Origin: Verrucomicrobiota bacterium
GTDB taxonomy: Bacteria; Verrucomicrobiota; Verrucomicrobiia; Limisphaerales; VHDF01
Assembly: GCA_016871495.1 (NCBI GenBank)
Contig: VHDF01000029.1
Coordinates: 1 to 53,871, forward strand
DNA: 53,871 nt
Direction: 5' to 3'
The notes beneath the pieces were generated by a model that saw nothing but the letters and a program-made list of their open reading frames with translations, searched no databases and was not told the DNA's origin. This document shows, piece after piece, positions 1-53,871 of the stretch. Made by a program: the position numbers and the translations under genes. Positions within the stretch are counted from its first letter, which is position 1. Each line of letters starts with the position of its first letter.

Positions 1-131
1 TCGGGGAGCTTCAGCGAGCGATAGACGCGCGAAGTGGCCAAGAGCCCCGCATGAGACGAAGCGGTCTCGTCGAGCGGCTTGGGATCGATGGCGAACGGCG
101 ACTTGGCTTGGACGGGCAAGCGAGCTGGCAT
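1..131 (-). CDS. Transposase N-terminus (partial, runs off the window)
   Basis: Read on the minus strand from an ATG at 131-129, the frame stays open for 43 codons to the window edge. The product begins MPARLPVQAKSPFAID and continues with a stretch containing LDETASSHAGLLATS and RVYRSLKLP. A short basic start followed by an acidic-x-x-x-HAGL-x6-RxxRSLxLP stretch is what I know from the N-termini of DDE transposases of the IS1380/IS4-like groups. The catalytic DDE residues lie outside the window, so the family call rests on this stretch alone. Directly upstream is an AT-rich leader with a near-palindrome (atacat-g-atgtat at about 142-154), unlike the GC-rich surroundings. The neighbouring exported gene stops about 90 bases away in a way that suggests this element inserted into it. 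Confidence 0.5.
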   Translation of the reverse strand, partial: MPARLPVQAKSPFAIDPKPLDETASSHAGLLATSRVYRSLKLP

Positions 132-220
132 GCGAAATAAATACATGATGTATATAACATTGCAAGAGAACAATTCACATCTGATGCGTCCTGAAGCGGT
201 TTTTTTGAATCGCTACCGAA

Positions 221-691
221 TTACCCGTGGATCAGGGCCCTCGTGGGTGGCGTGACAATAATGTAGGTCAGAGGAAGGCTGGCGGAATCCGTGCCGGCGA
301 GCGTGACCGTTTGGGGGGTGTCTTCAGACACGGTCAAAGAAGCGGCGTTAGCCGTCGGGCGCCCCGAGGCGGGAGAGCCGAACACCTCGTTGGAGGGATC
401 ACTCTCCAACCCGAAAAAGCTGTAGGCCACGACCACGAAGTAATAAGTTGTCCCCACCGTCAAATCGGGAACATTGTGAGTCATGACATTCCCCACATCC
501 AGGGTGGTGGTGCAACGGCCGGTCGAGAGCCCGTACTTCACCTTGTAGCCGGCCACGGAAGGCTCCGGATTCCGATCCCACGCCAGTTTCACCACCCCCA
601 AAGCACCCAAGGCTTCGGTGGAAATCCAGATCGAGAAGACGCAAACCAAGGAGAGCCAAGAAGATACTGCCAGGGAACGTTTCCTATACAT
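221..691 (-). pseudogene. Exported fibronectin type III protein, 3'-truncated, probably by an IS
   Basis: The 156-residue product starts with a signal peptide (basic MYRKR, hydrophobic core to about residue 30). A fibronectin type III domain follows at about residues 33-108, with the typical LAWDRNPEPSVAGYKVKYG and TTYYFVVVAY stretches. Next comes the beginning of a cadherin/Ig-like repeat (ANAASLTVSEDTPQTVTL, then PLTYIIVTPP). In proteins of this type that repeat continues with THGxLxG and several more domains. Here it breaks off right after VTPPT and reaches a stop at 221-223. Homology to the repeat is lost at about base 241, and beyond that lies the AT-rich leader of the transposase. I infer an insertion into a longer surface or adhesion gene. 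The start is clear; the break point is accurate to a few bases. Confidence 0.72.
225..245. mobile_element. Probable IS end / insertion junction
   Basis: The exported-protein reading frame changes at about 241 from a recognisable Ig-like repeat to unrelated sequence that stops at 221-223. From here to 131 lies the non-coding leader of the transposase. No second end or target duplication can be checked because the other end is outside the window. Confidence 0.35.
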
Positions 692-822
692 CGGAGGAAT
701 TCATAGCCAATTTTCCGAAGGGAAGAAAGCAGAAAACTCGCATCGTTCCCAGGGCACACTCCACCCCGGCCTTTTACCCCTCCAGCCCAGACACGGGTCA
801 ACGCGACTGCCCGCACCCAGCG

Positions 823-1518
823 CTAATCATCGTCCTCCACGTCCATGTCCTGAAGCCGGACACTCTGCACGCCTTCCTTCTGGTTCAGGGCTTTGACCAG
901 CGCACTCGCGGTCGAATCGAGCCTGAACACCACGCGATACCTCAGGTCCAAACTCAGACCTTGCTTGGCGCTCTCCACCGACAACATCCGGCACGAGGCA
1001 AGGTGGTCCGAAAGCATTCCTTTCTCCAGGACGGCGGGCTCCAACGAAGCGCTGACGCGCAAGCTCAGCAAACGCTCTTCCGCCCCCTCGCTCGCCTGAA
1101 CCTCGGCCGCGGACCTTCGCATCAAATAGGCCCCCGTCCCCACGACGAGAAGACCCAAACCCGCGACCCAATAATGGTTGGCGCCAGCCGCCATGCCCAC
1201 CACCACCGCAAAAATCACATAAGCCGTGTCTTGCGTGTCCCGCACGACGGTCCGAAACCTCACGATGGACAAGGCTCCGACCAGGCTGAAAGCCCGTGCC
1301 ACATTGTCCCCGATCACTTGCGTCACCATGGCGATCAAGGCGGAAAGAAGAACCAGGGTCGTCGGAAAAGAGGGGGCAACAACAATATCTCTCCGGGTCC
1401 AGCGGTAAATCAAGGAAACCACCCAGCCCAGAGCGAGGGCCGCCGTCAGTCGAATCGCGACCGCGACCGGATCCGTGGGAGGACCGGATTCCAGAACCGG
1501 CTTCAGCCAATCAGGCAT
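823..1518 (-). CDS. DUF4956 family integral membrane protein
   Basis: From the ATG at 1518 the product has 231 residues; a GTG at 1533 would add five. The N-terminal part has about four membrane segments (around residues 20-40, 50-70, 95-112 and 117-135). Between them is the family signature VGALSIVRFRTVVRDTQDTAY. The C-terminal 90 residues form a soluble domain that looks ACT- or ferredoxin-like and ends in an acidic tail. The function of DUF4956 proteins is unknown, but they are often encoded beside VTC-domain proteins, as here: the ATG overlaps the stop of the VTC gene by eight bases, which implies translational coupling. An inner-membrane partner for the VTC protein, perhaps in polyphosphate or cell-surface chemistry, is an inference from neighbourhood only. 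Confidence 0.85.
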   Translation of the reverse strand: MPDWLKPVLESGPPTDPVAVAIRLTAALALGWVVSLIYRWTRRDIVVAPSFPTTLVLLSALIAMVTQVIGDNVARAFSLVGALSIVRFRTVVRDTQDTAYVIFAVVVGMAAGANHYWVAGLGLLVVGTGAYLMRRSAAEVQASEGAEERLLSLRVSASLEPAVLEKGMLSDHLASCRMLSVESAKQGLSLDLRYRVVFRLDSTASALVKALNQKEGVQSVRLQDMDVEDDD

Positions 1519-2392
1519 GGTGGGGTGCCACACGTCCGCCGCCGTTTACCTGCAAATCGGGCGCGCATCCGAGCTTGAACAGTCCCAGGCGGTACTTGGA
1601 GACGGCGCCGGGTTGCAAGGTCAGGAACTGGGCAAGCTCCTTGAAGACGGCGGGCATTTTCCCGCGAAATTTGAGTTCAAGGATCATGTGATTCTCGAGC
1701 AGGAGCTCGCCGGTCCCGGGTTCCGCGAATCGAGGCTCCTCCATCCGCACCACATGAACCGCCTCGTCCAAAGTCAGGCGCAACGGACCCCATTCGTTGG
1801 AGCCGACCAGAGCAATGCGCTCATAACTGATCTGGCAGACCACTCTAAGTCCGCGAAGGTGAAGCCGTTTCTCATACCACGCGGCTGAACCCCCGCTCTG
1901 CTTGGCGCCCGTCAAATCGAGGCCCGGCAATTCATCGATCGCCAAGTCGGAACGGCGTTTCGACACCTTGTCACCCACCTTCAACTTCCGCTCCAAGAAG
2001 ACGCGTTTCGAGACCCCATATCTCCGAATGCGGAACTTCGCGCGTCCGAAGGATCCGTGCTTGCGATACACCGCGAAATCCGGAGTGTCCAAATACAGGC
2101 TGCTGATGGAATAACCGCCTCCTGCTTCCGGACGGCTGTAAGGATCGGTTTGAAATCGTGACTTGGCCCAGTCCAACACTCCGGCGGCCCTATCTCGCGT
2201 GATGAGAAATTTCACCTCATGCGCGCTTAAACTCGGATTCCCTGAGACCAAAGATGGCGAGACAGCAATATTCACTTCAGGAATCCGCCCGCTCATTCCA
2301 CTCTCCGAGAGCACTTCCCCCTGGAGCTGTTCCGCGCGCCATCCGCGAGGCGGCGGAACCGTCCATCGAAGGCTGGGCTGATTCGTGGCCAT
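1511..2392 (-). CDS. VTC domain-containing protein (polyphosphate polymerase-like)
   Basis: The 293-residue product belongs to the VTC family of triphosphate-tunnel enzymes, whose eukaryotic member Vtc4 polymerises ATP gamma-phosphate into polyphosphate. Visible signatures are EVKFLI near residue 59, SLYLDTPDFAVYRKH near 98, KFRIRRYG near 120, LERKLKVGDKVSKRR near 135 and the closing ILELKFRGKMP near 245. Together these give the tunnel's basic and acidic side chains. The last 20 residues are proline- and glycine-rich and not conserved. The N-terminal 50 residues show no domain, and an internal ATG at about residue 33 is an alternative start. It is the first gene of a two-gene operon with the DUF4956 gene. 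Bacterial VTC genes also cluster with CotH genes; a CotH protein is encoded near the far end of this window. Confidence 0.85.
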   Translation of the reverse strand: MATNQPSLRWTVPPPRGWRAEQLQGEVLSESGMSGRIPEVNIAVSPSLVSGNPSLSAHEVKFLITRDRAAGVLDWAKSRFQTDPYSRPEAGGGYSISSLYLDTPDFAVYRKHGSFGRAKFRIRRYGVSKRVFLERKLKVGDKVSKRRSDLAIDELPGLDLTGAKQSGGSAAWYEKRLHLRGLRVVCQISYERIALVGSNEWGPLRLTLDEAVHVVRMEEPRFAEPGTGELLLENHMILELKFRGKMPAVFKELAQFLTLQPGAVSKYRLGLFKLGCAPDLQVNGGGRVAPHHA

Positions 2393-2448
2393 TTCATGAA
2401 GGGGATGCCGCGAAAAGTCACGGAAAAGTTGCGTTCAGGCCGGAAGGG

Positions 2449-2809
2449 CGGTGCCTCCAGAGGTCGTCGGTGGCCGGGTTGTCGTGGTCACGCAGACAGC
2501 CCTGTCTGCTGTGGCGCAGGCTGCCCAGCCTGCGGGGCGACGAAGGAACTAGGCCGGTGCATCCCGATGTTGCCGGTGATGCAGGTAGGGCGCGTCCGTC
2601 CCGGCGCGCCGCCGGAGCATGATGTTTTGCATCCCGTGGGCGGCGGGCTGGGACAGGCCCGCCCTACCAACAACATCGGGATACACGGGAACTAGGCGCG
2701 TGGAGATCATGGAAGGACCTCGTTCTTCACCCGCCGGGCCGACGGGCAGTCGGCGATACGGCAGGCTGGGCAGCCTGCGCCACGCGACAGACCACTTCGG
2801 GAGGCACGG
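2449..2809 (+). mobile_element. 219-bp-type palindromic element, interrupted by a 134-bp element
   Basis: Without the nested insert and one copy of its target duplication it is 218 bases long. Its ends are inverted (cggtgcctcc at the left, ggaggcacgg at the right). Inside are strong hairpins such as cagacag-cc-ctgtctg and gcaggctg-cc-cagcctgc. Flanking 9-mers ccggaaggg and ccgaaatgg agree at 7 of 9 positions, compatible with an old target duplication. Further copies lie at 8197-8409 (inverted) and 38285-38503. Confidence 0.75.
2555..2688 (+). mobile_element. 134-bp MITE-like element with 9-bp target duplication
   Basis: The termini cggtgcatcccgatgttg and, reverse-complemented, ccgtgtatcccgatgttg match at 16 of 18 positions. 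The whole element is a long imperfect palindrome centred near gatgttttgcatccc. It is flanked by exact copies of gaactaggc at 2546-2554 and 2689-2697. Removing the insert and one duplicate restores the sequence of the interrupted 219-bp-type element. It encodes no protein. Confidence 0.85.
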
Positions 2810-2980
2810 CCGAAATGGGGTCAGCCCATGGCGAAAATCCAGTCACGACCCTTGGGGAAGTCTGGCCGGCCTTTTCCATTGCGACACTCTCGTGCCGGGG
2901 GCATGATCTCGGCATTCCCGGTGCCAAGACTGTGAGATTCGACTGAGACGGAGTCGAGGCTTCGGGAGACTGAACACTCA

Positions 2981-2986
2981 AGGAGG
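2981..2986 (+). promoter_or_regulatory. Strong Shine-Dalgarno site before comEC
   Basis: AGGAGG lies two bases before the ATG at 2989 and five before the GTG at 2992. The spacing favours GTG 2992 as the real start, shortening the protein by one residue. Confidence 0.5.
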
Positions 2987-2988
2987 GC

Positions 2989-5466
2989 ATGGTGCGGTAT
3001 CCGTTGCTGATGGTGGCGGCGCTTTTTGCCGCCGGAATTGCGTTGGGTGATGCGATCCCCGCGTGCGCCTATGGCTCAGGAGGGCTCAGCATCTGCTTGC
3101 TGGCTGGCTTTGCACTCGTGCGTGGAAAGGGTCGAACTTCATCACGGGAGGATGCGAACGCGACATGTTCTCAAGCCGCCGGAAATTTTGGACGGCCCGA
3201 CTTGGTTTCGTCAGGTTTCCTGGCCGCTGCGATTTTAACCTGCGGATTCACGTCGCAGCGGTTCGTCTTGGAAACTGTCCCTCCCGACGATGTTCGACAC
3301 GTTTCGCCCGCTGCCCCGGCGCTCGTCCGCCTTCGCGGCACGCTCCTGGAAAAACCCCATCTGCGCGCCTTCGAGAACGCCCGGCATGAAAGAAAGATTC
3401 GATCCCAATCCCGCCTTCGGGTCGTCGCCATCCTGCACGCCGGAACCGAATGGCGTCCTGCTTCCGGGATCGTCCTGGTCACCACGCCTTTCGAGCACGG
3501 CCCGGAATATCACACCGGAGCGCCGGTCGAAGTCTTCGGCCTCTTGGAGGTCCCGCCGGGCCCTCAGGCTCCTGGCCTCTTTGATTATCGGTCTTACCTT
3601 GCCCGAGGCGGAATTCATCGACGGCTCAAGACGCAAAGCCTGGAAGACTGGCGGCGGACACAGCGTTTTGATCCCGGGGAAGTGCCCTGGCCGGACCGTT
3701 TTGAGGACTGGGCGCGCCTTACTTTGGCGCGCGGCGTTCCGGTGGAGGACGACGGACTGCGCTTGAGTTGGGCCATGGCGCTGGGTTGGAAAACGGCGTT
3801 CACCGACGAAGTGAGCGATCCATTCATGAAAACCGGCACGATGCATTTGTTCGCCATTAGCGGACTGCATGTGGTGTTGATTTCCGGGATCTTCGTGCAA
3901 CTGCTGAAAGGGATGCGCGTTCCCCGGGCTTGGAGCGGGTGGGCCATCATTCCCCTGCTCTGGGCCTATACGGCGGCCACGGGCTGGCAGGCCTCCGCCT
4001 TGCGCGCCAGTGTGATGATGACCCTGGTGCTGGCATCCTGGAGCCTGCGCCGGCCCGTTGATTTGCTCAATTCGTTGGGCGCGGCGGCCCTGGCCATTCT
4101 GGCCTTCGATCCCCAACAACTTTTCCAGGCGGGCTTTCAGTTGTCGTTCCTGGTCGTCTTCAGTCTGGCCGTGCTGACTCCGAGGCTGGGCGGATGGCAC
4201 AGCAAGTTGCGATGGGTCGATCCGTGGGTTCCCGAACGTCTGATTCCTCCCTGGAGATTCAAGCTCGAGGCGGCGTTGCGTTGGGTGGATCAAGCCCTGG
4301 CGACCTCGCTGGCGGCCTGGCTGGGATCCGTGACCCTCACGGCCGAGTATTTCCATTTGATCGCGCCCTCGGGTTTGTTGGCCAATGTGATTGTGGTTCC
4401 TATCGGGAACCTGGCGTTGATGTGCCAGCTCGGATCACTCCTTTGCGGCCATGGACTGGCGGAGTTGGGCGAACTCTTCAACCTCAGCGGGTGGTTCTGG
4501 ATGCATGTCATGATCCGGATTTGCGAAACGATGGCGGATTGGCCTGGATCCCACGCCTACGTTCATGCGCCGGGGGCAGCGGCCTGTCTGCTGGCTTTGG
4601 CCGCCATGGCGGCACTCCTCCTCGAAAGTCCAAATCGATGGCGCCTGCTGGTTTGGAGTGGCCTTCCCGTGGCGGTGGCCATGAGCCTGTGGATGGAGCG
4701 CTGGCATCGAAGCCAGAGGGAGACGCGGTTGACCGTGCTGAACTTGCCCCTCTCTCGAAGCCTCTTTGTCGATCTGCGCGGAAGTCAGGACGACGTTGTG
4801 CTGGATACCGGAGCCGACGACGATACCAAGCGGGTGCTCACGCCCTTCCTCCACAGCCTGGGCAAGAACAGTTTGCCGCTGGTCATCATCACGCAGGGGG
4901 ATGTGGCCCATGCCGGAGGTTTGCAGCGCTTTCTCGACCATTTCGACCCGCCCGCCGGCATGGTGCCAGACCAACGTTTTCGTTCTCCAGCCCATCGTGC
5001 GGCCATGGCGGCCATGGAAGAACGCAAAATGCGGCTCGATCGAATTCAGCGGGGCGATCAATTTGGTGCTTGGGAAGTTCTGCACCCCGTTCCGCAAGAA
5101 AGGCCGAGGCAGGGTGATGACGCGGCAGCGGTGCTGCGTCTGGAAGCGGAGGGCGTTCGCGTCCTGTTCTGCGGCAGTCTCGGTGAATCGGCTCGCAAGA
5201 GTTTGTTGCATGCCCCCCATTCCATCCTGGCGGATGTCCTCTTATGCGCGATTCCAGCGCGGGACGATCCGCTCGACGAGGAGACTTTGCGCTCCATCAG
5301 TCCGCGCCATGTCCTGATCACAGAACGGGAAAACCAACTGCGTCGATCCGCGATCTTGAAGCAGCGCCTTAATCGATTGGGCATTCCCTGGCACAGCACT
5401 TTCGAATCCGGAACTCTGCAAGTGCGGCTTCAATCCGGGAGCTTCGAAGTCATTTCGAGCAAGTGA
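2989..5466 (+). CDS. comEC: ComEC/Rec2-type competence DNA channel
   Basis: The 825-residue product is the inner-membrane channel that takes up single-stranded DNA during natural transformation. The N-terminus has two membrane segments, then a soluble DUF4131/OB-like region (about 100-230). The Competence domain follows at about 250-560 with the hallmark AISGLHVVLISGIF near residue 288 and roughly eight further membrane segments. The C-terminal 240 residues resemble the metallo-beta-lactamase-like domain of ComEC (VVLDTGADDD near 603, ITQGDVAHAGGLQRF near 632). In that domain the usual THxDxDHxGG motif has become TQGDVAHAGG, so the first histidine is missing and nuclease activity is doubtful. 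Length and order match full-size ComEC. The gene stands alone, with repeats upstream and a convergent gene pair downstream. Whether the organism is transformable cannot be told from here. Confidence 0.93.
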   Translation: MVRYPLLMVAALFAAGIALGDAIPACAYGSGGLSICLLAGFALVRGKGRTSSREDANATCSQAAGNFGRPDLVSSGFLAAAILTCGFTSQRFVLETVPPDDVRHVSPAAPALVRLRGTLLEKPHLRAFENARHERKIRSQSRLRVVAILHAGTEWRPASGIVLVTTPFEHGPEYHTGAPVEVFGLLEVPPGPQAPGLFDYRSYLARGGIHRRLKTQSLEDWRRTQRFDPGEVPWPDRFEDWARLTLARGVPVEDDGLRLSWAMALGWKTAFTDEVSDPFMKTGTMHLFAISGLHVVLISGIFVQLLKGMRVPRAWSGWAIIPLLWAYTAATGWQASALRASVMMTLVLASWSLRRPVDLLNSLGAAALAILAFDPQQLFQAGFQLSFLVVFSLAVLTPRLGGWHSKLRWVDPWVPERLIPPWRFKLEAALRWVDQALATSLAAWLGSVTLTAEYFHLIAPSGLLANVIVVPIGNLALMCQLGSLLCGHGLAELGELFNLSGWFWMHVMIRICETMADWPGSHAYVHAPGAAACLLALAAMAALLLESPNRWRLLVWSGLPVAVAMSLWMERWHRSQRETRLTVLNLPLSRSLFVDLRGSQDDVVLDTGADDDTKRVLTPFLHSLGKNSLPLVIITQGDVAHAGGLQRFLDHFDPPAGMVPDQRFRSPAHRAAMAAMEERKMRLDRIQRGDQFGAWEVLHPVPQERPRQGDDAAAVLRLEAEGVRVLFCGSLGESARKSLLHAPHSILADVLLCAIPARDDPLDEETLRSISPRHVLITERENQLRRSAILKQRLNRLGIPWHSTFESGTLQVRLQSGSFEVISSK

Positions 5467-5503
5467 GAAGGGTTGGCGAACCGTGGGGAAACCGTCCTGG
5501 CGG

Positions 5504-5899
5504 TCAACTCGTCTTGTCGAGGGTCTCGCAGAATTCCTGGAACGCGCGCTCCTCGATGTCCGTGGCCACGCCCGCGACGATGTGCCCCGCGAGGCTGCGC
5601 GCGACCACGGCCTTGGCGGGGGGGAGCGACAAGCTACCCATCACATCACGGATAATCGCTGCAAACGTGTTGCCATTGTAAAAGCAGAATGGAGCGAGGC
5701 GATGGCAGCGGCGGCAAAGTTCGACGGCATCCTCCAATGGCATCGTGGTGGCGTGGCGACTTTCCCAAAGCTGCCTCGTCGCGGCGTGTCCATCGGAAGT
5801 CGGCTTGTGCAACGCATTTTTCGCGGCGCACAGGATCGCGTTCTGCGCGACGACAAACTCCCACGTGTAGTCAGCCAGCCATGTCCGCGCCCGGCTCAC
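5504..5899 (-). CDS. Conserved-looking hypothetical protein, 131 aa
   Basis: I do not recognise a named family. The product is a compact, probably alpha-helical soluble protein with no signal peptide. It contains LCRRCHRLAPFCFYNGNTFAAI near residues 62-83, which includes a CxxC-H arrangement that could hold metal or be redox-active. The start is a GTG at 5899, three bases after the stop of the gene upstream, so the two are probably co-translated. Codon use with GC-rich third positions and the close spacing argue for a real gene. It is convergent with comEC and 37 bases separate the two stops. Confidence 0.6.
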   Translation of the reverse strand: MSRARTWLADYTWEFVVAQNAILCAAKNALHKPTSDGHAATRQLWESRHATTMPLEDAVELCRRCHRLAPFCFYNGNTFAAIIRDVMGSLSLPPAKAVVARSLAGHIVAGVATDIEERAFQEFCETLDKTS

Positions 5900-5902
5900 G
5901 GC

Positions 5903-6094
5903 TTATCGGCGGCGGCGATTTGCCTTCACTTGGGCGGCCCGCACCTCGGCCACGCCCGCGCTCTTGAGAAACCCCTTGCCCGTTTTCGCATAAACCGGCT
6001 CGGCGGCGAAGCGATCCTGGATCTCCAGCCCGTCTTTCATCACGCGCTGGAAGACGGGATTCGCCAGCAGCTTCGGGTCAATCGCCGGTTTCAT
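5903..6094 (-). CDS. Small basic hypothetical protein, 63 aa
   Basis: The 63-residue product begins MKPAIDPKLLANPVFQRVMK and ends in a strongly basic tail (KANRRRR), which would suit nucleic-acid binding. No family is recognised. It is the first gene of a two-gene unit with the 131-residue protein that follows after three bases. The ATG at 6094 is the only reasonable start. A short gene followed tightly by a larger one has the shape of a toxin-antitoxin or regulatory pair, but nothing in either sequence proves that. Confidence 0.55.
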   Translation of the reverse strand: MKPAIDPKLLANPVFQRVMKDGLEIQDRFAAEPVYAKTGKGFLKSAGVAEVRAAQVKANRRRR

Positions 6095-6617
6095 GGCGGC
6101 ACTTTACGCCGCGCGGGCAGCCCGCGCAATGCCGTTGTGGGCGCGCCCGTCCGCCGCCTGGGAACTTTGAACAAAGGTGTTCCAGCTTTCACCCCGGGGT
6201 TGGAGCGCAGCGCCTGCCCCGGGTGGACGGTCACTCACGCAGGCGCCAAGACACGGGAGGCGGGGAATCCGGACTTTTAGTTTTTCCGCTGAGGTCAGTC
6301 GAATCCGAAGCCATCTTCTCACTCATGCTCATGCTCATGATCATGTTCATTCACTTCTGCTCGGCGAGCGATGAGCTGGGACATGGCCGGCAGGAGGAGA
6401 CCCTGCCGCACTGAACATCGGCGGGCGATCAAGAGTAAGAGCAAGATCACGATCAAGAAGACGGACGGACGATGATGACGCCATTCCACCGAACACAGCG
6501 AGGAATCGAAATTCATTCGCATACCCGGCCAGCCCCGCATTGCTCGCCATCGCCGAGTCCAGGTGTCTCCGTGGGAAGGCCGCGGATGATGAGGAACCCT
6601 TTCGCGGGTGCCGCCGT
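6095..6617. other. Gene-free stretch with low-complexity tracts
   Basis: No convincing gene is seen. A perfect 8-base stem with a one-base loop (gcgcgggc-a-gcccgcgc) lies at 6113-6129. Bases 6321-6355 are a catgct/catgat-like tandem, and 6420-6470 are a purine-rich gagtaagagcaagatcacg-like tract. Such tracts recur between genes of related bacteria, often near four-helix-bundle protein genes, but no such gene is present. Confidence 0.5.
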
Positions 6618-7967
6618 TTACCGGAACAGGCCCGGGTTGGGCGGGGCGCCGCCGCCCATTTTCCCCATCATTTTTTGGAACTTGTTCATCTTCCGCATCA
6701 ATTGCTGCATTTGATTGAAGCGATTGAGCATCGAGTTCAGTTCCGACACTTTCACGCCGCTGCCGTTGGCAATGCGCAGCCGGCGGCGGGCGTTCAAAAT
6801 TTGGGGATTGCGGCGCTCGACGGGGGTCATGGCGCAGATCATCGCCTCCATGCGGCGGAACTCGCGCTCGCTCTTCGAAAGGTCCGCCCCCTTGATCATT
6901 TCGGAGCCGCCGGGAAGCATGCCCACAATCTTCTCCAGGGATCCGAGCTTTTTCATCCCGCGCAACTGCTCGAGAAAGTCCTCGAGCGAAAACTGGCCCT
7001 TGCGCATTTTCTCCTCCATGCGCAGGGCATCCTCTTCGTCCACGGCCTGGGCGGCTCTTTCCACCAAACTCACCACGTCCCCCATGCCCAGGATGCGGGA
7101 GGCCATGCGCTCGGGATGAAAGGGCTCGAAATCCTCGGGTTTCTCGCCGACGCCGATGAACTTGATCGGCTTGCCCGTGACGGATTTCATGCTGAGCGCC
7201 GCCCCACCGCGCGCGTCGCCGTCGAGCTTGGTGAGGATCGCGCCCGTGACGTTCAACGCCTTGTCAAAATGAGTGGCGACATTCACAGCCTCCTGCCCCG
7301 TCGCGGCGTCAAGCACCAGCAGGATCTCCCGGGGCTGGACCAGGTCGCGCAGTCTCACGAGCTCCTGCACCAGCGGCTCGTCGATTTGAAAGCGGCCGGC
7401 GGTGTCGAAAATCACGATGTCGATCTGCTCGGCGCGGGCCCGGTCCATGGCCTCGCGCCCGATGCGCAGCACGTCCGTCTCACCCTTGAGCGTGAAAACC
7501 GGCACGCCCAACTGCCGCCCGAGCGTTTCCAATTGGTCCATGGCCGCGGGCCGGTAAACGTCCGCCGCGACGAGCAAGACTTTGCGTCCCTCCTTCGTGA
7601 GCAGGTTCGCGAGTTTGCCGCTGGAGGTGGTTTTGCCGGAGCCATGCAGGCCCACCATCATGAGGCAGGAGGGGGGATGGCTCAGGGCGAGTCCGGCGCC
7701 GCTGCTGCCGAGCAATTCGACCAACTCGTCATGAATGATTTTGATGATCTGCTGGCCGGGCTGGATGCTTTGGATGACCTGATGTCCGATCGCCTTCTCC
7801 TTGACCCGGTCGATAAAGTCGCGGGCGACCTTGAAATTCACATCGGCGTCCAGCAACGCCATGCGCACATCGCGCAACGATTCGCTCACGTTGGTCTCGG
7901 AAATCTTACCGAGCCCGCGCAGATTGCGAAAAACGTTCTGGAGCTTGCTGCTGAGGGAGCTGAACAT
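6618..7967 (-). CDS. ffh: Signal recognition particle protein Ffh (SRP54)
   Basis: This is the 449-residue GTPase of the signal recognition particle. It binds signal sequences emerging from ribosomes and, with FtsY and SRP RNA, delivers them to SecYEG. The N domain begins MFSSLSSKLQNVFRNLRG. The G domain shows G1 GLHGSGKTTSSGKLA near residue 105, ADVYRPAAMDQL near 132, DTAGR near 190 and TKLDGDARGG near 247. The methionine-rich M domain at about 310-449 includes the RNA-binding RRNPQILNARRRLRIANGSG and ends with MMGKMGGGAPPNPGLFR. The frame is open upstream to 8111, but the ATG at 7967 starts the conserved N domain and gives the usual family length, so the extension is rejected. No SRP RNA gene was seen beside it. 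Confidence 0.97.
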   Translation of the reverse strand: MFSSLSSKLQNVFRNLRGLGKISETNVSESLRDVRMALLDADVNFKVARDFIDRVKEKAIGHQVIQSIQPGQQIIKIIHDELVELLGSSGAGLALSHPPSCLMMVGLHGSGKTTSSGKLANLLTKEGRKVLLVAADVYRPAAMDQLETLGRQLGVPVFTLKGETDVLRIGREAMDRARAEQIDIVIFDTAGRFQIDEPLVQELVRLRDLVQPREILLVLDAATGQEAVNVATHFDKALNVTGAILTKLDGDARGGAALSMKSVTGKPIKFIGVGEKPEDFEPFHPERMASRILGMGDVVSLVERAAQAVDEEDALRMEEKMRKGQFSLEDFLEQLRGMKKLGSLEKIVGMLPGGSEMIKGADLSKSEREFRRMEAMICAMTPVERRNPQILNARRRLRIANGSGVKVSELNSMLNRFNQMQQLMRKMNKFQKMMGKMGGGAPPNPGLFR

Positions 7968-8196
7968 GGGCGCGAAGCTAGGCCATCCCTCCCCGCCTGA
8001 CAAGTGAAGGGCGAACGGTGGGCGGCGGGCATGGGATCCCACAGAACGGAAGTGTTCAGCCAGACGAGGCGAGGCAGGGCATCGACACGAGCTCTTTTCG
8101 CACGGCAGCATGCTTCATGGAGCCAGGCTTTCACCATCGCACGCATCCCGAAGCTGTTCCTGGCTCTCCTCGCCCGCGGATGAATGACTTTGGAAA

Positions 8197-8409
8197 CCGT
8201 ATCCCTTGTCTGTCATGTGGCGCAGGCATCATAGCCGGCCGTATCGCCGACGGCCCGTCGGCCCGGCGGGTGAAGAACGAGGCCCTTCCATGCTCTCCAC
8301 GCGCCGGGTTCCCTTCGTCGCCCCGCAGGCTGGGTAGCCTGCGCTACAGCAGACAGGGCTGTCTGCGTGACCACGACAACCCGGTCACCGACAACCTTTG
8401 GATGCACCG
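8197..8409 (-). mobile_element. 219-bp-type palindromic element, inverted copy
   Basis: Read on the minus strand it matches the copies at 2449-2809 and 38285-38503: the ggtgcatcc end, the cagacagccctgtctg hairpin and the ggagagcatggaagg segment in the same order. One of its two gcaggctg...cagcctgc hairpins is degenerate (ggcgcaggcatcatagccgg). No target duplication is visible, so it is probably an old copy. Confidence 0.75.
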
Positions 8410-8421
8410 CACCTAAAGGCT

Positions 8422-8555
8422 CCGTGTATCCCGATGTTGTTGGTAGGGCGGGCCTGTCCCAGCCCGCCGCCCACGGGATGCAAAACATCATGCTCCGGCG
8501 GCGCGCCGGGACGGACGCGCCCTACCTGCATCGCCGGCAACATCGGGATGCACCG
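8422..8555 (-). mobile_element. 134-bp MITE-like element with exact 9-bp target duplication
   Basis: It is nearly identical in sequence and equal in length to 2555-2688, in the opposite orientation. It is flanked by ctaaaggct at 8413-8421 and again at 8556-8564. Two independent insertions with different 9-base duplications define the ends of this element exactly. Confidence 0.87.
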
Positions 8556-8614
8556 CTAAAGGCTTCGCGCAAAAGCGGCATGACGCCGGAGATCTGGCCG
8601 GCTATCTTGGCCGC

Positions 8615-8957
8615 GTGGTTGAAGCATTGACCAAAGCCAAGCTGCTCGAATTTCTGACCCGATTGGGATCGAGCGCGAGGACGCCTGGCGGGAGCGGTGC
8701 CGGTTGGTCGGAAGCTTTGGGACCTTGCCGGTTTTCAACTATGACTTTCTTTCCCAAGCCCTGTCGAAACTTGAACGCGGACACACCCAGGACCTCTGGG
8801 ACGTGCGGGAAATGCTCAGGCTGGGGCTGATCTCGGAAGCGGATGTGCTCACCCAGGCCCGGGCGCTGCGCCCGCGGCTTCACCGGTATTCCGCCATTGA
8901 CGCGGATTCCTTCGAGCAACGGGTAAGGAATTCTTCGCAATCCCCGGCCATGCCTGA
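8615..8957 (+). pseudogene. Remnant of a DUF6036-type nucleotidyltransferase-like gene
   Basis: Two parts of one ancestral protein can be read in different frames. From GTG 8615 comes MVEALTKAKLLEFLTRLG and ARTPG, the usual start of these proteins before the GG-S nucleotide-binding loop. About 100 codons, including that loop, are missing. From about 8704 the frame gives VFNYDFLSQALSKLERGH, TQDLWDVREMLRLGLIS and HRYSAIDADSFEQRV, the usual C-terminal half. After FEQRV a further shift is needed to read KEFFAIPGHA and a stop at 8955-8957. That stop overlaps the ATG of the next gene by eight bases, as expected for an intact operon. A large deletion plus frameshifts make it non-functional. The family name comes from memory of such sequences. 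Confidence 0.6.
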
Positions 8958-9243
8958 ACCCTTGCCCGGAGGCGAGATTCTCACGGAAGGCCTTCGAGAT
9001 TTGGATCGAGGGATCCGCAGTGTTCCGGCTTTGCTCGTGTTAATCGCCTCGCCACGACTTGCCCGCAGCGGCATTGTCATGCCGCCGGTGACGCCCTCTC
9101 TTCGACTACCGGAGCACGAGCTGTACGATCTGCTGGTCGCCGCGCATGGCCCCGAGGCTTACCGCATGTATCGATCGTTGCTGCGACGCCTGGTCAACCT
9201 GGAGAACGCACTCGATGTCTCCCAGCCTCCCTCAGCGCACTAG
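8950..9243 (+). CDS. Small protein paired with the broken DUF6036-like gene
   Basis: From the ATG at 8950 the product is 97 residues, starting MPEPLPGGEILTEGLRDLDRG and containing ALLVLIASPRLARSGI and, near the end, YRMYRSLLRRLVNLENAL. I recall small proteins of this pattern encoded directly after DUF6036-type nucleotidyltransferase-like genes. Their role is unknown; the pairing resembles nucleotidyltransferase toxin-antitoxin or HEPN/MNT modules. The reading frame continues upstream through the tail of the broken partner, but the overlap of this ATG with the partner's original stop shows where the gene really begins. It appears intact, although its partner is destroyed, so it may be a leftover. 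Confidence 0.6.
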   Translation: MPEPLPGGEILTEGLRDLDRGIRSVPALLVLIASPRLARSGIVMPPVTPSLRLPEHELYDLLVAAHGPEAYRMYRSLLRRLVNLENALDVSQPPSAH

Positions 9244-9249
9244 CCCGGA

Positions 9250-9428
9250 AAGGTCCCGCAGGTTCGGCGACTGGGGATTTCCGGGCTGAGGAACTTGCGC
9301 CGTGGTTGCACGAGAAGCTTCATGTTGGCCGCGTCCGGTGAAGAACTCCGCCCCACGAGGGGTGGAGCAGAAGAGATCGCCGCGGGCGGGTTCGCGCACG
9401 CGCCCCGGCAACTCGCGGATGCACCGCT
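9250..9428 (+). mobile_element. Degenerate copy of a GGTGCATCC-ended element
   Basis: The right part (gatcgccgcgggcg, then ggcaactcgcggatgcaccg) matches the right part of the element at 25649-25877; its last 20 bases agree at 18 positions. The left end is only weakly recognisable (cccgcaggttcggcgac), so the left limit is a guess. It lies in the 239-base gap before the propeller operon and may carry part of that operon's promoter. Confidence 0.4.
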
Positions 9429-9482
9429 TGAGTGGACTCGATCCTCTTGCGGATCGACTCCGGGTTGTGATTCGCTTCCCGC

Positions 9483-11039
9483 GTGACTTTGTTCCTATGG
9501 CCGGGCTTTGCCGCCGCGATGATTTCGTGGATGACGGCCATGACCTCCGCTCCGGCCTCCGGCCCGGCACGGCTCGAGTCAGGCAAGGCGCTCGCCCAGG
9601 CTTATTGCGCCGCCTGCCATCTTTTTCCCGAGCCCGACCTGTTAGACCGCAAGACCTGGGCGGAGCAAACCTTGTGGCGCATGAAGGTTCGGATGGGATT
9701 GGCGCCCGAAGACCTCAAACGCTACCCGGACTTTGAACGCATCAAGGCCTCCGGCTCGGTCTTGAGCGCGCCCCTCTGCACGCCGGATGAATTCCGACAG
9801 ATCGCGGATTATTATCTGGCGTCCGCCCCCTTGAACGCTTTGCCCCAAGCCCAGCGCCCGGCCATCGAGTCAGGTGTGCCCGGCTTTCGGTTCGAGCCGG
9901 GGTCCTTCCGGATCCCGCCCCCGGCAACAACGCTGGTTCATATCAGCCGCGCCTCCAAAAGGATTTATGCCGCGCACGCGGAAACGAAAACACTTCACGT
10001 CCTCGATGCTTCCGGCCAGGAGGTCGATGCCATTGCGGTGGGCAACGTGCCCGTGGCCCTCACCGAGACGAGCCGGGGCCTCTACGTCACGATGATCGGA
10101 CAATTCCTTCCCTCGGAGGAGGCGCTGGGCGAGATGACCCTGCTGGAGCGGCAGGGAGAACGGTTCCGCCCGTCGCGCGTCTTCTTTCAGCACGCTCCTC
10201 GGTTTACGCATTCCGAATTCGCGGACCTCAACGGGGACGGGCGGATGGATTTGGCGGCGTGTTATTTTGGTTATTTTACCGGACGCTTCGTCTGGCATGA
10301 GTCCTTGGGCGGAGGAGAATACCGCGAGCATGTCCTCTATCCCAAGCCGGGCGCGGTGCGCTCGGTCGCGCGGGATTTCAACGGGGACGGACGCCGCGAT
10401 CTGGCCGTGCTGATCGCCCAGGAAACGGAGGCCATGTTTCTCTTTCTGAACAACGGACAGGGACAATTCACTCACCAAGCGGTGTTTCAACATTCCCCGT
10501 GCCACGGGCACACCTACTTCGAGGTGGCCGACTTCAATCGCGATGGCTTGGACGATTTCCTCGTCACGAACGGGGACAACGGCGAGTATCCGTCTCCGAC
10601 CAAGCGTTACCACGGGGTGCGAATCTATTTGAACCGGGGAAATTTGCGGTTCGAGGAGTCCTGGTTCTTCCCCATGAATGGCGCTTTCAAAGCGGTCGCC
10701 CGCGATTTCGACGGGGACGGGGATCTGGACATCGCGGCGATCTCGTTTTTTCCCGATTACCGGCATTCGCCCGAGGAAAGCTTTGTGCTGTTGCAGAATC
10801 AGGGCGGCATGCGTTTCCGCGCCTTCAGTTTTCCGGAGGCCGTCTCCGGACGCTGGCTGACGATGGACGCGGAGGATCTCGATGGCGATGGCGACATCGA
10901 TCTCGCATTGGGATCCTACATTCGCGGGCCGAGTGAGGTGCCGGAACAGGTGGCGACCAAATGGGAGGCCGAGGGAAGGTCGGTCGTCCTGCTCCGCAAC
11001 TCGCACCGGAATGCCTCCGTGGACGCGCGAACCCCATGA
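9483..11039 (+). CDS. Exported haem-binding VCBS/FG-GAP propeller protein
   Basis: The 518-residue product starts with a short hydrophobic signal sequence (GTG at 9483; an ATG at 9519 would remove most of it). A c-type haem site, YCAACHLFPEP, follows near residue 42 with DLLDRKTWAEQTLWRM directly behind. This is the usual start of a small cytochrome domain, but the distal methionine is not obvious. From about residue 230 it carries FG-GAP/VCBS repeats with calcium-binding loops: DLNGDGRMD, DFNGDGRRD, DFNRDGLDD, DFDGDGDLD and DLDGDGDID. Together they should form a beta-propeller outside the cytoplasm. It is the first gene of a four-gene operon, and its stop overlaps the next start as ATGA. A redox or sensing role at the cell surface is inferred only from the haem motif. 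Confidence 0.85.
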   Translation: MTLFLWPGFAAAMISWMTAMTSAPASGPARLESGKALAQAYCAACHLFPEPDLLDRKTWAEQTLWRMKVRMGLAPEDLKRYPDFERIKASGSVLSAPLCTPDEFRQIADYYLASAPLNALPQAQRPAIESGVPGFRFEPGSFRIPPPATTLVHISRASKRIYAAHAETKTLHVLDASGQEVDAIAVGNVPVALTETSRGLYVTMIGQFLPSEEALGEMTLLERQGERFRPSRVFFQHAPRFTHSEFADLNGDGRMDLAACYFGYFTGRFVWHESLGGGEYREHVLYPKPGAVRSVARDFNGDGRRDLAVLIAQETEAMFLFLNNGQGQFTHQAVFQHSPCHGHTYFEVADFNRDGLDDFLVTNGDNGEYPSPTKRYHGVRIYLNRGNLRFEESWFFPMNGAFKAVARDFDGDGDLDIAAISFFPDYRHSPEESFVLLQNQGGMRFRAFSFPEAVSGRWLTMDAEDLDGDGDIDLALGSYIRGPSEVPEQVATKWEAEGRSVVLLRNSHRNASVDARTP

Positions 11040-14000
11040 GCGCGATTCCCGCATTCGGCCGCCTGCTCGCCGTGGGATGGATCGGACTCGGGGTGAGCCT
11101 GCCGTCCAGCGCCGCAGCGGATTCATTCGCGAGCGGGCCGGGTTATCGGGCGAAGCCGCTGTCCGTCACGCCCGGCAACCGGGTTGGATTCGCGCGGATG
11201 CAGGCGTCCGCCACAGGCATCGCGTTCACGAACGTCCTCTCGAGAGAACGTTACACCACGAATCAGATTCATCTGAACGGCTCCGGGGTGGCGGCGGGCG
11301 ACATCGACGGGGACGGTTGGTGCGATCTGTATTTCTGCGGATTGGACGGATCCAACGCGCTGTATCGGAATTTGGGCGGTTGGCGCTTCGAGGAGATCGC
11401 CAAGCAAGCGGGCGTGGAGTGTGCCGGCTTGGACTCGACGGGAGCGGCCTTCGCGGATCTGGATGGCGACGGCGATCTCGATTTGGCGGTCAATACGATC
11501 ATGGCGGGCACGCACCTGTTCCAAAATCAGGGGAACGGCGGGTTTCTTCCGTGGCCCGGCGCGCCGCTCAACTTCAGGCGAGGCGGGATGTCGCTTGCTT
11601 TGGCCGACATTGATGGCGACAGCGACTTGGATCTTTATGTGGTGAACTACCGAACCGTGACGGTGCGCGACCAACCCGCGATCCGCATCAAGGCTGAATA
11701 CGTGAACAATCTGCCCGTGATTGCCAGTGTGGATGGCAAACCCGCTTCGGATCCGGAGGTGGCGGGGCGATTTACTCTGAGCCCGGCGGGCAAGATCTTC
11801 GAAAACGGGGAAATCGACGTTCTCTATCGAAATGACGGCGCGGGCAAGTGGACTCCGATATCCTTCACCGGAGGCGCTTTTCTGGATGAAGACGGCAAAC
11901 CGTTGTCCGTCCTGCCTTTTGACTGGGGACTGTCCGCCATGTTCCGGGACATCAACCGGGACGGCGCGCCCGACCTCTATGTCTGCAACGACTTCCGTTC
12001 GTCCGACCGGCTTTGGATGAATGACGGGAAAGGAAACTTTCGCGCCGCGCCGCGTTCCACCCTCCGCCACACTTCGCTTTTTTCAATGGGCGTCGATTTC
12101 GCGGACCTTGATCGCGACGGATTCGACGACTTTATCGTCGTGGACATGTTGAGCCGGGATTACGTCCGCCGGCAGGTGCAGGTGGGAGAGTTGGCCCCTC
12201 CCGGCTCGGCTCCGGCGGGGGGCGCCGCGCGTCCGCAGTTTCCCCACAATACGCTGTTCCGAAACCGGGGGGATGGGACCTTTGCCGAGATCGCCTGGTA
12301 CAGCGGCTTGGAAGCGTCGGAGTGGTCCTGGACACCGGCCTTCCTCGACGTGGATTTGGACGGTTACGAGGACTTGCTCGTCACGAACGGACACGAGCGT
12401 GACGCGATGAACGCCGACGTCATGCAACGCGCCGCGCAAGAGCAGAAGAGCAAACGCCTGTCGCCCTCCGAACTGTTGAATTTGAACCATCTGTTCGGAA
12501 GGTTGAACACCCCGAATGTGTCCTTTCGGAATCGCGGGAACCTGACGTTTGAGGAAACGAGCGATCAGTGGGGATTCAACGCCGCGGCCGTTTCGCACGG
12601 ACTCGCGCTGGCGGATCTGGACGGCGATGGCGATCTCGACGCGGCGGTGAACAATCTGAATGACGAGGCCGCGCTGTATCGAAATGAAGCCGGGGCGCCC
12701 CGCGTCGCGGTGAGGCTCAAAGGCACCGGAGGCAACCGCTTTGGCATTGGCGCCCGGATCACACTTCAAGGAGGAGCGGTTCCGGAGCAGAGCCAGGAAA
12801 TGATGGCGGGCGGGCGATACCTTTCGAGCGATGAACCCTTGCGCGTTTTCGCGGCGGGAACGCGCAACGATCCGATGCACCTCGAAATTCGATGGCGAAA
12901 CGGCAAGAAGAGCCGCATTGAAGGCGTGCGCGCCAATCACCTTTACGATGTGGAAGACGCCTCGGGACTCGAGCCGGCGACCGCCCCGCTCGCCCCCCCC
13001 AACCTGCCGGTGTGGTTCGAAGATCTCAGCGGGAACCTGGGCCACGAACACCACGATGATCCCTTCAACGAAGAGGCGCGGCAGCCCCATTTGGGAAAAA
13101 GTTTGAACCGGCTCGGACCTGGCCTGGCCTGGCTGGACGTCGATGGCGATGGCTCCGAGGAGTTGGTCATTGGAGGAGGCAGGGGCGGCGCGGTCCGCGC
13201 GTTTCGATACGAAGGTTCCGGAAAATTCGCCGAACTCACCGGGGCGCCTTGGAATCGTCCGCTCCTCCAGGACACGCTTGGGCTGGCGGGCTGGACCGGG
13301 GTGTTGGTGGCGGTCCACGCGGGGTATGAAGACCTTCAGAGTAAAAGTGGAACGTTGCGGATTTTTGATGGCCGCCGAAAAACGAGCGGAGAAAGCTTGA
13401 AGGGTGAGACCTCCAGTTTTGGGCCGATGGCCATGGCGGATTTGGACGTGGATGGGGATCTTGATTTGTTTGTGGGAGGTCGTGCAGCCCCCGGCCGTTA
13501 CCCGGCGGCGGCGGACAGTTTGTTGCTGCGCAACGATGGGGGCCGGCTGACCGTGTGGCAGCGCTTCGAGAAGTTGGGCATGGTCAGCGGCGCGATCTTT
13601 ACGGACCTGCGCGGGGACGCGGCCCCCGAACTGGTCCTGGCCTGCGAATGGGGTCCGGTCCGGGTGTTCGAGTGGCGAGACGCCCGCCTGACTGAAGTGA
13701 CGGAGTCGTTGGGATTGGCGAACGATCGAGGATGGTGGAACGGGGTCGCGGCGGGCGATTGGGATGGGGATGGGCGACAAGACCTGGTGGTGAGCAACTG
13801 GGGTTTGAACAGCCGTTATCGAGCCAGCCACGCGCATCCCTTGCGCCTTCATTACGGAGAACTCCGGGGAGATGGCAGCGTGACGTGTTTCGAAACGCGA
13901 TGGGAACCCTCGGTCGGCAGGGATGGGTTTGTGAGAGATCGCCAAGCGATTCTCGGAGCGCTGCCCGCGCTGGCCGAACTTTTCCCGAGCTTCGAGGCGT

Positions 14001-14731
14001 TCGGAAAATCCAGCGTCGAACAAGCGCTCAGCGACTTTGCGGGTCACTTGGACAAACGAGAGGTCAACACCCTGGCGAGTGCGGTGTTTCTGAACCGGGA
14101 CGGGCGCTTGGAACGTCGCGATCTTCCGCCCGAAGCGCAATGGGCGCCTGCTTTTGGAGTCAACGTGGCGGATGCGGACGGGGACGGCTTCGAGGATCTC
14201 TTTCTGAGTCAGAACTTTTTCGGGAACGTGGATGAGGGCAGCCGCGGAGACTCGGGACTGGGGCTGTGGCTGCGCGGGGACGGGAAGGGAGGATTCAGAG
14301 CCGTTCCGGCCACGCTTTCGGGTGTTCGCGTGTGGGGCGAGCAACGAGGCAGCGCGGTGGGCGATTTCGATGGTGACGGGCGCGTGGATCTGGCGGTGGC
14401 TCAGAACGGCGCGGCGACGCGACTTTTCCGGAACACGGCCGCGCGCCCGGGACTGCGCGTGCGAATGAAAGGCCTCGGCGCCAATCCTGCAGCCGTCGGA
14501 ACGATCGTGAGAGTGAAATGCGATGGAAAGTGGGGGCCGGCGCGCGAGATTCGGGCCGGGGGGGGATACCTTTCCCAGGACAGTTCGATGCCCGTGCTCA
14601 GTCTTCCCGGAACACTCGAAGCCGTCCGCGTGCGCTGGCCGGGCGGCGCCTCGGCGGAATGGCCGGTGGCGCCCGGTTCGAAAGAAATTGAAATCGATCA
14701 GCAAAGCGGGCAACTCCGCGTCGTGCGATGA
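11036..14731 (+). CDS. Exported two-unit FG-GAP/ASPIC-UnbV giant protein, paralogue 1
   Basis: From the ATG at 11036, which overlaps the previous stop as ATGA, the product has 1,231 residues; the longer frame from 10961 lies inside the upstream gene and is rejected. A signal peptide covers about residues 1-28. Unit one (about 40-640) has FG-GAP/VCBS blades with loops such as DIDGDGWCD, DLDGDGDLD, DINRDGAPD and DVDLDGYED. It closes with an ASPIC/UnbV domain at about 556-640 (RLKGTGGNRFGIGARI, MMAGGRYLSSDEPLRVFAAG). A linker with GHEHHDDPFNEEARQP leads into unit two (about 660-1231), a second propeller and a second ASPIC/UnbV domain near 1140 (AGGGYLSQDSS). Such proteins are related to CRTAC1, and database entries of this type are sometimes mislabelled RNA-binding. 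Calcium-stabilised adhesion or polymer binding is plausible; no catalytic site is seen. Confidence 0.88.
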   Translation: MSAIPAFGRLLAVGWIGLGVSLPSSAAADSFASGPGYRAKPLSVTPGNRVGFARMQASATGIAFTNVLSRERYTTNQIHLNGSGVAAGDIDGDGWCDLYFCGLDGSNALYRNLGGWRFEEIAKQAGVECAGLDSTGAAFADLDGDGDLDLAVNTIMAGTHLFQNQGNGGFLPWPGAPLNFRRGGMSLALADIDGDSDLDLYVVNYRTVTVRDQPAIRIKAEYVNNLPVIASVDGKPASDPEVAGRFTLSPAGKIFENGEIDVLYRNDGAGKWTPISFTGGAFLDEDGKPLSVLPFDWGLSAMFRDINRDGAPDLYVCNDFRSSDRLWMNDGKGNFRAAPRSTLRHTSLFSMGVDFADLDRDGFDDFIVVDMLSRDYVRRQVQVGELAPPGSAPAGGAARPQFPHNTLFRNRGDGTFAEIAWYSGLEASEWSWTPAFLDVDLDGYEDLLVTNGHERDAMNADVMQRAAQEQKSKRLSPSELLNLNHLFGRLNTPNVSFRNRGNLTFEETSDQWGFNAAAVSHGLALADLDGDGDLDAAVNNLNDEAALYRNEAGAPRVAVRLKGTGGNRFGIGARITLQGGAVPEQSQEMMAGGRYLSSDEPLRVFAAGTRNDPMHLEIRWRNGKKSRIEGVRANHLYDVEDASGLEPATAPLAPPNLPVWFEDLSGNLGHEHHDDPFNEEARQPHLGKSLNRLGPGLAWLDVDGDGSEELVIGGGRGGAVRAFRYEGSGKFAELTGAPWNRPLLQDTLGLAGWTGVLVAVHAGYEDLQSKSGTLRIFDGRRKTSGESLKGETSSFGPMAMADLDVDGDLDLFVGGRAAPGRYPAAADSLLLRNDGGRLTVWQRFEKLGMVSGAIFTDLRGDAAPELVLACEWGPVRVFEWRDARLTEVTESLGLANDRGWWNGVAAGDWDGDGRQDLVVSNWGLNSRYRASHAHPLRLHYGELRGDGSVTCFETRWEPSVGRDGFVRDRQAILGALPALAELFPSFEAFGKSSVEQALSDFAGHLDKREVNTLASAVFLNRDGRLERRDLPPEAQWAPAFGVNVADADGDGFEDLFLSQNFFGNVDEGSRGDSGLGLWLRGDGKGGFRAVPATLSGVRVWGEQRGSAVGDFDGDGRVDLAVAQNGAATRLFRNTAARPGLRVRMKGLGANPAAVGTIVRVKCDGKWGPAREIRAGGGYLSQDSSMPVLSLPGTLEAVRVRWPGGASAEWPVAPGSKEIEIDQQSGQLRVVR

Positions 14732-17700
14732 TTCCTCAAACTCGGAAGCCTCGCGTCCTAGGGTGGGTGCCCGCGGCTTTGCTCGCCGCACTGGGATGGT
14801 TCTCCGCGCGCGCCGCCGACCCGTTGCGATGGGAAAGCTTTCCCCATCACCGCAGGGCGGCGTTGACGGTTCCCACGTCGGATCGGGTTGGATTCACCCG
14901 GATGTTGCCCGAGATCACAGGCCTCCAGTTTACGAACCGGCTCTCCGACACGGCCACCGCCACCAACCGCATCCTCGAGAATGGCTCTGGAGTCGCGCTG
15001 GGGGACATCGACGGAGACGGCTGGTGTGACATTTATTTTTGCCGATTGGAGGGATCCAACGCGCTCTATCGCAATCTCGGCGGATGGAAATTTCAAGAGG
15101 TGACCGCCCCGGCGGGTGTCGCGTGCGCGGATCAAATGTCCACCGGCGCGGTCTTCGCCGATGTGGAGGGGGACGGAGACCTGGACCTCTTTGTCACCTC
15201 CCTCGGCCAGGGCGTCCGGCTCTTCATCAATCAGGGCGGCGGCACGTTCCTCCCTGCGTCCGAGAGCGGTTTGGTCGCGCGAGGCGGGTCGACCTCGATG
15301 GCATTGGCGGACATCGATGGCGATGGGGATCTTGAACTTTACGTCGCGAACTACAGAACCACGACCTACAAAGACGCGCCGCCGGGGGTGAAGGCCGAGG
15401 TGGCGCTCATCGACGGCAAGATCGTCGTCACGCCCGAGGATCGGTTCGAAGGACTTCCCTACAAGGGCGGCGGCATGGGGTTGATTGAGAAAGGCGAACC
15501 CGATGTCCTCTACGTCAACAAGGGGGGCGGCAAATTCGGGCGGATCGCCTGGACCAGCGGCGCGTTCGTGGATGAGGAAGGCAAGACGCTTTCCGGACCG
15601 CCGCTCGATTGGGGACTCAGCGTGATGTTTCGCGACATCAACGGCGACGGCACCCCCGATTTGTATCTGTGCAACGACTTCTCCTTTTCGAGGGACCGGA
15701 TGTGGCTCAATGAGGGAGGAAGGCGCTTCCGGGCGGCGCCGCCCTTTTCGTTGCGCACCCTGAGCATGTCGTCGATGGGCGTGGATTTCGCGGATATCAA
15801 TCGTGACGGCTGGGATGATTTCGTGGTGGTGGACATGTTGAGCCGTGATTGGGGCGCACGCCAGCGCCAGAGGGCCAACACGCTGAAGGGTAAAGTCGAT
15901 TTGCCGGTCGGCGATCCGAAGTATCGTCCGGAGGTATCGAGGAATACCCTGCACCTCAACCGTGGCGACGGCACTTACGCCGAAATCGCCCAGCTCGCCG
16001 GACTGGAGGCGTCCGAATGGTCCTGGGGTGCAGTGTTCCTGGATGTGGACTTGGACGGTTACGAGGACTTGCTGGTAACGACCGGCAACAACCATGACTC
16101 GCTGGACGCCGATCTCCTGAAACAGATTGCCAAGCCGCCGGATCAGGTATCCGCCCAGGAGCACTTCGAGAACCTGTCGAAGTTCCCGCGACTCGAAACG
16201 CCCAACCTCGCGTTCCGCAATCGCGGCGACCTGACGTTTGAAGAAATGGGCGGCGCCTGGGGATTCGGAGATTCGGGCATTTCTCACGGCATGGCCCTGG
16301 CCGACCTCGACCTGGACGGCGACCTCGATGTGGTGATGAACAACTTGCACCAAGTGTCCGGCGTGTATCGCAACGATACGAGCGCGCCCCGGGTCGCGGT
16401 GAAGTTGAGAGGAAGTGGCGGCAACACACGCGGCATCGGCGCCAAAATCAAACTGCGTGGCGGCAAAGGGCCGGCCCAAAGCCAGGAAATGATCGGCGGC
16501 GGCCGCTACCTTTCCGGAGACGATTGCCTCCGCGTGTTCGCGGCCTCACCCCCTGGCCCAAACGCCACCCTCGAGGTCCTTTGGCGTCACGGCACCCAGA
16601 CGGTCATCTCGAACATCCAGCCGAATTTCATTTATGAAGTGATCGAACAGCCGGGCCTTCCGGCAGCCCCCAAGCCACCACCGCCCTCCCCTCCCCTTTT
16701 CGAAAACATCAGCGACCGGCTGGCGCATACTCATTGGGATGATCCCTTCGACGACACGCTCCGCCAACCCGCGTTGAGCCGCGGACTCAGCCGGCTGGGA
16801 CCCGGCATCACCTGGTTCGATGAAGAGGGTGATGGCTGGGACGATCTCGTGATCGGCGCCGGACGCGGAGGCACCTGGACCTTTTTCCGAAACGACCGCA
16901 AAGGCGGGCTCATACTGGAATCCGATCCGGCTTTCAAAGAGACTTTGTTGCGAGACCAAACCACGGTGCTGGGCTGGATCGATCGGCGCCAGCACCGGGG
17001 TTTCCTTGCCGCCGAATCTTCCTACGAAGCGTCCAATCCGGGAGATCCCAGTCTGCAACACTACCGGCTTCAGGAGAAGCGCGTGACGCCCATCCTCAAA
17101 GCAGGACGCAGCAGCCCGGGCCCGACGGCCATGGCGGACATCGACGGCGATGGCCATCTGGATCTGTTCGTCGGGGGACGAGTCATCCCCGGGCGTTATC
17201 CTGAACCCGCGACCTCGCAAGTCCTGCTCGGCGGGAACGACCTTTTTGCGTCGAACAGCCCGGGAGAGATGGGACTGTCCATCACGGGCATGATCAGTGG
17301 AGCTCTGTTTGCCGATCTCGATCGCGATGGTTTCGCGGAGCTGATCCTGGCTTGTGAATGGGGTCCGGTTCGGATTTTTCGGAACGATCGAGGAAAACTC
17401 GTTGAAGCCACACGCGAATGGGGACTGGCTGACGAACTCGGCTGGTGGAACGGCGTGACCGCCGGAGATTTCGACGAGGACGGGCACGTCGACCTCTGCG
17501 TTTCCAACTGGGGCCGGAACTCAAAATACCAGCGGTTTCTCGGCCAAACCCTCCGCCTTCACGCCGGTGATTTTCATGGCCAGAATGTCGTTGACCTCGT
17601 GGAAGGGCAGTTCGATCCCAGGCTGGGTTACTTTGTCCCGGTCCGCGATTTCGATACGATCGCCCAGGTTTTCCCCGAGTTGCGGGAGCGCGTGACGACC

Positions 17701-18441
17701 TACCGTGCCTTTGGACAAGCTTCCGTCGCAGAGGTCCTGGGATCGCATGCCTCGCGAGCCTTGGAGTTCCGCGTGAATACGCTCGACAGCAAAGTGTTTT
17801 TGAATCGCGGCGGAAGATTCGAAGCGCGCTCCCTGCCGGTCGAGGCCCAATTCGCGCCGGCCTTTGGAGTCAGCGCAGGCGACTTGGACGGGGACGGCCA
17901 TGAAGACTTGTTCCTGGCCCAAAACTTTTTTGATGTGGACCCCGACAGTTCCCGTTTCGACGCGGGAGTGGGCCTTTGCCTGCTCGGGGATGGTCGCGGT
18001 GGATTCACCGCGCAGTCCCCTGCGGCGTCAGGCATTCGCATCTATGGGGAGCAACGGGGCATCGCCCTTTCGGATTTCGACCGCGACGGGCGCCTCGACT
18101 TGGCCGTGGGTCAGAATCGGGCCCCAACCCAGCTCTATCACAACCGGCGCGCTCGTCCTGGCCTTCGTGTCCGGCTGACCGGTCCGGCCGGAAACACACA
18201 GGCCGCGGGGGCCACACTCCGTTGGGTGGCCGGGAAGAGCAGCTCTCCGGTCCGCTCAATCGCCATCGGCTCAGGCTATTGGTCTCAAGACAGCTCTGTG
18301 CAGGTTCTGCCCTCGCCCCCTTCGAACGCGGAATTGGAGGTCGTCTGGCCTGGCGGAAAACGCACGCGCTCGGCCATCCCGGGATCCGCCCGGGAAATCG
18401 AGGTCCATGTTGATGGCGTGATCAAAGTGGTCCTCTTGTGA
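14728..18441 (+). CDS. Exported two-unit FG-GAP/ASPIC-UnbV giant protein, paralogue 2
   Basis: The 1,237-residue product is collinear with its upstream neighbour over its whole length. It has a signal peptide (MIPQTRKPRVLGWVPAALL..., cleavage probably after ARA), a first propeller with DIDGDGWCD, DIDGDGDLE, DINGDGTPD and DVDLDGYED, and a first ASPIC/UnbV domain near residue 556 (KLRGSGGNTRGIGAKI, MIGGGRYLSGDD). The linker motif here is AHTHWDDPFDD. A second propeller follows, with a second ASPIC/UnbV domain near 1145 in which the glycine-rich turn reads GSGYWSQDSS. The ATG at 14728 overlaps the preceding stop as ATGA. Divergence from paralogue 1 is spread evenly, with conserved loop spacing, which fits an old tandem duplication under selection and not a recent copy. 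Function is unknown beyond probable calcium-dependent binding outside the cell. Confidence 0.88.
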   Translation: MIPQTRKPRVLGWVPAALLAALGWFSARAADPLRWESFPHHRRAALTVPTSDRVGFTRMLPEITGLQFTNRLSDTATATNRILENGSGVALGDIDGDGWCDIYFCRLEGSNALYRNLGGWKFQEVTAPAGVACADQMSTGAVFADVEGDGDLDLFVTSLGQGVRLFINQGGGTFLPASESGLVARGGSTSMALADIDGDGDLELYVANYRTTTYKDAPPGVKAEVALIDGKIVVTPEDRFEGLPYKGGGMGLIEKGEPDVLYVNKGGGKFGRIAWTSGAFVDEEGKTLSGPPLDWGLSVMFRDINGDGTPDLYLCNDFSFSRDRMWLNEGGRRFRAAPPFSLRTLSMSSMGVDFADINRDGWDDFVVVDMLSRDWGARQRQRANTLKGKVDLPVGDPKYRPEVSRNTLHLNRGDGTYAEIAQLAGLEASEWSWGAVFLDVDLDGYEDLLVTTGNNHDSLDADLLKQIAKPPDQVSAQEHFENLSKFPRLETPNLAFRNRGDLTFEEMGGAWGFGDSGISHGMALADLDLDGDLDVVMNNLHQVSGVYRNDTSAPRVAVKLRGSGGNTRGIGAKIKLRGGKGPAQSQEMIGGGRYLSGDDCLRVFAASPPGPNATLEVLWRHGTQTVISNIQPNFIYEVIEQPGLPAAPKPPPPSPPLFENISDRLAHTHWDDPFDDTLRQPALSRGLSRLGPGITWFDEEGDGWDDLVIGAGRGGTWTFFRNDRKGGLILESDPAFKETLLRDQTTVLGWIDRRQHRGFLAAESSYEASNPGDPSLQHYRLQEKRVTPILKAGRSSPGPTAMADIDGDGHLDLFVGGRVIPGRYPEPATSQVLLGGNDLFASNSPGEMGLSITGMISGALFADLDRDGFAELILACEWGPVRIFRNDRGKLVEATREWGLADELGWWNGVTAGDFDEDGHVDLCVSNWGRNSKYQRFLGQTLRLHAGDFHGQNVVDLVEGQFDPRLGYFVPVRDFDTIAQVFPELRERVTTYRAFGQASVAEVLGSHASRALEFRVNTLDSKVFLNRGGRFEARSLPVEAQFAPAFGVSAGDLDGDGHEDLFLAQNFFDVDPDSSRFDAGVGLCLLGDGRGGFTAQSPAASGIRIYGEQRGIALSDFDRDGRLDLAVGQNRAPTQLYHNRRARPGLRVRLTGPAGNTQAAGATLRWVAGKSSSPVRSIAIGSGYWSQDSSVQVLPSPPSNAELEVVWPGGKRTRSAIPGSAREIEVHVDGVIKVVLL

Positions 18442-21400
18442 AACCCGGCCTTCCATCCTGGATCCCTGGGGCATGGATGCGCGCCATGGTTCTCGCCGGC
18501 GCCGTGCAGTGCGGCCTTCAAGCGGCCGCTCCTTCCTTCCGCGTCCTCTCGCTGCCGGCGCCGGCAAACCCTCCGCGCGCGGGTTTCACCCGGCTGCCGG
18601 CCGGGCAAACCGGGGTGGCCTTCACCAATGTGCTTTCGGACGAACGCTCCATTGCCAATCGCAACCTGCTCAGCGGCTCCGGTGTCGCCGCGGGCGACGT
18701 CGATGCGGACGGCAAGGCCGACCTCTATTTCTGCGGGCTCGATTCGAACAACAAATTGTTTCGCAATCTGGGCGGATGGCGGTTTGAGGACATCACCGAC
18801 CAAGCCGGGGTCGCGTGTGCCGGCCAGGATTCCACGGGCGCAGCCTTCGCGGATGTGGACGGGGATGGAGATCTGGACCTGCTGGTCAACGCGCTCGGCG
18901 GCGGAACGCGCCTCTTCAAAAACGAGGGTGGAGGAAGGTTTCGCGAGACGACGGCGGAAGCCGGACTGGCTTCACGCCACGGGAGCATGTCGATGGCTCT
19001 TGCCGACATCGAAGGCGACGGGGATCTCGACCTTTACGTTTGCAATTTCTTTCCCACCACCATCAAAGACCAGCCCCGAGCCCGATTCTCCATCACACCG
19101 ATGGAGGGACGCCCGGTGGTCACGGCCGTCAACGGACGCCCGGCGACGGACGCCGATCTGACCAACCGCTTTGTCTTCACCCCCTCCGGTGAAGTGTTGG
19201 AATACGGTCAGGCGGACGACTTTTTTCGCAATGACGGACAGGGCCGCTTCAGCCGCATCTCCTTTACCGACGGCACGTTTCTGGACGAAGACGGACGTCC
19301 GCTGAACTCCGCCCCGCAGGACTGGGGGCTGGCCGTGCAGTTTCACGACCTCAACGCCGATGGCGCACCGGATTTGTACGTTTGCAACGACTTGTTTACG
19401 CCAGACCGCATTTGGATCAATGACGGGCGGGGACGCTTCAGGGCCATCGCGCGAACCTCGATTCGCAACATCTCGAGCTTTTCGATGGGCGTGGATTTCG
19501 GAGATCTGAACCGCGACGGCCATGTCGATTTTTTTGTCGTCGATATGCTCAGCCGCGACACGTTGAAACGGCTGGTCCAAGTGAGTTCGATGGACAACTT
19601 TCAATGGCCACCGGGATTGTATGACAACCGCCCCCAGTTTTCCCGCAACACCCTGCACATCAATCGCGGCGACGGCACGTTCGCGGAACTCGCTTACTTT
19701 GCCGGTCTCGAAGCGAGCGACTGGTCTTGGGGTCCGATTTTCCTGGATGTGGACCTCGATGGCTACGAGGACATCCTGGTCACCAACGGACAGTGGCGCG
19801 ATTTCCAGAACGCCGACATGGCAGCCCGCATCGACAGCGCCCGCGCGTCCCGCCAACTCACGGCGGCAGATATCGCACGGCTGCAACGGGAAATTCCGAG
19901 GCTCGACACCCGGAATGTGGCGTTCCGGAATCGGGGGAATCTCACTTTCGAAGAAGTGGGCGAAAGGTGGGGGTTCGCGGACCCGGGCGTCTCCCAAGGC
20001 ATGGCGCTGGCGGATTTGGATGACGATGGAGACCTCGACGTGGTGGTGAACAATCTGAACGCGCCCGCCGCAGTCTATCGCAATGAAAGCACAGGCCCGC
20101 GGGTCGCCGTCCGCCTCAAGGGCCGGGGACCGAATACTTTCGGCATCGGCGCCAAAGTCCGGTTGCTGGGAGGACCCGTTCCCGTTCAAGGCCAGGAGTT
20201 GCTCGCGGGGGGGCGATATCTTTCGGGAGACGATCCTCGGCGTGTTTTTGCCGCGGGAACCAACCCCAAAAACCTTCGACTGGAAGTGATCTGGCGCGGC
20301 GGAAATCAAAGCTCGATCGACGCCGTGGAGCCGAATCGGATGTACGTCATCGAAGAAATGGACGCGGCGGCTCCTCCTGCATCGCCGCCCAACAAGCCCG
20401 CCGCTCCGGCGTGGTTCGAGGACCTTTCGGCGAAATTGAACCACTCGCACCACGAGGAACCCTTCAACGATTTCGAATTACAACCGCTCCTGCCCCGCCG
20501 CTTTAGCACTCTCGGCCCGGGCGTAGGATGGGTGGACCTCAACGGCGACGGGCGTGAGGAAATCGTCGTCGGCAGCGGGCGTGGCGGTCCAGTCGCAGCC
20601 GTGACATTCGATCCCTCCGGGGTGTTCCAACCCCTGGAAGGATCCCTCTGGAAGCGCCCGGTGACAAGGGATACGGCGGGTCTGGCCGGGCTCGAACAAT
20701 TCCTGCTGCTGGGCAGCTCCAGTTTCGAGGATGGCCGGACTCAAGCCGGCATCTTGCGCATTTACGATGCGCTCCGCGGCGCCAGTGGCGAAAGCGTGTC
20801 CGGCCACGACATGATCGCGGGGCCCCTCGCCGTCGCCGATTTCGACCTTGATGGCGACCTGGATGTTTTCGTGGGATGCCGCGCGCTGCGCGGGCGCTAC
20901 CCGGAACCGGGCGCTTCCCTGTTGCTGCGCAACGACGCCGGACGCTGGGCAGTGGCCCAATCCCTCGACGCCGGAATGGTCACCGGTGCCCTCTTCTCCG
21001 ATCTCGATTCGGACGGTCGCGCCGAATTGGTCCTGGCCACGGATTGGGGTCCTCTTCGCGTTTTTTCCATCCGGGATGGAACCTTTCACAGTGGCGGGGT
21101 CTTGGATCGCAAGCTCGCGGCATGGACCGGTTGGTGGAGTGCCGTGGCCACAGGGGATTTCGACGGGGATGGACGTCTGGACCTCGTGGCCTCGAACTGG
21201 GGCCGAAACCACCGAATGCGAGCCTCCAGCGAACATCCGGCGCGGATCCGCTTCGCCGATCTGGACGGCAATGGAACGGTGGAAGTTGTCGAGACCCTTT
21301 GGGATCAGAACTTGAACCGGGAAGCCCTTTGGACCGGCTGGCAGGATTTACGCCCCGCCGCTCCTTTTCTGGCCGAGCGCGTGGAAAAATTTGAACAGTA

Positions 21401-22145
21401 CGCTTCATCCACTTTGCCCGACGTCTTTGGGCCGGCTTGGGCAGGCATGAAGGAGAGGACAGCCACGACGTTCGCGAGCATGGTCTTTCTGAATCGTGGA
21501 GATCGCTTCGAGGCGCGAGAATTGCCGATGGAAGCTCAATGGGCTCCCGGATTCGGACTTTCCGTGGCGGACTTCGACGGGGACGGGCAGGAGGACGTGT
21601 TCATGGCTCAGAACTTCTTCGGCCAGCACCGATCCCAAAGCCGCCAGGACGCAGGCCGCGGGGTGCTTCTGAAGGGTGACGGCCAAGGGGGCTTTGGATC
21701 CATTCCAGGCCAGGAATCCGGATTGCTCGTTTACGGGGAAGGTCGTGGGAGCGCCGTGGGTGATTTTGATGCGGACGGGCGTCCGGACTTGCTGGTGGGG
21801 CAGAACGGCGCCGAGACCAAGCTCTTTCGAAATCGCGCGGCTCGTCCAGCGCGACGGATCCGGATCGAAGGCCGCGAAGGCAACCGCCATGGCATCGGGG
21901 CACTCGTGAGAGTGCGGCAGGGGGCGCGATGGAGTTCCGTGAAGGAGATCAAGTCCGGCACCGGCTACGGTTCCACCGATGCTCCGGTGCTCTTGTTCAA
22001 CCTTGAGGATCAGCCCGGGGAAATCGAGATTCGCTGGTCGGGAGGCGCCGTGATGAAGCACTCGCTCCCGGCGGGGCCAGGCGAGATCAAGGTATCCCAA
22101 AAAGAGAACCGCGTTGTGAGTTCTTCCGTCAGGGCAACGCCTTGA
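18438..22145 (+). CDS. Exported two-unit FG-GAP/ASPIC-UnbV giant protein, paralogue 3
   Basis: The 1,235-residue product starts at a GTG (18438) that overlaps the stop of paralogue 2 as GTGA. It has a signal peptide ending near residue 31 (LQAAA). The first propeller carries DVDADGKAD, DVDGDGDLD, DLNADGAPD, DLNRDGHVD and DVDLDGYED loops. The first ASPIC/UnbV domain is near 555 (RLKGRGPNTFGIGAKV, LLAGGRYLSGDDPRRVFAAG). The linker reads NHSHHEEPFNDFELQPLLP, closest to the ENxFxDF-x2-Q-x-LLP form I know from CRTAC1-like proteins of other phyla. The second propeller (DLNGDGREE, DFDLDGDLD, DFDGDGRLD, DFDGDGQED) ends in a second ASPIC/UnbV domain near 1137, with the C-terminus after about 1225. It is the last gene of the operon; no stem-loop terminator is evident behind it. 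Confidence 0.88.
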   Translation: MKPGLPSWIPGAWMRAMVLAGAVQCGLQAAAPSFRVLSLPAPANPPRAGFTRLPAGQTGVAFTNVLSDERSIANRNLLSGSGVAAGDVDADGKADLYFCGLDSNNKLFRNLGGWRFEDITDQAGVACAGQDSTGAAFADVDGDGDLDLLVNALGGGTRLFKNEGGGRFRETTAEAGLASRHGSMSMALADIEGDGDLDLYVCNFFPTTIKDQPRARFSITPMEGRPVVTAVNGRPATDADLTNRFVFTPSGEVLEYGQADDFFRNDGQGRFSRISFTDGTFLDEDGRPLNSAPQDWGLAVQFHDLNADGAPDLYVCNDLFTPDRIWINDGRGRFRAIARTSIRNISSFSMGVDFGDLNRDGHVDFFVVDMLSRDTLKRLVQVSSMDNFQWPPGLYDNRPQFSRNTLHINRGDGTFAELAYFAGLEASDWSWGPIFLDVDLDGYEDILVTNGQWRDFQNADMAARIDSARASRQLTAADIARLQREIPRLDTRNVAFRNRGNLTFEEVGERWGFADPGVSQGMALADLDDDGDLDVVVNNLNAPAAVYRNESTGPRVAVRLKGRGPNTFGIGAKVRLLGGPVPVQGQELLAGGRYLSGDDPRRVFAAGTNPKNLRLEVIWRGGNQSSIDAVEPNRMYVIEEMDAAAPPASPPNKPAAPAWFEDLSAKLNHSHHEEPFNDFELQPLLPRRFSTLGPGVGWVDLNGDGREEIVVGSGRGGPVAAVTFDPSGVFQPLEGSLWKRPVTRDTAGLAGLEQFLLLGSSSFEDGRTQAGILRIYDALRGASGESVSGHDMIAGPLAVADFDLDGDLDVFVGCRALRGRYPEPGASLLLRNDAGRWAVAQSLDAGMVTGALFSDLDSDGRAELVLATDWGPLRVFSIRDGTFHSGGVLDRKLAAWTGWWSAVATGDFDGDGRLDLVASNWGRNHRMRASSEHPARIRFADLDGNGTVEVVETLWDQNLNREALWTGWQDLRPAAPFLAERVEKFEQYASSTLPDVFGPAWAGMKERTATTFASMVFLNRGDRFEARELPMEAQWAPGFGLSVADFDGDGQEDVFMAQNFFGQHRSQSRQDAGRGVLLKGDGQGGFGSIPGQESGLLVYGEGRGSAVGDFDADGRPDLLVGQNGAETKLFRNRAARPARRIRIEGREGNRHGIGALVRVRQGARWSSVKEIKSGTGYGSTDAPVLLFNLEDQPGEIEIRWSGGAVMKHSLPAGPGEIKVSQKENRVVSSSVRATP

Positions 22146-22937
22146 CCATGCCATGCTCCGTCAGGAACTTGTGGCTGTGGACACGGTCGTTTTCGGAGGC
22201 GCCAACGTGCCAAGGTTACTCGGGTTCGGGTAATCTCGAAATCGTCAATTCAGCAGCGTCGAGAGGCGCAAAAGCTGGAGCGTCAAAACGGCATTTGAAC
22301 GTGGTGAAGATTTTCTAAGGCCTGGATGAGAAAGACACGACGAAGCACGAGGCCTATCCTTGATGGATCTGGTGAGTGATTCAGAATGGCTTCATCGCCA
22401 GGACCTCGCGAAGATTCATGAAGGGCAATTGCCGTTCTGAGATTCAACCCTTCGCAACCGACGTCACGCAACTCAAACTCGTCCCGCCAAGAATCCCAAC
22501 GGGATTCCGTCCCGAAGCCCAAGGTTGCGAGGAACGAGCTACCTTGGGTCACGGTTCGCCCATGGAAACCAACCCCAACGGGGTTGTGACGAAAACCTAT
22601 TTCCGTTTGGCGGGGTCAAGCCACAACCGCGTTGCGGTTGAATTGATTTCCAAACGGCGACCCAAGGTAGCTCGTTCCTCGCAACCTTGGGCTGGAGGAC
22701 ACAATCCCTTTGGGATTGAAGGTGGGATTCCGTCGCCGTGGGCATCGCCCATTCCGTGGCCCATTCGCCCTGGCGAACCGCGTCTCGTTTCACCATCCTT
22801 GCGCCACCGTCCAATCACCCTCCTCCGTTTCCATCCATCGAATCCACCATCGATGGCTCCGCAATACTGAATCTGACCCTCGCGAAGCCCTACACCGCTG
22901 ACCCGGGCCAAGCCCTGCACAAAGTTTTTTCGGATGA
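22146..22937. other. Gene-poor spacer with a long inverted repeat
   Basis: No convincing gene is seen between the propeller operon and the convergent Asp-box gene. Short frames exist on both strands but show no domain or start signal. The middle is occupied by a 35-base perfect inverted repeat and related palindromes. Confidence 0.6.
22516..22693. repeat. 35-bp perfect inverted repeat (arms 22516-22550 and 22659-22693)
   Basis: The two arms are exact reverse complements. Each arm also contains its own near-palindrome (cccaaggt...accttggg), so four pairing segments result. The 108-base spacer holds smaller palindromes (aaccccaacggggtt, caaccgcgttgcggttg). The sequence could fold into a large cruciform or a structured RNA. 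Similar Gln/Leu-rich mock frames are often annotated as hypothetical proteins in related genomes, but I see no coding signal. Confidence 0.8.
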
Positions 22938-24281
22938 TCAACGCGAAACGTTTCTTGGTTCGATGCGAAAAAAGTAGACCTTGGATTTTCCATCGGTGAT
23001 TTCTCGCGGTGGTTCTTGGTCGGTGAACGAACCGATCACGGCTCCATCTTCGGTCACCTTGCGATAACCTCCGATCGAGTAGAGTCGGAACGATTGCTCC
23101 GATCGCGCGTAGTCCTGCCAGGTCTCTCCTGCATCATGACTGACCAAACAGGCCAGATTCCCTGAGTCGTTTCCGATCAGAAATAGGCGATCGGGGACGG
23201 ATGGATGATGCGCGAGAAAACCATCCAATCCACTGAGATTGATGCGATTCCCCGACACCTTCGGGTAGCGGTCAATCTGCTTTTTGCCTGTGGCCAGGTC
23301 GTAGCGAACATAGTGCTGGCGTGGTGGCTGGGTTTGGGCTTGATAGAAGCCATGCCAATGCTCGGCGGTCGCCAGTCCGCAGGCGAGCCAGGTATGCACC
23401 TCAAACTCATCATCGAGCGTCACTCGCAGAGCGGGGCCTGTTTCATCGGCGATGATCGGGAGCTCGAGTTCCTTACGGCTGGCATCACCCGCCGGTAACC
23501 ATGAATAAAAACTGTCGCCACCATCCTGCGAGATCATGTGATGGATATCCCGGTACATATACTCGCCGTGCTTCTGCGTGGTCCACGCCAAGTGTAGTTC
23601 ACCTTGCGGGTTGAGTGAGAGCAGTGGGTACTGCAGCATTCCGTTGGGGCCCGAAGCGAGCAACACGCGGGAATCGATCCAAGTGCCATCCAGTCGCAGG
23701 CGATGAAAGGTATTGTTGTGGGAGAAGAAGTAGAGTCGGTCACGTGCCGCATCGATCATGGCCGAGTACTTGCCGGCCGCCCCGCCCGGGATCCGGGTCG
23801 TGCTGGGTCCAGGCCGATTGCCGGACGGGTTCTCTAACCAAGATCGGATCGCGGCCAATTTCCATCGATCGAGAAACGCGTCGCCGCGGACGAAGTCGAC
23901 TCGGATCAGATAGAGATTGCCGTGGACATCGCACTCCAGGACGGGCGGATTGGTCGCCTCGGACCGCTCGACGAGCGTAACGAAGCGGACTCCCGCATCG
24001 CGGCTGACCGAGAGTCGCCAAGCTTGATCGGTGTAAGCTTCATTTCGGGAACGCAGATGGGTCATGAAGATCAGCCCGCCCCTTTGGACCACTTTTTGGT
24101 TGTGGCTTTGGAAGGTGGCGTAGTGGATGACTGGCTCATCGACCATCGTCAAACGAACTCGACCAGGCAACGGTGGATCTGTTCGGGCTTCGCTGCTGGA
24201 AGCATTGATCCATAAGCAACAGGTTAACAGGGGGACAAACCCCAGATGCTTCCGAGATAGATTCAATGGGTTGCAAATCAT
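22938..24281 (-). CDS. Exported Asp-box (BNR/sialidase-like) beta-propeller protein
   Basis: The 447-residue product has a signal peptide at about residues 1-30 (hydrophobic LGFVPLLTCCLW, small residues SSSEA before the probable cut). Three Asp-box motifs of the S-x-D-x-G-x-[TS]-[WFY] kind can be seen: SVSRDAGVRFV, MISQDGGDSFY and VSHDAGETWQ. These mark blades of a sialidase-type or BNR-4 propeller. The sialidase catalytic set (arginine triad, FRIP box) is not evident, so an enzymatic call is not justified. Glycan or polymer binding, or an unassigned exopolysaccharide enzyme, is possible. It stands alone between non-coding stretches. Its base and codon use looks less GC-rich than the propeller operon, which could mean later acquisition; this was judged by eye. 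Confidence 0.8.
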   Translation of the reverse strand: MICNPLNLSRKHLGFVPLLTCCLWINASSSEARTDPPLPGRVRLTMVDEPVIHYATFQSHNQKVVQRGGLIFMTHLRSRNEAYTDQAWRLSVSRDAGVRFVTLVERSEATNPPVLECDVHGNLYLIRVDFVRGDAFLDRWKLAAIRSWLENPSGNRPGPSTTRIPGGAAGKYSAMIDAARDRLYFFSHNNTFHRLRLDGTWIDSRVLLASGPNGMLQYPLLSLNPQGELHLAWTTQKHGEYMYRDIHHMISQDGGDSFYSWLPAGDASRKELELPIIADETGPALRVTLDDEFEVHTWLACGLATAEHWHGFYQAQTQPPRQHYVRYDLATGKKQIDRYPKVSGNRINLSGLDGFLAHHPSVPDRLFLIGNDSGNLACLVSHDAGETWQDYARSEQSFRLYSIGGYRKVTEDGAVIGSFTDQEPPREITDGKSKVYFFRIEPRNVSR

Positions 24282-24700
24282 TTCTGGGATCCTCGATCGC
24301 AGCGGGATGTTGGATTCGAGGAAACCGGGACATTTTACAAGTCCAGTCTTAAGTCAAGGTTCATCGTCGCCCTGAACAATCTCACCATCGAATCCGCCAT
24401 CGCCGCCTCCGTCATCTCGAATCCCGTTGATTGCGCGTCGCTGGTCTGCGGGACTGGCTTTTCGGTGGTCGTGATTTGGTTTCGGGCTCCTTCCAGTGCG
24501 TGAGCATCCAAAACCTCTTCTTGAATGGCAGAGCAGCAATTCATACGTCAACTTTTTGACTAAAATAATCAGAGCACAGTTGGACGAGAGACTGAAGCAC
24601 CGATGCCCCACCTCCATCGCACGTTGGCGCCCAATACGCTCAATCTGCGATATTTTCTTTTGCAACTCTGCTTTTGTGTGTCTATGCTTTGTCTCAATAT
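24282..24700. other. Divergent promoter region, no gene seen
   Basis: This lies between the Asp-box gene (minus strand) and the CarH-like gene (plus strand). It is more AT-rich near 24540-24700. Only short unsupported frames occur. It should hold the promoters of both genes. Confidence 0.5.
24547..24560. promoter_or_regulatory. Possible operator upstream of the CarH-like gene
   Basis: The inverted repeat gtcaa-cttt-ttgac lies 141 bases before the ATG at 24701, in the AT-rich part of the promoter region. CarH/LitR proteins bind dyads overlapping their own promoters, which makes it a candidate autoregulatory site. No standard -10 box is positioned convincingly around it. Confidence 0.3.
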
Positions 24701-25645
24701 ATGTCGGAAGCGCATCATGCAATCAAGGCGGTCGCGCTGCGCACGGGGTTGACCGCCCACGTCATTCGCATTTGGGAGAAGCGATACCAGGCGGTGAAGC
24801 CTGAACGCACAGGCACAAACCGCCGCCTCTACTCGGAAGAGCAAATCGAGCGACTCAGCCTGCTCCGCGACGTCACGCGTGCGGGCCATCACATCGGTCC
24901 TGTGGCCGGACTGCCGACCGAGAAGTTGCGCACACTCGCCGCCGAGGCCGAAACAGAAGAAGGCCGAATTCGGCAAGCGACCAGCGGCGCCGAGGGAAAG
25001 ACGTCCATTCTCAAGGACTGCATCGCCGCCGTGGAGAATCTCGACTCCCGCGCGCTGGAAGGCGCGCTCAAGCGCGGGGCGTTGGAGTTGGGCGCCCAAG
25101 GATTGTTGCAACGCGTGATTGCGCCACTCGCCCAAACCATCGGCGAACTGTGGCGGGACGGAACCATCACCGCTGCCCATGAACACTTCGCGAGCGCGGT
25201 GATCCGAATTTTCCTCGGGCACGCCGCAAGGCCATTCGCCGGCTTGGAGATCGCGCCGGCCTTGGTTGTGGCAACCCCCGCCGGACAGCTTCATGAATTG
25301 GGCGCGCTGATTGTCAGCGCGGCGGCGGCCAATCTGGGCTGGTACGTCACCTATCTCGGAGCCAGCCTGCCTGCGGCAGAAATTGCGGGAGCGGCGCGCC
25401 AGAACCAAGCCCGGGCGGTGGCGTTGAGCCTCGTCTATCCCGAGGACGACCCAAGGCTGGAGGGCGAAATGATGCGACTTCGAGAATGCTTGCCGATGGA
25501 AGTCCCGATTCTGGTGGGCGGACGCGCAATGCCAGCGTATCGCGAAGCCCTGGATAAAATCGGCGCCCTTCAAATCAAGGACTTGGCGCATTTCTGCAAC
25601 GTGCTGGATGAACACCGCAAACCACTCGGAAAGACCGGACGATGA
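24701..25645 (+). CDS. CarH/LitR-like B12-dependent photoreceptor transcription regulator
   Basis: From ATG 24701 the product has 314 residues. An N-terminal MerR-type winged helix (about 5-75) contains AVALRTGLTAHVIRIWEKRY and NRRLYSEEQIERLSLLRD. A four-helix cobalamin cap domain follows at about 100-190, with WRDGTITAAHEH near residue 150. That is exactly the W-x9-EH signature of CarH, which senses light through adenosylcobalamin. The Rossmann B12-binding domain (about 185-310) keeps the lower-ligand histidine in GQLHELG and the LGASLP turn. In the dark CarH-type tetramers repress promoters; light breaks the Co-C bond and releases DNA. Usual targets are carotenoid or photolyase genes, none of which lie in this window. 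An upstream GTG at 24674 is possible but adds unconserved residues. Confidence 0.85.
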   Translation: MSEAHHAIKAVALRTGLTAHVIRIWEKRYQAVKPERTGTNRRLYSEEQIERLSLLRDVTRAGHHIGPVAGLPTEKLRTLAAEAETEEGRIRQATSGAEGKTSILKDCIAAVENLDSRALEGALKRGALELGAQGLLQRVIAPLAQTIGELWRDGTITAAHEHFASAVIRIFLGHAARPFAGLEIAPALVVATPAGQLHELGALIVSAAAANLGWYVTYLGASLPAAEIAGAARQNQARAVALSLVYPEDDPRLEGEMMRLRECLPMEVPILVGGRAMPAYREALDKIGALQIKDLAHFCNVLDEHRKPLGKTGR

Positions 25646-25648
25646 CAC

Positions 25649-25877
25649 CAGTGCATCCACAGGTTTTCGGTGATGCGCACGGCAGCGCCGGGGCGCGGCT
25701 TTGACGCCGCCTCACGGCGTGTCTGCAACGGGGCATGGCAGGTCAACGAGCGAGGGTGCTACCAGGGGCGAAGTCGTTCACCCAGGGCAATCCATGAGCG
25801 GGAGAACATCGCCGCGGCCGATTGGCGCGAGCGGAAGCGCCGTGAACGGCGCGCCCTGACAACTTGCGGATGCACCG
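25649..25877 (+). mobile_element. 229-bp GGTGCATCC-ended element behind the CarH-like gene
   Basis: The left end cagtgcatccacaggtt and the reverse-complemented right end cggtgcatccgcaagtt agree at 14 of 17 positions. The inside holds GC-rich palindromes (gacgccgcctcacggcgtg). It begins three bases after the carH stop, so it may supply that gene's transcript end. No clean target duplication is visible. The right part recurs at 9250-9428. Confidence 0.6.
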
Positions 25878-25959
25878 CGGCAGATTCCCGGGTCCGCTTT
25901 GACCTTGTTTGCACCCTCCTGCGTCTCTACGATGACAAGCATTGGATTCCTGATCCGTG

Positions 25960-28900
25960 ATGTCTCATTCCGGCATAAAGCGCGCCGCCTGCCTTTTCGT
26001 GCTTTGGAGCTTCCCGGCCCTGAGCGCAGGGACGGCCCGGATTGATTTCACCCGCGACATCCGGCCCATCATGGCCGACACCTGCTTTCGCTGCCATGGC
26101 TTCGATGCCACAGCACGCAAGGCCGGATTGAGGCTGGATGTCCGAGAAGAGGCGATCAAACCCGCCAAGTCCGGAGCTCGCCCGATCGTTCCGGGGAATC
26201 CGGACGAAAGCGAGATCCTGCGCCGCATGGTCTCCACCGATCCGGATCGGATCATGCCGCCCGGGACACTGCACAAGGATCTGACCGAAGCCCAAAAAGA
26301 TCTCTTCCGCCGATGGATTGCCGAAGGGGCGGAATATCCAGCGCACTGGGCCTTTGTCAAACCGCGCGAACCGGCGATTCCCGCAAGCGGAATCGGCATT
26401 CGAAATCCAGTGGATGCGTTTGTGAAACATCGTCTAGCGGCTCAGAAGCTGACCGCCTCCGCCGAAGCCGACCGGGCCACTTTGTTGCGGCGAGTCACCC
26501 TCGACCTGACTGGACTGCCGCCCACGCCATCCGAACAGCGCGCGTTCCTGTCCGATCGCACTCCCCTGGCTTATGAAAGGCTCGTGGACCGTCTGCTGGA
26601 CTCACCCCGGTTCGGCGAGCGGATGGCGCAAGACTGGCTGGACGTGGCGAGGTATGCGGACAGCAACGGATACCAGGTCGATCGCGATCGTGATCTTTGG
26701 GCGTGGCGGGATTGGGTGGTGAATGCCTTCAACCGGAACCAGCCGTTCGACCAGTTCACCCGCGATCAACTCGCCGGCGACTTGCTGGAGAAACCGACGT
26801 TTGCGCAACGCGTCGCGACCGGATTCAACCGCAACCACATGATCAACGAGGAGGGGGGCATCATTCCGGAGGAATTCCTCGCCGAGTATTGCGCGGACCG
26901 GGTTGAAACCACGGCCACCGTCTGGCTGGGGCTCACGTTCAATTGCGCCCGTTGCCACGATCATAAATACGATCCGTTGACCCAAAAGGATTATTACGGA
27001 CTCTATGCTTTTTTTCACAATGTGGCCGAACAAGGCGTGGGCGACTACGGCGCCCATTACCGCCACAGCACTCCGCCCTTTCTCAAACTTCCGACGCCCG
27101 GGCAGGACGAAAAACTGGCGCGGCTCAAGGCTGAGCTCAGCCAGGCGGAACAGGAATTGAAGCAAGTGGCCGACCGGCTGCTGGAGAACCCCACGAGCTG
27201 GGAAAAGCGAGCCGTCAGCACCTCACCCTCTTGGACCCCCCTCCATTGGACGAGCGCGGAGTTCGCGCTTCCAGCAGACAAAGCCCCAGAAACGCAAATG
27301 GAGGACGGTGCGGTGCGGGTCCGTTCCGGTGGAACTAACGTTCACCTGTTGAAGCTGGAGGCGGCGATCCCAGCAGGTCAATGGACCGGATTCCAGCTCG
27401 ACTTCGAAAACCATCCCGAGGGTGCGGGGCCCGAGACCAATCGGCTCTCGATTCACGAGCTGCGAGTGAAATGGCCGGGAACGAATCAGCTTGTCCTGCG
27501 GGGTCGGGCATTCACGAATTCTGCGCCGGCCGCAGAATCCGCTCGGGCGGTGGATCAAAATACAAACTCGGCGTGGCAACTCCATCTCAGTGATGGAAGC
27601 CGACGGACTGGAACCTGGGACGCGCTGGCAACGGTCACCTGCTCGACGGAATCAAAACTGAGGGTGGAACTGGTGTTTTCGAACCGGCTCCCGGGACATG
27701 CGTGGCGCATGCGGCTCAAGTCCACCGACACCCCGCTCGAGTTGCTTCTCACGCCGACGGTGGCGTCCCTTTTGCAAAAGCCCGGAGAAAAAAGAAGCGC
27801 GGAGGAACGCAAGGAGCTTGACGAATTCCGGCTGGCTCAATCGACCGAACATGTTCGACGCAAAGACCAGGCAGGCCAACTCCGCAAGCAAGTGGCCGAC
27901 ACCGACCACACCATCCCGGTGACGCTGGTGATGTCCGAATTGGAGAAACCACGGGAAACCTTCGTTTTGAAACGGGGTGCGTATGATCAAAAGCTGGAAT
28001 CGGTCAAACCGGCCCCCCCGGCCAGTCTTCCCGGGATGCCTCCGGAGTTCCCGCGAAACCGACTCGGCCTCGCCCGATGGTTGGTGGATCCAGCCCATCC
28101 CCTGACCGCCAGAGTGACGGTCAACCGAATCTGGCAGTCGATCTTCGGCACCGGATTGGTGCGGACACCGGAAGATTTTGGCGTGCAGGGCGAGGCGCCA
28201 AGCCATCCCGATCTGCTCGATTGGCTGGCGGTCGAATTCGTCCGGACCGGTTGGGACATGAAACGGCTTGTCCGTCTGCTCGTGACAAGTGCCACCTACC
28301 GGCAGGATTCCCGGGTGCGGCCTGAACTTCTCGCGGCAGATCCCGAAAATCGCTGGCTGGGACGCGGACCGAGGCATCGTTTGTCAGCCGAGGTCATCCG
28401 GGATCAGGCCCTGGTTTTTGGCGGATGGATGGTGGATCAACTCGGCGGGCCGCCGGTCAAACCCTATCATCCACCCGGACTCTATGAGCAGGTGGTTTCT
28501 GGCTCATCGGCCTCGACCTATGTGCAGGATCATGGCCGATCGCTCTACCGGAGGACGTTATACACCTATTGGAAACGGTCGGTCCCCAATCCCGCCCTTT
28601 TGCTCTTCGACCGTCCTTTTCGAGAAACCTGCACGGTGAAGCGACCGCGTACGTCCACTCCGCTCCAAGCGTTGAATTTGATGAACGACCCCACCTACGT
28701 CGAGTCCGCGCGTCTCCTCGCAGAACGAATCCTGCGCGGCGAGGGTTTGCTTTCGGAAACGCGGATCCGCCGGGCGGTCCGGACGGTGTTGGCTCGTGAA
28801 GCCAGCCAGAGGGAAGTGGAGGTGCTGCTTCGCGGACTGAGTCGCATGCGTCGGAGTTTTGAGGCCGATCCGGATGCCGCCCTGCAGTTGGTTTCAGTCG

Positions 28901-29004
28901 GAGAATCGAAACCTGACCTCTCCCTTGGAACGATCAATCTCGCGGCCTACACGACCATGGCCTGCACCCTGCTCAACCTCGACGAAACGATCACGAAACA
29001 ATGA
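25960..29004 (+). CDS. DUF1549/DUF1553 protein with planctomycete-type cytochrome domain
   Basis: From ATG 25960 the product has 1,014 residues; a GTG three bases earlier is equally possible. A signal peptide (FVLWSFPALSAG) is followed by a PSCyt1 cytochrome-like domain with DIRPIMADTCFRCHG near residue 46 and PGNPDESEILRRM. The DUF1549 domain (about 145-350) has RRVTLDLTGLPPTP, WLDVARYADSNGYQ and a second haem-like site FNCARCHDHKYDP near 330. DUF1553 covers about 690-960 (RLGLARWLVDPAHPLTARV, VNRIWQ, FDRPFRETC). These very common Planctomycetes/Verrucomicrobia proteins pair with DUF1501 proteins and are suspected of acting in complex polysaccharide breakdown or outer-membrane redox steps, but the activity is not established. 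The next gene is the expected DUF1501 partner, 43 bases downstream. Confidence 0.93.
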   Translation: MSHSGIKRAACLFVLWSFPALSAGTARIDFTRDIRPIMADTCFRCHGFDATARKAGLRLDVREEAIKPAKSGARPIVPGNPDESEILRRMVSTDPDRIMPPGTLHKDLTEAQKDLFRRWIAEGAEYPAHWAFVKPREPAIPASGIGIRNPVDAFVKHRLAAQKLTASAEADRATLLRRVTLDLTGLPPTPSEQRAFLSDRTPLAYERLVDRLLDSPRFGERMAQDWLDVARYADSNGYQVDRDRDLWAWRDWVVNAFNRNQPFDQFTRDQLAGDLLEKPTFAQRVATGFNRNHMINEEGGIIPEEFLAEYCADRVETTATVWLGLTFNCARCHDHKYDPLTQKDYYGLYAFFHNVAEQGVGDYGAHYRHSTPPFLKLPTPGQDEKLARLKAELSQAEQELKQVADRLLENPTSWEKRAVSTSPSWTPLHWTSAEFALPADKAPETQMEDGAVRVRSGGTNVHLLKLEAAIPAGQWTGFQLDFENHPEGAGPETNRLSIHELRVKWPGTNQLVLRGRAFTNSAPAAESARAVDQNTNSAWQLHLSDGSRRTGTWDALATVTCSTESKLRVELVFSNRLPGHAWRMRLKSTDTPLELLLTPTVASLLQKPGEKRSAEERKELDEFRLAQSTEHVRRKDQAGQLRKQVADTDHTIPVTLVMSELEKPRETFVLKRGAYDQKLESVKPAPPASLPGMPPEFPRNRLGLARWLVDPAHPLTARVTVNRIWQSIFGTGLVRTPEDFGVQGEAPSHPDLLDWLAVEFVRTGWDMKRLVRLLVTSATYRQDSRVRPELLAADPENRWLGRGPRHRLSAEVIRDQALVFGGWMVDQLGGPPVKPYHPPGLYEQVVSGSSASTYVQDHGRSLYRRTLYTYWKRSVPNPALLLFDRPFRETCTVKRPRTSTPLQALNLMNDPTYVESARLLAERILRGEGLLSETRIRRAVRTVLAREASQREVEVLLRGLSRMRRSFEADPDAALQLVSVGESKPDLSLGTINLAAYTTMACTLLNLDETITKQ

Positions 29005-29047
29005 CCACGCGCGTCCCCAGGCCCGAGTGATGTTCCGGTAAAAGCCC

Positions 29048-30499
29048 ATGACTCCAGATCCTTTCCAGACCGGTTTGTCGAACACCCGCCGGCAGTTTCT
29101 CGGGCGGATGACCTCGGGCATTGGAATCGCCGCGCTGGCGTCGCTCTTGAATCCGCCGGTGCGGGTCGCCGCCTCGCCGGCAATCCGCTCCGCCGGCCCG
29201 CATTTCGCGCCGAAAGCCAGGCGAGTCATCTATCTGGCGCAGGCGGGGGCGCCATCCCAGGTCGACCTGTTTGATTACAAACCTGGATTGAAGCAGCGCT
29301 TCAAACAGGATCTGCCGGCCTCCATCCGCGGAAGCCAGCGCTTGACCGGCATGACCAGCGGCCAGAAAACGTTTCCGATCGCTCCCTCCACGTTCGCCTT
29401 TCATCAGCACGGCCAGAGCGGCATGTGGCTCAGCGAGTTGCTGCCCCACATCGGACGCGTCTCCAACGAGATCTGCCTGATCCGATCGCTTCACACCGAG
29501 GCGATCAATCATGATCCGGCGATGACCTTCCTCCAGACGGGCCATCCACAGGCGGGACGCCCCTCGCTCGGAGGCTGGCTCTCTTATGGATTGGGAAGCG
29601 ATAATTCAAACCTCCCCGCTTTCGTGGTGATGATCTCCCGACCCAGTGGCCCCACCAACGCTCAGCCGCTCCACGAGCGCATGTGGGGGGCGGGCTTTCT
29701 TCCTTCGCAGCACCAGGGCGTCCGCTTCAGTCCGGGAAAAGACCCGGTCCTTTTCCTCTCGAATCCGCCCGGGATCAACCCGGAGCGCAGGCGGATGATC
29801 CTGGACGATCTGGGGGATTTGAACCGGAGAAAATTCGACGATTACCAGGATCCGGAGATCCAGACCCGCATCTCGCAATACGAACTGGCCTACCGCATGC
29901 AGGCTTCTGTTCCCGAATTGGCGGATCTTTCCAAAGAATCCAAGTCCACGTTGGACCTCTACGGTCCGGACGCCTCCACACCCGGAACCTTTGCCGCGAA
30001 CTGTTTGCTCGCCCGCAGGCTGGCCGAGCGCGGCGTGCGTTTCATCCAGCTTTATCATCGCGGATGGGATCAACACGCCGATCTCCCGGCCGGAATCCGG
30101 CATCAGGCGCGGGATGTGGATCAACCTTCGGCAGCCTTGATTCAGGATCTCAAGCAACGAGGCATGCTGGAGGATACCCTGGTGGTTTGGGCGGGCGAGT
30201 TTGGCCGCACCGTTTTCAGCCAGGGCGAGTTGACGGAGACCAACTTTGGACGGGATCATCATCCCCGGTGTTTTTCCATCTGGATGGCTGGAGGCGGGAT
30301 CCGAGGCGGCATGACCTTCGGGGAAACGGACGAATTCTCCTACAATATCGCGGCCGATCCTGTGCATTTGCACGACCTGAACACCACGATCCTGCACTGC
30401 CTCGGTTTGAACCATGAACGCCTCACCTTCCGCCATCAGGGTCGCGACTACCGTTTGACCGATATTCACGGCAGTCTGGTCCGGCCCATTTTAGCTTAG
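29048..30499 (+). CDS. DUF1501 family Tat-exported protein
   Basis: The 483-residue product belongs to DUF1501, related in fold to the alkaline phosphatase/sulfatase superfamily. The N-terminus is a Tat signal with TRRQFLGRM followed by a hydrophobic stretch, implying export in folded form. Characteristic stretches are RRVIYLAQAGAPSQVDLFDYKP, SELLPHIGRVSNEICLIRS, HDPAMTFLQTGHPQAGRPS, WDQHADLP and WAGEFGRTVFSQ, with FGRDHHPRCFSIWMAGGG and GETDEFSYN. The DQH and DHH residues are likely metal ligands in this superfamily. It follows the DUF1549/DUF1553 gene, the usual order, and both probably work together outside the cytoplasm. Its stop overlaps the tail of the minus-strand remnant at 30491-30973. 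Confidence 0.93.
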   Translation: MTPDPFQTGLSNTRRQFLGRMTSGIGIAALASLLNPPVRVAASPAIRSAGPHFAPKARRVIYLAQAGAPSQVDLFDYKPGLKQRFKQDLPASIRGSQRLTGMTSGQKTFPIAPSTFAFHQHGQSGMWLSELLPHIGRVSNEICLIRSLHTEAINHDPAMTFLQTGHPQAGRPSLGGWLSYGLGSDNSNLPAFVVMISRPSGPTNAQPLHERMWGAGFLPSQHQGVRFSPGKDPVLFLSNPPGINPERRRMILDDLGDLNRRKFDDYQDPEIQTRISQYELAYRMQASVPELADLSKESKSTLDLYGPDASTPGTFAANCLLARRLAERGVRFIQLYHRGWDQHADLPAGIRHQARDVDQPSAALIQDLKQRGMLEDTLVVWAGEFGRTVFSQGELTETNFGRDHHPRCFSIWMAGGGIRGGMTFGETDEFSYNIAADPVHLHDLNTTILHCLGLNHERLTFRHQGRDYRLTDIHGSLVRPILA

Positions 30500-30973
30500 A
30501 GCGTGTCTGAAAATTGAGATAGGTCCTGCGGCGAGGGATTTTGGCGCTGGCCGAGGGCGTCGGAAAGACCACAGGCCGCCGCCCGCGAGCAACAGGCCGA
30601 TGGATGCCGCCGCAGCGACTGGCACCCAGCGCCGGCCAAGCACGGCCAGCACTTCCCCAGGCCAGTAACGTGGGCGGCGGCGGACGGCTGCCGTGACCCG
30701 GGAATAAACCCGCGGCCAGATCTCCACAGCCGGCAAAGCGCGGGCTGCTTCCTGGTGACAGATTGCCAGCGCCGACATTTCCTTGAAATAACTCTGACAA
30801 GCAGAGCAACCCTTGAGATGGCGGTGGATCATCATGCTGCAAAGCCAAGTGAAAAACTTGCAGCCGCCGCGAAAACGCGGCAAGCCCCGCCATGCCTCGA
30901 TCAACGTTTCCTGCACGAGATCCTGCGCGGCGTTCACGTCGCCGCACAGGGCGGCCGCTTGAGGATCAGTCAC
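30491..30973 (-). pseudogene. Fused remnant of an ECF sigma factor and its anti-sigma factor
   Basis: The 160-codon frame joins parts of two proteins. Residues 9-53 are sigma-70 region 2 (LCGDVNAAQDLVQETLIEAW, then FTWLCSMMIHRH). Residue 54 onward is the end of a zinc-finger anti-sigma domain (HLKGCSACQSYFKEM) followed by a single membrane segment (VPVAAAASIGLLLAGGGLW) and a short tail. Sigma region 4 and the start of the anti-sigma protein are missing, as are the first 40-odd residues of the sigma factor. The simplest reading is a deletion from inside the sigma gene to inside the adjacent anti-sigma gene, plus loss of the 5' end; the similar H-x-HL sequences in both genes may have guided it. 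A functional membrane-tethered sigma fragment cannot be excluded but seems unlikely. Confidence 0.7.
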
Positions 30974-31604
30974 CGTTCAGCGACGAAAGGTTCACTCTAT
31001 TTCGCACGGTTTCACGCAGAGGCGCGGAGACGCGGAGGGTATCTCGATCGCTCCACCGCGCGCCAGAGGTGATACGCAGCGTCATGAATCGGCGCCTCGT
31101 CAGGGCACGCGCCCGCCATCAGAACTCCCAACGCGTGGAAGCTGGGTCCCCCAACCTGGCACTATGTTTGATGACATTTTGTCGAGGTCCTCGCGTTTTG
31201 CACATAAGCCTCCCGACTAACTTGATGCTGAATTTACTTCCCGTTCCGCACTCCGGCCCGGCGGAGTTCATTTGCTGGAAACGGCCATTGATCCGTGTCG
31301 ATCTCTCGCAGGACTTGGCGGTAAAGGCCTTTCTCAAGTTTCGAGGGATCACCCTGTGGATCCACCTCAACGGGTTCTTCGCTGTATTCGGTGGAATTGG
31401 AGGACGGCCAGCCAGGAGGGCGAAAGACAAAAGCCCCGCGATTCATCGAGAACTGGAAGGCGGCTCTGAAGGGGCAACGTCTCAAGCCGTTTGAGAAGTT
31501 GGCCGGATTGGGCTCCGGTCAAGAGTTCGAATGCCTTCGCATTTTCGTTTCGCATGGAGGTGGAGGCTTGGCGGGCAAGCCTCCACCCAGGCGAAGATGA
31601 AACC
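30974..31604. other. Non-coding stretch with a dispersed repeat and a hairpin
   Basis: No gene is supported here. Bases 31010-31045 (ttcacgcagaggcgcggaga and onward) match a repeat type seen between genes in many bacterial genomes. The rest holds short unsupported frames and the hairpin at 31561-31585. Confidence 0.5.
31561..31585 (-). terminator. Possible terminator hairpin after the CTERM-protein gene
   Basis: tggaggcttg and caagcctcca form a perfect 10-base stem with a five-base loop, 20 bases beyond the stop of the minus-strand gene ending at 31605. No T-run follows on that strand, so it is either a weak terminator, a 3'-end protecting hairpin or an unrelated palindromic repeat. Confidence 0.4.
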
Positions 31605-32300
31605 CTATTTCCGCCGATGCCGATGCAGCGCGAGCGCGGCCAGGCCGGACGCTGTCAAAAGGGCGCTACCACCTCCGTCGGGCACCCCTGTCGCTCTTAC
31701 GGTGGGGGCCTTAAACAGATGCGCCGGCGTGAGGGCGAACTCGTCAATATAGAGCTTGTCACCGACCGTCATGGGATGAATGAGCGAAAGTGAGCTGTAA
31801 ACAAAGCGAGGATACCAGAACCCGGCATCGTTGGTGAATTCCTCATAGACAAACTGCCATTCCTTATTGCCCGTATCGAAGTAGGATTCAGAACCGACAT
31901 CGCCGAAACGATCCATGCGCCCGGTGTTCCGGGAATCGCTGACCGCAGCTCGAACAAAACCGCTGAGAACATAATTTCCTCCCAACGGAAGCGTCTTCGC
32001 AGCACCAGAAATCGCAAACGCCCAGTAAGCTTGACCGCCATTAAAGCTCAGAACACCAGAATAGCTGCCTGCAAAGGGGGCGATACCATCCACCGAGATC
32101 GAGTTATCAATGCCTGGCCCACCTTGCTGAATGTGGAAGTGATCGGTGTTTCCCAGCTCAAAATCGCCGTTGGGCAGCAACGTCCAATCCCCACTGCCGG
32201 GAACGAACGGACCGTTGATGACCGCCGCAGACAAGTGGATCGGATGGATGACCAGCATGAGCGAAGCGCTCAGTAGCAGTTTGGTTTGTAATGCTTTCAT
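31605..32300 (-). CDS. Exported protein with VPDSG/PEP-CTERM-like sorting signal
   Basis: From the ATG at 32300 the product has 231 residues; the frame is open for 51 more codons upstream, but only this start gives a signal peptide (MKALQTKLLLSASLMLVIHP, cleavage near LSA-AV). The middle looks like a beta-sandwich with LPNGDFELGNTDHFHIQ, GGNYVLSGFVRAAV and LYIDEFALTP, of the kind found in carbohydrate-binding or choice-of-anchor domains. The C-terminus is a sorting tag: VPDGGGSALL, a hydrophobic stretch LTASGLAALAL and basic HRHRRK. This matches the Verrucomicrobia VPDSG-CTERM variety, cut by an exosortase that is not in this window. It is probably displayed or released into extracellular matrix. 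Confidence 0.85.
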   Translation of the reverse strand: MKALQTKLLLSASLMLVIHPIHLSAAVINGPFVPGSGDWTLLPNGDFELGNTDHFHIQQGGPGIDNSISVDGIAPFAGSYSGVLSFNGGQAYWAFAISGAAKTLPLGGNYVLSGFVRAAVSDSRNTGRMDRFGDVGSESYFDTGNKEWQFVYEEFTNDAGFWYPRFVYSSLSLIHPMTVGDKLYIDEFALTPAHLFKAPTVRATGVPDGGGSALLTASGLAALALHRHRRK

Positions 32301-32767
32301 GATTCTTTCGACCAACTCTCCACTCATCCATCGTGGCTTACCCAAACGCTGCCTGAAAAACGGCTCCAGCGTCCTTCCCTTTTCAAACAAGCCTGCTCCA
32401 CACGGAGCATCCTGCGCCTTGACTCCTGACGGGCGAGAGAGATCAGGTCTCACTCTGTTCTATGGATTTTCCCGACAGTGGTTACCAAGAATCTTCAAAA
32501 TCTTTCTCTCGCTCCTCGGCCTGACTCTTCGAGCGATTCCGGACCCGCCAGAACGAATAAGACGGAACCTTTGAGGTTGGCGAGCGCATCAGTTCAGGAA
32601 TTTCCGCCGGGTTCTTTATCAGAAGAACGACCCAAGTGCCCATGGAACATCTGTTCCAAATTCAGGAAAGGCGCCTTGACCGAAGCTGAGGCTGGCGTTC
32701 GCACCCACATTTTTTGCAACACAACCTGATTTTCTGAAATCGCTGGCCAAAAAATCCATAGAATAGG
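32301..32767. promoter_or_regulatory. Divergent upstream region with a paired motif
   Basis: It separates the CTERM-protein gene (minus) from the LuxR-type gene (plus). ttctatggatttt at 32458-32470 is repeated as its exact reverse complement at 32751-32763. With a few mismatches the similarity extends over 26 bases. The second copy ends five bases before the GTG of the LuxR-type gene. No gene is seen. Confidence 0.45.
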
Positions 32768-33025
32768 GTGATGATGAACCCTTCCAGCCGACGGGCCTTG
32801 GCCTCCACCCGGCGCGACGATCCCGCGATGGAGTCGTCGGCGATGACGCACAAACTGACACCCCGCGAGCGCGAGGTGGTGGACTTGGTCTGCGCGGGAC
32901 GAAGCAACCGCGAAATCGCTACGGCGCTCGGCAAGAGCGCGGCCACGGTGCGGAATCAACTGCACGCAGTCTTCGAGAAGCTCCGCGTGACCCGTCGGGC
33001 GGAACTGATTGCGCGATGGAAGTAG
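32768..33025 (+). CDS. Stand-alone LuxR/GerE-type helix-turn-helix protein
   Basis: The 85-residue product (GTG 32768; ATGs at 32771 and 32774 are alternatives) consists of a flexible basic start and one GerE-type DNA-binding domain at about 28-82: LTPREREVVDLVCAGRSNRE followed by IATALGKSAATVRNQLHAVFEKL. All core positions of the helix-turn-helix are kept. There is no receiver, PAS or autoinducer domain, so activity must be set by its amount, by a partner, or it acts as a competitor for a larger regulator. The nearest partners are the CTERM-protein gene, transcribed divergently from a shared region, and the ECF sigma gene, convergent with it. Confidence 0.85.
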   Translation: MMMNPSSRRALASTRRDDPAMESSAMTHKLTPREREVVDLVCAGRSNREIATALGKSAATVRNQLHAVFEKLRVTRRAELIARWK

Positions 33026-33207
33026 AAGCGTTCAAGTTCCCGGACGCTTCACCTCGCTGGCCGAACCTTCGACACTGGACCGGATTTTCGGAGACTTTCG
33101 GGAAGCATGTTTTCCTGCCCAGGACTTGGCCGGGACACCGTTCCGTTTCCGATTGCGGACTTTGCAGAGGGTTCAGGTGAGCGCCCCGTCAACTTCGGGC
33201 ACAAGCT

Positions 33208-33864
33208 TCACTCCAAACCCTTGAGTTCCGCATGGACCTTGCGAAACAAGTTGCCAACCCGGTGTTTGGCCAGATACACCGCCGCCGCACTGACTCCGAG
33301 GATTCTCCGAACTTCCTCCACAGGTCGTTCTTCCACCACGTGCAAGTGGTATATCGCGTAGTGTTCAGGACGGGCTTGGCGTTTGACCCGCGTCAGCGCC
33401 TGCTCCAACCGGTGCCGATGCCACTCGGCATCCCAGATCGCCTCAAATTCCTGCTGCGGATCCGACAACTCCAAGCGCGCATGGACGGGCTCGGATTCCA
33501 AGCCTTCGACCACGGCAAGACGTTCAGCGACACTCGGGGATTCCGCCGTGGACGCCGCCCCCGCTTGCCTCGAACGCCGCCGAAATTGGTCGGCGACCTT
33601 CCACCGCAAGAGTTGCAAGAGCCACCCTTTGAAAGAATCCCGTCGGGAATCGTATTGGAAATCCGGCAATTTCCGCGCCACCCCAATGAGGGTGTCCTGG
33701 ACCGCCTCCTCCGCTTCACCTTCATCCAAGCCCGCACGGCGTGCCACGCCCACCAGAAGCCCGCGATAGGTGCGATGGAACTCCTCCCAACTGGCGTGAT
33801 CACCGGCGTCCTTCAGACGTTGCAACAAACTCGCCCGAGTGGGGAGAGGCTCTTCACTTTTCAT
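33208..33864 (-). CDS. ECF-type RNA polymerase sigma factor
   Basis: From the ATG at 33864 the product has 218 residues; an upstream extension to 34230 has no homology and is rejected. Region 2 (about 10-95) carries WEEFHRTYRGLLVGVARRAG, EAEEAVQDTLIGVARKL and SFKGWLLQLLRWKVADQFRRR. Region 4 (about 150-215) carries HYAIYHLHVVEERPVEEVRR and VSAAAVYLAKHRVGNLFRK. The linker of about 55 residues between them is long. This form is common in Planctomycetes and Verrucomicrobia, where such sigma factors are controlled by a neighbouring Ser/Thr kinase instead of an anti-sigma factor. A kinase gene on the same strand lies 2.2 kb away, with a plus-strand gene between. Start choice rests on the conserved LLQRLKD beginning. 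Confidence 0.9.
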   Translation of the reverse strand: MKSEEPLPTRASLLQRLKDAGDHASWEEFHRTYRGLLVGVARRAGLDEGEAEEAVQDTLIGVARKLPDFQYDSRRDSFKGWLLQLLRWKVADQFRRRSRQAGAASTAESPSVAERLAVVEGLESEPVHARLELSDPQQEFEAIWDAEWHRHRLEQALTRVKRQARPEHYAIYHLHVVEERPVEEVRRILGVSAAAVYLAKHRVGNLFRKVHAELKGLE

Positions 33865-34223
33865 GGATGGGGCACAGGAACAAGCGAGTTCGTCCGTGTT
33901 TGAACCAAGTTCGCCGAGGTTGAGCATGGAACGAGGCGGTTCGCCGCATGCCGCAACGGCGGCCTGTGCAGCCCAAGAAGGCTCGTAATGGCCTGAAAAC
34001 GCAAGCCCTCGTCCATCAACCGGCTGATCATGGTCGATTCTTTCAAGATGTGGATTTCTGCAAGATCCGCGGCTCGACCCGCGGTTGATCGGTGATGCAA
34101 ACCACACCTTGCGCCCAGTCCTCCAGGCCCGGAAATTCTCCTCGCTCATCTGGCGGCCAATTCGAATTCTGCCATTTCCATCAAGATTCTTTTCGACGTG
34201 CCTCGACCTATTTCCGGGCTGCC
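33865..34223. promoter_or_regulatory. Divergent region between sigma factor and Ig/VCBS protein
   Basis: This holds the promoters of both flanking genes. The plus-strand frame of the downstream gene is open back to 34092, but that stretch shows no domain. No clear -35/-10 boxes or operators were found. Confidence 0.4.
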
Positions 34224-35876
34224 ATGGCACTGACCCTTTTCCTCGCCATCTCGATCACCGCTCAAGACCCACCCGTCATCACTCGTCACCCGGCAGGAGC
34301 CTCGGTCAGCCTGGGTGTGAGGGTGGTGCTCAGCGTCCGGGCCAGTGGCGAGGAACCCCTCCGCTTCCAATGGCGGCTCAATGATCGTCCACTGCCCGGG
34401 GCGACAAACGCCTCCCTGACCCTCACCAACGTCTCCCTCGCCCATGACGGAGATTACACTGCCTTGGTCACGAATCCGCAAGGAACCATCGTGAGCGAGC
34501 CAGCCCGGCTCGAAGTCGACCCTACTTTCATCAAACTCAACCCGGAACGGCTCGCCGATAAACTCGTCTATGCGGTGACTTGGGCCGACACCGATGGCGA
34601 CGGAGATCTCGATCTTCTGGTCACCGAGTTCGGCCAGCATCACGTGCTGGAGAATCTCGGCCAAGGAACCTTCAAACGCGCCAGCGCCTCCCATCCGTTG
34701 CAAGCAGGCTCGCCCGGGGAAAATTCCATCTCGATCTGGGCGGATTTCGACAATGACGGCCTGCTTGATGTTTACCGAACCACCGGGCTCGGCTTCGCGG
34801 GAGGCCTCCAGGACCGCTTGTTTCGCAACCGCGGGGCCGGGGCATTCGCCGCCGTGGCCAATCTGCCGATGCACCTCGCCCCAACCCCCACCACCGGTGC
34901 CGCCTGGGGCGATTTCGACAACGACGGGAACGTGGACCTCTTTGTCGCTCATTCTGGAAACAATCCCAATGCCCTGTACCGCAACATTGGCCAGGGCGGC
35001 TTCGCCAAAATCACGGATTCGCCTGTCACCGAGATTTCCGGCAACACGAATGGTGGCACTTGGGCAAACTATGACGACGATGGCGATTTGGACTTGCTCG
35101 TTTACGCCCCGCGAAACAGTAACCTTTATGAGAATCTCGGGGCGGGAAAATTTCAAATCAGCGACGACGCGCTACTCGGGGACCGCATCCAGGGCGCGGC
35201 CTTCGCCGATTTTGACAACGATGGTGACCTCGACCTCCTGGTCACAGGAAATCCCATGCGACTGCACCGCAACGATCGCGGCATTTGCCCGACGGCCGCG
35301 TGGGGTGACTTCGACAATGACGGCTTCCTGGATCTGGCCGTGGGCAAAGGGGGATCGGCCCTCTACCGGAACAGCGGCAACCCCCATGCCTGGCTGACCC
35401 TGAAACTCATCGGCACACGGTCCAATCGCGCGGCCATCGGCGCCAAAGTGCGCCTGAAAGCGACGATCAAAGGACAATCATTTTGGCAGCGGCGGGACAT
35501 CACGAGCACGAGCGGTCCGAGTGCCGGCAGCGACCTCCGCGCCCATTTCGGTCTCGGCGATGCCACGCAGGCTGAGATCCTTCGAGTCGAATGGCCCAGC
35601 GGCCAAGTCACTGAATTAAGCAACGTTCCCGCCAGGCAAATCCTCACTCTCACCGAGCCGGACTTGTCGCCCCGGCTCCAAGCGAGCTGGGTTCGAGGGG
35701 CCATTCAACTCACCCTCACCGGCGCGTCAGGCCACACTTATCACCTGGAAGCTTCCCACGATCTCCAGACCTGGAGCCGCGTCACCTCGGTCGTCGCTGG
35801 AACAGGTCCAGCCCTCATCGAAGACACCCGAGCCCAAGTCAGTTCACACAGGTTTTACCGCGCCCAATTGCAGTAG
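34224..35876 (+). CDS. Exported Ig-like / FG-GAP / ASPIC-UnbV protein
   Basis: From ATG 34224 the product has 550 residues and a short signal peptide (MALTLFLAISITAQ); a start at 34092 would add 44 residues with a positive stretch before the hydrophobic core and cannot be excluded. An immunoglobulin-like domain (about 17-108: ITRHPAGASVSLG, FQWRLNDRPLPGATNASL, DGDYTALVTNPQG) is followed by about seven FG-GAP/VCBS units with DTDGDGDLD, DFDNDGLLD, DFDNDGNVD and DDDGDLD loops. An ASPIC/UnbV domain (about 388-470) contains IGTRSNRAAIGAKVRL and VEWPSGQVTEL. A C-terminal domain with YHLEASHDLQTWSRV and ending FYRAQLQ is a type often found at the ends of verrucomicrobial exported proteins. It is a single-unit relative of the 1,235-residue paralogues and is read divergently from the sigma gene. 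Confidence 0.85.
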   Translation: MALTLFLAISITAQDPPVITRHPAGASVSLGVRVVLSVRASGEEPLRFQWRLNDRPLPGATNASLTLTNVSLAHDGDYTALVTNPQGTIVSEPARLEVDPTFIKLNPERLADKLVYAVTWADTDGDGDLDLLVTEFGQHHVLENLGQGTFKRASASHPLQAGSPGENSISIWADFDNDGLLDVYRTTGLGFAGGLQDRLFRNRGAGAFAAVANLPMHLAPTPTTGAAWGDFDNDGNVDLFVAHSGNNPNALYRNIGQGGFAKITDSPVTEISGNTNGGTWANYDDDGDLDLLVYAPRNSNLYENLGAGKFQISDDALLGDRIQGAAFADFDNDGDLDLLVTGNPMRLHRNDRGICPTAAWGDFDNDGFLDLAVGKGGSALYRNSGNPHAWLTLKLIGTRSNRAAIGAKVRLKATIKGQSFWQRRDITSTSGPSAGSDLRAHFGLGDATQAEILRVEWPSGQVTELSNVPARQILTLTEPDLSPRLQASWVRGAIQLTLTGASGHTYHLEASHDLQTWSRVTSVVAGTGPALIEDTRAQVSSHRFYRAQLQ

Positions 35877-36061
35877 CCGGGCGCCCAACTCAATCGATCA
35901 GGCTAGTGTGCTGTTCATGAATTGGGTGGGCATTTGTTGCACGAGAGCGCACGCACGAGGAGTGGTTGGAGGAAGAACTCCTTCCTACGGGGTGGAGCAT
36001 GGGAAATGCATCCGTTGGTTGAACCGGGGGCGCGGTTCGATCTCACCCGCATGGCTGAAAC
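35877..36061. other. Short gap with fragments of a dispersed repeat
   Basis: Between convergent genes. It contains ggaagaactccttcctacgg and ggtggagca, resembling part of the gap at 9340-9380, and a lone aaatgcatccg. No gene. Confidence 0.35.
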
Positions 36062-38218
36062 TCAATGGGGAACGTTTCCAAACCCAGTCGAGTGTGAAAG
36101 GGGCGGGTTAGGACGATGCATCCGCTGCGGCAAATAGCGGTCCAATCCCGTTCTGCTGAGGATCTCGTCAAATCGCTTATCATTCCAAAGCGTCCGCCAG
36201 TAAGGATGCACCACCACATCCAGGATCGCCTCGTCACGCTCCTCGCATGCGCGCTCAAGGTGATGGAAGGCCTGATCGAGGTTGCCCGCGTGCCTGTAGG
36301 CATCCGCCCAGATGACCGGGGACAGCCAGCCATGGGGTAGAAGCATGCGTTGGCGGCGATCGGCGAAATCGAGGAAAACCTTCGCGAAGGCCGGGAGACC
36401 GTCGCGACGGTAAGCCTCGTGCGCCGCCTGATTGATGGTGGCGATGCCGTGGACCTTCAAGGAGCCTGCAGTCTCAGCGCTCATGGATTCATCGAGCCGT
36501 CCTATCGCCCATAGAAGTTTGGACAATTCGAACAACGCAACGCCATCACCAGAGTCGCGCCGGATGGACTCGCGCAACAGTTCTTCAGCTTCCTTCGATC
36601 GTCCGGCGCAAACGAGAACAACTCCCTGTTTTCTCGCCAGCCATGGAAGGTCCGGTGCGGCCTGTCTCGCGTTCTGGAGTTCTCTCACGGCCTCGTCGTG
36701 TCGACCCACCAAGGAAAGCCAGGTCGCCAGCCATGATCGCGCTTCGGGATGGCGGGGATCGAGTTCGACTGCGCGGCGGAAATCGCGCTCCGCTCCCTCC
36801 CAATCCCGTTCATATTCCATCTTCAAACGGCCCAGCAGGACGATCGCATCGACCAGCCTGCCATCCAGGCTCAACGCCTTGAGCGCTGCCTCGCGGGCTT
36901 GCGGCTTGCAAACCTTGGGCGGGAGAAAACAGAAGCCACCAAGCCCGTAACGGGCATTCGCGAGTTGCAGCCACGCGCGGGCGAAGCCGGGATCAAGATT
37001 CACCACGATCTCGAGTTGGGCTATGGCAGGCACGTAGCCATTCGTCGATTGAAGCCGCATGGCTTCTTTGGCCTGCAGGTATCGGTGGAATCCTTCGTCG
37101 CTCGAAGCGCCAGAGGTCTCAAATACTTCGGCCACGGGCGACAAGGAAGCGACCGGCGCAACGGGTCGATCCGAAGCCGATGGAATACGTCCAGTCATCG
37201 CCATGCGGGCCAGGACAACGATCGCCGAGCATGCCAGCAAAATGAGCGCAATCCGGCCACGCCGCTCCCAAGCCCGCCGCTTGCGAACAGAACCACCCTC
37301 CGACAGTCGATCGAGATCAGCCACCATGGCCCCGGCGCCCCCATACCTCCGCTTCGGATCCGCCTGGCAAGCCCGGTGGATGACAGCTTGGAGCTCCAGC
37401 CAGCGCTCGCGATCAGGACGCGTGGCCAATCCACCCGGCGGGACCGGGAAGTCCCGATGAGTGAGCCCCGTGCTCATCACATAAAGCACGATCCCCAGAC
37501 TGTAGAGATCCGCCCTCACCGTCCCCGGGCCTTCGGGTGGAATAAACCCCTCCGTGCCGACAAACGAGCGCGCTTCGCTCGCGGCGGACACCAACCCCAC
37601 ATCCACCAACTTGGGCGCTCCATCCACAAAAATGATGTTTGAGGGCTTAATGTCACGATGCACGAGCCCATGCCGGTGCAACTCGGCCAGCGCCAACGCC
37701 AGTGCCCGTCCAATGCCAATGGACTCCTCCAGCGGCAGCGCTCCCCGAGCCTTCACCTCGCTGGCCAGCGTTCGGGGAGAATACGTTTGGAGCTTCGCCA
37801 TCGGGGGGGGCGAAGGCCGGGCATTCGAAGCCCATGTGGAACTGTTGCCGCCCAACGATTGAGTGCCGAAGTCCGGACCGGAAACAGCCGCATCCGCGAG
37901 TTCCATCACGTAATAGAACCAGCCCTCGGCGTCATTGCGGCCAACCTGGAGCAAATCGACAAAGCCCTCGTGCAAGCGCGAAATCGGTTCGAACCGGCGA
38001 ATGCCCGCGAATTCGCGCTCGTAAGGACGCTCATCCTCAAACGTCATCCGCCGGACGATCTTCACCGCGCGCAGCGTTCCCAGCGAATTACGCGCCAGCC
38101 ACACTTCACCATAGGCGCCTTGGGCGAGTAGGTGCAGCAACACATGATCTGGAATCGAAGGCGGCGCTTGGGGCCCGCCCGGAGGCTGGGCGCTGTCCCT
38201 GACAGTGGACGCGGACAT
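36062..38218 (-). CDS. Membrane-anchored Ser/Thr protein kinase with TPR repeats
   Basis: The 718-residue product has a cytoplasmic Hanks-type kinase domain at about 25-300: glycine loop LLAQGAYGEVWLA, lysine in RAVKIV, catalytic loop HRDIKPSNIIF, GTEGFIPPEG in place of the APE segment and DLYSLGIVLY. The metal-binding DFG is DVG, a conservative change seen in other active kinases. An insertion of about 40 residues rich in S, P and N sits between the hinge and the catalytic loop. One membrane segment (IALILLACSAIVVLARMAM) lies near residue 330. The remaining 340 residues hold tetratricopeptide-like repeats (AWLQLANARYGLGG, DFRRAVELDPRHPEARSWLA, ELLRESIRRDSG, HAGNLDQAFHHLERA), a probable extracytoplasmic protein-binding or sensing part. 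The likely client is the ECF sigma factor at 33208-33864. Confidence 0.92.
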   Translation of the reverse strand: MSASTVRDSAQPPGGPQAPPSIPDHVLLHLLAQGAYGEVWLARNSLGTLRAVKIVRRMTFEDERPYEREFAGIRRFEPISRLHEGFVDLLQVGRNDAEGWFYYVMELADAAVSGPDFGTQSLGGNSSTWASNARPSPPPMAKLQTYSPRTLASEVKARGALPLEESIGIGRALALALAELHRHGLVHRDIKPSNIIFVDGAPKLVDVGLVSAASEARSFVGTEGFIPPEGPGTVRADLYSLGIVLYVMSTGLTHRDFPVPPGGLATRPDRERWLELQAVIHRACQADPKRRYGGAGAMVADLDRLSEGGSVRKRRAWERRGRIALILLACSAIVVLARMAMTGRIPSASDRPVAPVASLSPVAEVFETSGASSDEGFHRYLQAKEAMRLQSTNGYVPAIAQLEIVVNLDPGFARAWLQLANARYGLGGFCFLPPKVCKPQAREAALKALSLDGRLVDAIVLLGRLKMEYERDWEGAERDFRRAVELDPRHPEARSWLATWLSLVGRHDEAVRELQNARQAAPDLPWLARKQGVVLVCAGRSKEAEELLRESIRRDSGDGVALFELSKLLWAIGRLDESMSAETAGSLKVHGIATINQAAHEAYRRDGLPAFAKVFLDFADRRQRMLLPHGWLSPVIWADAYRHAGNLDQAFHHLERACEERDEAILDVVVHPYWRTLWNDKRFDEILSRTGLDRYLPQRMHRPNPPLSHSTGFGNVPH

Positions 38219-38570
38219 GATAATGCCGAAGGAACTCTTTTCGAGCTTTCTTGTCGAGCCACGCCATCAGGTCGATTAGGGCATCGGTGCATCCAGAGGA
38301 TGTCGGTGACCGGGTTGTCGTGGTCACGCAGACAGCCCTGTCTGCTGTGTCGCAGGCTGCCCAGCCTGCGGGGCGGCGAAGGGAACCCGGCGCGTGGAGA
38401 TCATGGAAGGGCCTCGTTCTTCACCCGCCGGGCCGACGGGCCGTCAGCGATACGGCAGGCTGGGCAGCCTGCGCCACACGACAAACAGCTTCGGGATGCA
38501 CGATCAGGGCATGGGCATCGAAAGACCGTAAAACCGGATGTTTAGAAGAAGAAGACCGAGGGGCAGGAAG
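38219..38570. other. Intergenic region occupied by a palindromic element
   Basis: Apart from the element at 38285-38503 only short flanks remain. No gene is seen. The kinase promoter must lie within or next to the element. Confidence 0.6.
38285..38503 (+). mobile_element. 219-bp palindromic element, uninterrupted copy
   Basis: The termini are cggtgcatcc and gggatgcacga. It contains the cagacagccctgtctg hairpin and both gcaggctg...cagcctgc hairpins. Flanking 9-mers ttagggcat (38276-38284) and tcagggcat (38504-38512) agree at 8 of 9 positions, which supports a target duplication. This copy shows the uninterrupted site into which the 134-bp element inserted in the copy at 2449-2809. Confidence 0.8.
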
Positions 38571-40388
38571 TCACTGCGTTCGGATCCATTCGAGGACGCG
38601 CGTTTCGAGCAGGTCGAGGGGCAAAGCCCCGGCCAGCAGCACCGCGTCGTGGAAAGCACGCAGATCGAATCGCACACCCAACTCGCGTTGGGCCAGGGCG
38701 CGCAGTTCTTTGATCTTCAGCTCACCGATCTTGTAAGCGAGGGCCTGCCCGGGCCAGGCGATGTAGCGGTCGATCTCGTTCGCGATGTCCAACTCGCTCT
38801 TGGGCGCGTGTTCCGTAAAGAAATCGATCGCTTGCTTTCGGCTCCAGCGTTTCGCATGGATTCCGGTATCGACCACCAATCGCACCGCCCTCCACATCTC
38901 GTAGGTGAGCTGGCCCATTTTATCATAGGGATCCTCGTAGAGCCCCAACTCGTCGCCGAGAGATTCGGCATAGAGCGCCCAGCCCTCGACAAAGACCGTG
39001 TAGCCGCCGTAACGGCGGAAATGGGGCAGATTCCCCTGTTCCATCGAAAGCGCGATTTGCAGGTGATGACCGGGAACGGCTTCATGCAAGGTCAACGCCA
39101 TGATCTCATGACGAAATCGAGTCTCCGGACGATACAGATTCACGGAATAAAAACCCGGACGAGTTCCGTCCGCAGCCGGAGGCCGGTAATAAGCCGTGGT
39201 CGTGTGGGGAGCAATCCCGTCCGGAATCGGCTCCACCCCGTAAGGAATGCGCGGCAACGTGCGGAACACTCGATTCAACAGGGGATCGACCCGCTTGGCC
39301 GCGGCCTTGTACGCGGCCAGCAACTGGCCCGGACTGCGGTAGGCGAATTGAGGATCCGTGCGTAGATGCACGAAAAACTCCCGAAGAGAACCCCGGAACT
39401 GCACGCGATGACGGATCTTCTCCATTTCCTCCCGGACTCGGCTCACCTCGGAGAGTCCCAAGTCATGAATCTGGTCCGGGGTCAAACGGGTGGTCGTGAA
39501 CTTTCGGGCCAGGAAGGCGTAGAGTTCCGCCCCGTCCGGCATCTGCCAGATCCCCTCTTTCTCGAAGCAAGCCGGCAGATATTCCTGTTGAAAGAACTGC
39601 TCCAAGCGCTGGTAGGCCGGGATGACGACCTCGCGAATGGCCATCACGGCCTCGCGCCGCGCTTTGGAGAGATCGAGATTCACCCCCGTCTCCTTCGCCA
39701 CGGCATAGGGCTTGAGAAAGAGGCTTTCCTCAGGGTCATCCACGATTTGCTTGGCGATTTGAGGCACGATCCGTTCCGCGATGACACGGGCGTGGACACG
39801 ACGCGTTCGAATCCCCTCGCGCATGAGGGCGATGGCCTGATCGACGCTTCGACCGACGCCACGCAAACGGGCATTCCAATCAAGATAATCACGGATGCTT
39901 TGGAAGCGAAGATCGTCCGCCAGCAGATGAGCGGTTTGATGACCTTCCCGTTGATTCATGGGAAGCAGGTACCAGCGCGCACCCAGCTCCTCGATCTCCA
40001 AGGCCATTTCGCGGCGAAACAAACCCCAATTCAGCTTATCCGCCGGACTGAGCTTGGACGGATCGATGCGGTCGAGTTTCTTCAGTGTCCATCGATAATG
40101 ATTCGAACGCGCTCCAAATGCCTGAAGGCTCAAATCTTCCCACGCTCGATTCCATCTCCGATCCCCCAACGTCGAAGAGAAGGTGGGGTTCTGCCGCAGG
40201 CGGTAATCCCATTCGCGAGCCAAGAGCCGTCGCAAAGCAGCATCCTCGGAAGTGGACGGACGTTCGTCCGCGGCCATCCCATGATGCAGGGAGGCCAGAA
40301 GTCCGAAGCCCATCGCTAACCATGGCAAGAACCGGCGCCAGCGTTGGACGACCACGCTCAGAAGTCCGCTTGGTGGAGAATGCCTCAC
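38571..40388 (-). CDS. DUF885 family metallopeptidase-like lipoprotein or secreted protein
   Basis: The 605-residue product (GTG start at 40388) has a signal sequence (LPWLAMGFGLLASLHHGMAA). It belongs to DUF885, whose members carry a zinc-peptidase-type helix. Here that helix reads LTLHEAVPGHHLQ near residue 440, followed after about 30 residues by FVEGWALYAESLG, giving the HExxxGHH...E set expected to bind zinc. Other family stretches are GVGRSVDQAIALMREGIRT and RLVVDTGIHAKRWSR, near a second catalytic region. Length is normal. The substrate is unknown; peptide cleavage outside the cytoplasm is the likely role. It starts two bases after the stop of yggS and is probably co-transcribed with it. 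Confidence 0.92.
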   Translation of the reverse strand: MRHSPPSGLLSVVVQRWRRFLPWLAMGFGLLASLHHGMAADERPSTSEDAALRRLLAREWDYRLRQNPTFSSTLGDRRWNRAWEDLSLQAFGARSNHYRWTLKKLDRIDPSKLSPADKLNWGLFRREMALEIEELGARWYLLPMNQREGHQTAHLLADDLRFQSIRDYLDWNARLRGVGRSVDQAIALMREGIRTRRVHARVIAERIVPQIAKQIVDDPEESLFLKPYAVAKETGVNLDLSKARREAVMAIREVVIPAYQRLEQFFQQEYLPACFEKEGIWQMPDGAELYAFLARKFTTTRLTPDQIHDLGLSEVSRVREEMEKIRHRVQFRGSLREFFVHLRTDPQFAYRSPGQLLAAYKAAAKRVDPLLNRVFRTLPRIPYGVEPIPDGIAPHTTTAYYRPPAADGTRPGFYSVNLYRPETRFRHEIMALTLHEAVPGHHLQIALSMEQGNLPHFRRYGGYTVFVEGWALYAESLGDELGLYEDPYDKMGQLTYEMWRAVRLVVDTGIHAKRWSRKQAIDFFTEHAPKSELDIANEIDRYIAWPGQALAYKIGELKIKELRALAQRELGVRFDLRAFHDAVLLAGALPLDLLETRVLEWIRTQ

Positions 40389-40390
40389 GG

Positions 40391-41098
40391 TCAGGCCTGC
40401 TCTTCTCGATCCAACCGCCTGGGACGGGCTCCGAAAATAGCCGTGCCGATTCGCACCATCGTCGCTCCTTCCTCGATGGCCACACCGAAATCACCGCTCA
40501 TGCCCATGCTCAGTTCCGGAATCGGATAACCCAGGAGATCCTCGCAACGAGATCGGAGCTCGCGGAGCGATCGGAAAAAAGGACGCACCCGCTCCGAATC
40601 GGTGGACCAGGGCGCGATCGTCATGAGCCCGTGGATTTCCAGTCGCTTCAGCGCCGACACTCCCCGGATCTCTTCGACGAGCTGCGCCGGACGATAACCA
40701 AACTTGCTCCCTTCCCCCGCCACGTTGACTTCGAGAAGGATCTTGGCGGTCTTGGCCTGACGCTCGGCGAGACGATGGATCTCTTCCGCAAGCCGCAGGC
40801 TGTCCACGCTTTGAATGACGCTGAAGAAGCCCAACGCATCGCGAACCTTGTTGGTTTGGAGGTGTCCGATCATGTGCCAGGTGATGCGGCTCGAACAAAG
40901 CGGGATCTTGGCCCTGCCTTCCTGGACCTTGTTCTCGCCGAACAACGAGATTCCCGCTCGGAAAGCTTCCTCCACCGCCTGGGGCGGATGTCCCTTGCTC
41001 ACCGCGATCAGCCGAACCCCAGCCGGGTCGCGCCCGGCTCGAAGACAGGCTTGATCCATGGCTTGCCGAACGCGGGCGATGTTGGCTTCAATGGACAC
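40391..41098 (-). CDS. yggS: YggS/PROSC family pyridoxal-phosphate homeostasis protein
   Basis: From GTG 41098 the product has 235 residues, beginning MSIEANIARVRQ as expected; a TTG seven codons earlier would add KLVWVV-like residues not seen in the family. It is a single-domain alanine-racemase-type TIM barrel that binds pyridoxal phosphate at the lysine in LIAVSKGHPP near residue 34. Further family marks are FGENKVQEGRAKIP, WHMIGHLQTNKVRD, LLEVNVAGEGSKFG, GLMTIAP and MGMSGDFGVAIEEGATMVRIG. YggS has no known catalytic activity; it balances free PLP and amino-acid pools in the cytoplasm. It is the upstream gene of a pair with the DUF885 gene, with no functional link that I know of. Confidence 0.95.
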   Translation of the reverse strand: MSIEANIARVRQAMDQACLRAGRDPAGVRLIAVSKGHPPQAVEEAFRAGISLFGENKVQEGRAKIPLCSSRITWHMIGHLQTNKVRDALGFFSVIQSVDSLRLAEEIHRLAERQAKTAKILLEVNVAGEGSKFGYRPAQLVEEIRGVSALKRLEIHGLMTIAPWSTDSERVRPFFRSLRELRSRCEDLLGYPIPELSMGMSGDFGVAIEEGATMVRIGTAIFGARPRRLDREEQA

Positions 41099-41197
41099 GA
41101 CGACCCAAACTAATTTCAAAAGAAGCCCGTTTCAATAGCTGCGAGGAAGAACAACGAACGCACCGCTCCGTTCCCGACCCGGAATCGAAAGCTTGCC

Positions 41198-42634
41198 CTA
41201 AGATCTTCGGAGCTGTTCCCAAGGGCCCGTGATGGCGAGGGTGAGGCCTGGAGTTTGGATGTTCACGAAAAGCGTGGTGCCGTCCGGCGAAAAACAAGCA
41301 CCCGCCAACTCCCCCAGTGTTGTCTTGGCCAAGTGGTACGTCTTGCCTTCGGGAGTGACGCCCACCACGCACTGTGGACTCAAACCATCCTCGCAAATAA
41401 TGAGGTCCCCCCAGGGTGCCACAGCCAGGTTATCCGCGTTCTCCACCAAATTGCCGTCATTCGGCTCAATGAAAAGTTCGAGTCGCGGCGGCTTCGTCGC
41501 TTCTCCGGGTTTGCCTTCCGCCGTACTGGGGAAGTACCGCCAGATTTGTCCCTTCTTCTTTCGGCCGCCGTTCGTACAGGCGAAGAAGATCGAATCCCTC
41601 CCATACCAGCAGCCTTCTCCACGGGCGAAGCGCGCCGCACCTTTTTCGAAATACCCGTGGTAACGAAGATCGTTATCCTCGGACTCGACATGGGCCACGT
41701 CCACCCATTCCACCTCCAACGTCTGGCGCGGCGCCCATTTGCGATCATGCCAGTTGCGCGTATCCATGCGGCTGGCATCGATCACCTTGAGGGCTTGCAA
41801 ACGACCCTTCCCCGCCAACTGCCCCGGCTGTTCGGGGAGGAATCGATAAAACAAGCCGTCGCTGCAGTCCTCGGTCTGGTAAACCGCTCCGGAATTGGGA
41901 TCAACCGCGATGGCTTCGTGACGGAAACGGCCCATCCCCCGAAGCGGGATCGGATCGGCTAGACCGATCTCGACCGAAGGCGCGACTTCGAAATTGTAGC
42001 CGTGCATTTGTTCCATTTCCTCATCCGGAGTCTGGCCGCCCTCGTTCGGACGGCTCACATCCTCCTCGCAGGTCACCCAGGTGCCCCAGGGTGTCACTCC
42101 TCCCGCGCAGTTGCGATAGGTGCCCGCCAGACTCAGAAAATGCTTCTCCAACGTCTGCGTTCGAGTGTCGAAGACCAAGGTCGTCGTGCCCCCCAGTCCG
42201 GGTTTCTTGCCTTTTCCCGCGTCATACATTTTGGCCCGCGGCACTTTTCTCATCAACCCCCGCTTGTTGCCGAAAGGGCTCCCTTCGGTGGCACCCGCCT
42301 CCATCTCGTGATTGCGGATCAGGATCGTCTTCCCGTTCGGGCCGGGAAATGCGCCCATGCCGTCATGCTTTCCCGGCACGAGCAGTCCATCATCCATTTT
42401 TTCTCCCGTCTCCGAGAAGACCACATAGTTGAACCCGGGCGGCAGATCCAGGGTGCCGTGAAAATCGGATTCCAGGGCCGGCTTCGCGGTTTCCGCGTGG
42501 GCGGAATCGAGAAAACTGCGCAGGCCCGTGAAGGCCAAGGCGACCAGACCGGACCGTTGAAAGAATTGACGCCTGCGCAGCGGGCTCGTCCGCGTTACGA
42601 CTTTTTGATTCATGTTGAATGGAACTGGATTCAT
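41198..42634 (-). CDS. PhoX-like (DUF839) Tat-exported phosphatase family protein
   Basis: From the ATG at 42634 the product has 478 residues; ATG 42613 is nearly as good and the longer frame to 42718 is unlikely. A Tat signal with LRRRQFFQRSG and a hydrophobic stretch VALAFTGLRSFL implies export in folded form. The body belongs to the DUF839/PhoX family of calcium/iron phosphatase propellers. Seen are ILIRNHEM, GGTTTLVFDTRTQTLEKHFLSL, LAGTYRNCAGGVTPWGTWVTCEE (the cysteine and glutamates are typical iron/calcium ligands), RFRHEAIAVDP, YQTEDCSDGLFYRFLP and PDNLAVAP-like ENADNLAVAPWGDLIICED. A role in releasing phosphate from organic esters is likely. The gene stands alone. Confidence 0.9.
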   Translation of the reverse strand: MNPVPFNMNQKVVTRTSPLRRRQFFQRSGLVALAFTGLRSFLDSAHAETAKPALESDFHGTLDLPPGFNYVVFSETGEKMDDGLLVPGKHDGMGAFPGPNGKTILIRNHEMEAGATEGSPFGNKRGLMRKVPRAKMYDAGKGKKPGLGGTTTLVFDTRTQTLEKHFLSLAGTYRNCAGGVTPWGTWVTCEEDVSRPNEGGQTPDEEMEQMHGYNFEVAPSVEIGLADPIPLRGMGRFRHEAIAVDPNSGAVYQTEDCSDGLFYRFLPEQPGQLAGKGRLQALKVIDASRMDTRNWHDRKWAPRQTLEVEWVDVAHVESEDNDLRYHGYFEKGAARFARGEGCWYGRDSIFFACTNGGRKKKGQIWRYFPSTAEGKPGEATKPPRLELFIEPNDGNLVENADNLAVAPWGDLIICEDGLSPQCVVGVTPEGKTYHLAKTTLGELAGACFSPDGTTLFVNIQTPGLTLAITGPWEQLRRS

Positions 42635-43127
42635 GACCGGCTTCAGCGGCCCATCTTGCTGGCGCCCACCCGGCAAGTGCTTGTCCAGTTTCCATTGGTG
42701 AAGTTCGAACTCAAGCACACATTGCGTGCGTTCGTCCGGGCCTCACCGGATTTTGCCGTCGAGAACCTGTTTCTTGCTTTTCACTCTCGCCAGGCGGTCG
42801 AACGACCTCGCTCATCGACCGCCGTGGTCAGCGCGCGTCAGCGTGGCGTTCCGCCCGCGAACCACCGGGTGCACTGCAACCGCGACGCGGGCGGCGGTTC
42901 GTCTGCAGCGACGGGTTCGGGAATCGATTGAAGAAAGCCTCGACCGCGTCTGAAAGGCTCCAATGCCTGGCGCGGAAGTGGACCGCCTCCGAACCCATGC
43001 GATCGAGCCCAAACCATGTTCCGTCCGGAGCATGCCATCGGTTCGCCCTCCAACCCGGGGATTTGACTTGTGAATCCACGGGTTCGAGCGTTTTCTCTTT
43101 CTCAATCTCCAACTCAGATCGACCATT
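42635..43127. other. Divergent intergenic region, no gene seen
   Basis: About 490 bases between the PhoX-like gene and the pseudopilin gene. Frames present are short and lack domains. TTGACTTG at about 43061 could be a -35 element for the pseudopilin gene, but no -10 box of good quality follows. Confidence 0.4.
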
Positions 43128-43880
43128 ATGAACCCCCTGGCGCGCCGACCTCGTTCGGCCTTCACGCTCATCGAACTTCTGGTCGTCATTGCCATCATCG
43201 CCATTCTCGCCGGGATGCTGCTGCCCGCGTTGTCCAAGGCCAAGGAGAACGGACGCAAGGCGAAATGCCTCAATAATTTGAGGCAGATCGGCATCGGCAT
43301 CGCGATTTACGCGGATGACAACCGGGACCGGGTTTTGGAGGCGCGATTTGGGGTGGTGCAAATCTGTTTGAATCCTCCCGAGCGCAAAGCCGCGGAATCC
43401 GTGGGCCTCACGATCTTCTCCAACAGCCCTTCCGGCCAGATTTGGACTTGTCCGAATCGCCCCACCTTTCCTCAATACGAACGCGAGTTCGATCAGTGGG
43501 TCATCGGATTCCAATATTTTGGAGGAATCACCAACTGGCAGAATCCCGCCGGGACCTTTCCCTCGAGAAGTCCGGTGAAGACCTCCGCTGCCCAGCCGGG
43601 TTGGGTGCTTGCCGCCGACGCCAACATGAAAATTGATGGTCGCTGGGGTGGAGGACGCGACACGTCCTTCAAAGGCATGCCGCCTCACAAGGATCGAAAC
43701 GGGCGGCCGGCGGGTGGCAATCAGTTGACCATGGACGGATCGGCGAGGTGGATGAAATTCCAGCAAATGCTCTTCATTCACAGTTGGGGCACCGAGGGTA
43801 GCCGGGACGCCTATTTTGCCCAGGACGACCTCGGGGAGGCGCTTCAATCGCGCATCGACCGCATCAAGCCAAGGCCCTGA
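43128..43880 (+). CDS. Type II secretion/type IV pilin-like pseudopilin
   Basis: The 250-residue product has a class III prepilin leader: basic [11 protein letters not shown], then the cleavage site before the hydrophobic helix [20 protein letters not shown] with the required glutamate at position 5. [19 protein letters not shown] follows, typical of the DUF1559-like family abundant in Planctomycetes and Verrucomicrobia. The C-terminal part is a beta-rich globular domain with [19 protein letters not shown] and [22 protein letters not shown], a form of the H-x9-DG ending. These proteins are processed by PilD and assembled in the inner membrane; many copies per genome have unknown tasks. No other secretion genes are nearby. 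Confidence 0.92.
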
Positions 43881-44021
43881 CCGGCATCTTTCCCAGACCT
43901 TCGGCGTGGGAGAGAACCAGGGCGACGTCATGGCCCTGCGGGCGAAGAGGCTTGGCGAGCACGGCACCGCGCTGAATCCGGCGAGATCGACCTTCGAAGC
44001 CACATTCCTGGGCTCGATTCC

Positions 44022-44813
44022 TTGGCTGACGGCTTAAAGCCGGGGGATTTCCGGCCGATAGGAGGGGTGAAGCTCGGTTCCCATTGCGCGGTCGTGAGTT
44101 CCATTGCCACCATTTCACAGCAGCCCCGGCTCGAACCCCATCCCGGGGTGATCCAGACTTTCGACCCGAGCCTGGATCAAGCCCTGGCCTCATTATTGGG
44201 CCTCGTGCCTTCTCTCGCCGGACCCTCCATGGCGGCGATTCTCGTCAAGCGAGGCCGAGGCTTCCAGTTTGCCGCTCTTCATGGTTGTGCACCTTTCCGC
44301 ATCGATCCCGACACGTTCCCCTCTCTCCTGTCGTGGAGCGAGTCGTCGTGGTCGTGCTTCCACTCTCCATTTCCACAAACTGAGGTCGCCGCGAAAGGGC
44401 CGGAATTCCAATTCCCCCCCATCCAATTCCTCGCCAGCCATGCCTTGCGATCAGCCGAAGGCGTCGTCTGGGGCCAATTGCTCGTCATGGATTCGCGCCC
44501 GCTCCATTGGACCCCGGCGCGCGAACAGGCATTAGCCCCGCTTTGCCTTGGTTTGGCACGCATCCTCGAATGGGAAGGCAAGGGCCGCGAAGGTCGATCC
44601 TTCCCCGAACCATCGCGCGATCGGGCGGAGACCCACTATCGCACGCTGGCGGAGGCCTTGCCGCAGAATGTCATACGAAAGGACACGCAAGGACGATTCA
44701 GACTTGGGCAGTCCAACTGCGTGGCAGCCTGGCAAGCCGAGGCAAGGCCGAGTCAAACGCGATTCGAGGCTGGACTCACCCTTTGGCCCGGGAGGCCTTG
44801 GATTAATCGGTGA
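44022..44813 (+). pseudogene. Truncated sensor protein (GAF-like domain, start of a PAS domain)
   Basis: The 263-codon frame contains a GAF-like domain at about 45-190: LDQALASLLGLVPSLAGPS, AAILVKRGRGFQFAALHG and VVWGQLLVMDSRPLHWTP, followed by REQALAPLCLGLARILEW. A PAS domain begins at HYRTLAEALPQNVIRKDTQG but degenerates within ten residues. Expected PAS and histidine-kinase parts do not follow in frame, and only traces such as IRGWTHPLAREALD can be guessed in another frame. The response regulator and Hpt genes directly downstream suggest that a complete hybrid sensor kinase once stood here. A start could also be placed further into the frame (MAAILVKR), and the first 30 residues look non-coding. 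Confidence 0.55.
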
Positions 44814-44954
44814 GCCACCCGTTTACAGAATGCGCCTCCTGTGCCATGATTCTCGACAGCAGGATCAAGAACCCCGGTCCTGGCCCCGGTTGCCCACCCG
44901 ACACTCCAAACTGCGCGCCACCCTTTCCATCCATTCCCCCAACCTCTCTCCACT

Positions 44955-45545
44955 ATAAACATCCTCATCGCCGAAGATGATCCGGTCTCGCAACGCATCG
45001 TGCGTCTGACTCTGGAAAAACAGGGTCATCAGCTCTATATCGCCGACGATGGGGAAGAGGCGTGGGAGCTGATCATGTACCATCCGATTCATGTCGTCAT
45101 CAGCGACTGGCTCATGCCCAAGCTGAGCGGGCTCGAGCTTTGCCGCAAGGTGCGGGGGCGACGACGACGCGAGTATGTTTACTTCATTCTCGTCACCGCC
45201 CTCTCCAGCCAGGAAAACTTCAACGAGGCCATGGAGGCCGGCGTGGACGATTTTCTCAACAAACCGCTGCGGCCCGATGCCCTGCTGACACGGCTTCGCG
45301 TCGCGTCCCGCATCCTCGATTTCATCAGCCAAATCCGGGAATTGAAACGGCTTCTCCCCATTTGCATGTACTGCAAGAACATCCGGGACGACCAGAGTTA
45401 CTGGCACCAGATCGAGAGTTACATTCACGAGCAAACCGGCACTGATTTCATCCACAGCATTTGTCCCGATTGCTTCGAAAAGAAGGTTAAACCCGAACTC
45501 GAAGGCCTCGGCGATCCCGACCCCGCATCGCCAAAACCGGCTTGA
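44955..45545 (+). CDS. Response regulator receiver with a two-CxxC C-terminal domain
   Basis: The receiver domain reads NILIAEDDPVSQRIVRLTLE (acidic pair near residues 8-9), HVVISDWLMPKLSGLELCR (phospho-accepting aspartate near 54), FILVTAL and FLNKPLRPDALLTR (lysine). After a short helix comes a conserved domain with LLPICMYCKNIRDDQSYWHQ and HSICPDCFEKKVKPEL, two CxxC pairs that probably bind a metal. This motif is known at the ends of PAS and receiver proteins in several phyla, but its role is not. No ATG, GTG or TTG stands before the conserved start; homology begins at an ATA codon at 44955, and the first regular start (GTG 45000) would remove the acidic pair. Either ATA is used, or the gene was fused to the broken sensor upstream. 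The next gene (Hpt) is adjacent. Confidence 0.72.
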   Translation: MNILIAEDDPVSQRIVRLTLEKQGHQLYIADDGEEAWELIMYHPIHVVISDWLMPKLSGLELCRKVRGRRRREYVYFILVTALSSQENFNEAMEAGVDDFLNKPLRPDALLTRLRVASRILDFISQIRELKRLLPICMYCKNIRDDQSYWHQIESYIHEQTGTDFIHSICPDCFEKKVKPELEGLGDPDPASPKPA

Positions 45546-45595
45546 CCCTGGAAGGGCGGACGGGAGAGTGGTCGAACTCGACGAGCTCCACCGCC

Positions 45596-46015
45596 ATGTC
45601 TGGACCCCAGCCGAATTCCCCCTCTGACCCTCCTCCGGATCCGCCCCCCGGCGAGGCCTCCTTGGTGCTCGACCTGCACGTGATCGAGGAACTGCGCCAG
45701 CTCGAATCTTCCGGCTCCAGCTGGGGTTTGGACGCTCTCATCGACCTCTTTCACAAGGAATTGAAGACCCGCCATACTCAACTGCAAGCCGCCCTCCTCT
45801 GCCAGGACCTCGCCGCCGCACAACATTCGGCCCACACCCTGAAAGGAGGCGCCGCGGGACTCGGAGCGAGAGAACTGGCCGCGCTCTGCCAGCAAATCGA
45901 ATCGCGAATCAAGGAACGCCGGCTCGATGGAGTGAAGGAACTCCTGGACGCCTTGGAACAGAGTTACCAATCCCTCGCCCCCATCCTCAACCGCCAAAAA
46001 TCTTCCCCGGACTAA
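45596..46015 (+). CDS. Histidine phosphotransfer (Hpt) domain protein
   Basis: From ATG 45596 the product has 139 residues; a TTG at 45542 overlapping the preceding stop as TTGA would give 157. After a proline-rich, probably disordered start (SDPPPDPPPG), the rest is a four-helix Hpt domain. The phospho-accepting histidine is at about residue 80 in AQHSAHTLKGGAAGLGAREL, preceded by LIDLFHKELKTRHTQL. It would pass phosphate between a hybrid kinase and a receiver, so the response regulator upstream is the natural partner. No intact kinase is encoded in the window. The short gap to the following HIT gene (five bases) suggests the unit continues. Confidence 0.88.
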   Translation: MSGPQPNSPSDPPPDPPPGEASLVLDLHVIEELRQLESSGSSWGLDALIDLFHKELKTRHTQLQAALLCQDLAAAQHSAHTLKGGAAGLGARELAALCQQIESRIKERRLDGVKELLDALEQSYQSLAPILNRQKSSPD

Positions 46016-46020
46016 CCACC

Positions 46021-46542
46021 ATGGATCAACTGCACGCCCCCTGGCGCATTGACTATATCCTCGCGCCCAAATCCCCGCCGGGAGGAGACTCGGTCTTCAC
46101 CCAGATCGCCCAGTCGTCCGATGACGTCGGCAACCATGTTCTCAAACGCGGCCGTACCTGCTTTGCCGTGCTCAATGCCTGGCCCTACACCGGCGGCCAC
46201 CTCATGACCGTCCCCTACCGTCAAGTCCCCGACTTGCGCGATCTGACCGAAATGGAATTGCTCGAACTCATGCTCCTGACCCGCCAGTGCCAGGACGCAC
46301 TGGCTCAAGTCATGCGACCGGAGGGATTCAACATCGGACTCAACCTCGGCAAAGTCGCGGGCGCAGGGATCATCGAACACCTCCATTTTCACATCGTGCC
46401 GCGCTGGAATGGGGACACCAACTTCATGCCCGTCATCGCCGGCTCCATGGTCTTGCCCGAGGCTCTGGCCGATGTCGCGGCCAAACTTCGGGCCGCCCTC
46501 GCCAACCCGGCGGCTCCATCCTCCCACCCCTCCGAACGATGA
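46021..46542 (+). CDS. HIT family nucleotide hydrolase/phosphorylase
   Basis: The 173-residue product is a histidine-triad protein with the catalytic motif EHLHFHIVPRWNGDTNFMPV near residues 120-139. Earlier family marks are APWRIDYI, FAVLNAWPYTGGHLMTVPYR and GFNIGLNLGKVAGAGI. This pattern fits the Ap4A-phosphorylase-like HIT subgroup common in bacteria, which cleaves dinucleoside polyphosphates or adenylylated compounds in the cytoplasm. The C-terminal 20 residues are rich in A, P and S and unconserved. Its stop overlaps the phoH start as ATGA. Confidence 0.93.
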   Translation: MDQLHAPWRIDYILAPKSPPGGDSVFTQIAQSSDDVGNHVLKRGRTCFAVLNAWPYTGGHLMTVPYRQVPDLRDLTEMELLELMLLTRQCQDALAQVMRPEGFNIGLNLGKVAGAGIIEHLHFHIVPRWNGDTNFMPVIAGSMVLPEALADVAAKLRAALANPAAPSSHPSER

Positions 46543-47501
46543 CGTCCGACACTTTGCATTTCGAAACCGCGCGCGTGGCTCAGCAGCTCTTCAACAACGA
46601 GCCCCGCAACCTCGAATCCCTCGATTCCCAACTGGGCGTCAAAGCCACCAGCCGGGACGGCTGGATCAAACTTGAAGGACCCGAGGAGGCCGTGGCCAAG
46701 GCCAGGCGGCTCTTCCAACTCCTCGAGGAGTCTTTGCGCGCGGGCGGCATCATCCGCAACCGGGAATTCAACCACGCCCTGCACATCGTCCACCACGACG
46801 GCGCGGAGGCCCTGGCCAAGGTCCTCAACGACCGCATCACCACCTCGGCCCGCAAGCCGGCGGTTTCACCCAAGACCCTCGGCCAGAAGAAATACGTCGA
46901 TGCCATCCGCCAGCATGACATCACCCTGGCCGTCGGGCCCGCCGGAACCGGCAAGACGTACCTCGCCATGGCCATGGCGGTCGTCGCCTTGAAGGAGGAA
47001 AAGGTCTCGCGCATCGTGCTGACCCGTCCCGCCGTCGAAGCGGGCGAAGCCCTTGGATTTCTGCCCGGAGATCTTTACGAAAAAATCGGCCCCTACCTGC
47101 GCCCGTTGCAAGACGCTCTGCACGACATGCTGCCCTCCGAGGAAATCGAGAGGCTCCGCGAAAAAGGCATCCTGGAAATCGCTCCTCTCGCTTATATGCG
47201 AGGTCGAACCCTCAACAACGCGTTTATCATCCTCGACGAGGCCCAGAACTCGACGCCCGAACAGATGCTCATGTTCCTGACGCGGCTCGGCTACAATTCG
47301 AAAGCGGTGGTCACCGGCGACCTCACCCAGATCGATTTGCCCAACTCCAAACGATCCGGCCTGGTCGAGGCCCGCAAAGTCCTCACCGGCGTCGACGGCA
47401 TCGCGGTCATCGAATTCCAGAAGAAAGACGTGGTGCGCCATCCCCTGGTGCAACGCATCATCGCCGCCTACGAACAGCACCGCGGACGCGCGGGCTCATG
47501 A
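46539..47501 (+). CDS. phoH: PhoH-like ATPase
   Basis: From ATG 46539 the product has 320 residues; the frame reaching back to 46287 lies in the HIT gene and is rejected. An N-terminal KH-like region (about 1-75: LHFETARVAQQLFNNEPRNL, WIKLEGPEEAVAKARRLF) precedes the ATPase core. That core shows QKKYVDAIRQHDITLAVGPA and GTGKTYLAMAMAV (Walker A near 132), TRPAVEAGEALGFLPGDLYEK, FIILDEAQNSTPEQMLMFLTR (Walker B near 230) and VVTGDLTQIDLP. PhoH2-like ATPases are thought to work on RNA and are genetically linked to YbeY, whose gene overlaps this one by four bases. Confidence 0.96.
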   Translation: MTSDTLHFETARVAQQLFNNEPRNLESLDSQLGVKATSRDGWIKLEGPEEAVAKARRLFQLLEESLRAGGIIRNREFNHALHIVHHDGAEALAKVLNDRITTSARKPAVSPKTLGQKKYVDAIRQHDITLAVGPAGTGKTYLAMAMAVVALKEEKVSRIVLTRPAVEAGEALGFLPGDLYEKIGPYLRPLQDALHDMLPSEEIERLREKGILEIAPLAYMRGRTLNNAFIILDEAQNSTPEQMLMFLTRLGYNSKAVVTGDLTQIDLPNSKRSGLVEARKVLTGVDGIAVIEFQKKDVVRHPLVQRIIAAYEQHRGRAGS

Positions 47502-47965
47502 GGGAAATCGTCCTTTTCAACCGGCAGCGGCTCCGACCGCTCCGGCTCCCCGGCTTCCGGGCGGCGATCATCGATACTCTCCAACACCAGTTGAGGATTC
47601 AGGACTGCGAGCTTGGCTTCCACTTCGTGAGTCCCCGTCGCATGGCCGGGCTCAATCTGGAATTCCTGGGCCATTCCGGCCCCACCGATGTCATCACCTT
47701 CGACCAACGCGAAACCAACCGCCCGGCCCTCGTCCGCGGAGAAATCTTCATTTGTGTGGCCGTCGCCTTGGAGCAGGCGCGGGAATTCCACACGGATTGG
47801 CGGGAGGAAGTCCTGCGCTACGCCCTCCACGGCTTGCTCCATCTGCTGGGATGGGACGATCTGATGCCCCAGGCGCGCCGCCGCATGAAGGCTCGTGAAA
47901 ATCAACTGGTGCGCTGGCTCGGCCAGCGTTTCCCGCTGCAGGAGCTCTCGGGCAGCCTGCGCTGA
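47498..47965 (+). CDS. ybeY: Endoribonuclease YbeY (rRNA maturation factor)
   Basis: The 155-residue product matches YbeY, the metal-dependent RNase needed for 16S rRNA 3'-end processing and ribosome quality control. Family marks are FHFVSPRRMAGLNLEFLGHS, GPTDVITFD and GEIFICVAVALEQAREF. The metal site reads ALHGLLHLLGWDDLMPQARRRM near residue 110. The standard HGxLHLxGyDH has three histidines; here the third is aspartate, which could still bind zinc. I recall similar GYDD forms in other Planctomycetes/Verrucomicrobia members, so this may be lineage-specific and not a defect. ATG 47498 overlaps the phoH stop as ATGA, the usual phoH-ybeY order. Confidence 0.93.
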   Translation: MREIVLFNRQRLRPLRLPGFRAAIIDTLQHQLRIQDCELGFHFVSPRRMAGLNLEFLGHSGPTDVITFDQRETNRPALVRGEIFICVAVALEQAREFHTDWREEVLRYALHGLLHLLGWDDLMPQARRRMKARENQLVRWLGQRFPLQELSGSLR

Positions 47966-48063
47966 ATCGATTTCGTTGCCAAGGCCCCGGGAAAAGCAAC
48001 CGAATTCAGCATCCCTCGCTCAAGTCGGCACGAATGTTGCCATCAAATTCGACGCCATCCTTC

Positions 48064-51000
48064 ATGAATCACCCACTTCCTTCAATTTTCCCCTATCCCC
48101 GCCGTTCCTCATCCCGGATTGGGGGCCGTTTCGCTGTCCTGGCCGCGCTCGTGTGCCTTGGCCTGTCGGGTCACGGCCAATTGTACCTCTCTGAATTTCT
48201 GGCCAGCAACACCAAGGGACTCCAGGACGAGGACGGCGCGTTTTCGGACTGGGTCGAGATCGGCAACGCGGGGGCAGCACCTGTCAACCTTGAGGGATGG
48301 TTCCTGTCCAACAGCACCAACACCCCGGCGCAATGGAAATTCCCGTCCGTGACCATCCCTGCGCGCGGGGTGCTCATCGTGTTCGCGTCCGGCAAGAATC
48401 GAGTCGTCGCGGGACGCAATCTGCACACGTCGTTCAGCCTCAACGCGCGGGGTGAACCTCTGCTCCTGGTCCAACCCGACGGGCGAAGCGTCGTGAGTTC
48501 ATTCCTCCCTCAGTACCCGCGTCAAATTCAGGATGTTTCCTACGGACGCGCGCTGCCCGACTCCCCTCCCCGTTACTATTCCGTCCCCACCCCGGGGGCG
48601 CCGAACAACCCCACCGGTTTCATCGATCTCGTCGCCGACACCAAGTTCAGTCATGACCGCGGCTTTTACGACAACGCTTTCGATCTCGAGATCACCTGCG
48701 CCACTCCGGGAGCGGAAATCCGCTACACCACCAATGGCACTCCTCCCACCGCCACCACCGGTCTGATCTACTCCGGCCCCGTTCGCGTCCGCGGCACAAC
48801 TGTCCTGCGGGCCGCCGCGTTTCGCGCCAACTTTCAACCGTCGAACATCGACACGCACAGCTACCTCTTCACCTCGGATATCGTCAAACAAGCGCCGGAT
48901 GGCCAGCCTCCGGCGGGGTGGCCCGCGACCTGGGGCGCCAACGTCCGTGATTACGGCATGGATCCGGACATCGTCAACCATCCGCTCTACAGCCCCACGA
49001 TTCAAAACGATTTGAAGACGCTGCCTTCCTTCTCGGTGGTCATTGAATTACGCCATCTCTTCGATCCCGCCACGGGGATTTACGCCAACCCCGGCCAGGA
49101 CGGACGCGCGTGGGAGCGTCCATGCTCGCTGGAACTCATCCATCCCGACGGTCGCCGCGGATTTCAAATCGACGCCGGCATTCGCATTCGGGGGGGATTC
49201 AGCCGCAGCACCTCCAATCCCAAGCACGCCTTTCGCTTCTTCTTCCGCGACGAGTACGGGGAGGCCAAACTGAACTACCCCGTTTTCGGGGAGCAAGCCG
49301 CGCCCTCCTTCGACAACTTCGATCTGCGCACCTTCCAAAACTATTCCTGGAGCTTTCAAGGGGATTCCCGCGGGGTATTCCTGCGCGACCAAATGTCGCG
49401 CGACCTCCAGCTTGCCATGGGACATCAGGCCGAGCGCGGTGATTATTTTCATCTCTACATCAATGGCATGTATTGGGGCCTCTTCAATTCTTGCGAACGC
49501 CCCGAGGCTTCCTACGGAGAGACTTACTTCGGCGGGAACAAGGAGAATTACGACGTCATCAAAGTCGAAGCCGGCCCCTACACCATCAACGCCACGGACG
49601 GCAACCTCAACGCCTGGACGCGCCTTTACAACGAGGCAAAAGCCGGTCTCGACTCCAACGAGGCGTATTTCAAAGTTCAAGGCCGCAACCCCGACGGCAC
49701 TCCCAACCCCGCCCTCGATAACCTGATCGATGTGCCCAACCTCATCGATTACATGCTGGTCATTCTCTACGGAGGCAATCTCGACGCGCCCATCTCCAAC
49801 TTCCTCGGAAACACCTCTCCGAACAACTGGTACGGCATGAGGGACCGAACCGGTCGCGCCGGTTTTCGCTTTTTCGCGCACGACGCCGAGCACACCCTGC
49901 TCGATGTCAACCAGGATCGCACCGGCCCCTACAGCGCCGGCAGTTCGTCCGTGACCAAAAGCAATCCCCAATGGATCTGGCAGGCCATGTGGAACAACCC
50001 GGAACACAAGATCCTGGTCGCCGATCATGTCCACCGCCACTTTTTCAACGGCGGCCTCCTGACTCCAGGGGCGGTTCGCCAGGCGCTTCTGACTCGGGCG
50101 TCTCAAATCGAACGCGCCGTGGTCGCGGAATCCGCTCGCTGGGGCGACGCCAAGCGATCCACTCCCTTCACACTGCAAGATTGGCGCAACGCCTTGACCA
50201 ACATCGTCAACGCCTATGCCGGACGCCGCACCGAGATCGTGCTCAACCAACTGCGCGCGAAAGGACTTTATCCTGATCTCGCCGCGCCCGTGTTCAGCCA
50301 GCACGGGGGTCCCTTCTCCACCGGCTTCCGCCTGGCTCTTTCTGCGCCGGCAGGCACGATTTACTACACGACCGACCACACCGATCCGCGCCTTCATGGC
50401 GGTGGCCTCTCTCCCACGGCCCGTCCCTACAGCGGTCCCGTCGCGCTGGCCGAAAGCGTCACCTTCAAGTCCCGCGCCTGGCGGAATGGTGCCTGGAGCG
50501 CGCTGAACGAGGCTCCATTCACACTCATGCAAACATTCACCGAATTGCTGGTCACCGAAATCATGTACCATCCGCCCGGAGAACCAAGCCTCGACGGCGA
50601 TCGCTTCGAATTCATCGAGATCAAGAATATCGCGGCGAGAGAACTGGATCTCAGCGGCGTCTTTCTCACCAACGCCGTCCAATTCACCTTCCCCCAAGGC
50701 TTCAAGCTGGCGTCGGGCCGGTTCGCCATCCTGATCAGCGATCCCGCCGGATTCACCAATCGCTACCCTTCCGCGCGGTTCGACGGAGTGTATCAAGGCC
50801 GCCTCTCCAATGGCGGGGAAACGATCGAGATTCGTCATGCGGTCGGCACCCCGATCACGTCCGTGCCATACCAGGACGACGCGCCGTGGCCACGGTTGGC
50901 CGATGGGGATGGATTTTCTCTGACCTCGGCGGATCCCAACCGGAACTCCAACCCCAATCTCCCCGCGAACTGGCGTGCCAGCTCGATGGTTTTGGGTTCC

Positions 51001-53481
51001 CCCGGCCAGGATGACCTCGCGCCCGGTCTTCCACGCGTCGTGATCAACGAAGTCCTGACCCACACCGATCCTCCCGAACTCGACGCCATCGAACTCCACA
51101 ATCCCGGTTCGTCGCCCGCATCCATCGGGGGATGGTTCCTCAGCGATCAAAATGAGGTTCCCCGAAAATTCCGCATCCCCGATGGCATCGTGATCCCTCA
51201 GGGTGGTTTCCTGGTCTTCACCGAACGAGACTTCAACGCTTCCCCGGGCTCCTCGAACAGTTTTTCGCTCTCCTCCCGCGGGGAACAAGTTTACCTCTTC
51301 TCCGCGGATGCCACCGGTCGCCTGACGGGATACAGTGACGGATTCGGCTTTCCGGCCGCCGCCACCGGCATATCTTTCGGACGCTTCACCAATTCAGCCG
51401 GCGAAATCCAGTTTCCACCTCAAACTCAAATCTCCCTTACGCAGGCCAACGCAGGCCCGGCGACCGGGCCCATCGTGTTCTCCGAGATCCATTATCAGCC
51501 GCGTCCAGGCGATGAGGAGTTCCTCGAAATCAAGAATCGTTCAAGCCAAGTCGTGCGCTTCTTCGATCCGTCTCGCCCGGCTCATCGCTGGCGGATCGAT
51601 GGCATCGGCTTTGAATTCCCACCAGGATTCGAACTCGCGCCCGGCGCCATCGCGCTGGTGGTTCCAAACGATCCGGTCGTCTTCCGTTCACGCAATTCCA
51701 TCGCGGCTCACATCCCGGTCCTCGGCCCCTATTCCGGCAACCTCGAAAACAACGGCGAGCGCATCGCACTCCTCCAGCCCGACACGCCGGAGCCGTTGCC
51801 AGACGGTCAGGAAGTCGTGCCCTACATTCCTGTGGATTCGGTCCGCTACCACCATCGCACGCCGTGGCCCGCCGCTGCGGACGGTTTGGGCGAGTCCCTG
51901 GTGCGCGTGCGCGATGACGCGTACGGAGACGATCCTTCAAGCTGGCGCGCCAGTTCGGAGGGTCCCAGCCCGGGACAAGGCCCCGGCGAGAACCGGCCGC
52001 CTCGAATCAGCCCCCTGGCTTCCATCCGAATCGAGAGCAACCAATTCCCCGCCAGCACTCGCCTCACGATCAACGCCACCGACGACGGTCTCCCCAATCC
52101 TCCCGGCAAGCTCGCCTATCGATGGGAAACTCTGTCGGGCCCGGCTCCCGCGCTGTTCGCCGACTCCATCGCCGCTTCCTCGTCGGTTTCCTTCCCCGGC
52201 GTGGGCACCTACCGTCTCCGGGCCTCCGTGTCCGATGGGACATTCTCCAGCGTCTCCGATTTCAGCGTCTCCGTCGAACGGGGGTCGCTTGGAACCACAC
52301 TGATTCCGGCGGGCTCAACTTGGAAGTATCACGATCGCGGAAACGACCTTGGATCTTCCTGGAAAGAATCCGTGTTCGATGACACCGCTTGGACATCGGG
52401 CCGCGCGCAATTGGGCTACGGAGATGGCGACGAGATAACCACCCTCGGGTTTGGACCCAATGCCGCCAACAAATTCCCCACCGCTTATTTCCGAAAGTCA
52501 TTCCAAGTCAATGGCCGGTCCAGTGTGAAGGGCCTTCGCCTGCGCCTGTTGCGAGACGACGGCGCCGTGGTGTATCTGAACGGCCTGGAAGCATACCGAA
52601 ACAACATGCCCGAGGGTCCCATCCTGTTCACAACCCGAGCCAACGCCACGGTCAGCGGTGATGAAGAACTGACCGCCTTTGTCGAGAACATCGTTCTCGA
52701 TCACTCCACTTTGCGGGAAGGCGCCAACGTCCTCGCGGTTGAAGTCCATCAAGTCAACGCCTCGAGCACCGACCTCAGCTTTGACTTGGAACTGATAGCA
52801 GCCATCGAACCCGAAAATCAGCCTCCTTATGTTGATGCCGGTCCCGATGAAACCGGCATCCCCGGTTCACCCCTGCTGCTGCGCGGCGCCGCAGCCGACG
52901 ACGGCCTTCCTCTCACCCCGGGATCTATCACCGTTGCCTGGACCCAGGTGAGCGGACCCGCCACCGCCGTATTCCAACATTCCGCCGCGACTCAAACAAC
53001 CGCCACCTTCCCTTCGCCGGGCGTTTACCTGCTCCGCCTCACGGCGCGAGATGGCGCCACCACCAACAGCGATGAACTCCAAATCACCATTCGTGCGGGC
53101 GAAGATTACCAAACCTGGGCTGCCCGCAATTTTGCAGCGCAGGAGCTTGCCAACCCGGCCGTTTCTGGACCCCAGGCAGATCCCGACGGCGACGGCCATC
53201 GCAACGATCAAGAGCGGTTGGCCGGCACGAATCCCAAGGATCCCGCCAGCCGGCTCTCACTCCGCGCCGTGCTACAGGCAGATGGCAGTGTCCGGTTGCG
53301 ATTTGAGGCGGTGCCGAATATCGGCTACGCCTTGCAGTATCGTGACCGCGTGGAAACCGGAGCCTGGACCACGCTCCGGGAATTAACTGCCACACCCGGC
53401 GGAGGGATCGTTGAAGTGACCGATTTGCGGCGATCCGGACAACCCGAACGTTACTACCGACTGGTCACGCCGAGCCCTTGA
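48064..53481 (+). CDS. Giant exported CotH-kinase / lamin-tail-domain protein
   Basis: From ATG 48064 the product has 1,805 residues (ATG 48034 would add ten). A signal peptide ends near residue 38 (LGLSGHGQ). Domains in order: a lamin-tail domain (about 40-150, LYLSEFLASNTKGLQDEDG, FSDWVEIGN); a chitobiase C-terminal-like domain (about 205-260, YTTNGTPPTATTGLIYSGPV); a CotH kinase-like domain (about 320-620, FQIDAGIRIRGGFSRSTSNP, YLHLYING-like YFHLYINGMYWGLFN, YDVIKVE, FRFFAHDAEHTLLD); a second chitobiase-like domain (about 750-835); three more lamin-tail domains (about 835-960, 990-1110, 1140-1280); a PKD/Ig-like domain (about 1325-1410); a galactose-binding-like sandwich (about 1415-1590, LGYGDGDE, DDGAVVYLNGLEAYRN); a further PKD domain; and a C-terminus ending YYRLVTPSP. 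It probably acts at the cell surface. CotH in spores phosphorylates coat proteins; the substrate here is unknown. Confidence 0.9.
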   Translation: MNHPLPSIFPYPRRSSSRIGGRFAVLAALVCLGLSGHGQLYLSEFLASNTKGLQDEDGAFSDWVEIGNAGAAPVNLEGWFLSNSTNTPAQWKFPSVTIPARGVLIVFASGKNRVVAGRNLHTSFSLNARGEPLLLVQPDGRSVVSSFLPQYPRQIQDVSYGRALPDSPPRYYSVPTPGAPNNPTGFIDLVADTKFSHDRGFYDNAFDLEITCATPGAEIRYTTNGTPPTATTGLIYSGPVRVRGTTVLRAAAFRANFQPSNIDTHSYLFTSDIVKQAPDGQPPAGWPATWGANVRDYGMDPDIVNHPLYSPTIQNDLKTLPSFSVVIELRHLFDPATGIYANPGQDGRAWERPCSLELIHPDGRRGFQIDAGIRIRGGFSRSTSNPKHAFRFFFRDEYGEAKLNYPVFGEQAAPSFDNFDLRTFQNYSWSFQGDSRGVFLRDQMSRDLQLAMGHQAERGDYFHLYINGMYWGLFNSCERPEASYGETYFGGNKENYDVIKVEAGPYTINATDGNLNAWTRLYNEAKAGLDSNEAYFKVQGRNPDGTPNPALDNLIDVPNLIDYMLVILYGGNLDAPISNFLGNTSPNNWYGMRDRTGRAGFRFFAHDAEHTLLDVNQDRTGPYSAGSSSVTKSNPQWIWQAMWNNPEHKILVADHVHRHFFNGGLLTPGAVRQALLTRASQIERAVVAESARWGDAKRSTPFTLQDWRNALTNIVNAYAGRRTEIVLNQLRAKGLYPDLAAPVFSQHGGPFSTGFRLALSAPAGTIYYTTDHTDPRLHGGGLSPTARPYSGPVALAESVTFKSRAWRNGAWSALNEAPFTLMQTFTELLVTEIMYHPPGEPSLDGDRFEFIEIKNIAARELDLSGVFLTNAVQFTFPQGFKLASGRFAILISDPAGFTNRYPSARFDGVYQGRLSNGGETIEIRHAVGTPITSVPYQDDAPWPRLADGDGFSLTSADPNRNSNPNLPANWRASSMVLGSPGQDDLAPGLPRVVINEVLTHTDPPELDAIELHNPGSSPASIGGWFLSDQNEVPRKFRIPDGIVIPQGGFLVFTERDFNASPGSSNSFSLSSRGEQVYLFSADATGRLTGYSDGFGFPAAATGISFGRFTNSAGEIQFPPQTQISLTQANAGPATGPIVFSEIHYQPRPGDEEFLEIKNRSSQVVRFFDPSRPAHRWRIDGIGFEFPPGFELAPGAIALVVPNDPVVFRSRNSIAAHIPVLGPYSGNLENNGERIALLQPDTPEPLPDGQEVVPYIPVDSVRYHHRTPWPAAADGLGESLVRVRDDAYGDDPSSWRASSEGPSPGQGPGENRPPRISPLASIRIESNQFPASTRLTINATDDGLPNPPGKLAYRWETLSGPAPALFADSIAASSSVSFPGVGTYRLRASVSDGTFSSVSDFSVSVERGSLGTTLIPAGSTWKYHDRGNDLGSSWKESVFDDTAWTSGRAQLGYGDGDEITTLGFGPNAANKFPTAYFRKSFQVNGRSSVKGLRLRLLRDDGAVVYLNGLEAYRNNMPEGPILFTTRANATVSGDEELTAFVENIVLDHSTLREGANVLAVEVHQVNASSTDLSFDLELIAAIEPENQPPYVDAGPDETGIPGSPLLLRGAAADDGLPLTPGSITVAWTQVSGPATAVFQHSAATQTTATFPSPGVYLLRLTARDGATTNSDELQITIRAGEDYQTWAARNFAAQELANPAVSGPQADPDGDGHRNDQERLAGTNPKDPASRLSLRAVLQADGSVRLRFEAVPNIGYALQYRDRVETGAWTTLRELTATPGGGIVEVTDLRRSGQPERYYRLVTPSP

Positions 53482-53871
53482 CCCTAATCAATCCGGAGCC
53501 CTTCGCCCCCATCAGTTCCATGGACTCGGATGACATCCGGGACGGATTGGGCGAACGGGTGCGGCTCACCTCAAGGCGGGGGACATCCGGACCCGAGATC
53601 TCGGTCCCCAAGCGAACTTCCCCCTTGATGTTCTCTTTGCGTCCTTCGCGACCTCTGCGCGAGGAAAAGCAAGATCCTCGCACCCAACCCGTAACACGGT
53701 GCAATGGAAACCAGCGTGATCTCGGGATATGATTCGAGATCTCTGTCCCCAAAGAACTTCTTCCTCTCCATGCGAAGAATGAGCGGGGAGAGGACCGAGG
53801 AGAGGGGTAGCCTGAGAATGCCCCTCTCTCCGGCTCTCTCCCCACTCGTGCCTCGCAGGGCGAGAGGGAAA
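53482..53871. repeat. Non-coding end region with dispersed repeats
   Basis: No gene is supported. gagatctcggtccccaagcg near 53595 recurs with small changes near 53736 (gagatctctgtccccaaaga). tttgcgtccttcgcgacctc near 53635 belongs to a widespread repeat type. Bases 53790-53850 form a loose inverted repeat of gagaggg/ccctctc blocks. Confidence 0.5.

Follow-up and report, generated by a model that had tools for sequence, protein, structure and literature searches.

In vertebrates, CRTAC1 (PDB 9etn) combines a propeller with an ASPIC/UnbV unit. Bacterial integrin-type FG-GAP propellers of seven-fold build, which carry calcium motifs and sometimes form tandem pairs, have been surveyed with Verrucomicrobia among the groups counted (PMC3192720), and the passages on them describe no operon, trio or haem partner. 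The linkage of an FG-GAP/CRTAC1 gene to c-haem proteins is found in hydrazine-synthase-like loci, where a CRTAC1 family gene lies between hydrazine-synthase-like genes (PMC12758564); these loci differ from the one analyzed here in having a single CRTAC1 gene, other haem proteins and no tandem trio. No paper reporting a functional study of bacterial CRTAC1-like proteins was found.

The window (the whole stretch of verrucomicrobial DNA that was analyzed, 53,871 nucleotides long) contains four genes on the + strand, H, A, B and C, in which parts of known kind are combined in a new arrangement. Gene H (9483..11039, GTG start) encodes a secreted, probably mono-haem c-type protein of 518 aa with one FG-GAP propeller and a CAACH motif at residues 42-46. 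It is followed by three genes for double propeller-ASPIC/UnbV proteins: (i) A (11036..14731; 1,231 aa, subfamily A), (ii) B (14728..18441; 1,237 aa, subfamily B), and (iii) C (18438..22145, GTG start; 1,235 aa, subfamily C). Consecutive genes overlap by four bases, reading ATGA at H/A (11036..11039), ATGA at A/B (14728..14731) and GTGA at B/C (18438..18441). The coordinates, lengths and junctions are as first noted, and the signal peptides that had been proposed for the last three products were borne out, a hydrophobic N-terminus being present in all four. A lipobox was looked for at the N-termini of H, A, B and C of the window, and none was found.

The FG-GAP/ASPIC-UnbV build read from the sequence was likewise upheld, as Pfam recognized FG-GAP repeats in all four proteins and, in the three large ones, UnbV_ASPIC with scores exceeding its curated cut-off. 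The FG-GAP_3 scores of the three large proteins were 248-263 bits (cut-off 26.9; A, 248 bits) and those of UnbV_ASPIC were 73, 37 and 65 bits, respectively (cut-off 23.4), the matches in A falling in two stretches. Each large protein consists of two CRTAC1-like units, each a propeller plus an ASPIC/UnbV domain, which we take to have a TTR-like fold; below, any large two-unit protein of this kind is called L. A model of B lacking its signal peptide (1,195 aa, pLDDT 86) was superimposed over residues 10-600 on murine CRTAC1 (9etn_A; Z 38.8, 2.5 A, 450 residues, 22% identity), and its second half forms a further propeller, with a small beta domain after it. Proteins A and C, which are 47-51% identical to B, were assigned the CRTAC1 fold through this sequence identity to the modelled protein. 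In contrast to vertebrate CRTAC1, A, B and C are bacterial, have two units each, occur as a group of three and have a haem protein encoded next to them. Their integrin-type propellers carry 11-14 calcium-type motifs in each protein. That the two halves are real was confirmed by pairwise alignment: the first halves share 53-58% and the second halves 40-48% identity among A, B and C, whereas first and second halves share only about 23-37% in local alignment. Since the halves are far less alike than the same half across the three proteins, the internal duplication predates the A/B/C split.

The earlier note had called H a c-type haem protein. This description draws on the invariant CxxCH motif and an invariant methionine rather than on the Pfam match to Cytochrome_CBB3 (18.7 bits), which lies below the cut-off of 27. 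Residues C42, C45, H46, W59 and M67 are invariant among 14 homologues that are 34-57% identical to the H of the window, and M67, by its invariance, is a candidate distal axial ligand. The model of H (pLDDT 88) comprises a helical N-terminal part with CAACH and then a beta propeller, for which FG-GAP_3 scored 107 bits.

In order to place the large proteins, trees of 84, 137 and 139 large two-unit copies were examined; subfamilies were taken from the IQ-TREE tree, the position of some A-type copies being unstable with FastTree. Clade A comprised 14 rows (SH-aLRT 93), clade B 18 rows at 99 inside a group of 23 rows at 86, and clade C 12 rows at 100, with at most one per genome. As placed by this tree, A, B and C are three separate, old subfamilies present in many families of Verrucomicrobiota, and the order contains about ten subfamilies of large proteins, most copies being single genes. 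That the trio arose by tandem duplication in recent times was ruled out, because each gene is closer to copies from other families than to its own neighbours. Three distinct old types would be compatible with separate parts of a single assembly.

Arrays were compared in 58 relatives (verrucomicrobial genomes of the same order, one per family), at least 43 of which contained a match to B and at least 28 of which yielded two-unit copies that could be read. One copy of each type together with H was found not only in the window but also in two other families, as H-A-C-B (G044) and H-B-A-C (G040). Lacking H, such sets occur in G001 (A-C-B plus one more large copy) and in G035 (A-C, with B on contig C91, where it is preceded by the last part of a C-type gene at the contig start). 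Partial sets were H-A-C in a Verrucomicrobia MAG (L258), C-B in G020, where H and A lie elsewhere on the same contig, and A-B in G003; in G053, A, B and C are all apart. Adjacent L-L pairs joined A, B or C types in 12 cases out of 24, against about 3 expected from the share of copies, and none of these 12 pairs was homotypic (P about 0.005). Among the copies read, types A and C were found together in 8 relatives, C alone in 2 and A alone in none (P about 1e-5, kinship ignored).

These comparisons bear on the proposal of the earlier note that three coupled copies behind one haem protein are the parts of one assembly, against which scattered genes or a variable copy number in relatives had been named beforehand as evidence. 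The three distinct old types and their recurrence as a linked set stood; the order, the presence of H and the number of copies varied, and the contrary evidence was found in part (1-4 large copies per array, permuted order, dispersal in G053). Arrays of two to four copies and dispersed sets rule out a fixed three-copy system. Because copies elsewhere are in part scattered or occur singly, in pairs or in fours, and H is often alone, "three behind H" represents one form of a wider module.

Full-length H was read at no fewer than 36 loci, all with CxxCH. At 10 of 36 loci (hand count) an L gene lay directly beside or just after H, while the chance estimate is under one; both this linkage and the A/B/C arrays thus occur far beyond chance and recur in other families. 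In relatives the number of large copies accompanying H may also be two, one or zero, and G047 and G049 have three H loci each with no close full-length L. Six or seven relatives have, directly before H, a gene for a large secreted PA14/Ig protein; its C-terminal part resembles a carbohydrate-binding module by eye, with Pfam supporting PA14 and Ig only, and this neighbour is absent from the window's own H. The 84 flanking genes analyzed were varied, with a mild excess of TPR (8/84), DUF1501 (4/84) and PA14 (4/84) proteins, and no carbohydrate-active enzyme or other enzyme family common to the neighbourhoods was found among them. A 653-aa protein with eight CxxCH motifs (L082:2068-4026, L136:15539-17497) is encoded immediately behind the H-A-C-B genes in G044 and next to a lone H in G047; it was rejected as a standard part, having been found only with the G044 array and the lone H at G047:C8.

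With 5.05 Mb in 201 contigs, the genome to which the window belongs yielded 29 UnbV_ASPIC matches, and a single full-length H was found in it. About seven further full-length two-unit proteins are encoded there, none in tandem and mostly in subfamilies other than A/B/C, in addition to one broken copy on contig C33, a large propeller gene with split frames (L107 = G000:C33 14564-18269). Within the window, a 594-aa protein (34092-35876, +) with an Ig domain, an FG-GAP propeller and one UnbV_ASPIC domain is a single-unit relative of A-C. A planctomycete-type cytochrome of 1,015 aa (PSCyt1/PSCyt2/PSD1) followed by a DUF1501 protein occupies 25957-30499 (+), and comparable pairs are found close to genes for large propeller proteins in G000:C69, G013:C25, G020:C45 and, weakly, G040:C69. 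Between 31605 and 34230 (-) a weak VPDSG-CTERM protein of 282 aa is encoded beside a 340-aa protein with a sigma-70 region 2 match. Near the contig end (48034-53481, +), a protein of 1,815 aa combines CotH kinase, lamin-tail, Fn3-associated and PKD domains; similar proteins adjoin H in G035 and, more weakly, in G038. As a CotH/lamin-tail protein, it was rejected as a PA14-type partner.

A profile search of named genomes detected two-unit proteins in Verrucomicrobiota, Gemmatimonadota, Planctomycetota and many Bacteroidota. The Bacteroidota form, in which homologous lipoproteins follow SusC/SusD, is the nearest working analogue of the locus. These CRTAC1/VCBS-type proteins are full-length homologues, 28-31% identical to B of the window, and are encoded in tandem sets of one to three copies, of distinct types, sometimes adjoining an H homologue (CxxCH is present in 4/4). 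The order is SusC-SusD-L-L-L-PAP2 in Larkinella and Spirosoma, SusC-SusD-L-PAP2-H with overlapping ends in Flavihumibacter fluminis and a near relative (two loci), and SusC-SusD-L-H in one Bacteroidota MAG; in Marinoscillum SusC and SusD are accompanied by three L copies, and Flavobacterium has two L copies. They differ from the verrucomicrobial loci in following SusC/SusD, in the frequent presence of a PAP2-type haloperoxidase-like gene, and in encoding mostly lipoproteins: a lipobox-like start was seen in 28/39 Bacteroidota L proteins versus 7/137 verrucomicrobial ones, slightly different patterns being used for each count. In the tree, Bacteroidota L proteins stand apart from A/B/C and form types of their own common to different genera; their tandem types arose separately from A/B/C, and the end of their second unit is reduced or missing. 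No SusC/SusD match at E 1e-5 was present in any verrucomicrobial stretch read, the window included, which sets these loci apart from a SusCD-type polysaccharide utilisation locus, and a vanadium-haloperoxidase partner was rejected for Verrucomicrobiota, as none lay near the copies read in relatives. We found no paper on the H-A-B-C operon or its SusCD-linked form in a search that covered few subscription journals; the view that the layout has no described counterpart survives as regards the literature so covered, but the locus is not isolated, given the tandem double-propeller paralogues beside SusC/SusD in Bacteroidota, sometimes with H. Downstream of the three tandem L genes of Marinoscillum (L326:16411-20356) are genes resembling, by eye and from their first residues, those for an aldo/keto reductase, a DUF1080-type 3-keto-disaccharide hydrolase and a Gfo/Idh/MocA oxidoreductase, possibly a hint at keto-sugar substrates.

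We tentatively propose, with a probability of roughly 0.4, that H-A-B-C form one operon whose products make up a secreted multi-protein module, stabilised by calcium and including a c-haem subunit, which would bind an external polymer or some other ligand and perhaps assist in its processing. Proteins A, B and C, with two CRTAC1-like units each, would be three distinct scaffold and ligand-binding proteins, and H, in which covalent haem and a propeller of this type adjoin, would supply the assembly with a step of electron transfer or redox chemistry. The products would touch one another, the ligand may be a carbohydrate, and H would be the carrier of electrons. A working module is favoured by the H-L linkage in two phyla and by distinct large types being repeatedly kept side by side, and their variable number and order argue against a rigid four-part machine. 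Also in favour of the module are the overlapping starts, the quartets in two other families, the heterotypic adjacent pairs, the pairing of A with C, and the PA14/Ig gene before H in relatives; counting against it are the dispersal in G053, the H loci of G047 and G049 with no close full-length L, the varied flanking genes with no carbohydrate-active enzyme in common, and the missing PA14 neighbour in the window.

The binding or processing assembly is preferred over a co-expressed repertoire without a complex, which is nonetheless a real possibility: A, B and C would be independent secreted binders of different ligands, needed under the same conditions, and H a separate redox protein. Such a repertoire would agree with the ten or so mostly single-gene subfamilies, the other full-length copies in the same genome, and the differences in order and number among relatives, including the dispersed set of G053. 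It accounts less well for one-of-each sets without homotypic neighbours, the co-occurrence of A and C, the four-base overlaps, and the recurrence of heterotypic sets in Bacteroidota.

A bolder version of the assembly, which we consider doubtful, holds that the four proteins form an obligate hetero-oligomeric extracytoplasmic machine in which ligand capture is coupled to haem-based electron transfer. Sets of distinct double-propeller subunits would then have been reached independently in different phyla, with and without SusCD, and would represent a kind of bacterial surface complex that is general and so far undescribed.

The propeller of H raises a further alternative, that of an enzyme module. 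Its best structural match is aldos-2-ulose dehydratase (PDB 4a7k/4a7y/4a7z; Z 29.9, 3.2 A, 350 residues), with a weak profile match, and one face carries a patch strictly conserved among the 14 homologues (Q313, E316, D365, Y376, H377, R380, R457, W458). This face could be a metal-dependent active site, as in the dehydratase, acting on keto-sugars or polymers, with the haem removing electrons and A-C presenting the substrate. We regard this as improbable, since the alignment with the dehydratase does not preserve the Y-H-G motif, and LGI1 (Z 28) and integrins (Z 26-27) match nearly as well (overall Z 26-29), so that no function can be deduced from the fold. The dehydratase is an enzyme of about 880 residues, much larger than H, and is not known to be a haem protein. 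Least probable of all is a structural surface layer or integrin-like adhesin, in which the large proteins would coat or attach cells, as their secretion and calcium-motif-rich, integrin-type propellers might suggest, because no anchor or sorting domain was found by Pfam in A-C, the Bacteroidota homologues adjoin transport genes, and a coat would have no need of a haem protein.

In Bacteroidota, Verrucomicrobiota, Planctomycetota and Gemmatimonadota, CRTAC1-like proteins are abundant, and a single genome may have tens of genes for them. One member of each of three old types plus a haem partner, kept across families, offers a compact set for purification and testing, and the SusC/SusD linkage in Bacteroidota provides a concrete hypothesis for the role of the family in bacteria without SusCD. 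Together, the sets kept by relatives and the homologues beside sugar-uptake genes in Bacteroidota may point to a common surface machinery.
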